Below, in pieces: positions 1 through 64,000 of a stretch of DNA of 64,000 nucleotides. The notes under the pieces were generated by a model. The model was not told the origin of the DNA. It made no database searches and saw only the letters and a list, made by a program, of their open reading frames with translations. The translations under genes were made by a program, and so were the position numbers. Numbering within the stretch: position 1 is the stretch's first letter; the number at the start of each line of letters is the position of its first letter. The DNA comes from Phreatobacter aquaticus. GTDB lineage: Bacteria > Pseudomonadota > Alphaproteobacteria > Rhizobiales > Phreatobacteraceae. The stretch spans positions 4,488,828 to 4,552,827 of the forward strand of contig NZ_CP039865.1 in assembly GCF_005160265.1 (NCBI RefSeq). The letters are read 5' to 3'.

Positions 1-71
1 CGATATCAGGGGACTGTCTCAGCCGTCACATGAAGCCAAGCTGAACGGCGGCAACAGCTGGCACACCCGCA

Positions 72-263
72 TCACGCCTTGCGGCGCCCAATGCTGCGAT
101 AGAGCCCATAGCTGAGGACAAAACCGCCGATGCCTGCGGGAACGGCGCCCCATGCACCGAAGAATGTGCCGGCGACCGCAGCGGCGAAAACACCGAGCAC
201 GGCGCAGGCCACGATCGGAATCTCCATGAGCGCGTTGAAGATCAGTTCGAGCAGGCTGAACAT
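72..263 (-). CDS. Small two-helix membrane protein, hypothetical
   Basis: This 63-residue protein is almost wholly hydrophobic, with two membrane segments (about residues 8-32 and 37-58) and a short basic tail ending RRKA. It is probably an inner-membrane protein of unknown role. The start is supported by an AAGG ribosome-binding site about 7 bases upstream of the ATG. A longer frame on the same strand (19-315) gives an arginine-rich, composition-biased product and looks like a shadow. I recognise no family. It stands alone next to a repeat-rich gap. Confidence 0.55.
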   Translation of the reverse strand: MFSLLELIFNALMEIPIVACAVLGVFAAAVAGTFFGAWGAVPAGIGGFVLSYGLYRSIGRRKA

Positions 264-630
264 CGGGCACCTTGAAACCGGGTTGAATCAGGGAGGCACA
301 CGACCTCCGCGTCATGGGTCGTGCGCGCGATCTGGAAGGTTCAACGCGGGACCGGTCGCGTCAAGCGGAGCGGGATCCATCGTGCCAGGCGAGCTGCGGT
401 AGGGGCGTGGTCCGGCCAAGGCGGTTGGGCGCGCTCTCGCCTCTCCCCGACGGAGAGAGGCCGGGCGCTACAAGCGTCCGGGTGAGGGGGAGAGCTGTCA
501 CCGGTGAGGTCCAAGGCCCCTCACCCGCCCTCGGCTAACACCTCGGTCGACCTCTCCCCAACGGGGCGAGGTGAAGATCGCGCCAGCGTCAAGCCCCGCC
601 TTCGACGCTCAGCGCCGCAGGACCGCTCCC
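264..630. repeat. Intergenic stretch with degenerate REP-like palindromes
   Basis: No convincing gene lies in this gap between the small membrane protein and murJ. Bases about 430-580 hold two degraded copies of a palindromic element built from CTCTCCCC/GGGGAGAG arms with CCCCTCACCC tails. The same motif forms a well-preserved inverted pair at 9649-9833. Such elements recur in intergenic DNA of many Hyphomicrobiales. The gap lies downstream of murJ on the minus strand, so the hairpins could end or stabilise the murJ transcript. Confidence 0.5.
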
Positions 631-2178
631 CTACCCCTGCACGCCCCGCCGCAACCGCTTCAGTTCGGGAAGGAACTCCCGCCCGAACAAGGCGATCAGC
701 GCGCCGCCATAGGTGACGCCGCCGAGCGCCATGAGGATCACCAGCTTCAGCCGCTCGGCATTGGCACTCTCGCCCGTGATCACCAGGCCAAGGCCGTAGG
801 ATGCGGCAAACAACACGACCACCAGGGCTCCGAACGCGATGGCAAGCCGTGGCAGCACCCGGTTGGCGCGCTCGTCCAGCCCCATCAGCCCGCGCCGTTT
901 GGCAAACCAGCCGAGCAGGCCAATATTGATCCAGGCGCCGACGCCGGTTGCCATGGCCAGCCCGACATGGCCGAGCGGCCCGACCAGCGCGAATTTCAGT
1001 CCGACATTGACGATGATCGCGGCAAACATCGCGATAACAGGCGTCTTCGTATCGCCGCGCGCATTGAAGGTGACGGTGAAAGAGCGCAGCAGCACCAGCG
1101 CCGTCAGGCCGAACGCATAAGCCGCCAGCGCCGCCGCTGCCTGCCGCGCATCATCCGCCGTGAAGGCGCCATGCATGAACAGGGACTTCATCAGCGTGCC
1201 CGGCAGGATCATGAAGGCGGCAACCGCCGGCAGCGTGAACACCAGTGTCAGTTCGATCGCCCTGAGCTGGGCGTAGCGCGCGCCCGCCTCGTCGCCGGCC
1301 GCGATCCGTCGGCTCATCTCGGAGAGCAGCACGGTGCCGACCGCCACCGCGATGACGCCGATCGGCAGCTGGTTCATCCGATCGGCGAAATAGAGCCAGG
1401 TGATCGAGCCGGCCACCAGGTAGCTCGCGATGATCGTGTCGGCGAACACCGCGATCTGGCTGCCGGACGAGCCAGCCGCCGCCGGCACGAAGGTGCGCCA
1501 GAACTGCTTCACCTCCGGCGTGATCTTCGGCAGGCGGAACTCCAGCATCACATTGGCGCGCAACGCATCGCCGGCCACGAGCAGGAATTGCAGCAGGCCT
1601 GAGATCAGCACGCCCCAGGCGGCCGCGTGGCCGGCGGTCGGGAAAGAACCGGCCGCCAGCAGCGTCAGGATCGTCGCCATGTTGAGCAGGATGGCGGTGG
1701 CGGCCGCCGCCGCAAAGCGCCCGACCGCGTTCAGCACGCCACCGATCAGCACCACCAGCGAGACGAAGGCGAGATAGGGAAAGGTGATGCGGGTGAGCTC
1801 GACCGCCAGCTGGAAGCGCGGTCCCGATCCGCCAAAGCCCGGCGCCAGCAGGTTGACCACGAAGGGCATGAAGACAAGCGCGAGCCCCAGCAGCACCAGC
1901 TGCGCCAGCAGGAGATAGGCGAAGATCCGGTCGGCGAAAACCAGTGCCGCGTCCTGACCCCGCTTGGCCGCCACCTTGGCGAAGGCCGGCACGAAGGCGG
2001 CATTGAACGCGCCCTCGGCGAAGATCGCGCGGAAATGGTTGGGAATGCGGAAGGCGACGTTGAAGGCATCGGAAATGATGCCGGCGCCCAGCACATTCGC
2101 CAGCATCAGGTCACGGATGAAGCCGACCATCCGGCTGATCAGCGTCAGCGCCGAGACCGAGAAGATGTTCCTGATCAC
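631..2178 (-). CDS. murJ: Lipid II flippase MurJ
   Basis: MurJ moves lipid II across the inner membrane for peptidoglycan synthesis. The protein begins with the typical segment RNIFSVSALTLISRMVGFIRD and has about 14 membrane helices, as in the MurJ/MviN family, over 515 residues. I chose a GTG start at 2178, giving V-I-R-N-I-F as the N-terminus, because the upstream extension to 2262 is a Ser/Arg/Pro-rich stretch with no family counterpart. A GAGG ribosome-binding site lies about 12 bases upstream, so the start is not certain. No other cell-wall gene is adjacent. A hairpin at 2286-2302 separates it from the thioesterase upstream on the same strand. Confidence 0.93.
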   Translation of the reverse strand: MIRNIFSVSALTLISRMVGFIRDLMLANVLGAGIISDAFNVAFRIPNHFRAIFAEGAFNAAFVPAFAKVAAKRGQDAALVFADRIFAYLLLAQLVLLGLALVFMPFVVNLLAPGFGGSGPRFQLAVELTRITFPYLAFVSLVVLIGGVLNAVGRFAAAAATAILLNMATILTLLAAGSFPTAGHAAAWGVLISGLLQFLLVAGDALRANVMLEFRLPKITPEVKQFWRTFVPAAAGSSGSQIAVFADTIIASYLVAGSITWLYFADRMNQLPIGVIAVAVGTVLLSEMSRRIAAGDEAGARYAQLRAIELTLVFTLPAVAAFMILPGTLMKSLFMHGAFTADDARQAAAALAAYAFGLTALVLLRSFTVTFNARGDTKTPVIAMFAAIIVNVGLKFALVGPLGHVGLAMATGVGAWINIGLLGWFAKRRGLMGLDERANRVLPRLAIAFGALVVVLFAASYGLGLVITGESANAERLKLVILMALGGVTYGGALIALFGREFLPELKRLRRGVQG

Positions 2179-2285
2179 GGCCGGCCGGATCCTCGATGAA
2201 GGCGATGGCGCTGCGCGCGACGGCGCGCGGAGACTGCTAGCCCGTGTTTCGGACGAAACCAAGACTTAGACGACAGCAATCGATT

Positions 2286-2302
2286 CGGCTCGCGGCGAGC
2301 CG
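2286..2302 (-). terminator. GC-rich hairpin after the thioesterase gene
   Basis: CGGCTCG and CGAGCCG form a perfect 7-bp stem with a 3-base loop, just past the stop of the thioesterase gene and before murJ on the minus strand. There is no run of T after it, so termination is only a possibility. Confidence 0.3.
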
Positions 2303-2310
2303 TCCCTGCC

Positions 2311-2769
2311 TCAGGACGGGAGCGTGCCGGCGAATTGCGGCCCACCAGGAAACTGGAACACCTTGTCCTCGGCCGGAAACACCCGGAACACCGCGGACGC
2401 CAGCATGATCAGCTGATCGCCGGCCATCACCTCGCCGTCGATGAAGGCGAGCGCGCGGGTCAGCTTCTTCACCGTCACGCGCGCCGACACCCAGTCGCCC
2501 GCACGGGCGCCGGCGACGAATTGCAGGTTGAGGTTGATGGTGGCGCAGCGCCGCCCGGTGAGCCGCATCACCTCGCAGCCGATCACCGTGTCGACGAAGG
2601 TCGAGACAGAGCCGCCATGCAGCACGCCGTTGGGATTGCCATGGCGCAGCTCGCTGCGGAAGCCGTATTCCACGGCATTCTCGCCGTCCTCGCGCCAGAA
2701 ATAGGGCCCGGCGAGGCCGATGAAGCCCTCGCCATCGCCGAAGCGGTTGAAGCCGGCCTCCGTCGTCAT
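2311..2769 (-). CDS. PaaI-type hotdog-fold thioesterase
   Basis: This 152-residue protein matches the PaaI/YbgC-like hotdog thioesterases, which hydrolyse acyl-CoA thioesters in the cytoplasm. The family signature HGGSVSTFVD spans residues 51-60, where the helix N-terminus and an Asp/Glu-type residue form the active site. The C-terminal half has the usual strand pattern, including a segment resembling INLNLQFVAGARAGD. Length fits the family. It lies 25 bases downstream of the transaldolase-like gene on the same strand and could share its transcript. The natural acyl-CoA substrate cannot be read from sequence. Confidence 0.85.
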   Translation of the reverse strand: MTTEAGFNRFGDGEGFIGLAGPYFWREDGENAVEYGFRSELRHGNPNGVLHGGSVSTFVDTVIGCEVMRLTGRRCATINLNLQFVAGARAGDWVSARVTVKKLTRALAFIDGEVMAGDQLIMLASAVFRVFPAEDKVFQFPGGPQFAGTLPS

Positions 2770-2794
2770 GTCGCCTGCCTGCTCATCCGCTGCC

Positions 2795-3517
2795 TCAGAC
2801 CGGCAGCGTCAGGCCGGCAGCCTTGGCGTCGGCGACGAAGCCCTTGACCGTATCGAGCGAGATCTCCTCCGGCGCCTTGCCGAGGCCTTCGAGCTTCTTG
2901 AGGATATCGGCCGGCGCCGTGATGATGTGGCAGCCGATCCGGTCGGCTTCGAACACGTTCCACGCCTCGCGGGTGGAGGCCCAGATCACCTCGATCGTGT
3001 CGGTGCCGCGGGCAAGGCCGACGGAATAGGTCATCACCGGCATGTAGTCGTGGCCGGCATCACCGAGCCGTCCGGCAAAGACCGAAATGATCGACGGCGC
3101 ACCGCCCTTCAGGGCATCGACGGAAGTCTTCACCTGCGCCTCGGTATAGAGCGCGGTGAAATTGATCTTCACCCCCTCGCGGGAGAGCTTGTGGATCATG
3201 TCGTAGAGCGGCTCGCCCTTCGAATTGGTCACCGGCAGCTTCACATAGACATTCTTGCCCCAGTTGGCGATCAGGCGGGCCTGGCGCTCCATCTCGGCGA
3301 GATCATCCGAGATCACCTCGAACGAGATGTGATGGTTGGGCACGGCCTCCACGAGGTCGCGGGCATAGGCCGCGTAATCGGTGACGCCGGCCTTCTTCAG
3401 CAGCGACGGATTGGTGGTGAAGCCCTGGATCCACGGCTTTGCCACCATTTCCAGGATGGAAGCCTTCTCGGCGCCGTCGGTGTAGAGCTTGATCTTGAGG
3501 TCGGCGAGTGCCGGCAT
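2795..3517 (-). CDS. Transaldolase / fructose-6-phosphate aldolase-like protein
   Basis: A TIM-barrel class I aldolase of the transaldolase family, 240 residues, close in length to fructose-6-phosphate aldolase and the short transaldolases. GFTTNPSL lies at residues 32-39, and the Schiff-base lysine is in VKLPVT at residue 93. A later SVFAGRLGD segment carries the conserved Arg-Asp region. The start at 3517 is chosen because GGGAG lies 8 bases upstream. The frame stays open to 3700, but that extension is low in family resemblance. Likely role: transfer of dihydroxyacetone units, or aldol cleavage, in sugar-phosphate metabolism. Aldolase and transaldolase activity cannot be separated by eye. 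Confidence 0.85.
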   Translation of the reverse strand: MPALADLKIKLYTDGAEKASILEMVAKPWIQGFTTNPSLLKKAGVTDYAAYARDLVEAVPNHHISFEVISDDLAEMERQARLIANWGKNVYVKLPVTNSKGEPLYDMIHKLSREGVKINFTALYTEAQVKTSVDALKGGAPSIISVFAGRLGDAGHDYMPVMTYSVGLARGTDTIEVIWASTREAWNVFEADRIGCHIITAPADILKKLEGLGKAPEEISLDTVKGFVADAKAAGLTLPV

Positions 3518-3653
3518 GCGTCGTCTCCCGAATATCGTTCCCGTCGTGTTTAAGACCGACAGCACCAGGTGTCCAACCAGCGATTCGCCTTGCCCGCTCT
3601 CCCGTACGGCAACATGATCACTGGCAGCACAGCCTCCCCATGCTGGAGACGCC

Positions 3654-4169
3654 ATGCCTGAGCCCCCCGATGCCCCGCTCGTCGCGCGGTTCGACCGCAA
3701 GCGCTACGAGCAAGGGGCCTATGTCTTCGTCGCGATCCTCGTCCTGGCGTTGATCTACACCGCGTGGGCCGCCGAACCGCGGGACCTGATCATCGCCATG
3801 GTCGCCTTTGCCGTCATCGTGGCTGTCCTCTATGCCGAGCAGCGACGAATCCAGAACGCCCCCGGCCCCCAGCTCATCATCGACGCAGACGGCATGGTCA
3901 TGCCCGACCATTTCGTCCACAGGCTGCCATGGGCGGCCATCACCAGCGCCAGGGTGACCACGACCTATAAAGGCGTGCAAATGCTGGTCGTGACCATCCC
4001 GAGTGCATCGCCATACGGCCCCCGCGGCAACGCCTGGGAGTGCGGGATACAGACGATCGGCGGCACCACCGAAGTCACGCTCGGCATCAACCATTTCGAT
4101 GTCGACAGCACGCAGATCGAGGCCGCCATCGCCCGCTTCGCGTCCAGCAAGGGGAACCCGCCCGCCTGA
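3654..4169 (+). CDS. Two-helix membrane protein with a cytoplasmic PH-like domain, hypothetical
   Basis: The 171-residue product has two closely spaced membrane helices (about residues 22-40 and 44-60). A soluble beta-rich region follows, with the look of the PH-like domain seen after two helices in small bacterial membrane proteins (short strands, a W-A-I-T-S segment, and a helix near the C-terminus). No catalytic motif is visible. It is divergent from the aldolase gene. The function is unknown. Confidence 0.6.
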   Translation: MPEPPDAPLVARFDRKRYEQGAYVFVAILVLALIYTAWAAEPRDLIIAMVAFAVIVAVLYAEQRRIQNAPGPQLIIDADGMVMPDHFVHRLPWAAITSARVTTTYKGVQMLVVTIPSASPYGPRGNAWECGIQTIGGTTEVTLGINHFDVDSTQIEAAIARFASSKGNPPA

Positions 4170-4302
4170 GGACTGTCTGCCCATTCGCGACCATGGCCCC
4201 GCCCAAAAATCGTTTCGCCCAAGCTGCGCAGGGGCTTGATGATCCCTATCTAAGGTCGACCTGGGCCAACGTTGGCCGCAGACATTGGGATCGGGACTAT
4301 CC

Positions 4303-4770
4303 ATGGGTGTGCTTCGTTTCATCGGCAATGTGCTGTGGTTCGTGCTCGGCGGCGTCATCGCCGGCCTCGCCTGGTATCTCGCCGGCATCGTCGCGGCGAT
4401 CACCATCATCGGCCTGCCCTGGGCGCGGGCCTGCTTTCGCATCGGCACCTACACGTTCTTCCCCTTCGGCCGCGACATGATCTCGAAGAGCGAACTGACC
4501 GGCCAGCCGGCCGGGGCTGCGGGCGTGTTCCGCTTCATCGGCAATGTGATCTGGTTCGTCGTGTTCGGCTGGATCCTGCTGGTCATCCACGTCACGTCGG
4601 CGCTTGCCTGCTTCATCTCGATCATCGGCATCCCCTTCGGCTGGGCACATCTGAAGCTTGCGGCCGCCTCGGTCTTTCCGCTGGGACAGCGCATCGTCTC
4701 GGTGGACGTCGCTAGGCTCGCCCGTGACCAGAATGCCTATGCCGCGCTCGCCGGCATCCGCCAGCGCTGA
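4303..4770 (+). CDS. YccF domain (DUF307) inner-membrane protein
   Basis: The 155-residue protein carries two copies of the YccF repeat. Each starts RFIGNV(L/I)WFV, continues through a hydrophobic helix, and closes with an IIG(L/I)P segment, followed by ...F(F/P)(P)(F/L)G. This duplicated arrangement is diagnostic of the family. ATG 4303 is preferred over the in-frame TTG at 4285, because it begins the family consensus MGVLRFIGN and has GGGA upstream. The function of YccF proteins is not established. It lies between unrelated genes. Confidence 0.82.
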   Translation: MGVLRFIGNVLWFVLGGVIAGLAWYLAGIVAAITIIGLPWARACFRIGTYTFFPFGRDMISKSELTGQPAGAAGVFRFIGNVIWFVVFGWILLVIHVTSALACFISIIGIPFGWAHLKLAAASVFPLGQRIVSVDVARLARDQNAYAALAGIRQR

Positions 4771-4884
4771 CATGCCCGGTCACGTCATGTGATCTCGGCC
4801 GATTTGGCTGATGGCGCGCGAAACGCTATAGGTCGCGCCCCGCTGGCGGCGATTCAATCGCCGCGCATCCAAGGACGGACGACC

Positions 4885-5865
4885 ATGATCAGCATGACGG
4901 ATGGAGCCAAGCCCCTCAGGGTCGGCGTGGTCGGCCTTGGCGTCATGGGCAAGAACCACGCCCGCGTGCTGGATGAGCTGCCGGGCGTGACGCTGGTCGG
5001 CGTCGCCGATCCCGATGGCGTCCAGGTCGAGTTCGTGACCTCGCGGCTTGGCTGCGCCGGCTTTTCCACGCTCGACGCGCTGATGGATGCCGGCATCGAC
5101 GCCCTGACCATCGCCGCCCCCACCCAGCTCCATACCCAGATCGCGCTCCAGGCCATCGCCCGCGGCATCCATGTGCTGATCGAAAAGCCGATCGCCCAGA
5201 CGGTCGAGGACGGCCAGCGCATCCTCGACGCCGCGTCGCGCGCCGGCCTCACCCTGATGGTCGGCCATGTCGAGCGGTTCAATCCGGCGGTCCAGTCGAT
5301 CAAGCAGGCGCTGGCCGGCGAGGACATCCTGTCGATCCAGATCACCCGCGTCGGCCCCTTCCCGCCGCGCATGTCGGATATCGGCGTGGTCATCGACCTC
5401 GCGGTCCACGACATCGACCTCATCCGCTGGTTCACCGGCTCGGAAATCCAGGACATCCAGCCGCAGACCAATTCGATCCATGCGGCGCGCGAGGACATCG
5501 CCCTCCTGCAGTTCCGCACGGTGTCGGGCGTGCTCGCCCATATCAACACCAACTGGCTGACGCCGTTCAAGGCGCGCACGGTGCATGTGGCGACCCGCAA
5601 CAAATACATCACCGGCGATCTCATCACCCGCCAGGTGACCGAGTGCTTCGACTACAAGCCCGACGGCTCCTATTCGATGCGCCACCTGTCGGTTGCCTAT
5701 GCCGAGCCGCTCCGCGCCGAACTCGTCGCCTTCATCGATGCGGTGCGCACGGGCAAGGCCCCCGCCGTCCTCGGCACGGACGGCCTCGCCAGCCTCGACA
5801 TCGCCATGCGCTGCCTTGGCGATCGCGGGCAGAGCGCGCCGAAGCTGGCAGCGGCTGGGGAATGA
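4885..5865 (+). CDS. Gfo/Idh/MocA-family NAD(P)-dependent sugar oxidoreductase
   Basis: The 326-residue cytoplasmic dehydrogenase has an N-terminal Rossmann fold with VGVVGLGVMG (about residues 13-22), the family EKP motif at residues 100-102, and a catalytic D-L-A-V-H-D-I-D segment (about residues 172-180). It most resembles UDP-sugar 3-dehydrogenases of the WlbA type, so it could oxidise an activated amino sugar. That assignment is by overall pattern only. The start at 4885 has AAGGACGG a few bases upstream. The frame is open upstream to 4789, but that part is not family-like. It is convergent with the Bug receptor gene 18 bases downstream. Confidence 0.82.
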   Translation: MISMTDGAKPLRVGVVGLGVMGKNHARVLDELPGVTLVGVADPDGVQVEFVTSRLGCAGFSTLDALMDAGIDALTIAAPTQLHTQIALQAIARGIHVLIEKPIAQTVEDGQRILDAASRAGLTLMVGHVERFNPAVQSIKQALAGEDILSIQITRVGPFPPRMSDIGVVIDLAVHDIDLIRWFTGSEIQDIQPQTNSIHAAREDIALLQFRTVSGVLAHINTNWLTPFKARTVHVATRNKYITGDLITRQVTECFDYKPDGSYSMRHLSVAYAEPLRAELVAFIDAVRTGKAPAVLGTDGLASLDIAMRCLGDRGQSAPKLAAAGE

Positions 5866-5883
5866 TCCGGCCCCCTGTGGCGC

Positions 5884-6852
5884 CTACTCAACCCTGATCC
5901 CGGCGGCCTTGATCACAGCGCCCCATTTCTCGATTTCCGCCCGCACGAAAGCGCCAAACTCCTCAGGCGTATTCTCGCGCACCGTCACCGCAAGCCCCTG
6001 CAGCCGCTCACGAATGGCCGGCTGGCGGATCACCGCATTGAGGCCGGCATTCAGCCGCGCGACGATCGCATCGCTCGTTCCCGCCGGAACGAAGACGCCA
6101 TTCCATTCCAGGGCCTCATAGCCGGGCAGCGTATCGGCGACCGCCGGCAGGCCAGGCAGCAGGTCGAGCGGCGTCTTGCTCGTATGGGCGATGGCGCGCA
6201 GCGATCCGCCGCGCACATGGCCGATCGACGAGGAGGCATTGGAGAAGAAATAGCGGATCTGTCCCGCCACCAGATCGTTCAGTGCCGGCCCGCCGCCCCG
6301 ATAGGGCACATGGCTGACATCGATCCCGGCCATGGTGCGGAACAGTTCGAGGGCCAGATGCTGGGCCGATCCATTGCCGGACGAGGCCCAGTCGATGCGG
6401 CCGGGAGCAGCCTTCGCCGCCGCAATGATCTCGGCGACGGTGCGCTCCTTCACCCCCGGATTGACCAGAAGCAGGTTCGGCACGACGGCCGACAGGAAGA
6501 CCGGCCGGAACGCTGCGAGCGTGTCATAGGGCAGGCGCGCGAACAGCGTCGGATTGGCCGAATGCGCGGTCGCGTCATAGAGCACCGTATAGCCATCGGG
6601 CGTCGCGGTGGCGACGACATTGGCGCCGAGCGTGCCCCCTGCCCCGCCCCTGTTCTCGATGAAGAAGGACTGGCCCAGTTCCTCGGAGAGCCGCTGGAAC
6701 AGGATGCGGCTCACCGTGTCGGCGCCGCCGCCCGCCGAATAGGGCACGACGACGCGTACTGGCCGGGCGGGCCAGGCCTGGGCGAGCGCCGGGGCAGCCA
6801 GCCCGGTGGCACCTGCGGCGATGACGAGGCGGCGAGAAAGCATGGCAGTCAT
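5884..6852 (-). CDS. Tripartite tricarboxylate transporter (Bug family) substrate-binding protein
   Basis: The 322-residue periplasmic receptor has an N-terminal signal (SRRLVIAAGATGLAAPALA, cleaved near residue 25) and then the Bug signature. This comprises WPARPVRVVVPYSAGGGADT, ENRGGAGGTLGANVVA and a YRGGGPALNDLVAGQI segment. Proteins of this family bind carboxylates and related solutes. No TctA/TctB membrane subunits are nearby, so it is an orphan receptor, as is common in this group. It follows the GntR regulator gene by 21 bases on the same strand and is probably co-transcribed with it. The ligand may therefore be the amidohydrolase substrate or inducer. Confidence 0.92.
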   Translation of the reverse strand: MTAMLSRRLVIAAGATGLAAPALAQAWPARPVRVVVPYSAGGGADTVSRILFQRLSEELGQSFFIENRGGAGGTLGANVVATATPDGYTVLYDATAHSANPTLFARLPYDTLAAFRPVFLSAVVPNLLLVNPGVKERTVAEIIAAAKAAPGRIDWASSGNGSAQHLALELFRTMAGIDVSHVPYRGGGPALNDLVAGQIRYFFSNASSSIGHVRGGSLRAIAHTSKTPLDLLPGLPAVADTLPGYEALEWNGVFVPAGTSDAIVARLNAGLNAVIRQPAIRERLQGLAVTVRENTPEEFGAFVRAEIEKWGAVIKAAGIRVE

Positions 6853-6873
6853 CGGACGGCTCCGTTTTGGCGG

Positions 6874-7614
6874 TTAGCGGATGTCGATCGAATAGGAAAA
6901 GCGGTCGGCCGGACCGTAGGAGCGGCGGAACTCGAGCGGATTGCCGTCGAAACCGAACGCCACGCGCTCGATGACGACAGCGGCCCTGTCGAGGGGGAGC
7001 TCGAGCGCCTCCGCCATGGGCGCGGACAGCGGCTGAAACCGGATCGTCTCGCGCGCCGTCGCAACGACGCGTCCGCAGATGCGCTCGTAGAGCGGATAGA
7101 GAAGATCACCGAAATCGGTGAGGGCGAGATCGGCGAGCGGCCCGAAGGCCTTGTGGTCGAGCCTGATCTCTTCGGCCAGGATCGCCACGCCATCGGCCAG
7201 GCGCAGGCGCCGCAATCCGATCACGGGATCGCCGGCCATCAGGCCAAGCCGCTCGGCGGTCTCGCCATCGGCCGGCAGGATGTCGCGGGCGAGAATGCGG
7301 GCCTGTGGCCGGATCGACTGCCCGGCCGCATCCGTCATGCGGAAGAAGCGGGCCAGCGCACTCCCGAAATCCGCCCGGCGAACAAAGGTGCCCCGGCCCT
7401 GGCGCCGCTCAAGCAGGCCCTCGCCCACCAGGCCCTCGATCGCCTTGCGCACCGTGCCGACGGCCACGCCGTGGCGCACGGCAAGCTCGTCCTCTGCGGG
7501 GATCGCATCGCCCGGCTTCCACAATCCTTCGGCGATCGTCGCGACGAAGCCTTCCCGCAATTGCTGATACAGCGGCAGGCGGCTGTCGACAGAAGGGGCT
7601 TGCGCAAGGACCAT
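6874..7614 (-). CDS. GntR-family transcriptional regulator with UTRA effector domain
   Basis: The 246-residue protein has an N-terminal winged helix-turn-helix of the GntR/HutC type. LPLYQQLREG opens it, the recognition region DELAVRHGVAVGTVRKAIEGL is near residues 42-62, and the wing is RRQGRGTFV. A UTRA ligand-binding domain follows, ending in the usual FRRSYGPADRF(S/Y) segment. It is divergent from the amidohydrolase gene with only 37 bases between start codons, and overlapping palindromes fill that gap. This points to repression of both itself (with the Bug receptor downstream) and the amidohydrolase. The effector is probably a substrate or intermediate of that enzyme. Confidence 0.92.
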   Translation of the reverse strand: MVLAQAPSVDSRLPLYQQLREGFVATIAEGLWKPGDAIPAEDELAVRHGVAVGTVRKAIEGLVGEGLLERRQGRGTFVRRADFGSALARFFRMTDAAGQSIRPQARILARDILPADGETAERLGLMAGDPVIGLRRLRLADGVAILAEEIRLDHKAFGPLADLALTDFGDLLYPLYERICGRVVATARETIRFQPLSAPMAEALELPLDRAAVVIERVAFGFDGNPLEFRRSYGPADRFSYSIDIR

Positions 7615-7619
7615 AGAAA

Positions 7620-7641
7620 CCTCTAGTCCTATAGAGGACTA
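7620..7641. promoter_or_regulatory. Likely GntR operator in the divergent gntR-amidohydrolase promoter
   Basis: Two overlapping inverted repeats fill the 37-base gap: CCTCTA (7620-7625) with TAGAGG (7632-7637), and TAGTCC (7624-7629) with GGACTA (7636-7641). Each has 6-base arms and a 6-base spacer. A GntR regulator is encoded immediately to the left. The gap is so short that both promoters must overlap the operator, or at least one transcript has a very short leader. Confidence 0.6.
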
Positions 7642-7651
7642 TTGGACTTCA

Positions 7652-8464
7652 ATGACGAGCGCAAGTGCCTCCATGCCCCGGGTCGATACCCATGCCCATA
7701 TTTTCCACCGCGGCCTGACGGCCATCGCGACGGCGCGCTATGTGCCCGCCTATGACGTCGCTCTGGCCGATTATCTCGCCTTCCTCGACGCACACGGGAT
7801 CGCGCGCGGCGTCCTGGTGCAGCCCTCGTTCCTCGGTTCCGACAACAGCCATCTCGTCGAGGCCCTGCAGCAGGCCAGCGGCCGGCTGGCCGGCGTTGCT
7901 GTCGTCGAGGAGGCGCTGCCGGAGAGCCAGATGGCGCGTCTGGCTGAAGCCGGCATCCGTGGCCTGCGGTTCAACCTTGTTGGCCGCGCACCGACGCTGA
8001 TTGCCGATCCGGCCCACCGCCCGACCCTGCGCGCCGCCGAGCAACTCGGCCTGCATGTCGAATTGCATGCCGATGCGCCGGACCTCCTGCGCGCCCTGGC
8101 TGTGCTCGATGGATTTGACGGGCCTATCGTGGTCGACCATTTCGGCCGCCCGTCAGCCACCGCAGGCGAACTTGAGGGCCTGCTGGCGCTTGCCAAAGAT
8201 CCCCGCATCCACGTCAAGCTGTCGGCGCCCTACCGGGTCCAGCGTCCGGATGCGACCAGCCTCGCGCCGCTTTTCGTCGCCGCCTTTGGTACAGAGCGGC
8301 TGCTCTGGGGCAGCGACTGGCCCTGGACCCAGTTCGAGGATCGGGTCACTGCGAATGCCGTCCTGCCCGCCGCGCTTGGTTTGACACCGGCCATGGTCGA
8401 AGGCCTCGATGCCACGGCGATGCGGCTGTTCTTTCCAGGGGCGGCGCAGCCCAACGCGGCCTGA
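7652..8464 (+). CDS. Metal-dependent amidohydrolase (2-pyrone-4,6-dicarboxylate hydrolase-like)
   Basis: The 270-residue TIM-barrel hydrolase has the N-terminal metal motif VDTHAHIF (residues about 11-18), a mid-barrel HVELHADAPDLL segment with its histidine, a VVDHFGRP segment, and the C-terminal LLWGSDWPWT with the catalytic aspartate. This arrangement matches the Amidohydro_2 family, which includes 2-pyrone-4,6-dicarboxylate lactonase and related ring-cleavage enzymes. The start could also be the ATG at 7676, which begins MPRVDTHAH. It is probably controlled by the divergent GntR regulator. The substrate is not readable from sequence. Confidence 0.87.
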   Translation: MTSASASMPRVDTHAHIFHRGLTAIATARYVPAYDVALADYLAFLDAHGIARGVLVQPSFLGSDNSHLVEALQQASGRLAGVAVVEEALPESQMARLAEAGIRGLRFNLVGRAPTLIADPAHRPTLRAAEQLGLHVELHADAPDLLRALAVLDGFDGPIVVDHFGRPSATAGELEGLLALAKDPRIHVKLSAPYRVQRPDATSLAPLFVAAFGTERLLWGSDWPWTQFEDRVTANAVLPAALGLTPAMVEGLDATAMRLFFPGAAQPNAA

Positions 8465-8593
8465 GGCCGCGATACGCCGTCCCCGCAACAGGCCCCGCAG
8501 ATCTCCCCCGCCTTCCCGCCCTTGCATCCCGCCCCTGCCCGCAGACACACTCCCCGCCTGCCGGACAGCAACAACGGCCAAGGGGATGACGCC

Positions 8594-9619
8594 ATGGACT
8601 ATCGCACGCTCGGAGGCTCCGGCCTGAAAATCCCGGCCCTCATGCTCGGCACCGCGACCTTTGGCGGCGGCAGCGAGTTCCTGCGCAAATGGGGCGCGAC
8701 CGATGTGGCCGAAGCGACTTCGCTGGTCGACATCTGCCTCGACTTCGGCTCCAACATGTTCGACACGGCCGATGGCTATTCGACGGGCCAGTCGGAGGAA
8801 ATCCTCGGCCAGGCGATCAAGGGCCGCCGCGACAAGGTGCTGATCGCGACCAAGACCGGCATGCCCATGGGCCTCGGCGAGAACGAGATCGGCACGTCCC
8901 GCCACAAGATCATCGCGTCCTGCGAGGCAAGCCTCAAGCGGCTCGGCACGGACGTGATCGACCTCTACCAGCTGCACGCCTTCGATGCGCTCACCCCCAT
9001 CGAGGAGATGCTGCACGCCCTCGACACGCTGACCCGCGCCGGCAAGATCCGCTATTACGGCGTGTCCAATTATTCTGGCTGGCACCTGATGAAGATGTTG
9101 GCGCTGGCCGACAGGCACGGCATGCCGCGTCCCGTCACGCACCAGATCTATTACACGCTGGTGGCGCGCGATTTCGAATGGGAGCTGATGCCGCTGGCGC
9201 TCGACCAGAATGTCGGAACCCTGGTCTGGAGCCCGCTCTCCGGCGCCAAGCTCTCCGGCAAGATCGGCCGCAACAGGCGCCCGCCGGAGGGCAGTAGGCT
9301 TGCAACCGACGCCAGTTGGCCGGTGGCAGACGATCTGCTCTATTCCGTGACGGACGTGCTGGAAGATGTCTCGGGCGAAACCGGCCGCTCGATCCCACAG
9401 GTGGCGCTGGCCTGGCTGTTGGGGCGGCCCTCGATCTCCAGCATCATTGTCGGCGCCCGCAATGCCGCACAGCTGAAGGACAATCTCGCCGCCTGCGAGC
9501 TGAAGCTGACGGCGGATCAGGTGGCGAGGCTCGATGCCGCCAGCGCCATTCCGCCGGTCTATCCCTACTGGCACCAGCGCCGCACCATGATGAAGCGCAA
9601 CCCGCCGCCGGTGGGGTGA
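8594..9619 (+). CDS. Aldo/keto reductase
   Basis: The 341-residue NADPH-dependent oxidoreductase has the AKR (beta/alpha)8 barrel. It starts MDYRTLGGSGLKIPALMLG. The catalytic set is Asp in FDTADGYS, Lys in IATKTG, and His in DLYQLHAFD. A cofactor-binding IIVGARNAAQL segment is near the C-terminus. It belongs to the YajO/AKR12-like group by length and pattern. The start has AGGGG 9 bases upstream, and an upstream extension to 8522 is not family-like. It follows the amidohydrolase gene by 129 bases and may share its regulation. Confidence 0.9.
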   Translation: MDYRTLGGSGLKIPALMLGTATFGGGSEFLRKWGATDVAEATSLVDICLDFGSNMFDTADGYSTGQSEEILGQAIKGRRDKVLIATKTGMPMGLGENEIGTSRHKIIASCEASLKRLGTDVIDLYQLHAFDALTPIEEMLHALDTLTRAGKIRYYGVSNYSGWHLMKMLALADRHGMPRPVTHQIYYTLVARDFEWELMPLALDQNVGTLVWSPLSGAKLSGKIGRNRRPPEGSRLATDASWPVADDLLYSVTDVLEDVSGETGRSIPQVALAWLLGRPSISSIIVGARNAAQLKDNLAACELKLTADQVARLDAASAIPPVYPYWHQRRTMMKRNPPPVG

Positions 9620-9648
9620 GACGGGCGGCGAATTTCAACCGCGTACGG

Positions 9649-9833
9649 CCCCTCACCCTTCCCTCTCCCCGCAGGCGGGGAGAGGGTATGCGGCGCCATG
9701 CGGCCTTCGACGATAACCTTCGCACCCCTCCTCCCCGCCTCGGCTCCCAATCCGGGACCGGACAGCGCGCAGACGCCAACGGGCACAGACCATCCCCTCT
9801 CCCCGCCTGCGGGGAGAGGGTTAGGGTGAGGGG
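9649..9833. repeat. Inverted pair of REP-like palindromic elements
   Basis: Left copy 9649-9686 and right copy 9795-9833 are inverted with respect to each other and differ at only a few bases. Each holds a strong palindrome of CCTCTCCCCGC/GCGGGGAGAGG arms plus an outer CCCCTCACCC tail. The pair frames about 108 bases of unique DNA and could fold as one large cruciform. It lies between the aldo/keto reductase gene and galE. A decayed relative is at 430-580. Confidence 0.75.
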
Positions 9834-9906
9834 TCAAGCGGCAAACCTGCCCCATCGCGAGAAGCACCACGACTTTGCCGCGGCACATCGATCCCTTGGC
9901 ACTTTC

Positions 9907-9954
9907 TTGACCTTCACCCGCTAGAACCCTCTTAATTGCCGCTGCGTCAGCGGC
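9907..9954 (+). promoter_or_regulatory. Candidate galE promoter and leader hairpin
   Basis: TTGACC (9907-9912) and TCTTAA (9930-9935) are spaced by 17 bases and could be -35 and -10 elements. Just downstream GCCGCTG-CGT-CAGCGGC (9938-9954) is a perfect 7-bp stem that would sit at the very start of the transcript. Confidence 0.35.
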
Positions 9955-9972
9955 CGAGCGAGGGTGTGATCC

Positions 9973-10959
9973 ATGACCGTTCTTGTCACCGGCGGCGCCG
10001 GCTATATTGGCAGCCATATGGTGCTGGAGCTGGCCGATGCCGGCGAAAAGATCGTCGTGCTCGACAATCTGTCGACCGGCTTCGTCTGGGCCGTCGACCC
10101 CAGAGCCACCCTCGTGGTCGGCGACATGGGCAATCAGGCTCTCGTCGAGACCGTCATCCGCCAGCACGGCGTCGATGCCATCATCCACTTCGCCGCCAAG
10201 ATCGTCGTGCCGGACTCGGTCGCCGATCCGCTCGGCTATTATCTCGCCAACACGGTCAAGACCCGCGCCGTCATGGCCGCCGCCGTGGCCACCGGCGTGA
10301 AGCACTTCATCTTCTCATCCACCGCCGCGGTCTATGGCACGCCCAAGGTCATGCCGGTGGCCGAAGACGCGCCGACCCAGCCGGAAAGCCCCTATGGCAC
10401 GTCGAAGCTGATCACCGAATGGATGCTGCGCGACGCCTCCGCGGCCCATGATCTCCGCCATGTCGTGCTGCGCTATTTCAACGTCGCCGGCGCCGACCCG
10501 CAGGGCCGCACGGGACAGTCGACGCCGAACGCCACCCACCTCATCAAGGTGGCGGTGCAGACGGCGCTCGGCCTGCGCGCCAAGATGGATGTGTTCGGCA
10601 CCGATTATCCGACGCCCGACGGCACCTGTGTGCGCGACTATATCCACGTCACCGACCTCGTCGGCGCCCATCTGGCGGCGCTGAAGCACCTGCGCGCCGG
10701 TGGCGCCAGCATGGTGGCCAATTGCGGCTATGGCCACGGCTATTCGGTCAAGGAGGTGATCGACACAGTGCGCGAGGTCACCCGCGTGCCGTTCAAGGTC
10801 GATTATGCGCCGCGCCGCCCGGGCGATGCGGCAGCCGTGGTCGCCGATCCGACCCGCGCCAAGACCATTCTCGGCTGGAAGCCGGCGCATGAGGACCTGA
10901 ACGAGATCGTCCAGGCCGCCTATGCCTGGGAGCGACGCCTCGCCAACGGGCCAGGGTGA
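9973..10959 (+). CDS. galE: UDP-glucose 4-epimerase
   Basis: GalE interconverts UDP-glucose and UDP-galactose in the cytoplasm. The 328-residue short-chain dehydrogenase-like protein has the NAD-binding GGAGYIGSH at residues 7-15, the catalytic SST at 115-117 and YGTSK at 141-145. It also has the GalE-type RYFNVAGADPQGR and DGTCVRDYIHVTDL segments. Length is slightly short of the E. coli enzyme but typical. It can feed the polysaccharide genes elsewhere in the window with UDP-galactose. It ends exactly where the convergent CPBP gene ends. Confidence 0.93.
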   Translation: MTVLVTGGAGYIGSHMVLELADAGEKIVVLDNLSTGFVWAVDPRATLVVGDMGNQALVETVIRQHGVDAIIHFAAKIVVPDSVADPLGYYLANTVKTRAVMAAAVATGVKHFIFSSTAAVYGTPKVMPVAEDAPTQPESPYGTSKLITEWMLRDASAAHDLRHVVLRYFNVAGADPQGRTGQSTPNATHLIKVAVQTALGLRAKMDVFGTDYPTPDGTCVRDYIHVTDLVGAHLAALKHLRAGGASMVANCGYGHGYSVKEVIDTVREVTRVPFKVDYAPRRPGDAAAVVADPTRAKTILGWKPAHEDLNEIVQAAYAWERRLANGPG

Positions 10960-11724
10960 TCAGGGCGCGCGGGGCGCCGGCCGCCCGACATAGCGCATGA
11001 GATAGAGCCCGTAGACCGCATTGGGCAGGACAAGCGCGATCGGCAGGACAAGCGTTGCCCAGCCGCCCGCAGCCGCCGCCTCGACCGTCCCCGCCTTCTG
11101 GCCCGCCGACATGGAAAAGGTCAGGAAGTCCCAGAGGGCGTGATAGGCCATCGCGACCACGAGCGAGCCGGTGCGGAGCAGGATCGCCATCATCGCAAGA
11201 CCGGTCAGCGTCGCGGCCAACGCCTGGACGGCGGCCTCGCCGAATTTGCCCGTGATGAAGCCATTGAGCACGTGGACGCTGCCAAACATGAGCGATGTCG
11301 CCACGATCGCCGGCCAGACCGGCAAGCGTGTCAGGAAGGCCCGGTAGAGCACGCCGCGGAACATCAGCTCCTCGGAAATGCCGACGAACAGGGTGTTGAT
11401 GGCGACGAACAGCAACACCGACATCGACGGCCAGCCCAGAGCGGTCGCCATCCCGGCAAAGCCGACGAGATAGAGCATCGGGAGCCACAGGATCCGCAGC
11501 GATCCCGGCGACGGACCACGCACCGCGAGATCGCGCCAGCCGCAGACGAGCGCCACCACGACCAGGAACAGCGCCGCGGCCACCAGATGAAGCGCGACGC
11601 TGCTCTTCAGCATGTCCAGAAGCGAGGCAGCCGATCCATGGCTCAGCCGCGCCCCGAACAGGGTGATGGCGGTCCATACCGCGAAAGTGGCGAGCGCGAT
11701 CGGCAGGCGGCGTGCATCGAGCAT
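10960..11724 (-). CDS. CPBP-family intramembrane metalloprotease
   Basis: A multi-helix membrane protein with the three CPBP (Abi) motifs: SEELMFRG (the EExxxR glutamates), FGSVHVLNG (FxxxH) and YHALWDFL (HxxxD). These residues bind the active-site metal in the Rce1-like family. I place the start at 11724 (MLDARRLP..., 254 residues), because the frame upstream to 11820 is not hydrophobic or family-like. The ribosome-binding site is weak, so the longer form is possible. Substrates of such proteins in alphaproteobacteria are unknown. It is convergent with galE with no spacer. Confidence 0.85.
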   Translation of the reverse strand: MLDARRLPIALATFAVWTAITLFGARLSHGSAASLLDMLKSSVALHLVAAALFLVVVALVCGWRDLAVRGPSPGSLRILWLPMLYLVGFAGMATALGWPSMSVLLFVAINTLFVGISEELMFRGVLYRAFLTRLPVWPAIVATSLMFGSVHVLNGFITGKFGEAAVQALAATLTGLAMMAILLRTGSLVVAMAYHALWDFLTFSMSAGQKAGTVEAAAAGGWATLVLPIALVLPNAVYGLYLMRYVGRPAPRAP

Positions 11725-11823
11725 GGCGAAAGCCTGCCTCACACCTTCCCTAAAGGCAAGGACATGCCGGTGGCCGGCCGGCGGACCGACAGGGCTGTCC
11801 CGAGGGCTCAGGACAGGCAACTA

Positions 11824-11876
11824 GTCACTCACCAGTTACATACTTCATTGACGCCCTGCCCGGCCCTGATTATCGT
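11824..11876 (+). promoter_or_regulatory. Promoter with TetR-like operator for the Bug-tetR operon
   Basis: ACTCACCAGT at 11827-11836 lies in a partial palindrome and shares this core and a downstream TAC with the site at 18203-18220. TTGACG (11848-11853) and TATCGT (11871-11876), spaced by 17 bases, form a good candidate promoter just downstream of it. A TetR regulator is the second gene of this unit, so autoregulation is plausible. Confidence 0.5.
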
Positions 11877-11926
11877 TTGTCGCAACGGGCCGCCAAGGCC
11901 GATCGCTACGTTTTCAGGAGGAAGAC

Positions 11927-12907
11927 ATGTCCAGGACCAGGCTGGCGCTTGCCGCCGTTGCAGCGCTTGTTGCGGGCTCGTTCACCGCAACCGCGCAGAC
12001 CTTTCCCTCGCGCCCGATCACCATGGTGGTGCCCTTCGCGCCGGGCGGGCCGACCGATATCGTCGCCCGCATCGCCGCCGAGCGCATGTCGCAGACCCTC
12101 GGCCAGCAGGTGGTGGTGGAGAATGTCGCCGGTGCTGCCGGCACGACGGGTGCTGCCCGCGTCGCCCGCGCAGCCCCCGACGGCTACACGATCCTGATGG
12201 GCCCGATGAGCACGATGAGCTTCTCGCCCGCGCTCTATCCCCGCCTCGCCTTCAATCCGCTGACCGATTTCGAGCCGGTCGGCATCGTCGCCTCCGCCCC
12301 GATCATGCTGGTGGCGAACAAGAACCTGCCGGGCAAGACGCTCGCCGACTTCGCCGCCCATCTGAAGGCCAACACCGCCTCCATCAACAACGGCAATGCC
12401 GGCGTCGGCTCCACCTCGCACCTCTCCTGCGCCCTGCTCAACGCGCGCATGGGCGTGACGCCGACGCTGGTGCCCTATCGCGGCACGGGCCCTGCCCTGC
12501 AGGACGTGGTGGCCGGCCAGATCGGCTATCTCTGCGATCAGGTGACCAGCCTGATGGGTCAGGTCCAGGCCGGCGCGGTGCAGCCGCTGGCGGTTTTGGC
12601 CCCCACCCGCTCGCCGGTGCTGCCGAATGTGCCGACCGCGACGGAAGCCGGCATGGCGGGCGTCGACATGGTGGTGTGGAACGCCATCTTCGCGCCCAAG
12701 GGCACGCCGGCCGAGATCGTCACCGCTCTCAACCAGGCGATCGCCAAGGCGATCGACGACCCGAGCGCCCGCGACCGCTTCCTGCAGCTCGGCGCCGAGG
12801 CTCCCGCCGCCGCGCAACGCTCGCCCCAGGCGCTTGGCCAGATCCACGCCGCCGACGTCGCCAAATGGGGCGATGTGATCCGGGCCGCCAATATCAAGGT
12901 GGAGTGA
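11927..12907 (+). CDS. Tripartite tricarboxylate transporter (Bug family) substrate-binding protein
   Basis: The 326-residue periplasmic solute receptor has a clean Sec signal peptide (cleavage near TATAQ-TF). The Bug family core follows: FPSRPITMVVPFAPGGPTDI, VVENVAGAAGTTGAARVA and a YRGTGPALQDVVAGQIGYL segment. A strong AGGAGG ribosome-binding site precedes the ATG. As with the copy at 5884-6852, no membrane subunits are nearby. It heads an operon with the TetR gene and faces the DUF993 operon, so its ligand is likely the sugar-derived acid or other substrate handled there. That link is inference from context and a shared operator. Confidence 0.92.
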   Translation: MSRTRLALAAVAALVAGSFTATAQTFPSRPITMVVPFAPGGPTDIVARIAAERMSQTLGQQVVVENVAGAAGTTGAARVARAAPDGYTILMGPMSTMSFSPALYPRLAFNPLTDFEPVGIVASAPIMLVANKNLPGKTLADFAAHLKANTASINNGNAGVGSTSHLSCALLNARMGVTPTLVPYRGTGPALQDVVAGQIGYLCDQVTSLMGQVQAGAVQPLAVLAPTRSPVLPNVPTATEAGMAGVDMVVWNAIFAPKGTPAEIVTALNQAIAKAIDDPSARDRFLQLGAEAPAAAQRSPQALGQIHAADVAKWGDVIRAANIKVE

Positions 12908-12986
12908 GGCCGCACACCGCCTCGTGCCGCCTTGAGCCGGCCCATCGCCCGTGTCAGAACCAAAGCGAGCGTGGGAGCAGAACGGC

Positions 12987-13646
12987 ATGGCGGACGAGGC
13001 GGCAGGCGCGCCGGTGATCAAGAAGCCGGTGCGCAAGCGCGACAGCGTGGCCACCCGCGCCCGCATCCTGAACGTCGCCACCCGCGAATTCGCCAACAAG
13101 GGCTTCGAGGGCGCCCGCACCGACGACATCGCGGATCGCGCGCGCATCAACAAGCGCATGATCTACCACTACTTCACCTCGAAGGAGCAGCTCTACCTGG
13201 CGGTTCTCGAGGAGGCCTATGAGCGCGCCCGCTCGGCCGAACAGAAGCTGGAATTCGACCAGCTGGAGCCGCTGGCCGCTCTCATCCGCTTTGTCGAGTT
13301 CACCTTCGACAGTTTCGTGCGCGACCGCACCTTCATCAACCTGCTCGGCACCGAGAACCGTCAGCGCGCGCGGGTCCTGAAGAAGTCGGCCCAGGTCAAC
13401 ACGATGAACTCGCCGATCATCGAAGCCCTCGCCGGCATCCTCAAGCGGGGCGAGAAGGCCGGCGTCATCCGCCCGGGCCTCGACGCCCTGCAGCTGTGGA
13501 TCACGCTGACCGGCGTCTGCTACTTCTTCTTCTCCAACATCTACACGCTGTCGGTGATCTTCGAGCGCGACTTCGAGCAGGCCGCGGTGATTGCCGAGCG
13601 GCGCGCCCATGTGGTCGATTTCGTGATGCATGCCGTGAAGGCGTGA
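12987..13646 (+). CDS. TetR/AcrR-family transcriptional regulator
   Basis: The 219-residue regulator has an N-terminal helix-turn-helix (TDDIADRARINKRMIYHYF, about residues 45-63). The flanking ATRARILNVATREFANKGFEG and SKEQLYLAVL are the typical TetR head and first linker. The C-terminal ligand/dimer domain includes a long helix-rich part with NLLGTENRQRARVLK, resembling the TetR_C group found with catabolic genes. ATG 12987 is preferred over GTG 12951, because GGGAG lies 9 bases upstream. It probably controls the Bug operon and the facing sugar operon through the shared ACTCACCAGT sites. Confidence 0.9.
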   Translation: MADEAAGAPVIKKPVRKRDSVATRARILNVATREFANKGFEGARTDDIADRARINKRMIYHYFTSKEQLYLAVLEEAYERARSAEQKLEFDQLEPLAALIRFVEFTFDSFVRDRTFINLLGTENRQRARVLKKSAQVNTMNSPIIEALAGILKRGEKAGVIRPGLDALQLWITLTGVCYFFFSNIYTLSVIFERDFEQAAVIAERRAHVVDFVMHAVKA

Positions 13647-13664
13647 GTGATCGCGCGGAGCGCG

Positions 13665-14090
13665 TCAGACCGGCAGCACCATGTGGGGAACGCTGGCAAT
13701 CAGCACCGCCAGTTGGGCAGCATTGTAGCCCATTGCCTCCCAGTGGAGCCGCCGCAGCCGTCCAACTGCCGCTGCGTCGCCGCCATCACGGGCGCTCAGT
13801 TCGGCATCCATGCGGCGCAGGAACCAGGCCCGCGCCACAATCGCGCCGCCTGCGATCAGGGCAATACCGGCCACGGTGGCCAACCGACCCTCGGTCGCGA
13901 AGGCCAATGTCGAGACGATGGCTGCCACCGTCAGCACCCGGAAATAGCCGCTGAACATGCTGCGCATCAGCACGGTGACCGGCGCGATGTCGAGCTTGAC
14001 CAGCAGAAAGCCCGGCGCCGCCAGCAGGAAATAGCCCATCGGCAGGAGCAGGATGACGGTCGCGATGAGAGCGATGGGATCGAGCGACAT
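13665..14090 (-). CDS. Four-helix membrane protein, hypothetical
   Basis: The 141-residue protein has about four hydrophobic segments (near residues 5-30, 45-60, 66-84 and 119-137), with a polar loop holding many Arg, Asp and Ala. No motif is recognisable. The start MSLDPIALIATV at 14090 is preferred, because the frame upstream to 14165 is Arg-rich and unlike the rest. It lies 173 bases downstream of the sugar isomerase gene on the same strand, so it may be a separate unit. It converges on tetR with an 18-base gap. Confidence 0.55.
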   Translation of the reverse strand: MSLDPIALIATVILLLPMGYFLLAAPGFLLVKLDIAPVTVLMRSMFSGYFRVLTVAAIVSTLAFATEGRLATVAGIALIAGGAIVARAWFLRRMDAELSARDGGDAAAVGRLRRLHWEAMGYNAAQLAVLIASVPHMVLPV

Positions 14091-14263
14091 GGGCCGGACC
14101 TCGGCATCGGCCAGCGATCTGCCAGCCCGTCGACCAAGTATCGACGAGAGATGCCGCAGGGGCAATCGGGCATTGTTCGTACTCCCGGCAACCGGTTGGC
14201 GCGATGCGGCGCGCTGCGCGGGACCCCTGTCGGGTCTGTGACGAGTAGCCCCTCACCCGCCGA

Positions 14264-15130
14264 TCACACCGCGCTTTTGTGCCGCTCGATGCAGGTCTTG
14301 AGCACCTCGTCCATCGGGCGCTTCCACCAGTCGAGTTCGGAGAAGATCTCCACTTCCGAGAACCCTTCGAAACCCTGCGCTTCCACCGCCTGCCGGATCT
14401 TCGCGATCTCGATCACGCCGTCCCCCATCATGCCGCGATCATTGAGCAGGTCGCGGGTCGGCACCAGCCAATCGCAGACATGGAAGGCGAGCAGGCGCTC
14501 GCGCCCGGCCCTGATGATATCGCGGTAGAGGTTTGGGTCCCACCAGACGTGATAGACGTCGCAGGCGACCCCGAGCGCGCCAGTGCGGCCGGGATCCAGC
14601 CGGTCGCAGATGTCGAGCGACTGTTCCAGCGTGTTCACGCAGGCCCGGTCGGCGGCATACATCGGGTGCAGCGGCTCGATGGCGAGCGGCATGGCGGCTG
14701 TCCTGGCATAGTCCAGCAGCTCCCCGATGCCGTCTTCCACCTGCTGGCGCGCGGCTCCCAGATCATGCGAGATCGCCGAACCGGGGCGCGCATAATGCGG
14801 CAGGCCGCCCACTACCAGCACGAGACAAGCGGCACCAAAGGCCACGGCTTCGTCGACCGCGCGGCGGTTATCGTCACGCGCGGCTGCCCGGTGGGCGGCA
14901 TCGGCCGGGAACATGCCGCCCCGGCAATAGCCCGAGAGCTTCAGCCCGTTGGCCTTGACCGCCTTCACCGCCGCGTCGAGGCCGACAGTCGCCACCTGGT
15001 CGCGCCAGGGCGAGATGGCGCGGATCTCGTGGCGCGCGCAGGCCTCGATAATGGCGAGGAGATCGCCCTGCTTCCTCACCGTCGCGGTGTTGAGGGAGAG
15101 GAGGCTATGGTCCTTCGAGAAGTCGCGCAT
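14264..15130 (-). CDS. Sugar phosphate isomerase/epimerase family (AP endonuclease 2-like TIM barrel)
   Basis: The 288-residue xylose isomerase-like TIM barrel has the metal-binding pattern of the family: Glu in AIEPLHP, Asp-His in VACDVYHVWWDP, His in LLAFHVCDW, and Glu in FSEVEIFSE. Family members act on inosose, keto-sugars or related polyols. It is the last of three genes in an operon (dehydrogenase, DUF993, isomerase) with only 2 bases between it and the DUF993 gene. The trio resembles inositol- or deoxy-sugar-type catabolic modules, but the substrate is unknown. Confidence 0.85.
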   Translation of the reverse strand: MRDFSKDHSLLSLNTATVRKQGDLLAIIEACARHEIRAISPWRDQVATVGLDAAVKAVKANGLKLSGYCRGGMFPADAAHRAAARDDNRRAVDEAVAFGAACLVLVVGGLPHYARPGSAISHDLGAARQQVEDGIGELLDYARTAAMPLAIEPLHPMYAADRACVNTLEQSLDICDRLDPGRTGALGVACDVYHVWWDPNLYRDIIRAGRERLLAFHVCDWLVPTRDLLNDRGMMGDGVIEIAKIRQAVEAQGFEGFSEVEIFSELDWWKRPMDEVLKTCIERHKSAV

Positions 15131-15132
15131 GG

Positions 15133-16317
15133 TCAGGCAATGCCCCGCGCCGCCATCACCGTCGCCATCCGTGCCGCCGCCTGCTCCGGATCGCGCAGGA
15201 TGCCGGCGGCATCGGCGAGCCGGAACAGCTCAGCCAGATGCAGTGTCGAGCGCGTGCTCTCCTGGCCACCCACCATGGTGAAATGGTCCTGGTGGCCGTT
15301 GAGATAGGCCACGAAGACCACGCCTGTCTTGTAGAAGCGCGTCGGCGCCTTGAAGATGTGGCGCGACAGGGGAACGGTGGGCGCGAAAATGTCGTGGAAG
15401 GTGGCGGTATCGCCATCGGCCAGCGCCGACAGCGCGCCCGCGGCAGCCGGCGCGATCGCGTCGAAAATGCCGAGCAGTGCGTGGGAATAGCCCTGATCGT
15501 CGCCGGCGATCAGCTCGGCATAGTTGAAATCGTCGCCGGTATACATGCGCACGCGGCTGTCGAGCCGGCGCCGCATGGCGATCTCCTTGTCCTTGTCGAG
15601 GAGAGAGATCTTCACGCCGTCCACCTTGGCGGCATTGCGGTTGATGACATCGACCGCCGTATCCATGGCGGCGTCGAGATCGGGCGTGCCCCAATAGCCA
15701 GCCAGCGCGGGATCGAACATATCGCCCAGCCAGTGGATGATCACTGGCTCGCGCGACTGGGTGAGGATCCGGTCATAGACGCGGGCATAATCCTGCGGAC
15801 CCTTGGCAAGCTTGGCGAGCGCCCGCGAGGCCATCATGATGATGCGCCCGCCGACAGCCTCGATGGCCGCGAACTGCTGCTCGTAGGCGGTGATGACATC
15901 GTCAATGGTCCGGGCTGCGGCGACATCGAGATGATCGGTGCCGGCGCCCGAGAACACCACGGCGCCAGGCGTCGCCTTGGCCGCCTTCACCGAGCGGGTC
16001 AGAAGGTCGAGCGCCATCGGCCAGTCGAGACCCATGCCGCGCTGGGCGGTGTCCATGGATTCCGCGACGCCAAGGCCGAGGCCCCAGAGATAGTCGCGAT
16101 AGGCCATGGTGCGCTCCCAGTCGGGCGCGGCGCCAAGCCAGGGATCGACCTCGGCGAAAGGATCGGCCACCACATGGGCGGCGGCCAGCGCCACGCGGTT
16201 CAAGGGGCGCGTGATCCGGTCGGGGAAATTCTTCGGCACCGACAGGCGGAAACGCTCCAGCGTCCGGTCGGCGCGCGGCAGGACGACACTTGCGGCGGTC
16301 TGCGGCTTGTCCAGCAT
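15133..16317 (-). CDS. DUF993 family protein (dihydrodipicolinate synthase-like aldolase)
   Basis: The 394-residue protein matches the DUF993 family, distant relatives of DapA-type aldolases with a TIM barrel. Visible features are GLDWPMALDLL, GAVVFSGAGTDHLD, an EPVIIHWLGDMFDPALAGYWG segment and GVKISLLDKDKE, whose lysine is in the place of the Schiff-base lysine. It also has VRMYTGDDFNY and a C-terminal YLNGHQDHF. The start MLDKPQT at 16317 has AAGGGAG upstream. The frame is open to 16449 but runs through intergenic palindromes. It is coupled to the isomerase gene (2-base gap) and follows the dehydrogenase gene. The reaction has not, to my knowledge, been established; a retro-aldol step on a keto-sugar acid is a reasonable guess. 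Confidence 0.8.
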   Translation of the reverse strand: MLDKPQTAASVVLPRADRTLERFRLSVPKNFPDRITRPLNRVALAAAHVVADPFAEVDPWLGAAPDWERTMAYRDYLWGLGLGVAESMDTAQRGMGLDWPMALDLLTRSVKAAKATPGAVVFSGAGTDHLDVAAARTIDDVITAYEQQFAAIEAVGGRIIMMASRALAKLAKGPQDYARVYDRILTQSREPVIIHWLGDMFDPALAGYWGTPDLDAAMDTAVDVINRNAAKVDGVKISLLDKDKEIAMRRRLDSRVRMYTGDDFNYAELIAGDDQGYSHALLGIFDAIAPAAAGALSALADGDTATFHDIFAPTVPLSRHIFKAPTRFYKTGVVFVAYLNGHQDHFTMVGGQESTRSTLHLAELFRLADAAGILRDPEQAAARMATVMAARGIA

Positions 16318-16645
16318 GGTCGTTGCTCCCTTCGATCTTCCTGGTCGCTTATCCCGGGCCTTGCCCGGATGTTGAATGGTCCTTCGAGGCTTGAGCCTCG
16401 AAGGACCTTCTGCACGTCCAAGGCCGCGGATCGGCGGCCCCATGCTCAATCGTCATCCCCGGCCGAGGCGTAGCCGAGGGGAAGGGGATCCAGGAGCCAC
16501 AAGGTCAGTCCCTTCCGCTGGCAAGACGGCGGAGAGGTCAGGACAAACGGCCCCTGGGCCCCCTTCCCTCGCCGCTTCGCGGCTCGCCGGGGGTGACGTC
16601 TGTTCTTTAAGGGTGGGGACGCGAACAAGCGCCCCGCTCCCATCC
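16318..16645. repeat. Intergenic palindromes within the DUF993 operon
   Basis: No gene is seen in these 328 bases. They hold three structures. CCGGGC-CTT-GCCCGG lies at 16354-16368. A perfect 13-bp-arm hairpin with a TTGA loop lies at 16378-16407 (GGTCCTTCGAGGC arms). An inverted pair of related elements lies at 16451-16487 and 16560-16598; both carry CGTCAYCCCCGGC at one end and GAAGGGG or GGAAGGGG at the other. They resemble mobile REP-type elements inserted between the dehydrogenase and DUF993 genes, and they may reduce read-through. Confidence 0.65.
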
Positions 16646-17812
16646 TCACACCGTCAGCGCGGGCACGTCGACCCAGCGACGCTCCTTCCAGCTCTGCAGC
16701 GCGCATTCCACCAGCTGCACGCCCTTGGCGCCTTCCACCAGCGTGTAGGAATAAGGCGCGTCCTCCACCACGTGGCGGATGAACATCTCCCACTGCGCCT
16801 TGAAGCCGTTCTCATAGACCTGATTGTCCGGCATCTTCTGCCAGGTCGAGCGGAAGTCGATGGACTGCTTCTGGTCGGGGTTCCAGACCGGGCGCGGCGT
16901 CGCGTTGCGCGGCTGGATCATGCAATCGTGCAGGCCCGCTACCGCCGAGCCCAGCGTGCCGTCGACATTGAAGGTCACGAGGTCGTCGCGATAGACGCGG
17001 GTGACCCAGCTCATGTTCATGTGGGCGATAACGCCGCCCTCGAGCTCGAAGGTCGCGTAGGCAGCATCGTCAGTCGTCGCCTTGTAGCGCTTGCCGTTCT
17101 CGTCCCAGCGCTCCGGGATATGGGTCGCGCCGAGGCACGACACCGACTTCACCTGGCCGAACAGGTTGTCGAGCACATAGCGCCAGTGGCAGACCATATC
17201 GAGGATCATGCCGCCGCCATCCTCGGAGCGGTAGTTCCAGGACGGACGCTGCGCCTCCTGCCAGTCGCCCTCGAACACCCAATAGCCGAACTCGCCGCGC
17301 ACCGAGAGCATGCGGCCGAAGAAGCCGGAATCGCGCAGCGACTTGAGCTTGAGGAGGCCCGGCAGGAACAGCTTGTCCTGTACCGTGCCGTTCTTCACGC
17401 CCTTGTCCTTGGCGAGCTTCACGATCCGCATCGCCTCGGCGAGATTGGTCGAGATCGGCTTCTCGCAATAGATGTGCTTGCCGGCATGGATCGCCTTGTC
17501 GAGCAGCGTCGGGCGCATCTGCGTGGTCGCGGCATCGAAGAAGATCTGGTTGGCCGGATCGGCGATCGCGGCATCGAGATCGGTGCCCCAGCGCTCGACG
17601 CCATTGGCCTTGGCAAGGGCTGCCACCTTGTCGGCATTGCGGCCGATCAGGATCGGATCGAGCTGCACGCGCGTGCCGTCGGACAGCTTGACGCCGCCCT
17701 GTGCGCGGATGGCGGCGACGGAGCGCACGAGGTGCTGGTTGGTGCCCATGCGGCCGGTGACGCCATTCATGATGACGCCGAGGCTGCGGGGAGTGGATGG
17801 CTTGGTGCTCAT
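16646..17812 (-). CDS. Gfo/Idh/MocA-family oxidoreductase
   Basis: The 388-residue NAD(P)-dependent dehydrogenase has a Rossmann N-terminus (LGVIMNGVTGRMGTNQHL) in which the glycine-rich loop is the unusual NGVTGRMG. The EKP motif is at residues 117-119. A GGGMILDMVCHWRYVLDNL segment carries the catalytic Asp and His. It is first in the operon with DUF993 and sugar isomerase genes and probably oxidises a sugar or cyclitol for them. A candidate promoter and TetR-like operator lie about 400 bases upstream at 18203-18244, giving a long leader that contains two GGAGACC-type palindromes. Confidence 0.88.
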   Translation of the reverse strand: MSTKPSTPRSLGVIMNGVTGRMGTNQHLVRSVAAIRAQGGVKLSDGTRVQLDPILIGRNADKVAALAKANGVERWGTDLDAAIADPANQIFFDAATTQMRPTLLDKAIHAGKHIYCEKPISTNLAEAMRIVKLAKDKGVKNGTVQDKLFLPGLLKLKSLRDSGFFGRMLSVRGEFGYWVFEGDWQEAQRPSWNYRSEDGGGMILDMVCHWRYVLDNLFGQVKSVSCLGATHIPERWDENGKRYKATTDDAAYATFELEGGVIAHMNMSWVTRVYRDDLVTFNVDGTLGSAVAGLHDCMIQPRNATPRPVWNPDQKQSIDFRSTWQKMPDNQVYENGFKAQWEMFIRHVVEDAPYSYTLVEGAKGVQLVECALQSWKERRWVDVPALTV

Positions 17813-17897
17813 GACGGGCGTCCTTCGTCGGAGGTGGTGAGATCAGGGGAACGATGAGGCAGATGGCTCGCATGCGGCAGCGGCCGACGGGCGCACA

Positions 17898-17917
17898 GCC
17901 GGAGACCGGTCTCCGGC
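17898..17917. promoter_or_regulatory. Perfect 20-bp palindrome upstream of the DUF993 operon
   Basis: GCCGGAGACCGGTCTCCGGC is its own reverse complement over all 20 bases. It lies 86 bases upstream of the dehydrogenase start codon and recurs in modified form at 17986-18003. It could be a dimeric regulator site or, in the leader RNA, a hairpin. Confidence 0.5.
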
Positions 17918-17985
17918 CTTGTCCACGACAGCTCCACCATGAACAGGCCGAAACGGCGGAAATTCGTGATTGTGGGATAGGGCGC

Positions 17986-18003
17986 GCGGAGACCAGTCTC
18001 CGC
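17986..18003. promoter_or_regulatory. Second GGAGACC-type palindrome upstream of the DUF993 operon
   Basis: GCGGAGAC-CA-GTCTCCGC has 8-base perfect arms. It shares GGAGACC(G/A)GTCTCC with the copy at 17898-17917, and the similarity continues on the right as GCCTT(G/C)GTCC-like sequence. This makes a longer direct repeat with a spacing of about 87 bases. Confidence 0.45.
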
Positions 18004-18202
18004 CTTCGTCCGGAATATCGTACTGACGCGGGGCCCAGGGTGAGGCCGCGTTTCGGATCGGGCCGGTCGGCGGAAACAGTCAGGCAGCGGCAGGATCGCG
18101 GCCCGAACGGCGCGCCGATCTCTCCCCGTCAGGCACGGCAGGGGCAGCCTTGCCGTCATCCGCGATCTCCCCGGTCACAAGGCTCTCTTGGATGGAGCCA
18201 AT

Positions 18203-18244
18203 TAACTCACCAGTGATTTACTTAAGGAGGTGTGCAAGAGTCAA
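18203..18244 (-). promoter_or_regulatory. TetR-like operator overlapping a promoter for the minus-strand DUF993 operon
   Basis: TAACTCACCAGTGATTTA (18203-18220) is a near-perfect 18-bp palindrome (TAA-N-TCAC-CA-GTGA-N-TTA). On the minus strand TTGACT (18239-18244 complement) and TAAATC (18215-18220 complement) are spaced by 18 bases, so the operator would cover the -10 element, a classical repressor position. It shares the ACTCACCAGT core with 11827-11836. Confidence 0.55.
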
Positions 18245-18269
18245 GACAGCGATCGCCACTCGGCCAGAT

Positions 18270-18824
18270 TCAGCCCTCGAGCTGGAACGGATGGCCGATC
18301 TCGGCGAGACGCGGTGCGGCCTGGTCCTTGGCCGAAAGCGTCACCGCCGCCGCTGAAACCGGCCAGGAAACGCCGATATCGGGATCGTCCCAGGCAACAG
18401 CCGCGTCATGCTCGGGGCTGTAATAATCCGTCACCTTGTAGACGACCTGGGTGGCATCGGTCAGCGTGCAGAACCCATGCAGGAAGCCGGCCGGCACCCA
18501 CAGCTGGCTCCAGTTGGCGGCCGACAGTTCCACCGCGACATGGCGGCCATAGGTCGGCGAGCCCCAGCGGATATCGACCGCCACATCCAGGATCGCTCCA
18601 GCGATGACGCGGATAAGCTTGCCCTGCGCGCGCGGGTTCTTCTGGTAGTGCAACCCCCTCACCGTGCCGCGCTTCTCGGACAGCGAGTGGTTGTCCTGCA
18701 CGAAGACCGTGTCAGGCAGCCACTCGGCCCGGAACACCTCCGAGAAGAAGCCGCGCTCGTCGCCGAACTTCCTGGGGCGAATGAGCTTCAGGCCGGCAAT
18801 GTCGAATCCGTTGATCTCGGCCAT
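18270..18824 (-). CDS. rfbC: dTDP-4-dehydrorhamnose 3,5-epimerase
   Basis: RfbC/RmlC epimerises C3 and C5 of the 4-keto sugar in dTDP-L-rhamnose synthesis. The 184-residue cupin has the family signature GDERGFFSEVFR near its N-terminus, the catalytic NHSLSEKRGTVRGLHYQ (with His) and DVAVDIRWGSPTYG. A VPAGFLHGF segment follows. ATG 18824 is preferred over the ATG one codon earlier, because GGGAG then lies about 5 bases upstream. The other three rhamnose genes (rfbB, rfbD, rfbA) are about 26 kb away at 44397-47233. Confidence 0.93.
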   Translation of the reverse strand: MAEINGFDIAGLKLIRPRKFGDERGFFSEVFRAEWLPDTVFVQDNHSLSEKRGTVRGLHYQKNPRAQGKLIRVIAGAILDVAVDIRWGSPTYGRHVAVELSAANWSQLWVPAGFLHGFCTLTDATQVVYKVTDYYSPEHDAAVAWDDPDIGVSWPVSAAAVTLSAKDQAAPRLAEIGHPFQLEG

Positions 18825-18827
18825 CAT

Positions 18828-19213
18828 TGCTCCCAGAACCTGCGCCGCAATGGGGCTGGTTCTAGTCCAGTGGCCGGGCCTTGCAACCCTCTCAGAAAGG
18901 CCCGCGGCTCAGCGCCAGTGTTTCCGCAACGTCATCGATATAGAACGGTAGATTTCTATATAATTCGAGTAAAAATCACCAGCATTGACACGTTCTGAAT
19001 TTAATAAAATGACGCCAATTGCAATACAAGAAAGTACGTCTGGCGTGAACGTTCATGTTCGGAGTGCCGTGAAATCTATTGACGGAACGTCAGGCACTCA
19101 GATCGGTTGACCCGACGCGCGAACAATGGTTTCTGGTGACAGTCGCCTGTTTCCAAGTCCATTTGCCGGTAGCGAGCCACCGCTTGAATCCCGTCCTTCA
19201 CACCATTGCCGGC
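18828..19213. promoter_or_regulatory. AT-rich intergenic region before the NDP-sugar dehydratase
   Basis: Bases about 18940-19060 are distinctly AT-rich compared with the surroundings. They hold TTGACA (18985-18990), a good -35 match; TAAAAT follows at 14 bases, closer than usual. A perfect TGAACGTTCA palindrome (19046-19055) could be an operator. The sequence before 18900 is the leader of rfbC on the minus strand. Bases 19079-19213 are an open extension of the next gene. Confidence 0.4.
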
Positions 19214-21184
19214 ATGATTGGTCGCCTGGTGGCGAATCCGGCGAAAAAGTTCTGGGTTGCGGCCCACGACTACTGCGTGACGCTCGGCGCCCTTTTTGCT
19301 GCCATCGCGCTCCGCGGCGAGCCGCCGCTTCCAACCTATACTGGCATCGGCCCCCTCGCGCCCGCGCTGATCTTCGCAGCCACCGCGATCCTCGTTTACA
19401 AGGCCTGCGATCTCTACGCCTCGCGCTGGCGCTTCGCGTCGCTCTACGACCTGTTCGGCATATTCAAGGCCGTGTCGGTCCTCACCTTGATTCTGCTGGC
19501 GGCCGACTATCTGGTGGCACCCCGCCTGTCCGAGGCCGGCAAGCTGTTCGGCGGCCGCACGCTCATTATTTATTGGTGCGTCCAGATGATCCTGCTCGGC
19601 GGCCCGCGGGTCGCCTACCGGGCCTATCGCAGCTGGCGGCGGTCTGTGATCCGCAATATCGACCCGCTGGCGGCAATCGTCATCGGCCGTGCCTCCGATG
19701 CGGAATCGGTGATCCGCATGGCGGAAGCAGGGCTTGCCGGCCCGCTGCGCATCTATGGCATCCTGTCGCCAACGGCGAACGAGATCGGCCAGGCGGTGCG
19801 CGGCGTCTCCGTCTGGGGCTCGCTCGATCACGTCGAGGCCGTTGTCCAGGACGCCAACGAGCGCGGCATCGTCGTGCAACGTGCGATTATCGCACCCGAC
19901 GCCCTGAACGAAGGGCCTGTCATCGAGGACCTGGTCGGCCGTTTCCGCCGCATCGGCATTCCCGCCATCCGCCTCGACGTGGCCTATTCCACCGACATGA
20001 CCCGGCCGGCCCAGTTGCATGCCGTGATCGACGAGGATCTGCTGATCCGGCCGCTCGTTGACGTCGACGAGGCTCCGCTGCGCGATTTCGTCGCCGGCAA
20101 GCGCGTCATCGTCACCGGTGGCGGCGGCTCGATCGGCTCCGAGCTCGTGCTCAGAAGTGCGACGCTGGGGGCTTCCGAGGTGCTGGTCATCGACCATTCC
20201 GAGGCAGCCCTGCACGCCATCCTGGCGAGTGCCGAATTGCGGTTCCAGCCTGGCACCAACGCCGTGACCGGCCGCATCTGCGACGTCCGGGACCGCGCGC
20301 GCCTCGGGCGGCTGATGGCGGAGTTCAAGCCAGACGTGGTCTTCCACGCCGCGGCGCTGAAGCACGTGCCCCATCTTGAGCGCGAGGTGGCCGATGCCGC
20401 CCGGACCAATGTGATCGGCACCGTCAATGCCGCCGACGCGGCAATTGCCGCGAGAGCCGCAGTCTTCGTGCTGATCTCCACCGACAAGGCGACCAAGCCG
20501 GCGTCGATCCTCGGCGGCACCAAGCGCATTGCCGAACTCTATGTCCAGTCGATCGATGCAGCCCCACAACTGGTCGACGCAGAGGCCCGCGTGACGCGGC
20601 TTGTCTCCGTGCGCTTCGGCAATGTGCTGGGCACTGCGGGTTCGGTTGTTCCGCGGTTCCGTGCCCAGATCGAGGCCGGCGGCCCGGTCACCGTCACCGA
20701 CCCCGCCATGGTGCGTTATTTCATGACCAAGAAGGAGGCGACCGACCTCCTGTGGACGGCCGCCCGCATCACCGAGGTTCGGGAACCAGGCGCCCATTCG
20801 GCGGTTCTGGTGCTCAATATGGGCCAGCCAGTGCGGATCGATGATCTCGCGCGCCGCATGATCCGACTTGCCGGCTTCGACCCCGACAAGAGCATGAAGC
20901 TCATCTATATCGGCAAGCGGCCCGGTGAGCGCCTGGCTGAGCAATTGTTCGACGAGCGCGAACCGCAATTCGATCTGGGCATTCGCGGTATCGTCGCTGC
21001 CGAAAGCCAGACTGTGCCATTCCCCGGCATGCAGGCCTTCATCGCCGGCCTCGCGGCCGCCGCCGAGGAAGGTGACGACAGCAAGGTCCGCGCCTTGATC
21101 GGCGAGCTGGTGCCGGAATTGCGCCCCCAGTCCCAGGCGAGCGTCGTCAGGCTTGGCCAGGCGCGCGGCGACGTCGCGGGCTGA
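19214..21184 (+). CDS. CapD/PglF-type NDP-sugar 4,6-dehydratase, membrane-anchored
   Basis: The 656-residue enzyme has about four N-terminal membrane helices and a CoA-binding-like region (LAAIVIGRASDAESVIRMAE). A dehydratase domain follows with TGGGGSIGSELV, the DVRDRARL and HAAALKHVPHLE segments, and STDKATKPASILGGTKRIAE, which holds the catalytic Lys and the position where this family usually has Met (here Leu). A C-terminal LGKRPGE-like IGKRPGERLAEQLF segment is also present. Relatives make UDP-4-keto-6-deoxy sugars for bacillosamine-type sugars in O-antigens and glycoproteins. The frame is open to a TTG at 19079. I prefer ATG 19214 because it begins the usual N-terminal motif, but the ribosome-binding site is weak. 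Confidence 0.88.
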   Translation: MIGRLVANPAKKFWVAAHDYCVTLGALFAAIALRGEPPLPTYTGIGPLAPALIFAATAILVYKACDLYASRWRFASLYDLFGIFKAVSVLTLILLAADYLVAPRLSEAGKLFGGRTLIIYWCVQMILLGGPRVAYRAYRSWRRSVIRNIDPLAAIVIGRASDAESVIRMAEAGLAGPLRIYGILSPTANEIGQAVRGVSVWGSLDHVEAVVQDANERGIVVQRAIIAPDALNEGPVIEDLVGRFRRIGIPAIRLDVAYSTDMTRPAQLHAVIDEDLLIRPLVDVDEAPLRDFVAGKRVIVTGGGGSIGSELVLRSATLGASEVLVIDHSEAALHAILASAELRFQPGTNAVTGRICDVRDRARLGRLMAEFKPDVVFHAAALKHVPHLEREVADAARTNVIGTVNAADAAIAARAAVFVLISTDKATKPASILGGTKRIAELYVQSIDAAPQLVDAEARVTRLVSVRFGNVLGTAGSVVPRFRAQIEAGGPVTVTDPAMVRYFMTKKEATDLLWTAARITEVREPGAHSAVLVLNMGQPVRIDDLARRMIRLAGFDPDKSMKLIYIGKRPGERLAEQLFDEREPQFDLGIRGIVAAESQTVPFPGMQAFIAGLAAAAEEGDDSKVRALIGELVPELRPQSQASVVRLGQARGDVAG

Positions 21185-21194
21185 GCGACAGGCC

Positions 21195-22523
21195 TCAATT
21201 CTCGCGAAACGCCCTGGCGATCTGCTCGGTGATCGGCTTCATCAGATAGGCCAGCGCGGTCCGGTCAGCGGTACGCACGAACACTTCTGCGGGCATGCCC
21301 GGCACGATGTGGCGGTCGCCGAGCTTGCGGCTCTCGCCCTCGTCCACCGCAACCCTGATCGCGAAATAGCTCTGATTTGTCTGCGCTTCTCGCACGATAT
21401 CGGGGGAAATTCGCGAGATCCGCCCCTTGAGTTCGGGCGTCGTCCCATGCGGCAGGCCACTGAAGCGGACCGTCGCCTCCTGGCCAGGCATGACCTTGTC
21501 GATGTCGAGCGGCGACAGGCGCACCTCGATCACCAACGCATCGTCGCCCGGCACGATCATCATGATCGGCTGTCCCGCCTGCACCACGCCGCCGATCGTG
21601 TGATAGGCGAGCTGATGCACGAGGCCGCTCTGCGGCGAGCGGATCTCGACGCGCTTCAACTGGTCCTCGGCGGCGATGCGCCGCTCGACCAGTTCACCGA
21701 TCTTGCCCAGCGCATCGCGCAGATCGTTCGACACTTCCCGGCGCAGTTCCTGCTCGATCTGCAGGATCTGCAACTCGTTCTCGCTGATCCGGCCCTCGGC
21801 GCGGGCCCGCTCGGACACGAACTGGCCGACATCGCCGGCAAGCCTCGCGGCCTCGCGCTCCAGCTCGACGACGCGCGTCCGCGGCACCAGGTTGCGGCGG
21901 AAGAGATCGCTGACATCGACGAGTTCGCGGTCGATCAGCTCGACCTGCCGCCGCCTTGCGCGCTCCTGCGCCGCGATGCCGGCAATCTCCTCGCGGATCT
22001 GCTCGATCCGTTCGCGCAGCTGCTTGCGCATTCCATCGCGCGCGCCGGCCCGAGCGCGGAACAGGTTCTGCTCGCCGATGATCGCCTTCTCGACATCGGA
22101 ATCGGACCTACGGCTCGCGAGTTCCTGGGGGATCACGAGATCGGCCAGACCATCGCGCTCGGCCTCCAGCCGCGCCTGCCGGGCGAGGTTCTCGGTCAGT
22201 TGCTTGACGACCACCTGGAGGCTCGCCCGCGTCTGGGTATCGTCGAGCCGCATGAGCAGATCGCCTTCCCGGACCCGCATGGCGTCGCGCACACGGATCT
22301 CGCCGACCACGCCGCCGGTCGGGTGCTGGACCGTCTTGACGTTGCTGTCGACGACCACCACGCCGCTGCCGACCACGGCGCCCGACAAGGGGACGGTCGC
22401 GGCCCAGACGCCGAAGCCGCCAACCAGCACAACCACGATCGCAATGCCCGTGACGATCAATCGGCGGATCGAGCGGTCGGTCGGTCCGGCAGCCGGGCTG
22501 GCCTGGTTCAAGGTCTCGCTCAT
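21195..22523 (-). CDS. Type I secretion membrane fusion protein, HlyD/PrtE family
   Basis: The 442-residue adaptor has one membrane helix near residues 20-42, a lipoyl-like domain (GGVVGEIRVRDAMRVREGDLLMRLDDT), a long coiled coil (about residues 90-280) and a C-terminal beta-barrel region (IRSPQSGLVHQL ... GDRHIVPGMPAEVFV). It links the inner-membrane ABC exporter to an outer-membrane TolC-type channel. It overlaps the ABC gene by 4 bases (ATGA). No TolC homologue is in the window. A likely cargo, the RTX M10 protease, is encoded about 32 kb away at 54327-56255. Confidence 0.92.
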   Translation of the reverse strand: MSETLNQASPAAGPTDRSIRRLIVTGIAIVVVLVGGFGVWAATVPLSGAVVGSGVVVVDSNVKTVQHPTGGVVGEIRVRDAMRVREGDLLMRLDDTQTRASLQVVVKQLTENLARQARLEAERDGLADLVIPQELASRRSDSDVEKAIIGEQNLFRARAGARDGMRKQLRERIEQIREEIAGIAAQERARRRQVELIDRELVDVSDLFRRNLVPRTRVVELEREAARLAGDVGQFVSERARAEGRISENELQILQIEQELRREVSNDLRDALGKIGELVERRIAAEDQLKRVEIRSPQSGLVHQLAYHTIGGVVQAGQPIMMIVPGDDALVIEVRLSPLDIDKVMPGQEATVRFSGLPHGTTPELKGRISRISPDIVREAQTNQSYFAIRVAVDEGESRKLGDRHIVPGMPAEVFVRTADRTALAYLMKPITEQIARAFREN

Positions 22524-24256
22524 GCGCCGCTCCCCCGCCGCTGAGGCTGGGGCGCCAGCACGCGCTTCAGCACATCGTCCTTGGGCCCGAAGGCCTGGAC
22601 ACGTCCGTCCTTCATGAAGGCCACCATGTCGACCGCGGCAATGGCGCTGGGGCGGTGCGCGATCACCACCACGATGCCGTTGCGGTCGCGGACATGGCGG
22701 ATTGCCTGGGTGACGGCGGCCTCGCCCTCGGCATCGAGATTGGCGTTGGGCTCGTCAAGGATCACGAGGAACGGCTCGCCGAACAGCGCCCGCGCCAGAG
22801 CCACGCGCTGCCGCTGGCCACCGGACAGCGCGATGCCGCCCTCCCCGATCCGCGTCTCATAGCCCTGCGGCAAATGCCGGATCATCTCGTCGGCGCCGGC
22901 GGCGCGCGCCGCTCTCACCACGTCGTCGGCACTGAAGTTCTGCCGGAAGCGCGCGATGTTCTCGGCAACGGTCCCGTCGAACAGGCCGATATCCTGCGGC
23001 AGATAGCCAATGAACGTTCCGCGTGCTTCCGCCGACCATTGCGCAAGCTCGGCGTCGTCGAGGCGAACCGATCCGCGCATCGGCGCCCATATGCCTGCGA
23101 GCGTTCGCGCCAGCGTCGATTTGCCGGATGCGGAATGGCCGATGACGCCCAGTGCCTGACCAGCCTGGAGCGTCAGCGACACGCCGTGGAGGATGGGATG
23201 CGAGCTGGCGGGAGCCCCGACGAACACCTGCTCGAGCGCCAGCGAGCGGACGGGCGGCGGCAGCGACAGCGGCGAGCCGGCGGGCGGCAGGAAGCGCATC
23301 GTTTCCCTGAGCCGCGCCCAGCCCTGGCGCGCGGCGGTGAAGCCCCGCCAATGGCCGACCGCCAGCTCGATCGGCGCCAATGCCCGCCCCATCAGGATCG
23401 ACGAGGCGATCATCACGCCCGGCGTCGCCTGGTCGCTCAGCACCAGATAGGCGCCAAGCCCGAGAATGCCGGACTGCATCGCCATCCGGAAGATGCGCGA
23501 TATGGTCCCATAGGTCGTCACAGCGTCGGTCGCCCGCGCATTGGCCTCCAGATAGCGCTCGTTGATCGCGCCATAGCGATGGCCGAGCGCCATCTGCATG
23601 CCCATGGCGGCCACCGTCTCGGCATTGCGCCGCGACGTCTCGGCAATGGTCGAGCGGGCGGATGCCTCCTGCGCGACGGCCCGCGTCGGACCGCGCGTCG
23701 CATGCTCGGTCATCAGCGCGATGCCGAACAGCGCGATCGATCCGACGACCACGGCAATGCCGATCCAGGGGTGGAGCAGGAAGCAGAGCCCGATGAACAG
23801 CGGCATCCACGGCAGGTCGAAGAAGGCCGTCGGCCCAAGACCGGACACGAAATTGCGGACGGCATCGAGGTCGCGGCTCGGCTGCAGCGCATCCAGATGG
23901 GCAGGTGCCCTCAGCGGCATGGTGACAGTGAGTTCGTAGATGCGCGGCGCGAGACTGCGATCGACCGAGGCCCCGATCCGGGTCAGCAGCCGCTGGCGGA
24001 TCATGTCGAGCGCGCCCTGAACCAGGAAGACGGCGGCGAGCAGCACGGTCAATCCAACCAGCGTCTGCACGCTGCGGCTGGTCAGCACCCGGTCATAGAC
24101 CTGCAGCATGTAGATCGCGCCGGCGAGCATCAGGATGTTGAGCACGCCGGAGAACAGGCCAGCCGCAACAAGGCCCGGGCGGCAGGCGGCCAGCGCCTCC
24201 GCGATCGGGTCCGATGGCTTGGAAAGACTGGGAAGGCCGCGCATCGGGACGTCCAT
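22520..24256 (-). CDS. Type I secretion ABC exporter, PrtD family (permease-ATPase fusion)
   Basis: The 578-residue protein exports RTX-type proteins without periplasmic intermediates. Six membrane helices fill residues about 20-300. The ATPase has Walker A GHSASGKST (about residue 370), ALSGGQRQRVALARAL (about 473) and Walker B FLVILDEPNANLD (about 498). There is no N-terminal C39 peptidase, as expected for PrtD rather than bacteriocin exporters. The frame is open to 25633, but that part overlaps the glycosyltransferase gene in another frame and is not family-like. I chose ATG 24256; ATG 24244 or 24304 are possible because no clear ribosome-binding site decides. Confidence 0.9.
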   Translation of the reverse strand: MDVPMRGLPSLSKPSDPIAEALAACRPGLVAAGLFSGVLNILMLAGAIYMLQVYDRVLTSRSVQTLVGLTVLLAAVFLVQGALDMIRQRLLTRIGASVDRSLAPRIYELTVTMPLRAPAHLDALQPSRDLDAVRNFVSGLGPTAFFDLPWMPLFIGLCFLLHPWIGIAVVVGSIALFGIALMTEHATRGPTRAVAQEASARSTIAETSRRNAETVAAMGMQMALGHRYGAINERYLEANARATDAVTTYGTISRIFRMAMQSGILGLGAYLVLSDQATPGVMIASSILMGRALAPIELAVGHWRGFTAARQGWARLRETMRFLPPAGSPLSLPPPVRSLALEQVFVGAPASSHPILHGVSLTLQAGQALGVIGHSASGKSTLARTLAGIWAPMRGSVRLDDAELAQWSAEARGTFIGYLPQDIGLFDGTVAENIARFRQNFSADDVVRAARAAGADEMIRHLPQGYETRIGEGGIALSGGQRQRVALARALFGEPFLVILDEPNANLDAEGEAAVTQAIRHVRDRNGIVVVIAHRPSAIAAVDMVAFMKDGRVQAFGPKDDVLKRVLAPQPQRRGSGA

Positions 24257-24372
24257 GCGATGAGACTGTGGGCGTTTGGCCCGGCGCGGCCGAATCTGCC
24301 GCATGCTTGTGTGAATAGATAGAGTCAGTCCGCGATGTTTCGAAGCGAAGCGATCGCTGCCGCCTGCCCGTT

Positions 24373-25530
24373 TCAGCCTTTGGGCCGGGCAAGAAGCCGC
24401 CGGTAGACGGCGATCACGCTGGCTGACACCGCCTCGAGGTCCGAGCCTGCTTCGACAAGCAGGCGGGCCGCTGCCCCCATGGCCGCACGATCGGCGTGGG
24501 CAAGCTTGGCGATGGCCTCGGCCAGCGCCGCGACGTCGCCTGCCGGCACGATGAAGCCCGTCTCGCCGTCGACCACCGCGTCGCGGCAGCCGGGCACATC
24601 CGACACGATCGAGGGCCTGGCCGACGCGCTGGCTTCCAGCAGCGCCTTGGGCAAGCCCTCGCCGCCCCGCGACGGCAGGATGAAGGCATGATGCGCTGCG
24701 TGAAGCGCGGCGATGTCGCCCTGTGCGCCAAGCCAGCAGACACCCGGCTCGGCCGCGAAGGTCTCGAGCTCCGCCCTGGAATAGGCCCCGGGATTGTCGC
24801 CGTCTGGCGCGCCGACGAGTGTCAGCGAGACATCGCCCCCCACCGAGCGGCCTTGCCTCACGGCTGCAACCGCCAGGTCGATCCCCTTCGATCGCACCAT
24901 GCGGGCGACCAGAAGGAGCTTCAGGCCCGGCCCCGCCGGCATGGGCTGGGCGGGAAAGTCCACGAGATCGACGCCGGCACCACCAAGTTGCACATGGCGG
25001 CCCTGGCTGGCAGCGGCCACGAGTCCGAGCCTTGCACCATCGGCATCGTTCTCGGCCAGCCAGACGGTGCCCGCGCGATCGAGAACCAGGCGCAGACCAA
25101 AGCCCAGCGCCCGGACCAGCGCACGGCGCACAAACGAGCGTCCGGTCGCGAGATAGCCGAGCCCGGTAATGCTGCAGACCAGAGGGAACGATGCACCGCG
25201 AAGCCGGGCGAGCGCCGCAATCGACATGCCATGGATCCCGAAGGCATGAACGATCGCCGGCTGATGGGCCTTGACGAGGGCCTTCAACTGCCCAGCGGCG
25301 GCGAGAAGACCCGTGGGCACCACGCCCCGCCGCGCGGCGGAAGCCGGAACGACCGCGATCCCGGCCTCGGCGATTCGCCGGGCCGCCTCGGCCATCCGCG
25401 TGAGCACCACGACGTCGAAGCCCTCGCGTTTTGCCCTGATAGCCCAGGGCAGGAAATGCGAGACGAAGAACCAATCCTCGTTGATCACGCAGATGATCGT
25501 CGGCCGCGCCTGTGTCACCGGCCGCCCCAT
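24373..25530 (-). CDS. Glycosyltransferase family 4
   Basis: The 385-residue GT-B glycosyltransferase has the N-terminal INEDWFFVSHFLPWAIRAKR and IVHAFGIHG segments typical of group 1 enzymes. The C-terminal donor domain has LLLVARMVRSKGIDLAVAAV, a FILPSRGGEGLPKALLEASA stretch (the EGLP motif with Glu), and RPSIVSDVPGCRDAVVDGETGFIVP. It acts on the cytoplasmic side, adding one sugar to a lipid-linked glycan. The start at 25530 is chosen by similarity; GTG 25518 is an alternative and no strong ribosome-binding site is seen. It lies upstream of the secretion genes on the same strand with a 116-base gap. Confidence 0.88.
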   Translation of the reverse strand: MGRPVTQARPTIICVINEDWFFVSHFLPWAIRAKREGFDVVVLTRMAEAARRIAEAGIAVVPASAARRGVVPTGLLAAAGQLKALVKAHQPAIVHAFGIHGMSIAALARLRGASFPLVCSITGLGYLATGRSFVRRALVRALGFGLRLVLDRAGTVWLAENDADGARLGLVAAASQGRHVQLGGAGVDLVDFPAQPMPAGPGLKLLLVARMVRSKGIDLAVAAVRQGRSVGGDVSLTLVGAPDGDNPGAYSRAELETFAAEPGVCWLGAQGDIAALHAAHHAFILPSRGGEGLPKALLEASASARPSIVSDVPGCRDAVVDGETGFIVPAGDVAALAEAIAKLAHADRAAMGAAARLLVEAGSDLEAVSASVIAVYRRLLARPKG

Positions 25531-25650
25531 GGATGGGGATGAATCGCCATGCTTCCTTGCCTTTGATCTGGCCCGGTGACACAACTCCGCGATCCGTCGA
25601 ACTGCGGAATGCGGTTGCCGCCGGGCCGTGCAATCGGACAGCGAAAAGCC

Positions 25651-25986
25651 ATGCGAACCGTCGCGGAAGAAGTTGAACGTTGCCTTCCCTACTTCGTGCG
25701 GCTCTGCGTGAACAGCGTCATTGTCAGCGGTGCGCCGCTCGACGAGGCGTCCCGCCACGTGGCGCTTGATCTGTCCGACAAGATGCGGCGCCAGCCCGGC
25801 ATGAGCGCCGATCAGCAGGACCACTTCTATTCAGCCCTCGAACAGCTGATCCAGCTCGTTTCGGCGCTTTCCCCCCGCCTGCCGCCAGACCTGCTGCGCG
25901 ACTTCGCCGAAAAGGCGACGCAGGCGCAGGTGGCATCGACGCTCGAACGGTCGCTGATGGGTGCGCTCAAGGCCGAGGCGATCTGA
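25651..25986 (+). CDS. Small helical cytoplasmic protein, hypothetical
   Basis: The 111-residue protein is predicted almost entirely helical, with EEVERCLPYFVRLCVNSVIV at the start and amphipathic helices after it, and has no membrane segment. I recognise no family. The frame is open to a GTG at 25576. ATG 25651 is chosen because it is nearest to the compact helical part. It sits 10 bases upstream of the GtrA gene on the same strand, so the two are probably translated from one transcript. Confidence 0.55.
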   Translation: MRTVAEEVERCLPYFVRLCVNSVIVSGAPLDEASRHVALDLSDKMRRQPGMSADQQDHFYSALEQLIQLVSALSPRLPPDLLRDFAEKATQAQVASTLERSLMGALKAEAI

Positions 25987-25996
25987 GGGCTCGGGC

Positions 25997-26410
25997 ATGG
26001 CAGCCTTTGCGCTGAACAATCCGTTCGTCCGGTTCGTGCTGACCGGGGGCTTTGCAGCCGGCGTCAATGTCGCGGTCCGCATCCTGCTGTCGATGATCCT
26101 CAGCTACGAGCTGGCGGTTGTCCTCGCCTATCTCGCGGGCATGACGACCGCCTACATTCTCATGCGCGCTTTCGTGTTCGATCGATCGGGATCATCGACA
26201 TCCGCCGAGTTCGGCCGGTTTGCGATCGTGAACCTGGTGTCCCTGGTCCAGGTCTGGATCATCAGCGTCGGCCTGGCCCGCTGGATATTCCCGGCTGTCG
26301 GCCTCACCTGGCACGCGGAGACGATCGCCCACGTGATCGGGGTGCTGAGCCCCGTCATCACGAGTTATCTCGGTCACCGCGCCTACACATTCGGCCGCCG
26401 CACGGACTAG
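25997..26410 (+). CDS. GtrA-family membrane protein
   Basis: The 137-residue protein has four membrane helices and the GtrA hallmarks: FVRFVLTGGFAAGVNVAVRI at the N-terminus, an AYLAGMTTAYILMRAFVF segment and a final SYLGHRAYTFGR. GtrA-like proteins are thought to help flip undecaprenyl-phosphate-linked sugars for cell-surface glycan modification. It is close to the family 4 glycosyltransferase. It overlaps the convergent AhpD-like gene by 4 bases. Confidence 0.88.
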   Translation: MAAFALNNPFVRFVLTGGFAAGVNVAVRILLSMILSYELAVVLAYLAGMTTAYILMRAFVFDRSGSSTSAEFGRFAIVNLVSLVQVWIISVGLARWIFPAVGLTWHAETIAHVIGVLSPVITSYLGHRAYTFGRRTD

Positions 26411-26979
26411 GCCTCCGGCGGCATGACCGGATCGCCGAGCGATTGCATCAGCCGGTTGGCATTGGCGAACATGGCGATGGAGTGGATGAGATCCAGGATC
26501 TCCAGGTCGCCGAGACCGGCATCGCGCAGCGGCTTGAGGTCGGCGGCTTTCATCGCGCCGGGGTCGCGGGTCAGCTTCTCGCTGAAGGCAATGATCGCAT
26601 CCTGCCGCGGGTCGAACGAGGCCTTCAGCCCCTCGTCGAACAGCCGCTGCATGACCTCGGGCTTCTTGGAAAGTTCCGCATAGCGGCGGGCATGGACCGA
26701 CGTGCAATAGACGCAGCCATTGACGATCGAGACGATGGCCGTGGCCAATTCCCGTTCGACGCGCGGCAGCCCGCGCGGCGCATACATCACGCTGTTGAAC
26801 AGCGCTCCGCGATGGATGAGCGAACCGGAATCGTGGGCCAGCGTCAGGAGATAGCGCGAGTGGCGCATGTTGGCGGGTGAGGTCTCGAGCGCCGCCAGCT
26901 GATCGGGCGTCGCTTCGGCCTCATCGAGCGGCGGCAGGCGCGGCTCCCATTCCACCGGCTGCAGGGTGAAGTGTGTCAT
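26407..26979 (-). CDS. AhpD-like peroxidase-related protein
   Basis: The 190-residue alpha-helical protein of the carboxymuconolactone decarboxylase/AhpD superfamily has the redox motif CVYCTSVHARR (CxxC followed by His), preceded by RVERELATAIVSIVNG. AhpD-type proteins reduce peroxides or act as disulfide carriers. It overlaps the upstream CMD-domain gene by 4 bases (ATGA). The two resemble, from memory, a paired set of families (Avi_7169 and Avi_7170 types) often near flavin monooxygenases and ABC solute-binding proteins. Both kinds of gene lie just upstream here. Confidence 0.85.
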   Translation of the reverse strand: MTHFTLQPVEWEPRLPPLDEAEATPDQLAALETSPANMRHSRYLLTLAHDSGSLIHRGALFNSVMYAPRGLPRVERELATAIVSIVNGCVYCTSVHARRYAELSKKPEVMQRLFDEGLKASFDPRQDAIIAFSEKLTRDPGAMKAADLKPLRDAGLGDLEILDLIHSIAMFANANRLMQSLGDPVMPPEA

Positions 26980-27473
26980 TGGCCGGCCTCCTCGGCAAGA
27001 ATGCGCAGGCCCGCGAGCACGCGGATCTCATAGGCCATGAAGGCCACGAGCTGCGTCAGCGCGACGATATCGCGTGAGGTGAGGCCGATCGCACGCAACC
27101 GGTCCATCGCGGCCGGATCCGTCCGCTCGGGATCCTCGGCCACCAGGTCGGCATAGGCCATCAGCATATCGAGCCGCTCGCCGCCGGGTTTCAGCCCCTC
27201 TGCCGCATCTGCATGGTCGCGGGCGCTTTCAGCGGCCAGGATCGCACGGAAATGCGCGGCAAAGGCCTTGTCGTGGGCGCTCGCCGCGATCCTCAGCCCG
27301 ATTGCCGCGCGTTCCGCCCGCGTGAGATTGCCGGGATCCGGCGGCTCGAAAAGGGCATCATAGGCCCCCTGCATCCGGGCCACGATATCGGGCCGCTGCC
27401 GGCGCAGGCCGGCAATGGGCGAATCCGGCGCAAGGCCGGCCAGGCGATCGATGAGATCGGCTGCATCTGTCAT
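26976..27473 (-). CDS. CMD-domain protein, partner of the AhpD-like enzyme
   Basis: The 165-residue helical protein resembles the carboxymuconolactone decarboxylase fold, with LTRAERAAIGLRIAASAHD and LTSRDIVALTQLVAFMAYE, but lacks the CxxC redox pair. It is therefore probably a non-redox partner of the AhpD-like protein to which it is translationally coupled. The start MTDAADLID at 27473 is preferred over an open extension to 27536. It lies 72 bases downstream of the flavin oxidoreductase gene. Confidence 0.78.
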   Translation of the reverse strand: MTDAADLIDRLAGLAPDSPIAGLRRQRPDIVARMQGAYDALFEPPDPGNLTRAERAAIGLRIAASAHDKAFAAHFRAILAAESARDHADAAEGLKPGGERLDMLMAYADLVAEDPERTDPAAMDRLRAIGLTSRDIVALTQLVAFMAYEIRVLAGLRILAEEAGQ

Positions 27474-27545
27474 CGGAAGCACTCTCAAGTCCTGATGGTC
27501 CGGGGCGGATCGTAGCGGCAGCGCACCCCACTGCACAGCCGCATC

Positions 27546-29018
27546 TCAGCCAGCCCCCAATGCCTCGGCATCGGTCCACTCGTCGCCGACAAGTTCGGGC
27601 TTGTCATAGGCATTGAGCGCCTGCCAGTGCCGTTCGATATCCCGACAGAACAGTTCGCCGGCAACCGCCTGGGCCAGCAGTGTCGCGCCCTCGCTGATCT
27701 TCGGGATGTCGCCGCTGATCTTGCCGAGGCTGAGGGTTGCCGCATGGTTGAAGCAGTGGAGATCGGCAAGGAAAGGCGCTTTGCCCGGCTCGCGCTCGGT
27801 GAAGGCAAAGCTTGGCGTGAGATAGGGGAAGCCCGCGAGCGATGAGCTCTCGAGACCTGGCGGTGGGCTGTAGCGGTCGCGCCAGGCGGCGATAGCGGCG
27901 GAGAAAGCGGCAAGCTCCGGCCTGACATCGATCTCGACGGTGAAGCCGGTGCCGAGGATCAGGAGATCGGCTGTGAAATGCCGGCCACGCGTCGTCTCGA
28001 TCTCCAGTTGTCCGTCGTTCTCGCGCAAGGCCGCGATCCCTGACCCCAGATGGAAGCTCGCATTGCCGTGACGGCTGACCCGGAGCGTCGAGTTTTGCGG
28101 CGCCGGCGTCTGCTCCTGGTCGGCATAGCGCATGAAGCGCCAGCGCCAGGCATCGCTCATCACCGGAAAGCCGAGTGTGAAGCCCTGGCTGCCAATGCCC
28201 ATCATCTTGTTGATGCGTGGCATCTCGGCGCGCCGGATGAGCAGCCGCACCTCGGCCGCACCGTGTTCCAGCGCCTCGGCAGCATTGTCCATGGCCGAGG
28301 CACCGCCACCGATCACGACAACACGCTTGCCGCGCAGCTGCTCGAAATCGATCGGATCGGCCGAATGGGCCCAGAGGCGCCGATCCACGCCCGCAACGAA
28401 GTCCGGAATCGCCGCCCGTCCCAGGCCCGCCCGGCCGGTGGCCAGCACCACCTTGCGGGCAAAGATCGGGCTGCCATTGGCAAGGTCGAGCCGGAACAGG
28501 CCGGCCTCGGGCAAGATCGCCGTCACCTCCACGCCATTCTCCACCGGCACGGCCAGCACTTTCCGGAACCAGTTGAGATATTCCATCCACATGGTGCGCG
28601 GGATGCGGTAGAGCGCGGCCCAGCTGGCCTCGCCAAACTGGGCCTCGTACCAGGCCCGGAATGTCAGCGACGGCATGCCAAGCGCCGGCCCCAGCAATTC
28701 CTTTGGCGAGCGCAGCGTCTCCATGCGGGCATAGGTGACCCAGGGCCCCTCTTCCCCCGCGGGGCTCGCGTCGAGAATGCGGATATTGCGCACGCCTGAG
28801 CGCACAAGCGCGACCGCCGCGGTCAGGCCCGACATCCCGCCGCCGATCACCACGACATCGCTGGCAAGGCCGCCATCGGGCGCCGGCGTCGGCGGCACCC
28901 AGTTCGGTGGCGGATAGTTCAGGCAGGAAAGATCATAAGCGAGCCGCGCCTCAAGCTCCGCCAGGCTGGCGGCGTGGGGATGAACGGTCTGCGGCGGTCG
29001 ATGCGAAAGAAGGCCCAT
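27546..29018 (-). CDS. FAD-dependent NAD(P)-binding oxidoreductase (flavin monooxygenase-like)
   Basis: The 490-residue protein has an FAD-binding VVVIGGGMSGLTAAVALVRSG near residues 55-75 and a second nucleotide-binding VVVIGGGASAMDNAAEA near residue 245. An ILGTGF motif (ATG-type) is near residue 355. The pattern fits class B flavin monooxygenase-like enzymes that oxygenate small organic substrates with NADPH. It is upstream of the CMD/AhpD pair and downstream of a peptide-type solute-binding protein on the same strand, so the four genes may form one catabolic unit. The substrate is unknown. Confidence 0.85.
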   Translation of the reverse strand: MGLLSHRPPQTVHPHAASLAELEARLAYDLSCLNYPPPNWVPPTPAPDGGLASDVVVIGGGMSGLTAAVALVRSGVRNIRILDASPAGEEGPWVTYARMETLRSPKELLGPALGMPSLTFRAWYEAQFGEASWAALYRIPRTMWMEYLNWFRKVLAVPVENGVEVTAILPEAGLFRLDLANGSPIFARKVVLATGRAGLGRAAIPDFVAGVDRRLWAHSADPIDFEQLRGKRVVVIGGGASAMDNAAEALEHGAAEVRLLIRRAEMPRINKMMGIGSQGFTLGFPVMSDAWRWRFMRYADQEQTPAPQNSTLRVSRHGNASFHLGSGIAALRENDGQLEIETTRGRHFTADLLILGTGFTVEIDVRPELAAFSAAIAAWRDRYSPPPGLESSSLAGFPYLTPSFAFTEREPGKAPFLADLHCFNHAATLSLGKISGDIPKISEGATLLAQAVAGELFCRDIERHWQALNAYDKPELVGDEWTDAEALGAG

Positions 29019-29123
29019 GAAACGAGCCTAGCGAGGCGCCCCAGCAGTGTCGACGCCGCGAGAGCCTTCTGTTCGTGGAATTTGCTGCAGAGCAACAATG
29101 CGCTGGCGGCGGGTCGGACCGCT

Positions 29124-30692
29124 TCAGACATCGACCTCCCAGAACATCGGATAGGACGATTGTGGCAGGTTCTTCAGGTTGGAGCGATAGCCCGCAGGAA
29201 TCGTGAACTGGCCCCACATCACGGCCGGCGTCAGCTCATAGGCGATGGCCTGGATTTCGGCGGCAATGCGCTTGCGGCCCGCCTCGTCCTCGGCCTGGCC
29301 GAAAGCCTTGAGCAGGGTCGGGATGCGGGTGTCGCAGGACCAGCCGGGATAATCCGCGCAGGTCGAGGCGATGTAGAAATGGTTCAACGGCGACAGCATG
29401 TCGGTGCCGTTGGAATAGACGGCGAACATCGACCAGCCGTCCTTCTTGGCGCGCCGGGCCAGCACAGTGCCCCAGTCCATGGTCTGCGCATCGACCTTGA
29501 AACCGGCATCCTTCATGTTCTGCGCCAGCACCTGGGCTGCCGTCTGGCTGATCGAGCCGGCGACCTCCAGGATCACCACCGGCTCGCCCTTGTAGCTCGT
29601 GGCCTTCAGCGCCTCGCGGGCGGCGGCGATATCGACCTTGGCCACCTCTGACCCGGCCGTCGTGCTGTAAGGCGCATCGCACATCCAGAACGACGGGCAT
29701 TGCGGAGCACGGAATTCCTCCGGCACGCCGATGGCCGACAGGATCGACGACTGGTCGACCAGCTTCCACAGCACGCGCCGGATCGCCGGATCGTTGAAGG
29801 GCGGAAACTCGTGATTGAGCCGGAAATTGCCCTGGAACTGATGAATGCCGCCAATGCCGAGGAGCTTGACGTTCCGCTCGCGCTTGAGGTTCGCCAGCAT
29901 GTCGAACGGCAGGTACTGCATGTAGTCGATCTCGCCCTTGATCAGCGCGCTTGCGCCGGTCAACTGGTCAGGCATGACCTTGAGTTCGACCTGATCGATC
30001 TTGACCCGCTTGCCGCCGGCCAGAAAGTCGGCAGGCTCGGCGCGCGGCACATAATCGGCATTGCGTTCGAGGACCATCACGTTGCCCGACTTCCACAGGT
30101 CGGGACGGAACTTGAACGGGCCGGATCCGATCGGCGTGGTGATCCGCTGGTCACCCGAGGTGTTGGCCAGCCGCTCCGGCATCATCACGGGCAGCGGCGC
30201 ATTGGCCTTGCCGAGTGTCGGCAGCATCAAGGGGAACGGCTCCTTGAGCTGAATGGTGAAGGTCTTGGCATCCTTGGCGGCCATGGAGGCCGTCGCCGCC
30301 TTCAGCATGCGGCCCAGCGCATCACGCGGCGACCAGCGGTTGATGGACGCCACACATTCGGCAGCGGTCACCGGCGGCCCATCATGCCATTTCAGGCCGT
30401 CGCGCAGCGTGAAGGTCCAGGTCAGCTTGTCGGCCGAGACCTCATAGGCCCCGACCATCTGCGGCTTGATCTCGCCCTTGCCGTCCATGGCGAACAGCGT
30501 GTCGAAGACGTGCAGGCCGAAGGTCCGGGTGATCGCTGCGGTGGTGAAATGCGGGTCGAAGATCACGACCTCGGATTCCAGCACCACCTTCAGCGTCTTG
30601 GCGGCGTGCGCCTCGCGAGGGCGCAGAACCGTGGCGGCGGCGAGCGCCGCGCCTCCGGCCAGAATGTCGCGGCGAGCAATCTCGATGGCCAT
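29124..30692 (-). CDS. ABC transporter solute-binding protein, family 5, Tat-exported
   Basis: The 522-residue periplasmic binding protein of the peptide/opine/nickel family has an N-terminal twin-arginine signal (EIARRDILAGGAALAAA, cleavage after AHA). TWTFTLRDGLKWHDGPPVTA is the classic family 5 segment, followed by VKIDQVEL and a GEIDYMQYLP stretch. ATG 30692 has AAGGA about 9 bases upstream; the longer frame to 30863 is not signal-like. No ABC permease or ATPase genes are adjacent, so it is either an orphan or served by distant transporter genes. It is divergent from the first amidase gene. Confidence 0.9.
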   Translation of the reverse strand: MAIEIARRDILAGGAALAAATVLRPREAHAAKTLKVVLESEVVIFDPHFTTAAITRTFGLHVFDTLFAMDGKGEIKPQMVGAYEVSADKLTWTFTLRDGLKWHDGPPVTAAECVASINRWSPRDALGRMLKAATASMAAKDAKTFTIQLKEPFPLMLPTLGKANAPLPVMMPERLANTSGDQRITTPIGSGPFKFRPDLWKSGNVMVLERNADYVPRAEPADFLAGGKRVKIDQVELKVMPDQLTGASALIKGEIDYMQYLPFDMLANLKRERNVKLLGIGGIHQFQGNFRLNHEFPPFNDPAIRRVLWKLVDQSSILSAIGVPEEFRAPQCPSFWMCDAPYSTTAGSEVAKVDIAAAREALKATSYKGEPVVILEVAGSISQTAAQVLAQNMKDAGFKVDAQTMDWGTVLARRAKKDGWSMFAVYSNGTDMLSPLNHFYIASTCADYPGWSCDTRIPTLLKAFGQAEDEAGRKRIAAEIQAIAYELTPAVMWGQFTIPAGYRSNLKNLPQSSYPMFWEVDV

Positions 30693-30977
30693 GGGCGTGC
30701 TTCCTTGGGCGTCCGGGTTGCGGGGGAACTCGGGGCAGGTCGTCGGGGAATGAAGCAATGCACGTGAAGGCTGGAACGGGGACGATATCCGCTCCCGGGC
30801 CGGGCGCAATCGCGTGTGCAGTGCGATCCGGCTTTTGCAGGCCTGCCGTGCGACAGGTCTCATCGGTCAGACAGCCCGTGGACGCCACCGGCGAGTGCGG
30901 CCAAGATCGACGCCCGCGCTTTGTGGCGCGCTGCCGGCGGCACCACTGCCCGGCCTTTCCAGGATCGAGGGTCCCCG
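30693..30977. promoter_or_regulatory. Divergent promoter region between solute-binding protein and amidase genes
   Basis: These 285 bases separate two divergent units and must hold both promoters. I see no strong -35/-10 pair and no convincing palindrome beyond a weak CCTG/CAGG repeat near 30840-30855. No gene is supported here; the open extensions of both neighbours look non-coding. Confidence 0.3.
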
Positions 30978-32411
30978 ATGTCCGGTTCTGATCTCCTGTT
31001 CATGCCCGCAAGCCAGGCCGCCGCCTTGATCCGGAAGCGGAAGCTCTCTTCGGTCGACTATGTCGAGGCGGTGCTTGCCGCCATCGACCGCGCGCAGCCC
31101 AAGCTCAATTGCTTCGTCACCGTGATGCGCGACGAAGCTCTGCGCGACGCCAGGCTGGCCGACGAGGCGGTGGCGAATGGCGAGGCGATCGGGCCGCTCC
31201 ACGGCGTGCCTGTCCACATCAAGGACCTGATCGACGTGAAGGGGGTGAAGACCACCCATGGCAGCGCGATCTATGCCGACAATATCGCGAGCAAGGACGA
31301 CATCCTGACCACGCGCCTGCGACAGGCCGGCGCCGTCATCGTCGCCAAGACGACGACGCCGGAATTTGGCGTGAAGGGCATGACCGACGGTCCGAGCTTT
31401 GGCATCACCCGCAATCCCTGGAACCTCGGTCGGACCGCCGGCGGATCGAGCGGCGGCGCCGCCGCAGCGGTTGCTGCGGGTCTCGCCCCCCTCGGCCTCG
31501 GCACCGATGGCGCCGGCTCGATCCGCGGCCCGGCCGCCTGTTGCGGGCTGGTCGGCCTGAAGGCAACCCTCGGCGCCGTGCCGGCCGATACCTCCCGCGA
31601 TGCCTTCGGCAACAATGTCTATGCCGGGCCGCTTAGCCGCACTGTCACCGATGCCGCCATCATGCATGCGGTTCTGACCGGTCCGAGCCCCCGCGATCCC
31701 TGGTCGCAGACCGGCGAGGACCGCCGGGCGCTGTCGCCGACGCTGGTCTCCGGCGACCTCTCGGCCATCCGCATCGGCTATGTCGAGCGCACAGCCAATC
31801 CGCGCGTCTCCGCCGACGTCCTGAAGAACACCAAGGCCTGCCTCGATGCCTGGGACGCCATGGGCGCCGACATCGAGGAGGTCACCGACGCGATCGACTG
31901 GATTGAGATGGACGGCCGCATCCTCTACCAGGCCAATTTCGCGGTGTTCTGCGCGCAATTCCTGCCGCGCTGGCAAAACCAGATGGACCCGGTGACGCTG
32001 GCCTTCATGGAGCGGGGCGCGAAGTTCTCGGTCGCCGATTTCCGCAATGCCCAATTTGCCCGCACCGCCCTGTTCCGCCAGATCCAGACGCTGTTCGAGC
32101 GCTATGATTTTCTCGTCATGCCGACCAATACCCGCTCGGCCCTGCCGGTTGAGTTCGATGCCGCCAATGACGAGGTCGAGGTCGACGGCGTGAAGTCCGG
32201 CATCACCCGCCTCGGCTGGAACTCCTACCAATACCCGTTCAACCTGACGGGCCATCCGGCGCTCGCCCTGCCCTCGGGCTTTGCCTCGGACGGCCTGCCG
32301 ACCAGCGTGCAGATCGTCGGCAAATGGGGCGCCGAGACCGACGTGCTGCGTCTTGGCGGCCTGCTTGAGCAGGCGCGCCCCTGGACGCATCTGAAGCCCC
32401 CGGCATTGTAG
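30978..32411 (+). CDS. Amidase signature family enzyme (first of a tandem pair)
   Basis: The 477-residue amidase hydrolyses carboxamides through a Ser-cisSer-Lys triad. The lysine is in PVHIKDLIDVKG (K82), the cis-serine lies in GGSSGG near residue 157, and the nucleophile is in GTDGAGSIRGPA near residue 182. GEGG-like ends and PFNLTGHPALALPSG complete the family pattern. The start has GAGGG 7 bases upstream. It lies 11 bases before a second amidase gene. The two are clearly homologous but diverged, suggesting different substrates. Confidence 0.92.
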   Translation: MSGSDLLFMPASQAAALIRKRKLSSVDYVEAVLAAIDRAQPKLNCFVTVMRDEALRDARLADEAVANGEAIGPLHGVPVHIKDLIDVKGVKTTHGSAIYADNIASKDDILTTRLRQAGAVIVAKTTTPEFGVKGMTDGPSFGITRNPWNLGRTAGGSSGGAAAAVAAGLAPLGLGTDGAGSIRGPAACCGLVGLKATLGAVPADTSRDAFGNNVYAGPLSRTVTDAAIMHAVLTGPSPRDPWSQTGEDRRALSPTLVSGDLSAIRIGYVERTANPRVSADVLKNTKACLDAWDAMGADIEEVTDAIDWIEMDGRILYQANFAVFCAQFLPRWQNQMDPVTLAFMERGAKFSVADFRNAQFARTALFRQIQTLFERYDFLVMPTNTRSALPVEFDAANDEVEVDGVKSGITRLGWNSYQYPFNLTGHPALALPSGFASDGLPTSVQIVGKWGAETDVLRLGGLLEQARPWTHLKPPAL

Positions 32412-32422
32412 AGGACGATCCC

Positions 32423-33847
32423 ATGAACGACGCCGATTGCTTCCTCTCCATCGCCGACCTCGGCGAGCGCTATGCCTCTGGCGACCTGACGGTTGGCCGC
32501 GTCACCACCATGCATCTGGAGCGCCTCGCCCGGCTGGAGCCGGTGCTGAACGCCTTCCAGATCGTCGATGTCGAAGGCGCGATGGCGGCCGCCCAGGCGA
32601 GCGATGCGCGCTGGCAGAAGGGCTACCCGATCGGCCCGCTCGACGGCATCACGGTGTCCATCAAGGACAATGTCGATGTGAAGGGCTTCCCCACCCGTCA
32701 CGGCTCGAAGACCAGTGATCCCGCCCCTGCGGCGGCGGATTCCCCCGTCGTGGCAAGGCTTCGCGAAGCCGGCGCCATCATCCTCGGCAAGACCCGCCTG
32801 CCGGAATTCGGCTGGAAGGGCCTGACCGACGGCCCCCTCCAGCAGGGCCCGACACGCAATCCCTGGAACCCCGCGACGTCGCCGGGTGGCTCATCGGGCG
32901 GTGCAGCGGCAGCCGTTGCGGCCGGCATCGGCACCATCGCCTTCGGCAATGATGGCGGCGGCTCGATCCGCATCCCCGCCAATCTCTGCGGGCTCTACGG
33001 CATCAAGCCGACCTTCGGCCGCGTGCCGCATCATCTGCAGGAGGGCATGTTTGCAACCCTCGTTGCGGGCGGCCCGATCACCCGCAATGTGGCGGACGCC
33101 ATCGTCACGCTGGAGGTGATGGCAAAACCCGATGACCGCGACTGGTTCGCCCTGCCGAAGCCGCAACCGGGCTGGCTCGACAATGTGCAGCCGAAGCTCA
33201 AGGGCCTGCGCATCGCCTATGCGCCGGTACTGGGCGAGATCGGCGCCGATGCCGAGGTCCGCGCCGGGGTCGACGCCGCCATCGCCACGCTGCGATCCCA
33301 CGGCGCCGAGATCACCGAGGTCGGCTCGATCATCGGCGAGTTGAAGAAGAGCTTCGAGAATTACTGGATCGGCGCCTTCGCCCGCCGCCTGCGCCTGATC
33401 GGGGAGGCCCGCTGGGGCGAGCTTGACCCGACTTTCCTGGATGTCGCGCGCCGCGGCCTGACCGTCACCATCGATCAATTGCTGGAGGGCGAAGCGGCTC
33501 GCGCGGCGCTCGGCCGTCAATTTGCGGCCTTCCACCGCGACTACGACCTGCTGCTCACCCCCACCATGCCGCATGTCGCCCCGCCGGTGGAGACGATCTA
33601 CCATTGCCAGGCCTATGACCGCTGGCGCGACAGCGTGCCCTTCACCCTGCCCTTCAACCTGACGGGTCAGCCGGCCGCGACGCTGCTCTGCGGCCTGTCG
33701 CAGGGCGGATTGCCAATCGGCCTGCAGGTGGTCGGTCCGAAATATTCGGAGCGGCTGATCCTGGAGGCGAGCCTCGCCATTGAGGCGGCGCTCGCCCTGC
33801 CCCAGCCGCATCCGGTGCTTCTCGCATCCCTGGCGAAGATGGCCTGA
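32423..33847 (+). CDS. Amidase signature family enzyme (second of a tandem pair)
   Basis: The 474-residue amidase has the triad in VSIKDNVDVKG, GGSSGGAAAAVAAG and GNDGGGSIRIPA. PFNLTGQPAATLLCG is near the C-terminus, in the family's substrate-binding region. It resembles aspartyl/glutamyl-tRNA amidotransferase A subunits in its core, but no GatB or GatC gene is near, so a role in amide catabolism is more likely. It is co-directional with the first amidase and convergent with the aminotransferase gene 3 bases downstream. Confidence 0.92.
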   Translation: MNDADCFLSIADLGERYASGDLTVGRVTTMHLERLARLEPVLNAFQIVDVEGAMAAAQASDARWQKGYPIGPLDGITVSIKDNVDVKGFPTRHGSKTSDPAPAAADSPVVARLREAGAIILGKTRLPEFGWKGLTDGPLQQGPTRNPWNPATSPGGSSGGAAAAVAAGIGTIAFGNDGGGSIRIPANLCGLYGIKPTFGRVPHHLQEGMFATLVAGGPITRNVADAIVTLEVMAKPDDRDWFALPKPQPGWLDNVQPKLKGLRIAYAPVLGEIGADAEVRAGVDAAIATLRSHGAEITEVGSIIGELKKSFENYWIGAFARRLRLIGEARWGELDPTFLDVARRGLTVTIDQLLEGEAARAALGRQFAAFHRDYDLLLTPTMPHVAPPVETIYHCQAYDRWRDSVPFTLPFNLTGQPAATLLCGLSQGGLPIGLQVVGPKYSERLILEASLAIEAALALPQPHPVLLASLAKMA

Positions 33848-33850
33848 GCC

Positions 33851-35086
33851 TCAGCCGATCGCGGCCACCATCGCAAAACCGGCATCGGCCGCTTCGATCG
33901 CGCGGTCGATGTCGGCGGGTGTGTGGGCGCAGGACAGGAACATGTTGTGCTTGGGGTGGAAATAGGCCCCGGCGCGCAGGCTCGCGCTGCAGAAGGCCGA
34001 GCCCTTGGCGAAATCGGCATCGTCGGCAAACAGCATGAGCGGCATCTGCGGCGGGCCGCTATGGGTGATCGTGATCCCGTGCTTGGCAGCCCCTGCCGAA
34101 AGGCCCGCTCTGAGACGCTCGCCCATGGCCTTCATGTGGGCCGGACCATCGAGGCGGACGAGTTCGGTGAGCGTTGCAAGCGCTGCCGCCATCGGCACCG
34201 CCTCGCACCAGAAGGATCCGGTCGTGAAGATCTTGGTGGCAGGCTCGCGCCAGCGCTCGGCCCCGGTGATCGCACCGAGCGGATAGCCATTGGCGATTGC
34301 CTTGCTCCAGGCGGAAAGGTCCGGCCGGACGCCGATCGTCTCCCACGAGCCGCCGAGATGCAGGCGGAAGCCGGCGCGGACATCATCGAGGATCAGCGCT
34401 GCACCGGTTTCATCGCAGAGTTCGCGCATACGGCGCGCAAAGGCTGGATCGGGCATGTCCAGCGCCCGCGCCATGTCATGGCGGAAGGCTGTGACGAGGA
34501 TGGCAGCGAGATCGCCACCCGCCTGATCGACCGCCGCCTCCAGGCTCGCGATGTCGTTATAGTCGTAGTGGAGGATATGGGCGCGGTCCTCGGTGGTAAC
34601 GCCCGCCATCGAAGGCGAGCACCAGGGCACCGCGCCGTGATAGCTGCCCTTGGCGACCAGCAATTTGCGCTTTCCCGTGCCGGCGCGGGCAATCGTGACG
34701 CAGGCTGTCGTGGCGTCGCCGCCATTCTTCTGGAACAGGCACCAGTCGGCATGGGGGATCATGTCGACCATGCGCTCGGCGAGATCGACCAGCACGGGCG
34801 CCGGGCCGTTCAGCGTATCGCCAAGCCTGCGCTGCGCCTCCGCTGCCGCCTCGACCGCGGGATGATGGTGGCCCAGCACGACCGGCCCCCAGCTGCACAT
34901 GAAGTCGACATAGGAATTGCCGTCGACATCGACGAGCCGACAGCCCTCCCCGCTCCTGAAGTATTGCGGATAGCCCTCGGGCAGGTTCTTGGCGTTGAGA
35001 TGGCCCCACAGGCCGCCAGGGATCACCTTGGCAGCGCGGGCGCGGAGGGCTGTGTCGGCTGAGTTCGGGAGATGGGGGTGGGTCAT
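33851..35086 (-). CDS. Class III aminotransferase (glutamate-1-semialdehyde aminomutase-like)
   Basis: The 411-residue PLP enzyme has AAKVIPGGLWGHLNAKNLPEG near the N-terminus, an NGGDATTACVTIARAGTGKRK cofactor-phosphate region, DDVRAGFR in place of the usual DEV, and the PLP lysine in AWSKAIANGYPLGAITG (about residue 262). It transfers amino groups to or within small oxo-acids. It resembles the aminomutase-like branch rather than true HemL because it lies with amidases and not with haem genes. The substrate is unknown. Confidence 0.87.
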   Translation of the reverse strand: MTHPHLPNSADTALRARAAKVIPGGLWGHLNAKNLPEGYPQYFRSGEGCRLVDVDGNSYVDFMCSWGPVVLGHHHPAVEAAAEAQRRLGDTLNGPAPVLVDLAERMVDMIPHADWCLFQKNGGDATTACVTIARAGTGKRKLLVAKGSYHGAVPWCSPSMAGVTTEDRAHILHYDYNDIASLEAAVDQAGGDLAAILVTAFRHDMARALDMPDPAFARRMRELCDETGAALILDDVRAGFRLHLGGSWETIGVRPDLSAWSKAIANGYPLGAITGAERWREPATKIFTTGSFWCEAVPMAAALATLTELVRLDGPAHMKAMGERLRAGLSAGAAKHGITITHSGPPQMPLMLFADDADFAKGSAFCSASLRAGAYFHPKHNMFLSCAHTPADIDRAIEAADAGFAMVAAIG

Positions 35087-35202
35087 GGGGAAGAGCCTAT
35101 GCCAGCAAGGCGGCAGGCGTCATGCGGGAATCTCGGCCAGAGACGCGGCCCGGCCACACCCGTGGCGCAATGCTCGCCCACCCATTGCGCCAAGAGATTG
35201 CT

Positions 35203-37437
35203 ATGGTCGTCGGACGAATCTCCGGCCCCCCGGTAGGAAGGACCGGAAGCTACCATCGGCCCCGCCGCGCCCATGATCGAGGACGTCGCCTGTTGACACT
35301 GACCGGCCTGGTTCGCATGACCCTGACGGGAGCGGCTCTGCTGCTCGCAGGCTTCGCCATTGCGATGACGCTCCGCCATGTCACCCCGGTCCATTACTGG
35401 GACCAGTGGGAAATGGTGCGCACGCTCGCCCGGGATCCGGCTGAACCCTGGACAATCCGCTACCTGTTCGCTGCCCATAACGAACACATCATCGCCACCA
35501 GCAAGCTGTTCTTCCTGGTTGATCTGACGCTGTTCGGCTTCACCAACTGGTTTCTGATCGCGACGATCCTGGCAAGCCACGTGCTGCTGGCCGGCCTGCT
35601 GGCCCGGCTGGCCACGCCCGACAGCGGAAGCCTGGGCGGCATGCTTGTCATCTGGGCTGTCTTCGCAGCGACAATGCTGTCGCTTTGCCAGTGGGAAAAC
35701 CTGCTGGTTGGCTTCCAGACCCAGTTCGCCTTCGTCCTCATCTTCGCGATCGCCACCAACTGGATCGCGACGCGGGCCCTGCTGGCCAAGAGCCAAAGGG
35801 ACAGGCTGGCAATGGCCGCGCTCACCGCCCTGGCGGCCTTTCTTTGCATCTTCTCAATGGGCAATGGCATCGGGATCATCGCCTCGCTGGTATTCCTATT
35901 GATCGCCTACCGCGCGCGGCCCGCGACGTGGCTGTCCGTGATGATCCCCTGTCTGGCATTCGTCGGCCTGTTCTTTTGGCTGACATCAGGCTCGGTGCCC
36001 GTCGGCAATCTCGCCTTGCGCAATCCCTTGAGCATGGCCCTCTTCGCTTTTGCGCTGATCGGCTCTCCATTCACCAGCCAGCCAGCCCTTGCTGGCCCGA
36101 TCGGTGGGGGCTTCGTCGCCGTGTTTGCCTTGGCGTTCATCCAGCGGATCGCCCTCCCGTGGTGGCGGCGCGAACCGATCGATGCCGGCGTCCTCCTGCT
36201 GACCGCCTTTGCCGGATTCCTCTTCGCGACCATTGCCGCCGCAGCCTGGGGCCGCTCGCCGCTTGGCATCGCTGCGGCAACATCATCGCGCTACGCGACG
36301 CCGGTGCTCGCCTTGTGGCTGACGGTCGCGGCGAGCCTGATCCGCCAGATCAGGCTCAAGGGGCGCGCGGAAGGCTCGCCGCGCGAAATCGCTGTGCTGT
36401 CCGCCGCGCTTGCTATCGCCGCCGTAACCAGCCTCCGCCCGGGTAATGCCGTCCACATGGAAGCGCACCGCACGCCGCTGGTCCAGGCGAGCCATTTCGC
36501 CCTGTCGGGTGTCACCTCGTCGCCCGCCATCGGTGCGCTCTACCCGCATCCCGCGATGATCCAGGATGCGCTCGCCTATCTCCGCCGCGAGCGGCTCGGC
36601 ATTTTCTCCGGCCGGTCCGGGCTTGCCGTGCCGCCGGCTGTCGTATCCGCCGGAGAAGCCCCGCTTTGCTTATCCGGCGCCGTCGACGCCATCAGCCGCG
36701 TCGGGCCGGACCAGTGGCAGGCATCCGGCTGGATCACCGACCCGGCCACGGCCAAGCCGCCACGCTGGATCGTCGCCATCGACCGCGCAGATCGGGTCAT
36801 CGGGTTCTCCAGCCCCGGCGTGATGCCGCTCCCGCCGGGGCGGCCCGCCGCCGGCAGCCGCGCGCAACCGCGCTTTCTGGTGCCGATCCACCCCCTGCCC
36901 GCCTCCGCACCATCGGCCTTGCTGGCAATCTCAGAGCCGGAAGGCGTCAATTGCCGCCTGCCCCTGCCCGACACCATGCCCTCGCGGCTGGTCGAGCCTT
37001 TCGCGCCGCTCGCGTCCGCAGTGGGCGAGGTTCGCCTGACCGGCCAGGCGAAGCGGGGCGGCTATCCGGCCTTGCCGGGTTTTGTCGGCCCGCTCGGCGG
37101 CGCCGAGGTGCTGGGCACATGGGCGACCAGCGATGCCGATACGGGATCGGTCGCGATCACCATCGACCCTGTCCGCGACGGCTGCGCCGACCTGCTGCTG
37201 CCGATCGCGCGCGGACCGACCCCCTCCGGACTGTCTGTGACACTGACCGCAGCCTCAGGCGCGACCGAGACGCTTGGGCTGGACACACTGCCTTTTCACG
37301 CATGGCGGGCCATTCGGATCGACCGCGATTTGCTCTGCCCCGCCGGACGGCCGCAAACCCTGACCATCACCCTGACCGACCAGGGCCGCGACTGGGGCTC
37401 GTGGGCCGCCATCGTCAGACCGGGGAGACAGCCCTGA
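35203..37437 (+). CDS. Polytopic membrane protein with C-terminal beta-rich domain, probable surface-glycan enzyme
   Basis: The product has about 11-12 membrane helices over the first 400 or so residues, then some 300 residues of Pro/Ala/Gly-rich beta-type sequence. The first loop has VHYWDQWEMVRTLARDP and LFAAHNEHIIATSKLFFLVD, acidic and histidine residues in the place where GT-C glycosyltransferases keep catalytic Asp. I recognise no named family. The position directly before a family 2 glycosyltransferase (stop/start abut at 37437/37438) suggests a role in glycan assembly. The start is uncertain: ATG 35122, 35170 or 35203, or TTG 35293 with AGGACG upstream, are all possible. Confidence 0.6.
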   Translation: MVVGRISGPPVGRTGSYHRPRRAHDRGRRLLTLTGLVRMTLTGAALLLAGFAIAMTLRHVTPVHYWDQWEMVRTLARDPAEPWTIRYLFAAHNEHIIATSKLFFLVDLTLFGFTNWFLIATILASHVLLAGLLARLATPDSGSLGGMLVIWAVFAATMLSLCQWENLLVGFQTQFAFVLIFAIATNWIATRALLAKSQRDRLAMAALTALAAFLCIFSMGNGIGIIASLVFLLIAYRARPATWLSVMIPCLAFVGLFFWLTSGSVPVGNLALRNPLSMALFAFALIGSPFTSQPALAGPIGGGFVAVFALAFIQRIALPWWRREPIDAGVLLLTAFAGFLFATIAAAAWGRSPLGIAAATSSRYATPVLALWLTVAASLIRQIRLKGRAEGSPREIAVLSAALAIAAVTSLRPGNAVHMEAHRTPLVQASHFALSGVTSSPAIGALYPHPAMIQDALAYLRRERLGIFSGRSGLAVPPAVVSAGEAPLCLSGAVDAISRVGPDQWQASGWITDPATAKPPRWIVAIDRADRVIGFSSPGVMPLPPGRPAAGSRAQPRFLVPIHPLPASAPSALLAISEPEGVNCRLPLPDTMPSRLVEPFAPLASAVGEVRLTGQAKRGGYPALPGFVGPLGGAEVLGTWATSDADTGSVAITIDPVRDGCADLLLPIARGPTPSGLSVTLTAASGATETLGLDTLPFHAWRAIRIDRDLLCPAGRPQTLTITLTDQGRDWGSWAAIVRPGRQP

Positions 37438-39366
37438 ATGAGGTCGAATGAACCACCCGCGACGATCCGGCCAACCGGCCCAAGGCTGCTCCTGCGGCAG
37501 CTGTCGGCACTTGCCTCTCTGGTCACTGCTCACACCCCCGGCTTCCTCGCTCGCACGCTACTGCGCATCTTGCGCGAGGAAGGGATCGCCAGCGCAATCA
37601 GGCGGCTTCGCCGCAGGCTCGCCCCTGCCACCGAAACGGCTGACTACCCGCATTGGATTGCGGCTTATGACACCTTGAGTACCGCGACGCTCGGCCGCCT
37701 GCGCACCCGCGCGGCGGCCCTGCCTCGCCAGCCGCTCGTCTCCATCGTCATGCCCGTCTACGAGACGCCGGAGCGCTACCTGAGAGAGGCCATCGCCTCG
37801 GTACGGGCCCAGGTCTACGAGGCGTGGGAATTGTGCATCTGCGACGACGCATCGCGTGCCCCTCACATTCGCGCCGTCTTGGAGGCAGAGGCTGCAGGTG
37901 ATGCCCGGATCAAGATTGCCCGGCGCCACGACAATGGACGCATCTCCCGGGCATCGAACGACGCTCTCGCCCTTGCCACCGGCGAGTGGGTCGCCATGCT
38001 CGACCATGACGACGTGCTGCGCCCGCATGCGCTGTTCTGCATGGTCGAAGCCTTGGGGGCCAATCCCGAGGCGCAGATCCTTTATTCCGACGAAGACAAG
38101 ATCGACGACGCGGGCCACCGCTTCGATCCCTATTTCAAGCCCGACTTCTCCATAGACCTGCTGCTCGGCCAGAACTACCTGAACCACCTGACGATGCACC
38201 GCCGGGCCAATATCGAGGCGGTCGGTGGATGGCGCCCCGATTTTGACGGCAGTCAGGATTATGACCTGACGCTTCGGATCCTCGAACGGGTCGGAACTGA
38301 CCATGTCGTCCACGTGCCGCACATCCTCTACCACTGGCGCGCCGCTGCCGGATCGACCGCCCGCGCGCCCCAGGAAAAGAACTATGCCGTGGAGGCCGGA
38401 TTGCGCGCACTTCAGGGCCATGCCAACCGGGTCCTACCCGGCGCACGGGTGGAGATGACAGCCGGCGCGCCCTATTATCGCATCGCCTATCCGCTGCCCG
38501 CGCCGCCCCCGCTCGTCTCCATCATCATCCCGACACGGGACGAGGCCGCCGTGCTTGAGCGCTGCCTCGTCTCACTGTTCGAGCGGACCGACTATCGCGC
38601 CCTCGATATCATCATTGTCGACAATGGATCGATCGAACCAGATACCTTCGCGCTGTTCGACCGCTGGACCGCACGGCACGACTCCATCCGCGTGCTGCGC
38701 GATGACCGCCCCTTCAACTACTCCGCCCTCAACAATCGGGCGGTCCGGGAGGCGCGTGGTAGTCTGCTCTGCCTCCTGAACAACGACATCGAGGCTGTCG
38801 AACCCTCATGGCTCGGCGAGATGGTGTCGCTTGCCGTGCGTCCCGAGGTCGGATGCGTCGGCGCCAAGCTGCTCTATCCGAACGGCACGCTGCAGCATGG
38901 CGGCGTGATCCTGGGGATAGGTGGAGTGGCCGGCCACAGCCACAAATACGCGGCCGATGGGTATCCGGGCTATTTCCACCAGCTCAGCCTGCGCCGCACC
39001 GTCTCGGCGGTTACGGCTGCCTGCCTCGTTGTGAAGGCGTCGATCTTCGCCGAGGTCGGCGGCCTGGACGAGCAAGGGCTGGCGGTAGCCTTCAACGATG
39101 TGGACTTCTGCCTCAAGGTTCAGGAGGCAGGCTATCGCAACGTCTGGACCCCCTCGGCTCTCCTGATCCATCACGAGAGCTTGTCGCGCGGAGCTGATAC
39201 CACGCGTGAGAAGCAGCAGCGCTTCCTCTCCGAGATCGAGACAATGCGCAGGCGTTGGGGAACCATTTTATACACCGATCCGTTCTATTCCCCGAACCTC
39301 ACCCTTGTCAGCGAAGACAACAGCCTGGCCTTTCCACCACGGGTCCTGCTGGAGGATGTCGGGTAG
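37438..39366 (+). CDS. Double-domain family 2 glycosyltransferase
   Basis: The 642-residue protein carries two GT2 (GT-A) domains. The first starts at VSIVMPVYETPERYLREAI (about residue 101) with DHDDVL as metal-binding DxD. The second starts at VSIIIPTRDEAAVLERCL (about residue 362) with NNDIE. A C-terminal FNDVDFCLKVQEAGYRNVW follows. Such tandem GT2 proteins build O-antigen or exopolysaccharide chains on the cytoplasmic face. A basic N-terminal part may touch the membrane. It begins immediately after the previous stop codon, so translation is likely coupled. Confidence 0.9.
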   Translation: MRSNEPPATIRPTGPRLLLRQLSALASLVTAHTPGFLARTLLRILREEGIASAIRRLRRRLAPATETADYPHWIAAYDTLSTATLGRLRTRAAALPRQPLVSIVMPVYETPERYLREAIASVRAQVYEAWELCICDDASRAPHIRAVLEAEAAGDARIKIARRHDNGRISRASNDALALATGEWVAMLDHDDVLRPHALFCMVEALGANPEAQILYSDEDKIDDAGHRFDPYFKPDFSIDLLLGQNYLNHLTMHRRANIEAVGGWRPDFDGSQDYDLTLRILERVGTDHVVHVPHILYHWRAAAGSTARAPQEKNYAVEAGLRALQGHANRVLPGARVEMTAGAPYYRIAYPLPAPPPLVSIIIPTRDEAAVLERCLVSLFERTDYRALDIIIVDNGSIEPDTFALFDRWTARHDSIRVLRDDRPFNYSALNNRAVREARGSLLCLLNNDIEAVEPSWLGEMVSLAVRPEVGCVGAKLLYPNGTLQHGGVILGIGGVAGHSHKYAADGYPGYFHQLSLRRTVSAVTAACLVVKASIFAEVGGLDEQGLAVAFNDVDFCLKVQEAGYRNVWTPSALLIHHESLSRGADTTREKQQRFLSEIETMRRRWGTILYTDPFYSPNLTLVSEDNSLAFPPRVLLEDVG

Positions 39367-39468
39367 CCCCGCCGCCCTCTGGCAGGGCGCGCAGTACGCC
39401 GCCAAGGCCCGAATCGAATGCTATAGACAGGCAAAGAGGCGGTGCCGCCGCACCAAGACGCGAACCCG

Positions 39469-40356
39469 ATGAATCCAGAATTGAAGAACACGGCGATCGG
39501 ACGGGCCATATCCAGTCTCGGCAAGGGCACGCTGTCGGCCGCCAACCGGATAGCCTTGATGCTGTATCTGGCGGGTGAGCAGCGCCGCGCACAAGCGCCC
39601 GGAAGCCCGCCTGAGGCGATCCGCACGCGCTTGAAGACCGGCATTGTCGCCCATGTCTACTATCCCGACCTGTTCGGCGAGATCCTGGCCTGCCAGGACA
39701 ATCTGCCAGCCGATGCCATCTGCCACGTCAGCGCACCTCCCGATGTTGCGGAGGTGCTTGAGCCGCAAATTCGGGCAATGCCCAGCACACACCTCCATAT
39801 CGTCGAAAACCGGGGTCGTGACATCGCCCCCTTCCTCTCGATCTTGAAATCTGGCGCGCTGGACGGCCTCGATGCGGTGCTGAAAATCCATTCCAAACGT
39901 AGTCCCCACCTCTCCCATGGCGGATTGCTGCGGAGAGCCATGTTCCAGGCCCTGGCCGGTCGGCGCGACATCGTTGCCCGCGTCCTGGCCATCATGGAGG
40001 AACCGCAGGCCGGCATGGTCGGTTGGCGACGCGTATTCCTGACGCGGCAGCGCCACTGGCACGGCAACCGCGATCGGGTCGTGGCGCTCGCTGCTCAGCT
40101 TGATCCGCCGGCTCAGCCTGTCCTTTCGTTCTTTGGCGGCTCCATGTTCTGGTTCCGGCCGCAGGCACTCCGTTCCATTGCGGCTCTGCCGCTGTCGGCA
40201 TTGGATTTCGAGGCGGAAGCAGGACAGATCGACGGAACTCTGCACCATGCGATTGAGCGGCTCTTCGCCGTCGCTGCTGTAGCTGCAAGCTACCGCGTGG
40301 TCGATACGGATGGGCAAGTGCTTCTGGAGTGTGCCAGTCCACGCGTCATCGTGTAA
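39469..40356 (+). CDS. RgpF-domain protein (rhamnan synthesis F family)
   Basis: The 295-residue protein matches the RgpF domain found in rhamnose-glucose polysaccharide clusters. It has VAHVYYPDLFGEIL, an IVENRGRDIAPFLSIL segment and VLKIHSKRSPH, all hallmark stretches. RgpF-type proteins add side-chain or backbone sugars to rhamnans. Rhamnose precursor genes are present in this window. GTG 39442 is an alternative start. It overlaps by 11 bases the convergent sulfotransferase-like gene. Confidence 0.82.
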   Translation: MNPELKNTAIGRAISSLGKGTLSAANRIALMLYLAGEQRRAQAPGSPPEAIRTRLKTGIVAHVYYPDLFGEILACQDNLPADAICHVSAPPDVAEVLEPQIRAMPSTHLHIVENRGRDIAPFLSILKSGALDGLDAVLKIHSKRSPHLSHGGLLRRAMFQALAGRRDIVARVLAIMEEPQAGMVGWRRVFLTRQRHWHGNRDRVVALAAQLDPPAQPVLSFFGGSMFWFRPQALRSIAALPLSALDFEAEAGQIDGTLHHAIERLFAVAAVAASYRVVDTDGQVLLECASPRVIV

Positions 40357-41418
40357 AGCGGTCGCTCAAAGTACCAATTTCGGATGCAGTAAAGAAGTGC
40401 TGACAATATCGTGACCCATATATCTTATCGACCAGCGACCGACTGAAGCGTTGTCTCATCAGACGATCGTAGATATCTGGAACAGGGTGATTATTTTGGA
40501 CCTTAACGGACAAAGGACAACCACAAAACAAACTAAGAGGTTCCTGCAGACGATGAAGGGCATCAAGCCGATATAGAAAAACGGAGACCTGGCTCGTCTT
40601 GATGGTCACATGGCCTCTTTCTGTGGGAAATGGCGTATTGAAGACATCGATCCCTTGGAAGTAACCATGGTCGAACCATCCGGTTATTTTTTCAAAATCA
40701 GCCTCAATCAAAGTCTCAATCCCGTCCATGAAGGCTTCTGGATCACCAACAGAATCAAGGCTGGACGCAGGATCCCCCATTGACTGACAATAACCTGAGA
40801 TCAATCGCGAAATTGGATCGCGGACACCACTGATGAAATGGATATGCGGGGCGAGAGGGTGCCTGACAACCTCGGGATAAGAAAAAAACAATCCGGATAG
40901 CTTCTGATTGCTTCGGAGCTCCAGTGAAGATGAGGAATGGTGCCGAAAACCCCGGCTTCTTGCAGTGCCGACTGGATCGCCTTCGATCCTACCCGGCCCA
41001 TCTGGAACAGATGAAAGCGCGCGTTGATGATGTCGTCGGTCACCACATTAGGGATTCGGCCTTCGAAAGCGCCACGGTACATCCAATGGGCGATGGCGTC
41101 GCGAGGCGTCTGGAGCTTCAAATGCGGATATCGCGCAGCGTAAAAATCGGGATCGATGAACGAGTAGAAGAAGCGGCTATAGGACCGCCTCTCCCGCCAT
41201 CCCTGTTGGACAAAATGTCGGATAAGCTGGTCACCTTGCAGATGCGTTAGATCAGCAAATCCTTTGTGATGACCGAAGGTCCGATAGAATTCTGAATCAA
41301 AATGGCGCAACCAGACATGAATACTATCCAAAGATGTGTCTATGTCCTGAGGAAAATCACCGTTATTGAATAGTAACTCGTAGCCCAAACCTGATCTCCC
41401 GCCCATGCGCTTTCTCAT
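40346..41418 (-). pseudogene. Sulfotransferase / capsular polysaccharide synthesis (NKWYS-type) gene interrupted by a -1 frameshift at a T7 tract
   Basis: Two overlapping frames (41418 down to the T tract, then 40891 down to 40346) join into a protein of about 357 residues. The N-terminal half holds FIDPDFYAARYPHL and MYRGAFEGRIPN, a repeat module also found in the protein at 56981-60673. Then QMGRVGSKAIQSAL is a 5'-phosphosulfate-type loop, and after the shift FISGVRDPISRLISGYC is the 3'-phosphate-type motif. At 40884-40890 the coding strand reads G-TTTTTTT-C. One extra T, or a -1 slip, restores the frame. The site is in register as T-TTT-TTT. ATG 41418 or 41406 may start it. GC content is lower than in neighbours. 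Confidence 0.75.
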
Positions 41419-41535
41419 GTGCTGGCACAATGTACTAAAATGGCAGCCCTGCGAACTCCATATTGTCCGAGTGTGATAGGTTGTTCGTCGTTGGCTTTGA
41501 TGGCGATTGCCGTATCCGTGGAGTTTGTGACGACC

Positions 41536-42438
41536 ATGTTCCCTTTGGAACCCCACATTCGCGCCCTCGAGGCTGAGGCGATCGGCATCATCCGTGAAGC
41601 CGCGGCCGCATCCGCGCGTTCGGTGCTGCTCTATTCCATCGGCAAGGATTCCTCGGTCCTGCTCCATCTTGCGATGAAGGCCTTCGCCCCGGCTCCGCTG
41701 CCGATCCCGCTCTTGCATGTCGATACGACTTACAAGTTTCGCGAGATGATCGACTTCCGCGATGCGACCGTCGCCCGGCTTGGCCTGAAGCTGCTCATCG
41801 AGACCAATCACGCGGCCCTTGCCGAGGGTATCAACCCGTTCGACCACGACGCATCCACCTACACCGCCGCGATGAAGACCGTGCCGCTGCGCCATGCGCT
41901 CGATCGTCACGGCTTCGATATCGCAATCGGCGGCGCCCGGCGCGACGAGGAGCGCTCCCGAGCCAAGGAGCGCGTGTTCTCATTGCGCGAACCAGGCCAT
42001 GTCTGGAACCCGCGAAACCAGCGGCCCGAATTCTTCGGCCTCTACAACACGGCTCTCGCCCCCGGCTTCGGCTTCCGCTGCTTCCCCCTGTCGAACTGGA
42101 CCGAACTCGACGTCTGGCGCTACATCGCGGCCGAAGCCATCCCGGTCGTCCCGCTCTATTTCGCCAAGCCCCGTCCGGCCGTGTCGCGTGCCGGCCAATG
42201 GATCATGGTCGACGACGCCCGCTTCCGCCTGTTGCCGGGCGAAACCATCGAGAGCCGAACCATCCGGTTCCGCACGCTCGGTTGCTATCCCCTTTCGGCA
42301 GGCCTGGAATCGCAGGCGGGCACGGTTGCAGACATCATCGAGGAACTCGGGCAGGCCCGACGCTCCGAGCGTGTCGGGCGGGTCATCGATCATGTCGGCT
42401 CGACGATGGAAGAGAAGAAGCGGGAGGGCTATTTCTGA
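41536..42438 (+). CDS. cysD: Sulfate adenylyltransferase small subunit
   Basis: CysD joins ATP and sulfate to adenylylsulfate (APS) with CysN. The 300-residue PP-loop ATPase has [11 protein letters not shown] (residues 33-43), [15 protein letters not shown], and [21 protein letters not shown]. It also has the C-terminal GCYPLSAG and [10 protein letters not shown] that mark the true subunit. It is fused by overlap (TGATG) to cysNC. The location inside a polysaccharide cluster and next to sulfotransferase-like genes, rather than with cysteine-assimilation genes, suggests APS is made here for sulfating a glycan. The start could be earlier, but ATG 41536 fits the family. Confidence 0.95.
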
Positions 42439-44303
42439 TGCCTCCCTCCAGCATGCCGCCAGCCTATAGCCTGCCGCGCCTTCGCTTCATGACCTGTGGC
42501 GCGGTCGATGACGGCAAGAGCACGCTGATGGGCCGTCTGCTCTATGAGTGCGGCGCGATCTACGACGATCAGTTGGACGAGGTGCGGCGCGCTTCTGGCA
42601 GCACCTCGTCCGATGGCCTCGACCTCGCCTTCGTCGTCGACGGGCTGAAGATCGAGCGCGAGCAGGGCATCACCATCGATGTCGCCTATCGCTATTTCTC
42701 CACCGACCGGCGTGCCTTTCTGATCGCCGATGCTCCCGGTCATGAACAATATACCCGCAATCAAGCCGCCGCCGCGTCGCAGTCGGACATCGCTGTCGTC
42801 GTGGTTTCGGCGGTCGACGGGATGCGCATCCAGACCCGCCGGCACCTGACCATCGCCGCCATGTTTGGCGTCAACGATATCATTGTCGCCATCAGCAAGA
42901 TGGACCTCGCAGGCTTTTCGGAAGCCCGCTTTCAGGCGCTCGCCGGCGAGATGCAGGCCTTCGCGGCCCAACTCGGTATCCATCTCGTCGCCTGCATGCC
43001 GATCGCCGCCAGGGATGGCGACAACGTCACCACACGATCCGGACGCATGCCGTGGTACCAGGGGCCGCCTTTGCTCGAACTGCTGGAACAGGCCAAACCT
43101 CGCCAAGGGCAGGAGGCGGCGCTCCGGCTGCCCGTTCAAGTGACCGGAAGGATGCCGGGTGGCGGACGCGTGTCGCTCGGCACGATCGCCTCGGGCACGA
43201 TCGGGCTTGGCATGAGGGTCGCCGCCGATCCGGCATTCCCCGCCGAGGTCGTCGGCCTCTGGGAGGCAGGCAACGCCGTGACATCCGCTGAGGCCGGCGC
43301 GGCTGTCTCGGTCGAGCTCGCACCCGACGTCGATATCGGGCGTGGCGCCGTGCTCAGTGCCATCGCGGCGCCGGCTCAGCCCGCACTGCAATTGCGCGCC
43401 CGCCTTGTCTGGCTCGACCCCACGCCCTTGATGACCGGGCGCGACTATGACTGTCAGATATCCACGCAAAAGGTCGGGATCGGCATTTCGCGCATCGAAG
43501 GCGTCGTCGATCTGGACACGGCACGCCCGGACCAGAACCGTAGCGAAGTGGCCCTCAACGACATCGCCGAAGTCCTGATGACATTGTCCACACCGGCGGT
43601 CGCCATGCCCTTCGAGATGGAGCCACGCTTCGGGGCCTTCATCCTCGTGGACCGCGCGACACGCGCCACCATCGCGGCCGGCATTGTCCTCGACGTCACG
43701 CGGCGGGTGGCAGACCTGCCCTGGCAGGCGATCGAGGTCACGCCTGCGGCAAGAGCCAGCCTGCTCCGACAATCACCCTTCGTTCTCTGGTTCACCGGCT
43801 TATCCGGCGCCGGCAAGAGCACCATCAGCGGCATGCTCGATCGCAGACTGCATGCGCTCGGCCGGAATACTGTTGTGCTGGATGGCGACAACCTGCGCCA
43901 CGGGCTGAACGCCGATCTCGGGTTCTCCGATGCCGACCGTGTCGAGAACATGCGCCGCGTCGCCCATGCCGCCAATCTGATGGCCGATGCAGGGCTCATC
44001 GTCCTGGTGTCGCTGATCTCTCCGTTTGCGGCGGAACGGACGCGAGCCCGCGATGTCATCGGCAGCGAGCGCTTCGTGGAGGTCTTTGTCGACGCATCGA
44101 TCGAAACCTGCCGGCAGCGCGACCCGAAGGGCCATTATGCGCGCGCCGCCAGCGGCCAGCTCAGGCAATTCACCGGTGTCTCGGCAGTCTACGAGCCGCC
44201 GGATGCGCCCGATATCCACCTGCACACCGATACCGGCACGCCGGTCGACATGACCGATGAGATCATCGCACATCTGAGGAAGCAGGGCCTGCTCGCGGGA
44301 TAG
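42438..44303 (+). CDS. cysNC: Bifunctional sulfate adenylyltransferase large subunit / APS kinase
   Basis: The 621-residue fusion first activates sulfate as a GTPase (CysN) and then phosphorylates APS to PAPS (CysC). The GTPase part has GAVDDGKST (residues 21-29), the DAPGHEQYTRN switch and a SKMD nucleotide motif. The kinase part begins near residue 440 with GLSGAGKST (about 454) and has LDGDNLRHGLNADLGFSDADR and ISPFAAERTRAR. The stop of cysD and the start overlap at one base. PAPS is the sulfate donor for sulfotransferases, of which two are encoded nearby. Confidence 0.96.
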   Translation: MPPSSMPPAYSLPRLRFMTCGAVDDGKSTLMGRLLYECGAIYDDQLDEVRRASGSTSSDGLDLAFVVDGLKIEREQGITIDVAYRYFSTDRRAFLIADAPGHEQYTRNQAAAASQSDIAVVVVSAVDGMRIQTRRHLTIAAMFGVNDIIVAISKMDLAGFSEARFQALAGEMQAFAAQLGIHLVACMPIAARDGDNVTTRSGRMPWYQGPPLLELLEQAKPRQGQEAALRLPVQVTGRMPGGGRVSLGTIASGTIGLGMRVAADPAFPAEVVGLWEAGNAVTSAEAGAAVSVELAPDVDIGRGAVLSAIAAPAQPALQLRARLVWLDPTPLMTGRDYDCQISTQKVGIGISRIEGVVDLDTARPDQNRSEVALNDIAEVLMTLSTPAVAMPFEMEPRFGAFILVDRATRATIAAGIVLDVTRRVADLPWQAIEVTPAARASLLRQSPFVLWFTGLSGAGKSTISGMLDRRLHALGRNTVVLDGDNLRHGLNADLGFSDADRVENMRRVAHAANLMADAGLIVLVSLISPFAAERTRARDVIGSERFVEVFVDASIETCRQRDPKGHYARAASGQLRQFTGVSAVYEPPDAPDIHLHTDTGTPVDMTDEIIAHLRKQGLLAG

Positions 44304-44396
44304 GCGCTCGGCAAGCCTCCCTCCTTGGGGTATAAGCCCGGCGATCGCGCCTGATTCATGGGACGCGGGCGATCTGGCCACTGCGAGACACGAGGC

Positions 44397-45458
44397 ATGC
44401 GCATTCTTGTCACCGGCGGTGCCGGCTTCATCGGCTCCGCAGTCTGCCGCCACCTCCTGACCGAGGTCGGCGCGGAGGTGCTGAATGTCGACAAGCTGAC
44501 CTATGCCGGCAACCTGGCCTCGTTGCGCGACATCGACAATCGGCCAGGCTACCGGTTCGTGCGGGCCGACATCTGCGACCGGCCGGCCATGGATGCCCTG
44601 TTCGCCGATTTCCAACCCGACGGCGTGATGCATCTGGCGGCCGAGAGCCATGTCGACCGGTCGATCACCGGATCGGGCGCCTTCGTGCAGACCAATATCG
44701 TCGGCACCTTCACCCTGTTGGAGGCGGCGCGCGCCTATTGGCAGGGGCTGCCGAGCGAGAGAGAGGCCTCCTTCCGGTTCCTCAATGTCTCCACCGACGA
44801 GGTCTATGGATCGCTTGGGGACGACGGCCTTTTCACCGAGGCCACGCCCTATGACCCGAGCTCACCCTATTCTGCCTCCAAGGCCGCCGCCGACCATCTG
44901 GCCAGCGCCTGGGCGCGCACCTATGGCTTCCCCGTGGTGCTGTCGAACTGCTCAAACAATTACGGCCCCTACCATTTTCCCGAGAAGCTGATCCCGCTGG
45001 TGATCCTCAACGCGCTCCACGGCAAGCCGCTGCCGGTCTATGGCGACGGGGGCAACATCCGCGACTGGCTCTATGTCGACGACCACGCCCGCGCCCTCCA
45101 CCTGATCCTGACGCGCGGCCGGATCGGCGAGAAGTACAATGTCGGCGGCCGCAACGAGCGGAAAAATATCGATGTCGTGCGCCAGATCTGCGCGATTCTG
45201 GACCAGCTGAGCCCGGCGGGCCAACCGCATGACAGGCTCATCACCTTCGTGAAGGACCGCCCCGGCCACGACCAGCGCTATGCGATCGACGCGGCAAAGC
45301 TAGAGACCGAGCTCGGCTGGGGCGCCCGCGAGACCTTCGAGACTGGCGTGGAGAAGACCGTGCGCTGGTATCTGGAGAACGAGTGGTGGTGGCGGCCTCT
45401 GCGCGACAGCGTCTATGCCGGTGAGCGGCTGGGCCTTGCGCCCGCAGCCGGAGCCTGA
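44397..45458 (+). CDS. rfbB: dTDP-glucose 4,6-dehydratase
   Basis: RfbB/RmlB converts dTDP-glucose to dTDP-4-keto-6-deoxyglucose. The 353-residue enzyme has GGAGFIGS (residues 7-14), VSTDEVYG with the catalytic Thr-Asp-Glu, and [11 protein letters not shown] near residue 158 with Tyr and Lys. [17 protein letters not shown] and a VDDHARAL segment complete the family pattern. ATG 44397 has ACGAGG upstream. It heads the rfbB-rfbD-rfbA series and lies 93 bases after cysNC. Confidence 0.95.
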
Positions 45459-45461
45459 GCC

Positions 45462-46364
45462 ATGCGGATCGCCGTGACGGGCAAGGATGGGCAGGTTACC
45501 CGGGCTCTGCAGGCCGCGGCAGGCGGTGCAGTTGTCACGGTTGTCGCGCTCGGACGGCCGGAGCTCGACCTCGCACAACCGGACACTATCCTTCCGGCTC
45601 TCGCAGCCGCCGCTCCCGACATCATCGTCAATGCCGCTGCCTGGACAGCCGTCGATCAGGCGGAGGCAGAACCGGCACAGGCCCGCGCTGTGAACCAGAC
45701 GGGCGCCCGTGCAGTCGCCGAGGCCGCCGCGCGCCTTGGCGTTCCCATCATCCAGATCTCGACCGACTATGTCTTCGACGGCGCCAAGCGCAGCCCCTAT
45801 GTCGAGACCGACCCAGTCGGGCCGACCGGTGCCTATGGCGAAACCAAGCTCGCTGGTGAAATGGCTGTCGCCGCGGCCCAGCCCAACCATGCAATCCTGC
45901 GCACAGCGTGGGTTTTCGCGCCCGAAGGCAAGAATTTCGTGCGTGCCATGCTCAATCTCGCGCGCTCACGGCCTGAACTCGGAATCGTGGCCGATCAGCT
46001 TGGCAACCCGACCTACGCCCCCGACATCGCAGCCGGCATCATCGCGGTCGCACGCAATCTGGTGGCGGATAGCCGAGTCGACCTGCGCGGCGTCTTCCAC
46101 ATGACAGCTGGCGGCGAGACGACCTGGGCCGGTTTTGCGGAAGCGATCTTCGCCGGGTCGCGGGCCCGGGGAGGCCCCGCGGCAGGGGTCCGCCCCATCG
46201 CAACGGCCGACTATCCGACACCGGCCCGGCGCCCCGCCAATTCCCGGCTCGATTGCAGCAAGCTGGAGGCGCTCCACCGCGTCCGTCTCCCGTCGTGGCC
46301 CAGCGGGCTGGAGCGCTGTCTTGAGCGCCTTGTCCCCGCTGAATTTTCTCGTGAGGCGCCATGA
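45462..46364 (+). CDS. rfbD: dTDP-4-dehydrorhamnose reductase
   Basis: RfbD/RmlD is the last step of dTDP-L-rhamnose synthesis. The 300-residue protein has the NADPH loop [12 protein letters not shown], an [16 protein letters not shown] segment, STDYVFDG, and a YGETKLAGE motif with Tyr and Lys. [15 protein letters not shown] follows. It lies 3 bases after rfbB and overlaps rfbA by 4 bases (ATGA), so the three are translationally linked. Confidence 0.94.
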
Positions 46365-47233
46365 AGGGCATCATTCTCGCCGGTGGCAGCGGCACGCGGC
46401 TGCATCCCATGACGATGGTGACATCGAAGCAGCTCCTGCCTGTCTACGACAAGCCGATGATCTATTATCCGCTTTCGGTGCTGATGCAGGCCGGCATCCG
46501 CGACATCCTGCTGATTTCCACGCCACAGGATTTGCCAAACTTCCGGCGCCTGCTGGGGGACGGCTCGGCCTGGGGCATTTCGCTCACCTATGCGGAACAG
46601 CCTCGCCCCGAAGGCCTGGCACAGGCCTTCATCATCGGCGCAGACTTTATCGCTGGTGGCCCTTCTGCGCTGATCCTCGGCGACAATATCTTCTATGGCG
46701 CGGGCCTGCCGGAGATCCTGCTCCGGGCGAGGGAACAGACATCGGGCGCGACGGTCTTCGGTTATCACGTGACCGACCCGGAACGCTACGGCGTGGCCGA
46801 GTTTGGTCCCGACATGCAGGCCGTCTCCATCGAGGAGAAACCGGCAAAGCCGCGGTCGAACTGGGCGGTGACGGGGCTCTATTTCTACGATGCGTCCGTG
46901 GTCGACATCGCCGCCAATATCAGGCCGTCACACCGCGGCGAGCTTGAGATCACTGACGTCAACCGCACCTATCTGGAACGGGGCGCATTGCGTGTCGAGA
47001 AATTCGGCCGCGGCTTCGCCTGGCTCGACACTGGAACGCCGGATTCGCTCGCCGATGCCACCAATTTCGTCCGGGCCCTGGAAAAGCGGCAGGGAACACG
47101 CATCTGCTGCCCCGAGGAAGTGGCCTACGAAATGGGCTTCATCGACCGCGACCAGCTACAACGGCTGGGTAAAGACCTCGCAAAGAGCAGCTATGGGCAA
47201 TATTTGCTTGCGGTGGCAGATGGGCGTATCTGA
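46361..47233 (+). CDS. rfbA: Glucose-1-phosphate thymidylyltransferase
   Basis: RfbA/RmlA makes dTDP-glucose from glucose-1-phosphate and dTTP. The 290-residue nucleotidyltransferase starts [18 protein letters not shown] with the catalytic GGSGTRL and has [12 protein letters not shown]. It also has [10 protein letters not shown] with the metal-binding Asp and [12 protein letters not shown]. It completes a run of three rhamnose genes. The fourth, rfbC, is at 18270-18824. Confidence 0.96.
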
Positions 47234-47252
47234 GTGATATTACAGATATGAA

Positions 47253-48047
47253 ATGCAGCCAAGAATGAACTACCGGCGTCGCCTTGTTCTTACCTGGCAA
47301 CTCGCACTGCGCGAGATCGAAGCCCGCTATCGCGGATCGATCCTTGGCATGGCGTGGTCACTCATCAACCCTCTACTCACTCTTGCCGTCTTCACCTTCG
47401 TCTTTGGCGTGGTGTTTCAGGCACGCTGGAGCCAGAATCAAGCCTCTACCTTCGATTTCGCCATCATGACTTTCGCGGGTTTGATGGTGTTCAACGTCTT
47501 CGCCGAAGTGGTAGGCAAATCTCCGAGCCTCATCACGAGCCAGCCGAACTTGGTGAAGAAGGTCATTTTTCCGCTTGCGATCCTCCCCCTGATCACACTC
47601 ACAGCAGCACTGTTCCATGCGGCAATTGCCCTTGCGCTGCTGCTCTTACTCCAAGGCATCTTCGGTTCTGGATTGCATCTGAGCGCGCTTGCGCTGCCAA
47701 TCGTGCTCGCTCCGCTGCTTCTGTTCACAGTCGGCGCCAGTTGGTTCCTGTCCGCCCTGGGGGTCTATCTCAGGGATATTGGCCAGATCATCGGGCCACT
47801 CGTCACCATGCTGATGTTCCTCAGTCCCATCTTCTACCCGATTGCCGCCCTGCCGAGCTGGGTCAGGCCGATCGCCATTGCCAATCCGCTGGCCGTCAGC
47901 ATTGAGCAGACACGTGATGCGCTGATCAATGGTCACTTGCCGGATCCCGGCATATGGGCACTGGCCATGGCAACCGGCCTCATATCGGCCGGTCTTGGCT
48001 TCCTGTTCTTCCGCAAGACCCGCAACGGGTTCGCGGATGTCCTCTGA
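47253..48047 (+). CDS. ABC-2 type polysaccharide export permease (Wzm)
   Basis: The 264-residue permease has six membrane helices and the family's opening, RRLVLTWQLALREIEARYRGSILG, with a SWLINP-like WSLINPLLTLAVFTF. FLSPIFYPIAALP sits at the last periplasmic loop. Wzm exports an undecaprenyl-linked glycan through the inner membrane with Wzt. It overlaps the first wzt gene by 11 bases. It is the only such permease in the window although two Wzt ATPases are present. Confidence 0.92.
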   Translation: MQPRMNYRRRLVLTWQLALREIEARYRGSILGMAWSLINPLLTLAVFTFVFGVVFQARWSQNQASTFDFAIMTFAGLMVFNVFAEVVGKSPSLITSQPNLVKKVIFPLAILPLITLTAALFHAAIALALLLLLQGIFGSGLHLSALALPIVLAPLLLFTVGASWFLSALGVYLRDIGQIIGPLVTMLMFLSPIFYPIAALPSWVRPIAIANPLAVSIEQTRDALINGHLPDPGIWALAMATGLISAGLGFLFFRKTRNGFADVL

Positions 48048-49422
48048 TCTCGCCATCATCGCGCACGACATCTCCAAGGCGTTCCGTATCTACGCTCGGC
48101 CCGAAGACCGCTTGATGGAGCTCGCCAGCATCGGGCGCATCAAGCGGCATCGCGAGTTTCAGGCGCTGCGCGGCGTCAACCTAGAGGTCCGCCGCGGCGA
48201 GACCGTCGGCATCATCGGTCGCAATGGCTGCGGAAAGTCGACGCTCCTGCAGATCATCTGTGGCATTCTTCCGCCGACGTCTGGGGAAATCAAAACCAAT
48301 GGCAGGATTGCGGCTCTCCTCGAACTCGGCGCCGGCTTCAACGGCGAGTTCACGGGCCGCGAGAATGTGTATCTCAATGGCGGGATTCTCGGGCTGACTC
48401 GCGCGGAGATGGACAGCCGTCTCGAGGCGATCTTCTGCTTCGCGGACATTGGTGATTTCATCGACAGACCCGTGAAGACCTATTCAAGTGGCATGTTCGT
48501 CCGGCTGGCATTTGCAACCGCTATCAATGTCGACCCGGACATTCTCGTGGTCGATGAGGCGCTTTCCGTCGGAGACGAAGCCTTCCAGCGAAAGTGTTTC
48601 GCGCGCATCGAACAGATCAAGCAGCGCGGCAGCACGATCCTTTTCGTGTCCCATGGCGCGCAGACAATCGTGCAGTTATGCGACCGGGCGATCCTCCTCG
48701 ACGGCGGGGAGATGCTGATCGATGGCGCGCCGAAAGCTGTGGTGCACCATTATCAGCGCCTCGCCCATGCAAGCCCGGATGGTGCAGCGGAAATCCGGCG
48801 GCGCATCCTGACAGCGGAAGCGGAGTCGCCCGGCCAGGAACTCGCCGGCCAGGGGCCTGTCAGCCCAACCGTGATCTCGACTGACACTGCGATCGCGCCC
48901 AGGCCGCTCTCCTCTGACACCACAGATCCGGCCGAGCATTTCGATCCCGACACCGTGTCGCAATCGGCCAGCCGCCATGAGAAGTGCGGGGCGGCCATCG
49001 GTCGGACGCGCCTTTTGACGCTGAGTGGTAACGAAGTGAACGTCATCAGGCGCGGCCGGCGCTTTCGCTTTGAGTACGAGGTCGACTTTGACCGCAATGC
49101 CGATCAGGTCGGTTTCGGGCTCGGCTTGACGACGCTGGCCGGCCTCCAGCTTGCGGGCTGGGCCGCCAGGGCAAACCGTGTCGCCTCGATTGCGAGAGCC
49201 ACCCGCTACATTGCATCGTTCGAGTTCCAGTGCAGCCTGATGCCTGGGACGTATTTCTTCACCTGCCACGTTCGTGGCACGGTGGCCGGTGAGGAGCAGA
49301 CCATGGATCGCATTGCCGACGCATTCATGTTTCGCGTCTCGGACGATGGCGATCGGAACGCGACGGGGTTGGTCGAGATCGGCATCATTGCCAGTGCAAG
49401 CCAGACTGACGGCGGAGTCTGA
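48037..49422 (+). CDS. ABC polysaccharide export ATPase with C-terminal glycan-binding domain (Wzt, copy 1)
   Basis: The 461-residue protein has an ATPase of about 245 residues with Walker A GRNGCGKST, TYSSGMFVRLAFA as ABC signature, and ILVVDEALSVGD as Walker B. A linker and a C-terminal beta-sandwich (about residues 300-450) follow. The sandwich resembles the Wzt_C domain, which reads the non-reducing end or cap of the glycan before export. The start at 48037 has the ATG inside the permease frame. The ATPase core is about three-quarters identical by eye to copy 2 at 51614-52927, while the C-terminal domains differ. Confidence 0.92.
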   Translation: MSSDLAIIAHDISKAFRIYARPEDRLMELASIGRIKRHREFQALRGVNLEVRRGETVGIIGRNGCGKSTLLQIICGILPPTSGEIKTNGRIAALLELGAGFNGEFTGRENVYLNGGILGLTRAEMDSRLEAIFCFADIGDFIDRPVKTYSSGMFVRLAFATAINVDPDILVVDEALSVGDEAFQRKCFARIEQIKQRGSTILFVSHGAQTIVQLCDRAILLDGGEMLIDGAPKAVVHHYQRLAHASPDGAAEIRRRILTAEAESPGQELAGQGPVSPTVISTDTAIAPRPLSSDTTDPAEHFDPDTVSQSASRHEKCGAAIGRTRLLTLSGNEVNVIRRGRRFRFEYEVDFDRNADQVGFGLGLTTLAGLQLAGWAARANRVASIARATRYIASFEFQCSLMPGTYFFTCHVRGTVAGEEQTMDRIADAFMFRVSDDGDRNATGLVEIGIIASASQTDGGV

Positions 49423-49423
49423 C

Positions 49424-50347
49424 ATGCTGGCCGCCGCTCGCGATCAATCGGATATCGCCTTCGAGCATCGCTGGCCCGCCCTCTTCAATCTCGGTGACTA
49501 TCTTTGTAGTCCACGGCACTATTTCAAGTTTGAGCCCTGGCGAGACGAGGGCGGCCAACCGCGGCGCGTGACCATCGTTGGCGGCGGTGCCTTTAATCAG
49601 CTTGGCCAGGAGGCTGGCTCAACGGGTGCCGGCCGCGTTCATATCGCCTGGGGTATCGGACGCAGTGTTGCCTATGGAAATACTGATGTCGCGGATTTGG
49701 GAGCCGCCCGCGCATTCCATTCAGAGTTTTCGACGCGCGACCCCGATCTTGCCGCACAGGGCGCTTCGCTTGTGCCCTGTGTCAGTGTGATGCACGAGCT
49801 CGTCGATCTCCCCGTGGGCGATGAAACAGGGCTATTCTTGAACGGCGACCGGGCTGTCGGCGACAGCCGCGAGCTGCGGACCATCGCCGCGGGGAAGGAC
49901 CTCGTTTTCGGAACCAATGCCATGGCGGAACATGATTTCATGGCTCAATTGGCGCGGACGAACCGGCTGATAACAAACTCATATCACGTCGCATATTGGG
50001 GGCTCCTCTCGGGCCGAGCGGTGGCGCTGATCGGCTATTCCTCCAAATTTGACAGTCTGCTGACCCTGCTTGGCCTGACCACCAAGCCGCTCTGCTATGC
50101 TCGCGGCGAGATTGAGGATTTGAAGCGGGCGGTAGCCAAGAGCTTCGATCAGGCAGCTTTCGTCCGTCTGCCCGATCATCTGACACTGAAAGAGGACTTT
50201 CGGCAGTTGAACCGTGCATTTGCCAGGCGCCTGGTCGAGCGAGGGCTCGTCGCTGCCGCGGAGCCGTGTTCAAGTGCAGAGACCCTGCAGCAACGGATGG
50301 TTATGCTGCACGAACGCTACAAGACCGTCCTACAAGCTCCGATCTGA
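49424..50347 (+). CDS. Polysaccharide pyruvyltransferase-like protein
   Basis: The 307-residue protein has the PS_pyruv_trans outline: an N-terminal FNLGDYL segment, VTIVGGGAFNQLG, HIAWGIGRS and a C-terminal LITNSYHVAYWGLLSGRAVALIGYSSK. That last stretch is the family's conserved His-containing loop with SYH in place of the usual SRLH. It would add a pyruvate ketal to a sugar, giving a negative charge on the glycan. The call is moderately sure because other conserved points are weak. A GGAG ribosome-binding site precedes the start 2 bases after the wzt stop. Confidence 0.65.
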   Translation: MLAAARDQSDIAFEHRWPALFNLGDYLCSPRHYFKFEPWRDEGGQPRRVTIVGGGAFNQLGQEAGSTGAGRVHIAWGIGRSVAYGNTDVADLGAARAFHSEFSTRDPDLAAQGASLVPCVSVMHELVDLPVGDETGLFLNGDRAVGDSRELRTIAAGKDLVFGTNAMAEHDFMAQLARTNRLITNSYHVAYWGLLSGRAVALIGYSSKFDSLLTLLGLTTKPLCYARGEIEDLKRAVAKSFDQAAFVRLPDHLTLKEDFRQLNRAFARRLVERGLVAAAEPCSSAETLQQRMVMLHERYKTVLQAPI

Positions 50348-50350
50348 GCC

Positions 50351-51373
50351 ATGGGCAGGATCGTGTTCACGGGCATTGCCTCCCGATCGATCGCGAACTG
50401 GGTGCCGGCCTTGCATGAGCTGCGCTCTCGCGGCCACGACGTCCGCTCATTGCTGTTTCCCCATATCCCCGACCCGGATAGCCAGCACCTCACGGATCTG
50501 GGCTTCGAGGAGCTCGGCACCTTCCCGATTGCCGAGCACCTCAGTCGACTGCCGCCTCAGGAAGCTACAGCCCTGGCCATGTCCGCGCTTGCGTTGGTCA
50601 GAAAATCACGGCCGGACGTCCTGTTGCTCACGACCTGCCACGCAGGGCCTGAACTCGTTCTGGCCGGTGTCCTGGCGACCGAGCCCGGTCGTCCTGTTGT
50701 GATCGGCTGCCAGCACGGCTTTGTCCAGAACTGGGATGTGTACTGGGCGCAATTCCCGTTCGACCGCTTCCTTGTGTTCGGTCAAAGATTTCAGCAGGTA
50801 GCCCCTCCGCATCTGGCATCTCGCATTTCGGTCGGCGGCCTCCCAAAGCTCGACTGCATCAAGCCGATGCCACGGGACGATTTCGAACGCGATCAGCGGC
50901 CCATGCTCTTCGCGGCACAGATGATCCCGTCGGATCGGCTCAAGAGCCTGCTGATCAGCCTACCCTTGTTGACAGGGAGGCCGGTGCACATCCGCCCGCA
51001 TCCGGAGCATCGAACAGCCTTCGCCGGTTTGCCTGAAGATCTGCGTGTTGTTGATTGCGAAGAGGCGATCGAGAGCCAGATGGACCGGTACTCGCTCCTC
51101 CTGACCACCGGCTCCACGACCGTGCTCGAAGCCATGGCAGCTGGCATGCCGGTTGTCGTGTTGCCGGAGCAACGAGGTGAGCATTACGCCGATGCCGGCA
51201 TCGTGGCCTCGTCGATGACAGGCTCCGATATTCTGGTCTTGGCGCGCGCGCAACAGACACGCGATGGACGTGTGCGGCGCGAGCAGTTCCTGGCGACAGC
51301 GACGGGTTCGGCGGTTGCGGGCCGCACCGAGATAGCGGCCGAGGCGATTGAGGCGCCCATGCGATCGGCCTGA
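50351..51373 (+). CDS. GT-B fold glycosyl/glycerophosphotransferase-like protein
   Basis: The 340-residue protein has a GT-B look: a short N-terminal domain (IVFTGIASRSIANWVPAL), a QHGFVQNWDVYWAQFPFDRFLVFG segment, IRPHPEHR, and LLLTTGSTTVLEAMAAGMPVVVLP. This Ser/Thr-Gly-Ser-Thr-T-V-L-E-A loop is typical of CDP-glycerol transferase-like and UDP-GlcNAc 2-epimerase-like proteins. It probably adds a sugar or polyol phosphate to the glycan, but the donor is unknown. It lies 3 bases after the previous gene in the same operon. Confidence 0.68.
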   Translation: MGRIVFTGIASRSIANWVPALHELRSRGHDVRSLLFPHIPDPDSQHLTDLGFEELGTFPIAEHLSRLPPQEATALAMSALALVRKSRPDVLLLTTCHAGPELVLAGVLATEPGRPVVIGCQHGFVQNWDVYWAQFPFDRFLVFGQRFQQVAPPHLASRISVGGLPKLDCIKPMPRDDFERDQRPMLFAAQMIPSDRLKSLLISLPLLTGRPVHIRPHPEHRTAFAGLPEDLRVVDCEEAIESQMDRYSLLLTTGSTTVLEAMAAGMPVVVLPEQRGEHYADAGIVASSMTGSDILVLARAQQTRDGRVRREQFLATATGSAVAGRTEIAAEAIEAPMRSA

Positions 51374-51613
51374 TCGGCTCTCGCTTGCAAGGCGGAGGAA
51401 CTGCAGGGCATCGACGCCGGAAAGCAAGGGCATGAACTGGCTCTCGCGCGCTCCCGCACCCTCCGACATCGCTGCCGAGAACACGTCGAGATGCTAGCAC
51501 GATTCTGGAATGGTGGTGGCCCCCCCTCGGGTGACGGGCTATAACTGCGAGCGTCCCTGAATCGCGGGGGCCGAACCTCATCGTTTTTCACCGGCCCCGC
51601 GGGAGCTTTGTTA
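51374..51613. promoter_or_regulatory. Leader region with a hairpin at the ribosome-binding site of wzt copy 2
   Basis: No gene is supported in these 240 bases. A near-perfect 10-bp stem, CGCGGGGGCCG (51563-51573) with CGGCCCCGCG (51592-51601), encloses an 18-base loop and ends exactly at the GGGAGC ribosome-binding site (51601-51606) of the next gene. Pairing could limit ribosome access. Upstream I see no strong promoter pair. Confidence 0.4.
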
Positions 51614-52927
51614 ATGTCCTCCGACGTCGCCATTCGGGTCGAGGGCCTGACCAAAAGCTTCCGCCTCTTCGAGCGCCCAGAGCACCGGCTACTCGAACTC
51701 ATGAGCTTCGGCCGCGTGCAGCGGCACCGCACTTTCACCGCGCTGAAGGACGTGTCGCTGGAAATCCGCCGCGGCGAGACGGTCGGAATTGTCGGCCGCA
51801 ACGGCTGCGGGAAATCGACTCTGCTGCAGGTTATCTGCGGCATCCTTCAACCGACCGCGGGCACGGTCACGACCCATGGCCGCATCGCCGCCCTGCTCGA
51901 ACTCGGCGCCGGATTCGACGGCAATTTCACTGGCCGCGAGAATGTCTACCTGAATGGTGCGATCCATGGCTGCACCCGCGCCGAGATGGACGAGCGTTTC
52001 GAGGCCATCGCGGCCTTTGCCGATATCGGCGAGTTCCTCGACCGGCCGGTGAAGACCTATTCCAGCGGCATGTTCGTGCGCCTCGCCTTCGCCACCGCGG
52101 TCAACGTCGATCCAGACATCCTCGTGGTGGACGAGGCACTGGCGGTCGGCGACGAGGCATTCCAGCGCAAGTGCTTCGCGCGCATCGAGCAGATCAAGGA
52201 GCGCGGTGCGACGGTCCTGTTCGTCAGCCATGCGGCGCAAACAATCATCCAGCTTTGCGACCGCGCGGTGCTAATGGCCGGCGGCGAGAAGCTGATGGAG
52301 GGGACGCCAAAGGCTGTAGTCACAACATATCAACAGCTGAACGCCGCGAGGCCAGACCAAGCCGCACACCTCAGGTCCGGCCTGACCAGAGCGCAAGTCA
52401 AGCCAAAGCACCAAGGCCAAGAAACAGAAGGGGCGACCGAAACCGGGGATCATTTCGATCCAACTATCGAATCCCAGAGCCGCACTGTTACCGCATCGTC
52501 AGGGGTGCAGATAACGGACGTACAGCTGCAGACGCTTGACGGCAGGCAAGTCAATCGGCTCGTCGCGGGACGGCGTTATCTCGTCACCTTCACGGCGCAG
52601 TTCACGATAGATTCAGATGACGTCGGAATCGCAATGTCAATAAGAACACCCAATGGTACCGCGATTGCAGGCGTAAGCACTCAGAAGTCGGCTGTGATCC
52701 GAATTAGCATCAAAGCAGCCGACTACAATATTTTTAATATTGAGTTCGATGCCAGACTAGCGCCCGGTTCATATTTCATAAATGTTACCGTCAACAGCGC
52801 GTCTTTGGGAACGATGGGTAGAATCACCGATGCATTGATGTTCATCATAAATCATGAAGAGGACGACATGCTTATTGCACCAGCGGATTTACATTTTCGT
52901 CTAAATAACGAAAGGGCAAACCGGTGA
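51614..52927 (+). CDS. ABC polysaccharide export ATPase with divergent C-terminal domain (Wzt, copy 2)
   Basis: The 437-residue protein repeats the layout of copy 1: GRNGCGKST, TYSSGMFVRLAFA and DILVVDEALAVGDE in the N-terminal ATPase. A different C-terminal domain (about residues 285-425) still shows SQS, an R-R-Y-L-V-T-F pattern, and GRITDALMFI, so it is a diverged Wzt_C sandwich. The ATPase part has the GC content of its neighbours, but from about 52320 onward the gene turns AT-rich, like the next gene. GGGAGC lies 7 bases before the ATG. No second permease is present, so it may share Wzm at 47253. Confidence 0.92.
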   Translation: MSSDVAIRVEGLTKSFRLFERPEHRLLELMSFGRVQRHRTFTALKDVSLEIRRGETVGIVGRNGCGKSTLLQVICGILQPTAGTVTTHGRIAALLELGAGFDGNFTGRENVYLNGAIHGCTRAEMDERFEAIAAFADIGEFLDRPVKTYSSGMFVRLAFATAVNVDPDILVVDEALAVGDEAFQRKCFARIEQIKERGATVLFVSHAAQTIIQLCDRAVLMAGGEKLMEGTPKAVVTTYQQLNAARPDQAAHLRSGLTRAQVKPKHQGQETEGATETGDHFDPTIESQSRTVTASSGVQITDVQLQTLDGRQVNRLVAGRRYLVTFTAQFTIDSDDVGIAMSIRTPNGTAIAGVSTQKSAVIRISIKAADYNIFNIEFDARLAPGSYFINVTVNSASLGTMGRITDALMFIINHEEDDMLIAPADLHFRLNNERANR

Positions 52928-53631
52928 TCACCCTACATATTGGCACCCACAAGACTGGCTCAAAATCGATCCAATCGTATATACACGAAAACTCTATATA
53001 TATGAGAGCCAATGGAATTGCTTTCTATGAGGGCACTCACATAAATCCATCAAACCATACTGAATTACACCTATGCTGCCTACGATCAGAACGAGACTCT
53101 TTTGCAAAATATAATTGGCCCAATAGAAATTTTGGCCAAGCTTTCCAAGCCCACAATATAGAGAGGATACGAGATTTTATCTCGAATTCCCCTTATGAAA
53201 ATTTTATATTCTCAAACGAAGACCTTTCATGGCTACGCTTTGATGATGAACTCGAGGCGCTGGTTAAAATATTCTCAAATCTTAATCAACCTATAAGAAT
53301 TATCGTTTTTACAAGAAAAAAAGACGATTTTTTGCGTTCATACAGGAGTCAAATACTCAAGAAACCGGGTCGAAAACCAAATGATAAACCGCTGTCCGTC
53401 CTAAATTGTGAGTACAACTCATGGGTCGCCGATCACGCTTCAATGATTGAACTCTACAATAGGCACTTTGGTCAAGAAAACGTCGATCTAGTCAGTTACG
53501 ATGAAGAGATGACGATTCACGGAAACATTGTATACTCATTCTGGGACCGCGTGTGCAGCAATATCCCGCTGCCGGTCAGTCCTGACACATACTTCCGAAA
53601 TGTAACACATGATATTAAATCCACTTTGTAG
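52924..53631 (+). CDS. Sulfotransferase-like protein
   Basis: The 235-residue protein has a phosphosulfate-type loop at its N-terminus (HIGTHKTGSKSIQSYI, residues 5-20) and IIVFTRKKDDFLRSYRSQ near the middle. That matches the 3'-phosphate-binding Arg/Ser region of PAPS-dependent sulfotransferases. It is short for the family, about 235 residues, but both key regions are present. Composition is strikingly AT-rich (about 38 percent GC at 52981-53040, by count) unlike its neighbours, a sign of recent transfer. It overlaps wzt copy 2 by 4 bases and the convergent next gene by 17 bases. Confidence 0.75.
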   Translation: MITLHIGTHKTGSKSIQSYIHENSIYMRANGIAFYEGTHINPSNHTELHLCCLRSERDSFAKYNWPNRNFGQAFQAHNIERIRDFISNSPYENFIFSNEDLSWLRFDDELEALVKIFSNLNQPIRIIVFTRKKDDFLRSYRSQILKKPGRKPNDKPLSVLNCEYNSWVADHASMIELYNRHFGQENVDLVSYDEEMTIHGNIVYSFWDRVCSNIPLPVSPDTYFRNVTHDIKSTL

Positions 53632-54313
53632 CGCCATCAATATGAGCTGCCGCAAATCGTTTGAGAACAGTTTCATTCAACGTAAGCCGTCGAAAAATTT
53701 CCATAACGATTGGCCCAGCTAACGCACTACCTATACACTGTCGCTCCAGGCGTTTCGAAAAATTACTGATCATATCGCCCCAGCCAATCGAGAAACTGGT
53801 GAGGCCGTCGAATAGTGGGACGGGATTCGCTAACGAAACAGCGGCGGCTCCAGGTTGAGCGTCGACACTTCGCCGAATGAGACGCTCGGTTTCGTAGAGC
53901 TTTGTCATAACCACCAAACTGACTCCTGAAATCGCCAGCGCTTTCTCAGCATCGTCACGGCCATAATCAACTAAGGTATCAAGGCATGAAACGAGCCAGC
54001 GCAACGATAGTTCTCGGAGCAACGTTTGCCTGTGCGCACCCCAGATAAAGCGGAACCTAGCAAGACTATTTTCCAAGTCACAGCAGCGCCGAATCCGAAC
54101 GATAGTCGCCGCGACCAAAAAACATACTCGGCGGTCGCCGACGAATTCGTGGGCCAAGCTAATAAGGTGGGCACCAATATCTGCCCGTCGTCCAATAAAA
54201 CTCTCTTTCGGAACCTCACCGGAGAAAGGTAACAGCCATTCCGAATCGTCGAGTTCAAGCATCTCATCGAGAAACCGTGAGGGATTCTCGACGAGGCGGC
54301 TCAGGTCATTCAA
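53615..54313 (-). CDS. Helical cytoplasmic protein, hypothetical, coupled to the M10 protease gene
   Basis: The 232-residue protein is mainly alpha-helical with no signal peptide or membrane segment. Segments such as ARFRFIWGAHRQTLLRELSLRWLVS and SLVVMTKLYETERLIRRSV are typical helices. I recognise no family. It starts 13 bases downstream of the M10 protease stop on the same strand, so it is likely co-transcribed and may serve that protease. GC content is lower than the local average. It overlaps the end of the sulfotransferase-like gene by 17 bases. Confidence 0.6.
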   Translation of the reverse strand: MNDLSRLVENPSRFLDEMLELDDSEWLLPFSGEVPKESFIGRRADIGAHLISLAHEFVGDRRVCFLVAATIVRIRRCCDLENSLARFRFIWGAHRQTLLRELSLRWLVSCLDTLVDYGRDDAEKALAISGVSLVVMTKLYETERLIRRSVDAQPGAAAVSLANPVPLFDGLTSFSIGWGDMISNFSKRLERQCIGSALAGPIVMEIFRRLTLNETVLKRFAAAHIDGATKWI

Positions 54314-54326
54314 ATTCTTCTGCCCC

Positions 54327-56255
54327 TTAAACGAACGAGAATTCTGACGCTTGCAGCGTTGAATTGGTTACGTTCGTTAGCGTGATCGTGTGACTTCCAA
54401 GAGTAATCACCGTGTCCACTCCCACTTGGGTCGCGGCCGCCAGCATGGCAGCATAGTTTGCGAAAACCGTAGAGGAGAACCGGATAACGTCGCCACCCGC
54501 AACGTCGAAGTCGGCGATCGTATCGTTGCCGAATGTCGCATTGGCAAAAACGAAGGTGTCGTTTCCGGCTTCGCCACGCAACAGGTCGTTTCCGGCGTCG
54601 CCTGAAAGGAAGTCGTCTCCCATTCCGCCTAGGATGGTGTCGTTCCCGTTGCCGCCATAGATGGTGTCGTTGCCTTGGCCGCCGGAGAGCCAAATATCGT
54701 GGTCATCCCCGCCGTATATGGTATCGCTACCGACGCCTCCGCGAATCTCATCAACGCCAGCTTCGCCGTACACCGTGTCGTCGCCATCCTCGCCGAACAT
54801 TTGGTCATTGCCTAGACCACCGTACATCAGATCATTGCCGATGCCGCCATAGACGGTGTCGTTGCCTTGACCACCGGACAGCCAGACATCGTTGCCATCT
54901 CCGCCACTGATCCAGTCGTCACCGGAGCCTCCACGAATCTCGTCTAGTCCAGCTTCACCGTAGATGACGTCATTGCCGTCATCACCAAACACGCGGTCGT
55001 TGTTGGCGCCACCGTAGACAGTGTCGTTGCCGAGGCCGCCATTGATCGTGTCGTTTCCGGCACCGCCCTTCAGATCGTTGTCCGCCGCATTCCCGATGAT
55101 CGTGTCGTTGCCTGAGCCGCCGATGGCGTTCTCGATCAACGAGCGCACGTCGCCATTGGACTGCAGCGCGTTATAGACGTTGCCGCGCGCATAGTTGCCC
55201 CCGCCGAGGTTCGCCTGCTGGACGCTCGACATCAGCGACCAGCCGCCCGGCGTCAGGTCGATCGCCTGGTTCGTCGTGTAGTTGGAGAAGTCATAGGTGT
55301 CGATGCCGCCACCGTCCCAAATGGTCAGAAACACGCGATTGCCGCCCGGCGCACCCTGACCGACGCCATTGATGAACATCTGGCCGGTCGTCGAGGAGAA
55401 GGTGTAGACGGAGTTGGTGGCGTTGGTGGTGAAATCCGCTCCATACATGACCTGCAGCGCCGCGATGTCGTACATCATCAGCGACTGGGCGAAGCCCCAT
55501 TGCTCGTTCGTGTAACCGGTCGTCGGACCGCCCACATAGGAGCGGTAGGTCATGATGGAAAATTCCATCCCGTCGCGATCGCCTGCCATAGCGGTGTTCG
55601 CCGGGCCGCCGGTTTCCTGGCCGTGCTTCAGCCCCATATTGTGACCGAACTCATGGATGTAGGTGGCCCAGGCGTAGCCACCCTTCACCGGGCTGTCATA
55701 GGCGTAGCCGCCGCCCCAGGAATCATAGGCGTCGCTGAACCAGGAATCGCCCGACAGCCCCGTGCCCGAGCCTGTGGGGTAATAGGCATAGGCTGTGCCG
55801 AAGCTTGAGGTTGCCGTAGAGCGGCCGATCGACATGTCCGCGCTGGTGTCGGAGGCAGCCGCCTGTGTGAAGCTGAGGCCGCTGACCGCGCCGAACAGCG
55901 TGTCGAGGATGGTCGAGACCGCCGTGGTCATGGCGGCCGTTGGAGCCAGGAAAGTGCTGGTTCTTGTCGTGTCCCCGTACTGGATGCCGGCGAGATTGGA
56001 ATTGGTGTCGTACTGCGAAGCCGCAGTCGGAATGCGCCAGGTCAGCGCCGTAGTCGTCCACTTGTAGCCGGAGAGTACTCCGTCGATATTCTGGTTGCCG
56101 GTCGCCCCTTGCAGATAGGCGCCTGTGGCAGAATTGGCCAGCGTACCAGAGCTGCTGGTCGAGCCAGCCGCCTCGGCGAAGGGTGGCACCATGCCGGCAT
56201 CGTGGAAGGCGCTCCACGACGAGTTCAGCGACAGGGCCTGACAAACGAAGCACAT
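54327..56255 (-). CDS. RTX-repeat M10 metallopeptidase (serralysin-like), type I secretion substrate
   Basis: The 642-residue protein has the zinc motif HEFGHNMGLKH near residue 200 with its three histidines, and a Met-turn SIMTYRSY, which place it in the serralysin branch of M10. From about residue 380 to 590 it carries RTX nonapeptide repeats (GGxGNDxIY type) that bind calcium. The C-terminus EFSFV has an acidic residue then hydrophobic ones, as in PrtD-type secretion signals. There is no signal peptide. The MCFVCQA start with CxxC is unusual. A 64-residue block of RTX repeats is tandemly duplicated (54608-54992). It would be exported by the pair at 21195-24256. Confidence 0.93.
   Translation of the reverse strand: MCFVCQALSLNSSWSAFHDAGMVPPFAEAAGSTSSSGTLANSATGAYLQGATGNQNIDGVLSGYKWTTTALTWRIPTAASQYDTNSNLAGIQYGDTTRTSTFLAPTAAMTTAVSTILDTLFGAVSGLSFTQAAASDTSADMSIGRSTATSSFGTAYAYYPTGSGTGLSGDSWFSDAYDSWGGGYAYDSPVKGGYAWATYIHEFGHNMGLKHGQETGGPANTAMAGDRDGMEFSIMTYRSYVGGPTTGYTNEQWGFAQSLMMYDIAALQVMYGADFTTNATNSVYTFSSTTGQMFINGVGQGAPGGNRVFLTIWDGGGIDTYDFSNYTTNQAIDLTPGGWSLMSSVQQANLGGGNYARGNVYNALQSNGDVRSLIENAIGGSGNDTIIGNAADNDLKGGAGNDTINGGLGNDTVYGGANNDRVFGDDGNDVIYGEAGLDEIRGGSGDDWISGGDGNDVWLSGGQGNDTVYGGIGNDLMYGGLGNDQMFGEDGDDTVYGEAGVDEIRGGVGSDTIYGGDDHDIWLSGGQGNDTIYGGNGNDTILGGMGDDFLSGDAGNDLLRGEAGNDTFVFANATFGNDTIADFDVAGGDVIRFSSTVFANYAAMLAAATQVGVDTVITLGSHTITLTNVTNSTLQASEFSFV
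54608..54992 (-). repeat. Tandem 192-bp duplication in the RTX region
   Basis: Two copies of about 64 codons each begin with VFGDDGNDV (from 54992) and MFGEDGDDT (from 54800). They share the same order of RTX units, including the irregular 10-residue WLSGGQGND and the non-canonical YGEAG(L/V)DEIRGG. This points to a recent-to-moderate internal duplication of the repeat block. Confidence 0.7.
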
Positions 56256-56368
56256 GACGGGTCTCGGCTGAATGCAGGAAGGAACGGTGGACGAGATGCC
56301 AACGATTCGCCATGTTGGGAGCGGGAGCTTGAGAACTCGTTGACGCTTATCGGAAAACAGGAAGCGTC

Positions 56369-56653
56369 ATGCTGAATTTTCGTAACGGAATTTGGGCAGC
56401 CCTTGCTCTTTTTTGCTCCATGTTTGCCTCCCACCCGCCTGCCGGAGCCCAACCAGTGTCCGATCCGCGACCGCCCATCGCCGCCGATAGGCTCGATCCG
56501 CCTCGGGTGCGCCCCGGTCACATCGCGGTGCGCGAGGAGTTCGACGCCGCCATCGCTGCAGGCCGGCGTGAGGCCTTGGAACTGTTCATCGCCCGACACC
56601 CCGCTGAGTCGCTGGCTGAAGAAGCTCGCAGGCGCCTTGAGGTGTCGCCGTGA
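56369..56653 (+). CDS. Small secreted protein, hypothetical
   Basis: The 94-residue product has a clear Sec signal peptide (hydrophobic IWAALALFCSMFA, cleavage after AGAQ). A short mature part is rich in Pro and Arg and then helical (EALELFIARHPAESLAEEARRRL), reminiscent of a single TPR-like helix pair. A good AGGAAG ribosome-binding site precedes the ATG. It is divergent from the M10 protease gene with a 113-base shared promoter region. The function is unknown. Confidence 0.7.
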   Translation: MLNFRNGIWAALALFCSMFASHPPAGAQPVSDPRPPIAADRLDPPRVRPGHIAVREEFDAAIAAGRREALELFIARHPAESLAEEARRRLEVSP

Positions 56654-56980
56654 CGTTGCCCCTTTGGGATAACCCAGTTTGATGTTTATTCTGGCACGTT
56701 GAGAGGACCAGAACATGAGGCGCAGCCGCTTCAGGGAAGCGCAGATCGTCGCGGTGCTGCAGGGCCGCTCGGCTGCGCCTCGATAGCGCCTGTCCGGTTC
56801 TTAACTGGCGCGGCCGATTTCGTTTGGGCCCGGCAGGCTTCGTAAAAGCGAGTCTATTCTGGTCAGCGGCACACGAGTCACTTATCGATAGAAGGGTGAG
56901 TGTGGCTTGGATAGGCCTTCTCTAGCGGTCGGCTCCGTTCGATCATCTGCAATATTGGCGAGGCGGCCCACGGCTCCGTG
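56654..56980. mobile_element. Gap with an IS3-family transposase remnant
   Basis: No full gene lies here. The start of an IS3-type orfA is present at 56715-56786, preceded by GAGAGGACCAGAAC, the kind of leader found before such orfA genes. The rest of the element is absent, and the sequence after 56790 shows no recognisable transposase. The border with the next gene's start is therefore probably a rearrangement scar. Confidence 0.55.
56715..56786 (+). pseudogene. IS3-family transposase OrfA, N-terminal fragment
   Basis: Translation from ATG 56715 gives MRRSRFREAQIVAVLQG, which matches the classic start of IS3-group OrfA proteins (SRF-x-E-x-QI-x-VL). The frame then ends at a TAG (56784-56786) after 23 residues. 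Only this 5' stub survives. Confidence 0.7.
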
Positions 56981-59900
56981 ATGACCAGACCCTACCTGAC
57001 CGTGGTTCGTCACCACCTCGTCGACACCGAATGGTACCGCACCCTACATCCGGTGGCAGGGGGCGGTCGAGCGATTGCACATTTCCTCGCTATTGGCTGG
57101 CGGGCTGGCCACGCGCCCAATCCATTCTTCGAGCCGGAATGGTACCTTGAGCGGAATCCAGACGTCGCCGCAGCAGGCGTCAACCCATTCGACCACTACC
57201 TGGCCAGCGGCGAGGCCGAGGGGCGATGGCCGTGTCGAGTGCTCGATCCGGCGTGGTACGCAAACGCCAACGCGATCGAGCCGGGCAGCGGGCGCGTGTT
57301 GGCCCACTACCTTAACGTCGGCTGCAGAGCGGGCCGGCAGCCGAACTCCGTGTTCGATCCCCGCCACTATGTGGACGTCCATAACGACCTACCGCGGGAC
57401 CTGAAGGAAGCAGTCCTCCACTACCTGCGCAGCGGCTTTTTCGAGAGTCGCAGCGTCAGCCCAATCTTCGACGCCCCGTGGTATCGTCGCCACTACGGTC
57501 TTGCGGCCGAGGCGGAGGCGATCTCCCACTACTTGTTGGAAGGGCGGAGTAAAGGCCATGTTCCGTGTCCGCAGGACCTTCCCTCGGTAGCAAACGAGAT
57601 CCGCAGGGCGGTGCAGAATGGCCCCACCTTCGAGGAGTTCGATCCGACGATCGCCGCGCGGGCGAAGCGACGGGCCAACGTCATCGCCTTCTATCTTCCA
57701 CAGTTCCACGCTATCCCAGAAAACGACACCTGGTGGGGAACTGGCTTCAGCGAATGGCGCAACGTCGCGCGCGGGACGCCGCGGTTCGTCGGCCACTACC
57801 AGCCGCGCATTCCCCGCGACCTCGGCCACTATGACCTCAACGACCCGGCTGCGATCCGCCGCCAGGTGCAGATGGCGGCAGCCGCAGGGCTCGCCGGCTT
57901 CTGTTTCTACTTTTACCTCTTCGGTCGTCGCCGCATTCTTGAGAAGCCACTCGATCTCTATCTAGCGGATCCGGCGATCGATTTTCCGTTCTGCCTTATG
58001 TGGGCCAACGAGAATTGGACCCGGCGCTGGGACGGCCGAGAGCAGGAGGTTCTGCTGCAGCAGACCTATGACGAGGGAGATGACACTTTTTTCATCGACA
58101 CCGTCGCGGATTACCTCGCCGATCCGCGCTATCTTCGCGTCGCAGGTCGGCCGATCTTCTTCGTTTATCGCCCCGGTCTGATACCAAACATGCGCAAGCG
58201 GGTCGAAGGCTGGCGGGCCGAACTGACCCGCCGCCTCGGAGTCGTGCCCTGGCTGTTCATGGCTCAAACTTTCGATGATCACGACCCCACTGCCTACGGG
58301 CTCGACGGCGCAGTCGAGTTCCCGCCCCACAAGCTTTCCCAACTGACCACTCAAGCCACGGACCGGATGCACGTCCTCGACCCGGCATTCACGGGTGCAG
58401 TTTACGACTACGAGACCATGTCGCAGGTGTCTCTGGATCTGCCGCGTCCGGCATACCCGCTCTTGCGCACCTGCTTTCCATCATGGGACAACGACGCTCG
58501 CCGACAGGGCCACGGCACCTCCATCACTGCCTCGACCCCCGCTCTCTTTGAGCGCTGGCTTTCGGGCCTGATCACCCAGGCCGCCGAAAATCCTTTCGCG
58601 GGGGAGCGCCTCGTCTTTGTCAATGCTTGGAATGAATGGGCAGAGGGCGCTTATCTCGAACCCGACGTTCATCACGGCGCCGCCTATCTTAATGCTGCGG
58701 CTCGCGCGATCGTCGGCAGCGAGGCGAAAATATCGGGGGCCAAGACGCACATCCTTCTCGTCGGCCACGATGCCCACGAGCATGGCGCGCAAATGACGCT
58801 ACTGAATCTCGGCCGCGTCTTCACCCGACAGTTCGGCGTCAAAGTGACTTTCCTTGTGCTCGGGGGCGGCAACCTACTCCGCGCCATGGGAGAGGTCGGT
58901 GATGTCGTGGTCTGCGAGCGCCAGGACGAGGCGCTCAGCGAAGCCATCCTTGCCCTGCGCGGCCAGGGCCTAACCTATGCCATCACCAACACTGTGGTCA
59001 CGGGCATGGCCGTGCCGCACCTCAAGCGGCAAGGTTTCACGGTCCTATCACTTGTCCACGAGCTACCACGGCTGATAGCAGAGCACGATGTGGGCGGTGG
59101 GGCACAGGCGATCCGCGTCGGCAGCGACGTCGTCGTCTTTCCGGCGGACATGGTCCGAGCGGCCTTCACGGGCAGCTTCGGCGAGGTCGCCTGCACCGCG
59201 TTGGTGCAGCCGCAGGGGCTCTACGCATCACTCTCCGGCGACGACGAAGCACGAAACCGGATCCGGGAGGAGCTAGGCCTCGATCCAGACACGACAATCG
59301 CGCTCGGCCTCGGCTACGCGGACCTGCGCAAAGGGTTCGACACCTTCGTGGAGACTGCCCGCGTCGCCCACGAGACGGGGCGCAACATTGCATTCGTCTG
59401 GGTCGGCCGACTCGAACGTGCAGTGGGCACCTGGCTTCTCGGCAACGACGTGCCGCCGAACTTCCGACAGGTGGACTTCCTACCGGACATCAGCGCCTAC
59501 ATGGAGGCCTCGGATCTCCTTTACATGACCTCTCGTGAAGATCCTTTCCCATCGACTGTGCTCGAAGCTCTCGCCGCCGGTAAGCCGGTGGTCGGCTTTG
59601 CCGGCTGCCTCGGCTCGGAGGGGCTTATCCGCCGCCACGGTGTTGTGGTTCAGCGGCGCAGTGCCGAGGCCGGTGTCTCGGCGATAGATCAGGCCTTGCG
59701 CACTGAGAGACCAGAGTCCGCCGACGCGCGCCGCAACACCGTCGCATCCGACTATCGCTGGGACGATTACGGCTTCGCCCTGCTAACGGCGCTCAACCCC
59801 GCCTGGCGCAAGGTGTCGGTCGCGGTCCCGAGTTACAATTACGGGCGCTACATGCGTGAACGCCTAACCAGCATCTTCGACCAGACCGTGCCTGTATTTG

Positions 59901-60673
59901 AGGTAATCCTGCTCGACGATGCCTCGCCAGATGACAGCGTCGCGGTGGCACATCTGGTAGCGGAAGAGCAGGGGCGCGAGCTCGTCGTCGAGGTCAATGG
60001 ACACAACGCCGGCTCGGTCATGCGCCAATGGGGCAAGGCTGCTGCGATGGCCCGAGGGGACTTGTTGTGGATTTGCGAGGCCGATGACCTCGCCCAAGCG
60101 CGCTTCCTCGAGGAAGTCACCGCAGCCATGGCGCCCGACGCATTGTTCTGCTTCTCCGATTCCTCGCAGATCGACGAGATGGGTGCAGCGCTGGGTGAGT
60201 CCTACAGCCCCTATCTCAACCAGTTCGAGGCCGGCGGCTTCGATCGCTCCATAAGTCTACCGGCAGCGACGTTCGCCAAGCGGCACCTCTGCGTCGCAAA
60301 CAGTGTGCTGAATGTCAGCGGTGTCGTCTTCGATCGGAACGCGGTGCGCGACGTGCTGGCAAGCGAGATCGAGGACCTGGCCAGCTACCGCTTCGCCGGG
60401 GACTGGGCCACCTATCTCGTCCTCTGTTCCAAGCCTGGGACGGTGAGTTTCGTTGCCGCACCGCTCAACGTCCACCGACGCCACGGCAGCAGCCTCACCC
60501 ATTCAACCCGGGCCGAGGCGCACTTGGCGGAAATCACCCGGGTGCACAACGTCTTTGAGCGACAGTTCTGCGCCTCCAAGGATCTAATGGCCCGCCAGCG
60601 AGCCTATCGCACCACCATCGCACGGCAGTTCGGAATCGACGAGAGCGCGGTCGCGGTAGGGGCGGAGGCATGA
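56981..60673 (+). CDS. Giant multi-domain glycan enzyme: repeat module, WbsX (GH99-like) domain, GT4 and GT2 domains
   Basis: The 1230-residue protein has four parts. Residues 1-210 hold about five copies of a 45-residue module, with FxxxWY(xx)NPDV and HYLxxGxxEGRxP elements. About 228-570 is a WbsX-type domain (AFYLPQFHAIPENDTWWGTGFSEW, WANENWTRRWDG, NAWNEWAEGAYLEPD). About 590-930 is a family 4 glycosyltransferase (YADLRKGFDTF, SREDPFPSTVLEALAAGKP). About 945-1180 is a family 2 glycosyltransferase (VAVPSYNYGRYMRERL, DDASPDDSV). It probably builds and/or trims the repeat unit of the polymer. A GTG three bases before the ATG could also start it. It overlaps the next gene by 4 bases. Confidence 0.87.
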   Translation: MTRPYLTVVRHHLVDTEWYRTLHPVAGGGRAIAHFLAIGWRAGHAPNPFFEPEWYLERNPDVAAAGVNPFDHYLASGEAEGRWPCRVLDPAWYANANAIEPGSGRVLAHYLNVGCRAGRQPNSVFDPRHYVDVHNDLPRDLKEAVLHYLRSGFFESRSVSPIFDAPWYRRHYGLAAEAEAISHYLLEGRSKGHVPCPQDLPSVANEIRRAVQNGPTFEEFDPTIAARAKRRANVIAFYLPQFHAIPENDTWWGTGFSEWRNVARGTPRFVGHYQPRIPRDLGHYDLNDPAAIRRQVQMAAAAGLAGFCFYFYLFGRRRILEKPLDLYLADPAIDFPFCLMWANENWTRRWDGREQEVLLQQTYDEGDDTFFIDTVADYLADPRYLRVAGRPIFFVYRPGLIPNMRKRVEGWRAELTRRLGVVPWLFMAQTFDDHDPTAYGLDGAVEFPPHKLSQLTTQATDRMHVLDPAFTGAVYDYETMSQVSLDLPRPAYPLLRTCFPSWDNDARRQGHGTSITASTPALFERWLSGLITQAAENPFAGERLVFVNAWNEWAEGAYLEPDVHHGAAYLNAAARAIVGSEAKISGAKTHILLVGHDAHEHGAQMTLLNLGRVFTRQFGVKVTFLVLGGGNLLRAMGEVGDVVVCERQDEALSEAILALRGQGLTYAITNTVVTGMAVPHLKRQGFTVLSLVHELPRLIAEHDVGGGAQAIRVGSDVVVFPADMVRAAFTGSFGEVACTALVQPQGLYASLSGDDEARNRIREELGLDPDTTIALGLGYADLRKGFDTFVETARVAHETGRNIAFVWVGRLERAVGTWLLGNDVPPNFRQVDFLPDISAYMEASDLLYMTSREDPFPSTVLEALAAGKPVVGFAGCLGSEGLIRRHGVVVQRRSAEAGVSAIDQALRTERPESADARRNTVASDYRWDDYGFALLTALNPAWRKVSVAVPSYNYGRYMRERLTSIFDQTVPVFEVILLDDASPDDSVAVAHLVAEEQGRELVVEVNGHNAGSVMRQWGKAAAMARGDLLWICEADDLAQARFLEEVTAAMAPDALFCFSDSSQIDEMGAALGESYSPYLNQFEAGGFDRSISLPAATFAKRHLCVANSVLNVSGVVFDRNAVRDVLASEIEDLASYRFAGDWATYLVLCSKPGTVSFVAAPLNVHRRHGSSLTHSTRAEAHLAEITRVHNVFERQFCASKDLMARQRAYRTTIARQFGIDESAVAVGAEA

Positions 60674-62241
60674 GCGACGGCATGACCGGGGTGGCCCGTG
60701 CGCGGGTGCCCGAACGCGCGACGATCAGCGTCGATGGAGTACTGACCTTCCTGCTCCTGCTCGCCATGGCCCATCTGGTCTTTGTGCTCGCAATCGGCAT
60801 CAACCAGCCGCTGCTCGACCAGCACCACTTCCGCCAATCGCAGACGGCGATCTCCGTCTACTGGATCCTTCAGGGCGGCCCATGGTTCGCCTACGAGACG
60901 CCGGTGATCGGCCATCCCTGGGCGATCCCCTTCGAGTTCCCGCTCTACCAATTGATCGTAGCCGCCGTGGCTAAGCTCGGCGTACCGCTCAACGCCGCAG
61001 GACGGATCGTCAGCATCGCCTTCCTCGTCGCCACGCTCTGGCCGCTGGCGATACTCGGCCGCGATCTGAGGCTTGGCCGGACCACCTGGCTCGCCACTTC
61101 CATCCTGTTCCTATGCGCGCCGGTGCATGTCTACTGGGCCCGCACTTTTATGATCGAGACCACCGCGCTGTTCTTCTCGGCGCTGTGGCTCGCGGCGATC
61201 GTCCGGCTGCTGGTGCGCCGCGACTTGCGTTGGTTCGCCGTCGCGCTCCTCGCCGGCACCGGGGCCTGTCTTGCCAAGTCCACGACATTTCCGGCCTTTG
61301 GCTTCGTCGGGGCCGTTGCGACAGCGGCACTCCTGGGGCAGGCTTGGTGGAGAGGCGCACCGCTCCTGCGTCTCCTGCCTTTCGCTGCCATGATTCTCAC
61401 CGCAACACTCGTTCCCGTCGGCATCGGACTGTGGTGGGTCGCCTATTCAGACCGGATCAAGGAGGCGAACCTCATCGGCCGCAGCCTGACCTCTGCCGCA
61501 CTCGCCGGCTGGAACTGGGGCAATTGGCAGCAGCGCACCAGTGCTTCGCTCTGGCTTACCACGGTGAGACTACGCGTCCTACCTGATGTGCTCGGGCTCC
61601 TCGTCTTGCCGGGGCTTGTCGTGCTCGGTGCGTGCCTTGCCTCATGGCGGCGGCTCGCCTTCGCGGGGGTCGCGGCCACTGCCTTTCTGCTACCCTTCCT
61701 GCTCTTCACCAATCTGCACATCGTCCACAACTACTATCAGGTGGCAAATGCGGTGTTTCTCATCGCCGCCCTCGGCATCGCGATCGGGGTAGTGGCGGAG
61801 GGGCCGACGCGTCCGCTGGCCGTCGTATTGGTGGCTGTGCTGGCAACCGCCCAGCTTGCCTTCTTCCACAAGGCCTTCGCACCGCATGTGACGGAGGATT
61901 TCTCGAACAACAAGCTGCTGCGCATTGCCCAGCTGGCGCGCGACGCGACAAAGCCGGACGAGGCCATCCTCGTCATCAATAGCGACTGGGCGGGAACCAT
62001 TCCCTACCACGCCGAGCGTCGGGCGCTGGTGTTGCCCCCCTGGACTCCCGCGCCCATCGTCGCGAGGCTTCTGAGCGCCCCCCAGAGCGCGTTTGGCCCG
62101 GCCCCGCTCGCTGGCGTGGTCGCCTGTGGCGAAGTCGCAGCCGCCTATGGCGCGATGCGCGAACCGCTACAGCGATTGATTGACGGCCTCACCCCTCTCC
62201 AGACCTTCGGGGACTGTCGCTATCTGTCGTTTTCGCGGTAA
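60670..62241 (+). CDS. GT39-type (ArnT/PMT-like) membrane glycosyltransferase
   Basis: The 523-residue protein has about 11-12 membrane helices. Its first periplasmic loop has the DQHHFRQSQTA motif, with an acidic-His-Arg pattern as in GT-C enzymes that use polyprenyl-phosphate sugars. A later HIVHNYYQVANAVF stretch and a C-terminal soluble tail fit dolichyl-phosphate-mannose-like mannosyltransferases. It would add a sugar on the periplasmic side. It is translationally coupled to the giant protein by a 4-base overlap (ATGA). Confidence 0.85.
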   Translation: MSDGMTGVARARVPERATISVDGVLTFLLLLAMAHLVFVLAIGINQPLLDQHHFRQSQTAISVYWILQGGPWFAYETPVIGHPWAIPFEFPLYQLIVAAVAKLGVPLNAAGRIVSIAFLVATLWPLAILGRDLRLGRTTWLATSILFLCAPVHVYWARTFMIETTALFFSALWLAAIVRLLVRRDLRWFAVALLAGTGACLAKSTTFPAFGFVGAVATAALLGQAWWRGAPLLRLLPFAAMILTATLVPVGIGLWWVAYSDRIKEANLIGRSLTSAALAGWNWGNWQQRTSASLWLTTVRLRVLPDVLGLLVLPGLVVLGACLASWRRLAFAGVAATAFLLPFLLFTNLHIVHNYYQVANAVFLIAALGIAIGVVAEGPTRPLAVVLVAVLATAQLAFFHKAFAPHVTEDFSNNKLLRIAQLARDATKPDEAILVINSDWAGTIPYHAERRALVLPPWTPAPIVARLLSAPQSAFGPAPLAGVVACGEVAAAYGAMREPLQRLIDGLTPLQTFGDCRYLSFSR

Positions 62242-62243
62242 GC

Positions 62244-63446
62244 ATGAGGCCAACGCCCCTGCGAGCCGAGGTCATGGTTGTGGAAGACGTCCCGACAGCG
62301 GCACCGGAGGCAATTCGGCGGGATAGCCGTGACCTCGAAGGAGCCGATGCCGTCCGCTTCTGGGCGGCGCTGGTCATAGTCCTTTACCACGCACTGCTTC
62401 TTCCCGGGCTCGAACCACCTGGATCCTTCCCGGTCATCCGGAATTTCGGCGGCTTCGGAGTCCCGCTTTTCTTCACCCTCAGCGCCTTCGTACTGTGCTT
62501 CGGCTACCATGGCCGGCTTGAAACGGCGGCAGCTATGAGGGCCTTCTACTGGCGCCGTCTATTCAGGATCGCGCCACTCTTCTACGTCGTCGGGGCCGTG
62601 TCGCTTGCCTTCTTTTACGTCGCCTACGACAGGGTCGTGGGCGTGGCGGATATCTTGACGTCGGCGACCTTCACCTTTGGCCTGTTCCCACAGCACTACA
62701 CCGGCTTCGTCTGGGCCTCGTGGAGCATCGGCGTGGAAATGCTGTTCTACGCAGTGTTTCCCATCCTGGCGTTGGTCGTCCGGACCTGGCGCAGCGCCAC
62801 TGTCGCCTTCATCGCATCCACGATAATAGCAGCACTCTGGGCGCAGGGTTTCAAAGGTGCGTCCGCTGATCTACAAGGTTTCGCCAGCTTGGCGCTCCCA
62901 GCCAAGCTACCGTATTTCTGCGGCGGCATGCTCGCCTTCTTCGCATGGCATGCCATCGGTGATCAGGCACGATGGCGGACCGTACTGCTCTTCGTATCCC
63001 TCGCCGCCATCGGCGCTATGATCCACTTCGCCGTCCCCGTGCAGATGCTGTCCGGCCGTATGCTCGGCTGGGACCATTCCCGCGCCGGAATGATCATGCT
63101 GTGGGCCCTTGTCCTGGGAATCCTGACAATTGGCATGGGGTTCTCGCGCTTCAACCGGCCTTGGCTCGCCTGGACCGCGACGCTAGGCAAGGCAAGCTTC
63201 GGTCTCTATCTCTGGCACCCCCTGTTAATCGGCATGCTGCATGTCATGGGCGCGTACCGGTTTCTCTACGCATTCGCTCCCGCGACGCCCGGTTTCGGCT
63301 ATGTCACCTCGGCGGCAATGACGCTGACGCTCCTCGTGCCGCTGGCGCTGGCGAGCTATCGCTGGGTCGAGCGACCTGGCCTTGCGCTGGCGCGCCGCGG
63401 GGATTCACAGCGCGACGCGCCATCCCCAGCGGCCGTTAGCGCGTGA
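62244..63446 (+). CDS. Acyltransferase 3 family protein (O-acetyltransferase type)
   Basis: The 400-residue membrane protein has about 10 helices and the family's key features: LEGADAVRFWAALVIVLYHA at the start (catalytic His), GGFGVPLFFTLSAFVLCFG, RRLFRIAPLFYV and FVWASWSIGVEMLFYAVFP. It would O-acetylate sugars of the exported glycan. The family includes OafA and other O-antigen modifiers. It lies 2 bases after the previous gene and overlaps by 11 bases the convergent methyltransferase gene. Confidence 0.9.
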   Translation: MRPTPLRAEVMVVEDVPTAAPEAIRRDSRDLEGADAVRFWAALVIVLYHALLLPGLEPPGSFPVIRNFGGFGVPLFFTLSAFVLCFGYHGRLETAAAMRAFYWRRLFRIAPLFYVVGAVSLAFFYVAYDRVVGVADILTSATFTFGLFPQHYTGFVWASWSIGVEMLFYAVFPILALVVRTWRSATVAFIASTIIAALWAQGFKGASADLQGFASLALPAKLPYFCGGMLAFFAWHAIGDQARWRTVLLFVSLAAIGAMIHFAVPVQMLSGRMLGWDHSRAGMIMLWALVLGILTIGMGFSRFNRPWLAWTATLGKASFGLYLWHPLLIGMLHVMGAYRFLYAFAPATPGFGYVTSAAMTLTLLVPLALASYRWVERPGLALARRGDSQRDAPSPAAVSA

Positions 63447-64000
63447 GCGTCACGATGAGCTGGAAGGGATCGGTGAGGCTGCGGTCGAACCTGCGGATTC
63501 TCAGTCCCGGGACCTGCTCCTGAAGCCAGTCGAAGGCCATGGAGGTGTCGCCATAGGTAACGTCGCCATCGACCGCATCGCGATTGTGCGGGCGATAGGC
63601 GAAACGCGCCGACCGATGGAGGGCCATGAGCCTGTCGCGCTCGGCTTGCTCAAGTGGCTGGTGGACGTTCCAGTACTCAAGTGGCCGGATAGTGACCACG
63701 AGCACGCCTTCGGCGGCGAGATGCCGCTCCAGCACCGCGAGCGCACTCGCCGTCGCGCGCTGCGACAGATGGGTGAAGACCGAGAAGGCATAGATGAGAT
63801 CGAACCGGCCTTCGAACGGCAGAGAGGTCGGCAGGTAGTCCGATTGTGCTAGATGACACAGGAGGCCGTCCTTGCGGCAGATATCCAGCGACAGGTCCCA
63901 GGGATCGCAGCCGTGGATCAGATCCGGATCACTGTAGTGGTACATGAGGCGGACGAGCCGTCCCCAGCCGACGCCGAAATCGAGGATACGCTTCTGGTGG
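63436..64000 (-). CDS. Class I SAM-dependent methyltransferase, partial at window edge
   Basis: The frame runs off the window at 64000 and continues in the same reading frame. The visible C-terminal part of about 187 residues starts inside SAM-binding motif I (ILDFGVGWGRLVRL, next to the edge). FDLIYAFSVFTHLSQRATASAL follows, typical of small-molecule methyltransferases. No stop occurs before the edge on this strand. It could methylate a sugar of the polymer. The true start lies outside the window; the internal Met at 63945 is not the start because motif I is upstream of it. Confidence 0.85.
   Translation of the reverse strand, partial: HQKRILDFGVGWGRLVRLMYHYSDPDLIHGCDPWDLSLDICRKDGLLCHLAQSDYLPTSLPFEGRFDLIYAFSVFTHLSQRATASALAVLERHLAAEGVLVVTIRPLEYWNVHQPLEQAERDRLMALHRSARFAYRPHNRDAVDGDVTYGDTSMAFDWLQEQVPGLRIRRFDRSLTDPFQLIVTLTR

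Follow-up and report, generated by a model that had tools for sequence, protein, structure and literature searches.

A probable PAPS-supply module in a rhamnose-containing surface glycan cluster as the apparent sole sulfate-activation system of Phreatobacter aquaticus

The genome of Phreatobacter aquaticus consists of one contig of 4,974,952 bp, and the 64,000-nucleotide stretch analyzed here (the window) carries a glycan cluster within which CysD, CysN, and CysC are all encoded. G004, G007, and G010 below denote congeneric genomes used for comparison. The features are as follows.

18270..18827, minus strand: RfbC, dTDP-4-dehydrorhamnose 3,5-epimerase (PF00908, E 1.3e-65)
37438..39366, plus strand: GT2 glycosyltransferase (by reading), 71% and 68% identical to the same-position genes of G007 and G010
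39442..40356, plus strand: RgpF-domain (rhamnan synthesis F) glycosyltransferase (PF05045, E 9.4e-29), syntenic in G007 and G010
40346..41418, minus strand: ST1, sulfotransferase-like NKWYS-family gene, frameshifted, G+C 49%
41536..42438, plus strand: CysD, ATP sulfurylase small subunit (TIGR02039)
42453..44303, plus strand: CysNC, ATP sulfurylase GTPase subunit fused to APS kinase (TIGR02034, TIGR00455)
44397..45458, plus strand: RfbB, dTDP-glucose 4,6-dehydratase (NCBIfam profile search)
45462..46364, plus strand: RfbD, dTDP-4-dehydrorhamnose reductase (NCBIfam profile search)
46361..47233, plus strand: RfbA, glucose-1-phosphate thymidylyltransferase (NCBIfam profile search)
47265..48047, plus strand: Wzm-type ABC permease for glycan export (model match below cut-off; relatives in the other modules)
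48037..49422, plus strand: Wzt 1, ABC ATPase with Wzt C-terminal domain (PF00005, PF14524)
49424..50347, plus strand: possible polysaccharide pyruvyl transferase (PF04230, E 0.22, below cut-off)
50351..51373, plus strand: putative glycosyltransferase, DUF6716 (PF20471, E 6.6e-8)
51614..52927, plus strand: Wzt 2, a further ABC ATPase carrying the Wzt C-terminal domain; identity to the Wzt in the G010 module, 64%
52924..53631, plus strand: ST2, HIGxHKTG-type sulfotransferase, 235 aa, G+C 40% (family profile and predicted fold)
56978..60673, plus strand: large glycosyltransferase (WbsX-like by reading), 78% identical to a gene in the G010 cluster

CysD matches TIGR02039 with 425.9 bits (cut-off 396.6), and the CysN and APS kinase parts of CysNC match TIGR02034 with 422.9 bits (cut-off 336.1) and TIGR00455 with 214.3 bits (cut-off 138.7), respectively. 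The CysD frame is open from 41419, the start at 41536 having been picked by comparison with relatives. As the initial annotation had described, Pfam and NCBIfam profiles place both genes, intact, between rgpF and rfbB-rfbD-rfbA in a Wzm/Wzt glycan cluster, and no gene of the reductive branch of cysteine assimilation lies beside them. The rfb run lacks rfbC, and the distant copy at 18270–18827 completes the dTDP-rhamnose set. The proposed check for further cysD/cysNC copies identifies the cluster as the only sulfate-activation locus found in the genome: in a genome-wide profile search CysD is the sole PF01507 match, and CysNC is the sole full copy found.

Two sulfotransferase-like genes had been suggested to flank this module; ST2 is upheld by profile and predicted fold, while ST1 does not survive as a single open reading frame. 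ST1 comprises two overlapping frames, an N-terminal piece reading from 41418 and a C-terminal piece at 40346–40891, the reading frame shifting at or close to a homopolymer of seven bases (40882–40888). For the C-terminal piece, PF10364 (NKWYS, 'putative capsular polysaccharide synthesis') scores 33.6 bits against a cut-off of 25.1 and two sulfotransferase families score below cut-off; its three PDB matches (E 0.3 to 1.7) are not meaningful. The N-terminal piece yields zero matches against plasmids and no sensible alignment with a Thalassovita NKWYS protein. Separately, N-terminal repeats of the large glycosyltransferase at 56978–60673 resemble part of this piece. A homopolymer sequencing error in ST1 is plausible because the assembly, according to the accessible portion of the genome paper, was built from PacBio RS II reads with HGAP, that portion naming no short reads. 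Phase-variable sulfation was considered and rejected: two of the three window homopolymers of at least 7 bases lie in ST1 and ST2, but shuffled sequences reach at least two in 15.6% of cases, so this placement is not above chance.

Taken alone, ST2 scores above cut-off with no Pfam family (a single unrelated hit, E 0.067), matches no NCBIfam model, and retrieves one PDB entry, a sialyltransferase (E 0.073). The profile of the ST2 family matches a sulfotransferase of known structure, and the predicted model of ST2 adopts a sulfotransferase fold, with heparan sulfotransferases as the nearest solved folds and an alignment over residues 1–235 to a heparan N-sulfotransferase domain. The single protein as query retrieved no viral relatives; the family alignment retrieved seven viral loci, which were used for the fold. 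Residues H5, G7, K10, T11, Q17, and R131 are invariant in both alignments and S139 in the first only, and we take the invariant residues to represent the N-terminal phosphosulfate-binding loop and a second site, PAPS-binding. By these conserved sites and the predicted fold, ST2 qualifies as a putative member of the PAPS-dependent sulfotransferase superfamily. At 235 aa it is shorter than all seven plasmid relatives examined (321–465 aa), and no trace of the missing C-terminus was detected downstream of the gene.

Given the frameshift in ST1 and the short ST2, sulfotransfer might be impaired in this P. aquaticus strain. These two features, together with the low G+C of both genes relative to the 58–68% of the other genes from GT2 to Wzt 2, would also fit a formerly sulfated glycan whose sulfotransferases are both broken here, leaving PAPS synthesis as a relic. 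Such decay is rather unlikely, however: CysD and CysNC are intact and score above the model cut-offs for CysD, CysN, and APS kinase, ST2 keeps the residues common to every sequence of both alignments, its model aligns along its whole length to the heparan N-sulfotransferase domain, and the defect in ST1 may be the homopolymer error described above.

The remainder of the genome bears on where the activated sulfate could go. The genome search turned up no APS/PAPS reductase (CysH) and no PF01507 protein other than CysD; one match at E 0.05 was inspected and did not provide a CysH. In congeners, the assimilation locus has the order sbp-cysTWA-cysG-DUF2849-cysI-cysH-DUF934-cysD-cysNC. Between the same flanking genes, P. 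aquaticus retains only an sbp stub, DUF2849, cysI, and DUF934, having lost cysH, cysD, cysNC, cysG, and the sulfate ABC transporter. Proteins with PF01077 (nitrite/sulfite reductase) are encoded at 1.38 Mb (1381606) and 3.66 Mb (3664358), with cysD at 4.53 Mb; neighborhood inspection covered the 1.38 Mb gene, which is the counterpart of the congeners' cysI. Its product falls below cut-off in all NCBIfam models listed, a NirA-like nitrite-reductase model scoring best.

The retention of cysI and DUF934 would be odd in a cell that makes no sulfite, and an unrecognized APS/PAPS reductase could in principle feed the retained putative sulfite reductase, in which case CysDNC would also serve cysteine synthesis. 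This is quite unlikely. Sulfite can come from sulfonates as well, the genome holds no second PF01507 protein, and cysH is gone exactly at the position it occupies in congeners, together with cysG and the sulfate transporter. Moreover, the CysH-less congeners G004 and G007 keep CysDNC with no match to P. aquaticus CysI at E 1e-30, and the retained CysI itself scores best, below cut-off, against NirA-like models. The initial annotation had reasoned that an only copy would have to serve cysteine synthesis too; that test fails because no known reductase was found, and with no CysH found and the assimilation locus eroded, the single CysDNC copy speaks for dedication, not against it. The genes for making cysteine from sulfate thus seem to have been lost, with the sole sulfate-activating enzymes kept in the surface-sugar cluster.

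The core arrangement GT2-rgpF-cysD-cysNC recurs in G007 and G010, and in Bosea caraganae cysD-cysNC occurs together with rfb and Wzm/Wzt genes. In each of these three modules a sulfotransferase-type gene lies no more than about 11 kb away, the families differing, and CysH-less G004 carries a cysD-cysNC-sulfotransferase arrangement. In the comparison of both sulfotransferase neighborhoods, as had been suggested, ST2 occupies the slot after wzt, which in G010 is taken by a Sulfotransfer_3 gene, and ST1 has no counterpart at its position in G007 and G010. Judged by profile, 'sulfotransferase' across these loci spans several distant families, because profile A1, run over 13 genomes, recovers ST2 itself only and misses the genes of G004, G007, G010, and Bosea. 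Direct BLAST of ST2 against the G004 sulfotransferase gives E 0.014, and a PF13469 search across 14 genomes hits G003, G010, and G015 and gives nothing in P. aquaticus. For G004, G007, and Bosea the label derives mainly from motif and place. Collectively, the only CysDNC, the lack of any CysH found, and the recurrence in relatives argue, in line with the proposal, for a PAPS module dedicated to sulfating a rhamnose glycan.

Across the order, a recognizable sulfotransferase lies within about 8 kb of CysDNC in 3 of 10 further CysH-less candidates, which included short contigs (L123, 9.6 kb; L130, 3.9 kb), against 1 of 20 controls, which were genomes with at least two PF01507 matches drawn from a score-ordered listing and not at random (Fisher P 0.095); the count among other loci is 0 of 12. 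A general law placing a sulfotransferase next door whenever CysH is missing was rejected on these figures. Within the genus, the same distance captures 2 of 3 CysH-less loci and 0 of 7 housekeeping loci (P 0.067), or 3 of 3 (P 0.008) if G007 is counted, whose sulfotransferase ends 9.8 kb from CysNC and so outside the limit; this comparison is neither blind nor independent, its sulfotransferases having been among the seeds, and the G008 locus was called in part only.

Comparable clusters are already described. In the available portions of the reports on Vibrio sp. KMM 8419 and Cobetia marina KMM 1449 and their sulfated capsules (PMC11641403, PMC11766843), cysD/cysN/cysC (cysNC in Cobetia) likewise lie inside a glycan cluster with dTDP-rhamnose genes, RgpF, sulfotransferases, and ABC export, and the Vibrio authors regard PAPS genes and sulfotransferases in one cluster as a hallmark of sulfated polysaccharide synthesis. 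The P. aquaticus cluster contains the same elements, namely CysD/CysN/CysC, a sulfotransferase (ST2, with ST1 frameshifted), and sugar-nucleotide and ABC export genes. As far as those portions describe them, the Vibrio and Cobetia strains are marine with Kps-type export, whereas P. aquaticus is a freshwater alphaproteobacterium with Wzm/Wzt export; the Cobetia cluster holds cysQ and a sulfate permease; and the Vibrio cys genes are second copies, whereas for those of P. aquaticus no further copy was found and the genome has no recognizable CysH. On gene content, the kind is known, and the new twist is the loss of the reductive branch. Among the papers listed by the literature searches, no report of sulfation in Phreatobacter appeared, a statement about those listings and not about print as a whole.

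Rhizobial NodP/NodQ supply PAPS for sulfation of Nod factor and surface polysaccharide, and likewise represent a dedicated ATP sulfurylase/APS kinase feeding sulfotransferases; the Sinorhizobium plasmid CysNC relatives listed are 45–46% identical to P. aquaticus CysNC. Phaeobacter rhamnose plasmids have a role in biofilm. In the annotation of one Phaeobacter plasmid, pP54_e (37 kb of 68 kb), an ST2 relative (23% identical), a sulfotransferase family 2 gene, and rfb genes occur, along with type I secretion, an M10-type protease, and a DUF2793 gene together, as in the P. aquaticus cluster and its relatives; the incomplete gene table lists no cysD/cysN in the 37 kb covered. On Paracoccus saliphilus p242883, cysD-cysN (CysD 56% identical) adjoins glycosyltransferase genes, and the region also encodes sulfotransferases and ABC export; the stretches covered list no rfb genes.

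The gene content, the single copy, the eroded assimilation locus, the recurrent arrangement, and the predicted fold of ST2 point to a PAPS-supply module in a rhamnose-containing surface glycan cluster, now the sole sulfate-activation system of the genome (probability about 0.74). CysD and CysN would make APS and the fused CysC domain PAPS, from which sulfotransferases encoded beside CysDNC, if working in this strain, would pass sulfate to the glycan. The acceptor is most likely the rhamnose-containing units made by RgpF and the neighboring glycosyltransferases, and the sulfated product would then be exported by Wzm/Wzt. Because cysH, the housekeeping cysD-cysNC, cysG, and the sulfate ABC transporter appear lost, activated sulfate should not end up in cysteine; most likely it is used only for decorating the rhamnose-containing surface polysaccharide.

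PAPS could instead act mainly as a regulator of biofilm polysaccharide, as proposed for Vibrio vulnificus. In the part of that study available (PMC6113621), mutation of cysD or cysC abolishes calcium-induced brp expression and rugosity, and a cysH mutant gains expression. For P. aquaticus this is very improbable, since a sulfotransferase-type gene lies near all four modules examined and in the G004 locus, and signaling needs none.

Beyond the single strain, the odds appear even that in several Phreatobacter lineages glycan sulfation captured sulfate activation as the reductive branch was lost, with CysDNC a horizontally exchanged core, the sulfotransferase slots interchangeable, and sulfate taken up only for surface display. 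If so, the cells should be unable to draw their sulfur from sulfate. Because APS/PAPS feed both processes, bacterial surface sulfation and cysteine synthesis are usually difficult to tell apart; a freshwater isolate that can be cultured, carries one CysDNC, and has no recognizable CysH would offer a clean natural test, in which loss of cysD should abolish sulfation and leave sulfur nutrition untouched. The arrangement also points to a rule for finding producers of sulfated glycans, namely genomes that have CysDNC, lack CysH, and carry an adjacent sulfotransferase gene, a rule far from universal according to the order survey. Heparin-like materials are sought among sulfated bacterial glycans, and the solved folds nearest the ST2 model are those of heparan sulfotransferases.

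The window (C1:4488828-4552827, on the chromosome contig of a one-contig genome of 4,974,952 bases) carries a glycan cluster whose gene order from 37438 to 53631 is GT2, rgpF, ST1, cysD, cysNC, rfbB, rfbD, rfbA, wzm, wzt1, a possible pyruvyl transferase gene, a DUF6716 glycosyltransferase gene, wzt2 and ST2. The strain is taken to be Phreatobacter sp. NMCR1094, which is described as a freshwater isolate with a complete PacBio RS II, HGAP 3 genome. The features of the cluster and its surroundings are as follows.

21195-24256: HlyD/ABC pair (PF13437, PF00005, PF00664), 30 kb upstream of the RTX metalloprotease
40346-41418, reverse strand: ST1, NKWYS-family sulfotransferase-like, frameshifted
41536-44303: CysDNC (CysD and CysNC), ATP sulfurylase with fused APS kinase, for PAPS supply
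52924-53631, forward strand: ST2, HIGxHKTG-type sulfotransferase
53615-54313, reverse strand: 232-residue ORF abutting the 3' end of ST2, with no Pfam match (E 0.01) and no NCBIfam match (E 0.1)
54327-56255: serralysin-type RTX metalloprotease (PF08548, PF00353) adjoining ST2, with related genes in the G010 (58% identical) and G007 (65%) clusters of congeners

Gene order and family matches agree in placing cysD-cysNC inside an rfb/Wzm-Wzt glycan cluster, with rgpF upstream and rfbB-rfbD-rfbA downstream, as initially annotated. CysD, CysN and APS kinase each exceed their NCBIfam cut-offs, and the fused-protein model NF004035 scores 714.8 on CysNC against a cut-off of 715.

Searches of the genome for further cysD/cysNC or cysH genes, which the initial annotation had proposed, identify CysDNC as the sole copy found and no recognisable CysH. 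Specifically, CysNC has one full copy and six further partial matches (24.9 to 58.7 bits), the single PF01507 protein is the CysD of the cluster, and no Sat (PF01747) is found. A congener CysH as query matches only CysD (E 1e-8) and one sequence at E 0.05, which has an internal stop and lies on the strand opposite an apparent transporter-binding protein gene. Among the 12 genus genomes, a single PF01507 match occurs in each of G004, G007 and this genome (G000), G001 (89% completeness) has none, and the remaining eight have two or three; the CysHs of G002, G003, G005 and G010 bear CCxxR and CxxC motifs, which we take to be an APS-reductase signature. The annotated idea of a dedicated PAPS module is thus broadly correct, with a stronger case than was first made for it, and we put the probability that CysDNC serves dedicated glycan sulfation at roughly three in four. 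A sole copy had been expected to refute dedication; it favours it instead, because the genome has no recognisable CysH.

Comparison of the assimilation locus provides the decisive evidence on the link between CysDNC and cysteine synthesis. In G003, G005 and G011 this locus comprises a sulfate-binding protein gene, cysT, cysW, cysA, cysG, DUF2849, cysI, cysH, DUF934, cysD and cysNC (named by NCBIfam for G005 and by similarity or order for other congeners); G008 has the same order, except that a spurious antisense ORF call masks cysA, cysG and DUF2849. The P. aquaticus locus is flanked by shared genes 67-90% identical (the first flank gene is missing in G005 and G011) and contains a stub of 62 codons that matches the N-terminal end of the sulfate-binding protein (best E 3e-10 when four sequences were compared), DUF2849 (PF11011), cysI (87-88% identical) and DUF934 (PF06073), while the sulfate transporter, cysG, cysH, cysD and cysNC are missing. 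The retained CysI-like protein scores best with NirA-type models, all below cut-off, and as query at E 1e-30 finds no match in G001, G004, G007 or G015; a second PF01077 gene lies at 3.66 Mb.

The GT2-rgpF-cysD-cysNC arrangement is present also in G007 and G010. Downstream of cysNC, G010 has a DUF2793 gene, rfbB, rfbD, rfbA, rfbC, wzm and wzt; in G007 the rfb genes are placed further on, past those for Wzm/Wzt and the sulfotransferase; and Bosea caraganae has the order Wzm-Wzt, DUF2793, cysD, cysNC, rfbB, rfbD, rfbA, rfbC and an rgpF-like gene. The P. aquaticus CysNC shares 62% identity with that of G010 and 59% with that of G007, and the next best-scoring match among 397 genomes of the order is 49% identical. 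The CysDs of the four modules group in a single clade (support 100/100) that excludes the G010 housekeeping copy; a program warning of a long-branch join beside this clade leaves its neighbours uncertain. The Bosea copy nests within those of the Phreatobacter modules (95/94), a placement suggestive of exchange between families.

Several further observations concern these loci. The DUF2793 gene, presumably of a phage/GTA-type family, directly adjoins cysD or cysNC in G007 (L031:12288-13481), G010 (L035:5887-7407) and B. caraganae (L013:7597-8826), as assigned by PF10983 match in G007 and G010 and by likeness in Bosea; none is seen beside cysDNC in the window. The housekeeping CysNs of G002, G006, G009 and G010 (L025, L030, L033, L034) match the CysNC query only up to residue 413, and therefore appear to lack an APS-kinase domain; the APS-kinase domain seen in G010 would then be on the glycan-cluster copy. 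G003 has an extra long-branched CysD-like protein (L027:9669-10574) with no recognised CysN beside it, its neighbour reading as a DabA/DabB-type pair.

ST1, annotated as a single gene, instead occupies two frames joining at or near a 7-base homopolymer (40882-40888). Its C-terminal piece matches PF10364 and is 30% identical over 165 columns to residues 80-240 of an intact 247-residue Thalassovita plasmid protein, whose starting loop resembles the loop ending the N-terminal piece, where BLAST gives no alignment. That all sulfotransferases of this strain work is less probable than the dedication of CysDNC. The low G+C of ST1 (49%) and ST2 (40%), against 58% to 68% for the rest of the genes between GT2 and Wzt2 inclusive, suggests that both are of outside origin.

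The sulfotransferases beside the modules vary. G010 carries a PF13469 gene immediately 3' of wzt, the slot that ST2 occupies, and the G007 protein is 1672 residues long, with a GMHRSGTS loop at its N-terminus and glycosyltransferase-like parts after the loop, its first 500 residues giving a weak Sulfotransfer_4 match (E 0.005, below cut-off). Bosea carries a separate gene that is 56% identical (no Pfam match at E 0.01), and in CysH-less G004 cysD and cysNC are followed by a protein with an HVGFAHTGTTSLQ loop and no Pfam match. Given these weak or absent matches, it is motif and location that mark the G004, G007 and Bosea proteins as putative sulfotransferases, and they are less well supported than ST2 or the G010 protein. 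Distances to CysDNC are 0.1 kb for ST1, 8.6 kb for ST2, 7.5 kb in G010, 9.8 kb in G007 (to the sulfotransferase end), 10.5 kb in Bosea and 0.3 kb in G004. Position and variety together suggest a conserved PAPS core paired with exchangeable sulfotransferases.

Across the order, CysNC is detected at E 1e-150 or better in 256 of the 397 genomes examined, and 15 of the 256, tallied by reading the two result tables, have just one PF01507 match (G000, G004, G007, G015, G020, G034, G049, G052, G065, G181, G198, G264, G268, G328 and G362; G020, G034 and G264 fall outside the limits of 90% for completeness or 5% for contamination, and the sole match of G198 may not be CysD). Neighbourhoods were inspected in 10 of the 12 such genomes outside the genus, leaving out G052 and G198. 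A sulfotransferase-like gene lies within about 8 kb of CysDNC in three of these 10 CysH-less candidates (G181, together with G015 and G065, whose genes belong to one family). The corresponding figures are 1 of 20 for controls having at least two PF01507 matches (P 0.095 for this contrast) and 0 of 12 for other such loci; with the same distance limit, the genus gives 2/3 against 0/7 (P 0.067, a comparison that was not blind). Loss of CysH with CysDNC kept is therefore uncommon in the order, and outside the genus a sulfotransferase close by is not typical.

This kind of cluster is already known; the new element is the evolutionary decoupling of sulfate activation. The reports on Vibrio sp. KMM 8419 (PMC11641403) and Cobetia marina KMM 1449 (PMC11766843) describe sulfated rhamnose-containing capsules of determined structure, with PAPS genes, RgpF, dTDP-rhamnose genes, sulfotransferases and ABC export clustered together, and the Vibrio authors regard PAPS genes and sulfotransferases in one cluster as a hallmark of sulfated polysaccharide synthesis (PMC11641403). 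The P. aquaticus cluster shares their testable features and would work alike, but differs in export type and host and, chiefly, in that its CysDNC is the sole sulfate activation found, with no recognisable reductase alongside it in the genome. Pontiella, which also produces sulfated polymers, is reported to retain cysDNCHIJKM.

Relatives of the ST2 family are also encoded on seven IMG/VR viral contigs (L113-L119). A Phaeobacter plasmid with an ST2 relative resembles the surroundings of the cluster in carrying rhamnose genes, type I secretion, an M10-type protease and a DUF2793 gene (L084:28410-29666), and a Paracoccus plasmid region combines an ST2 relative with cysD-cysN.
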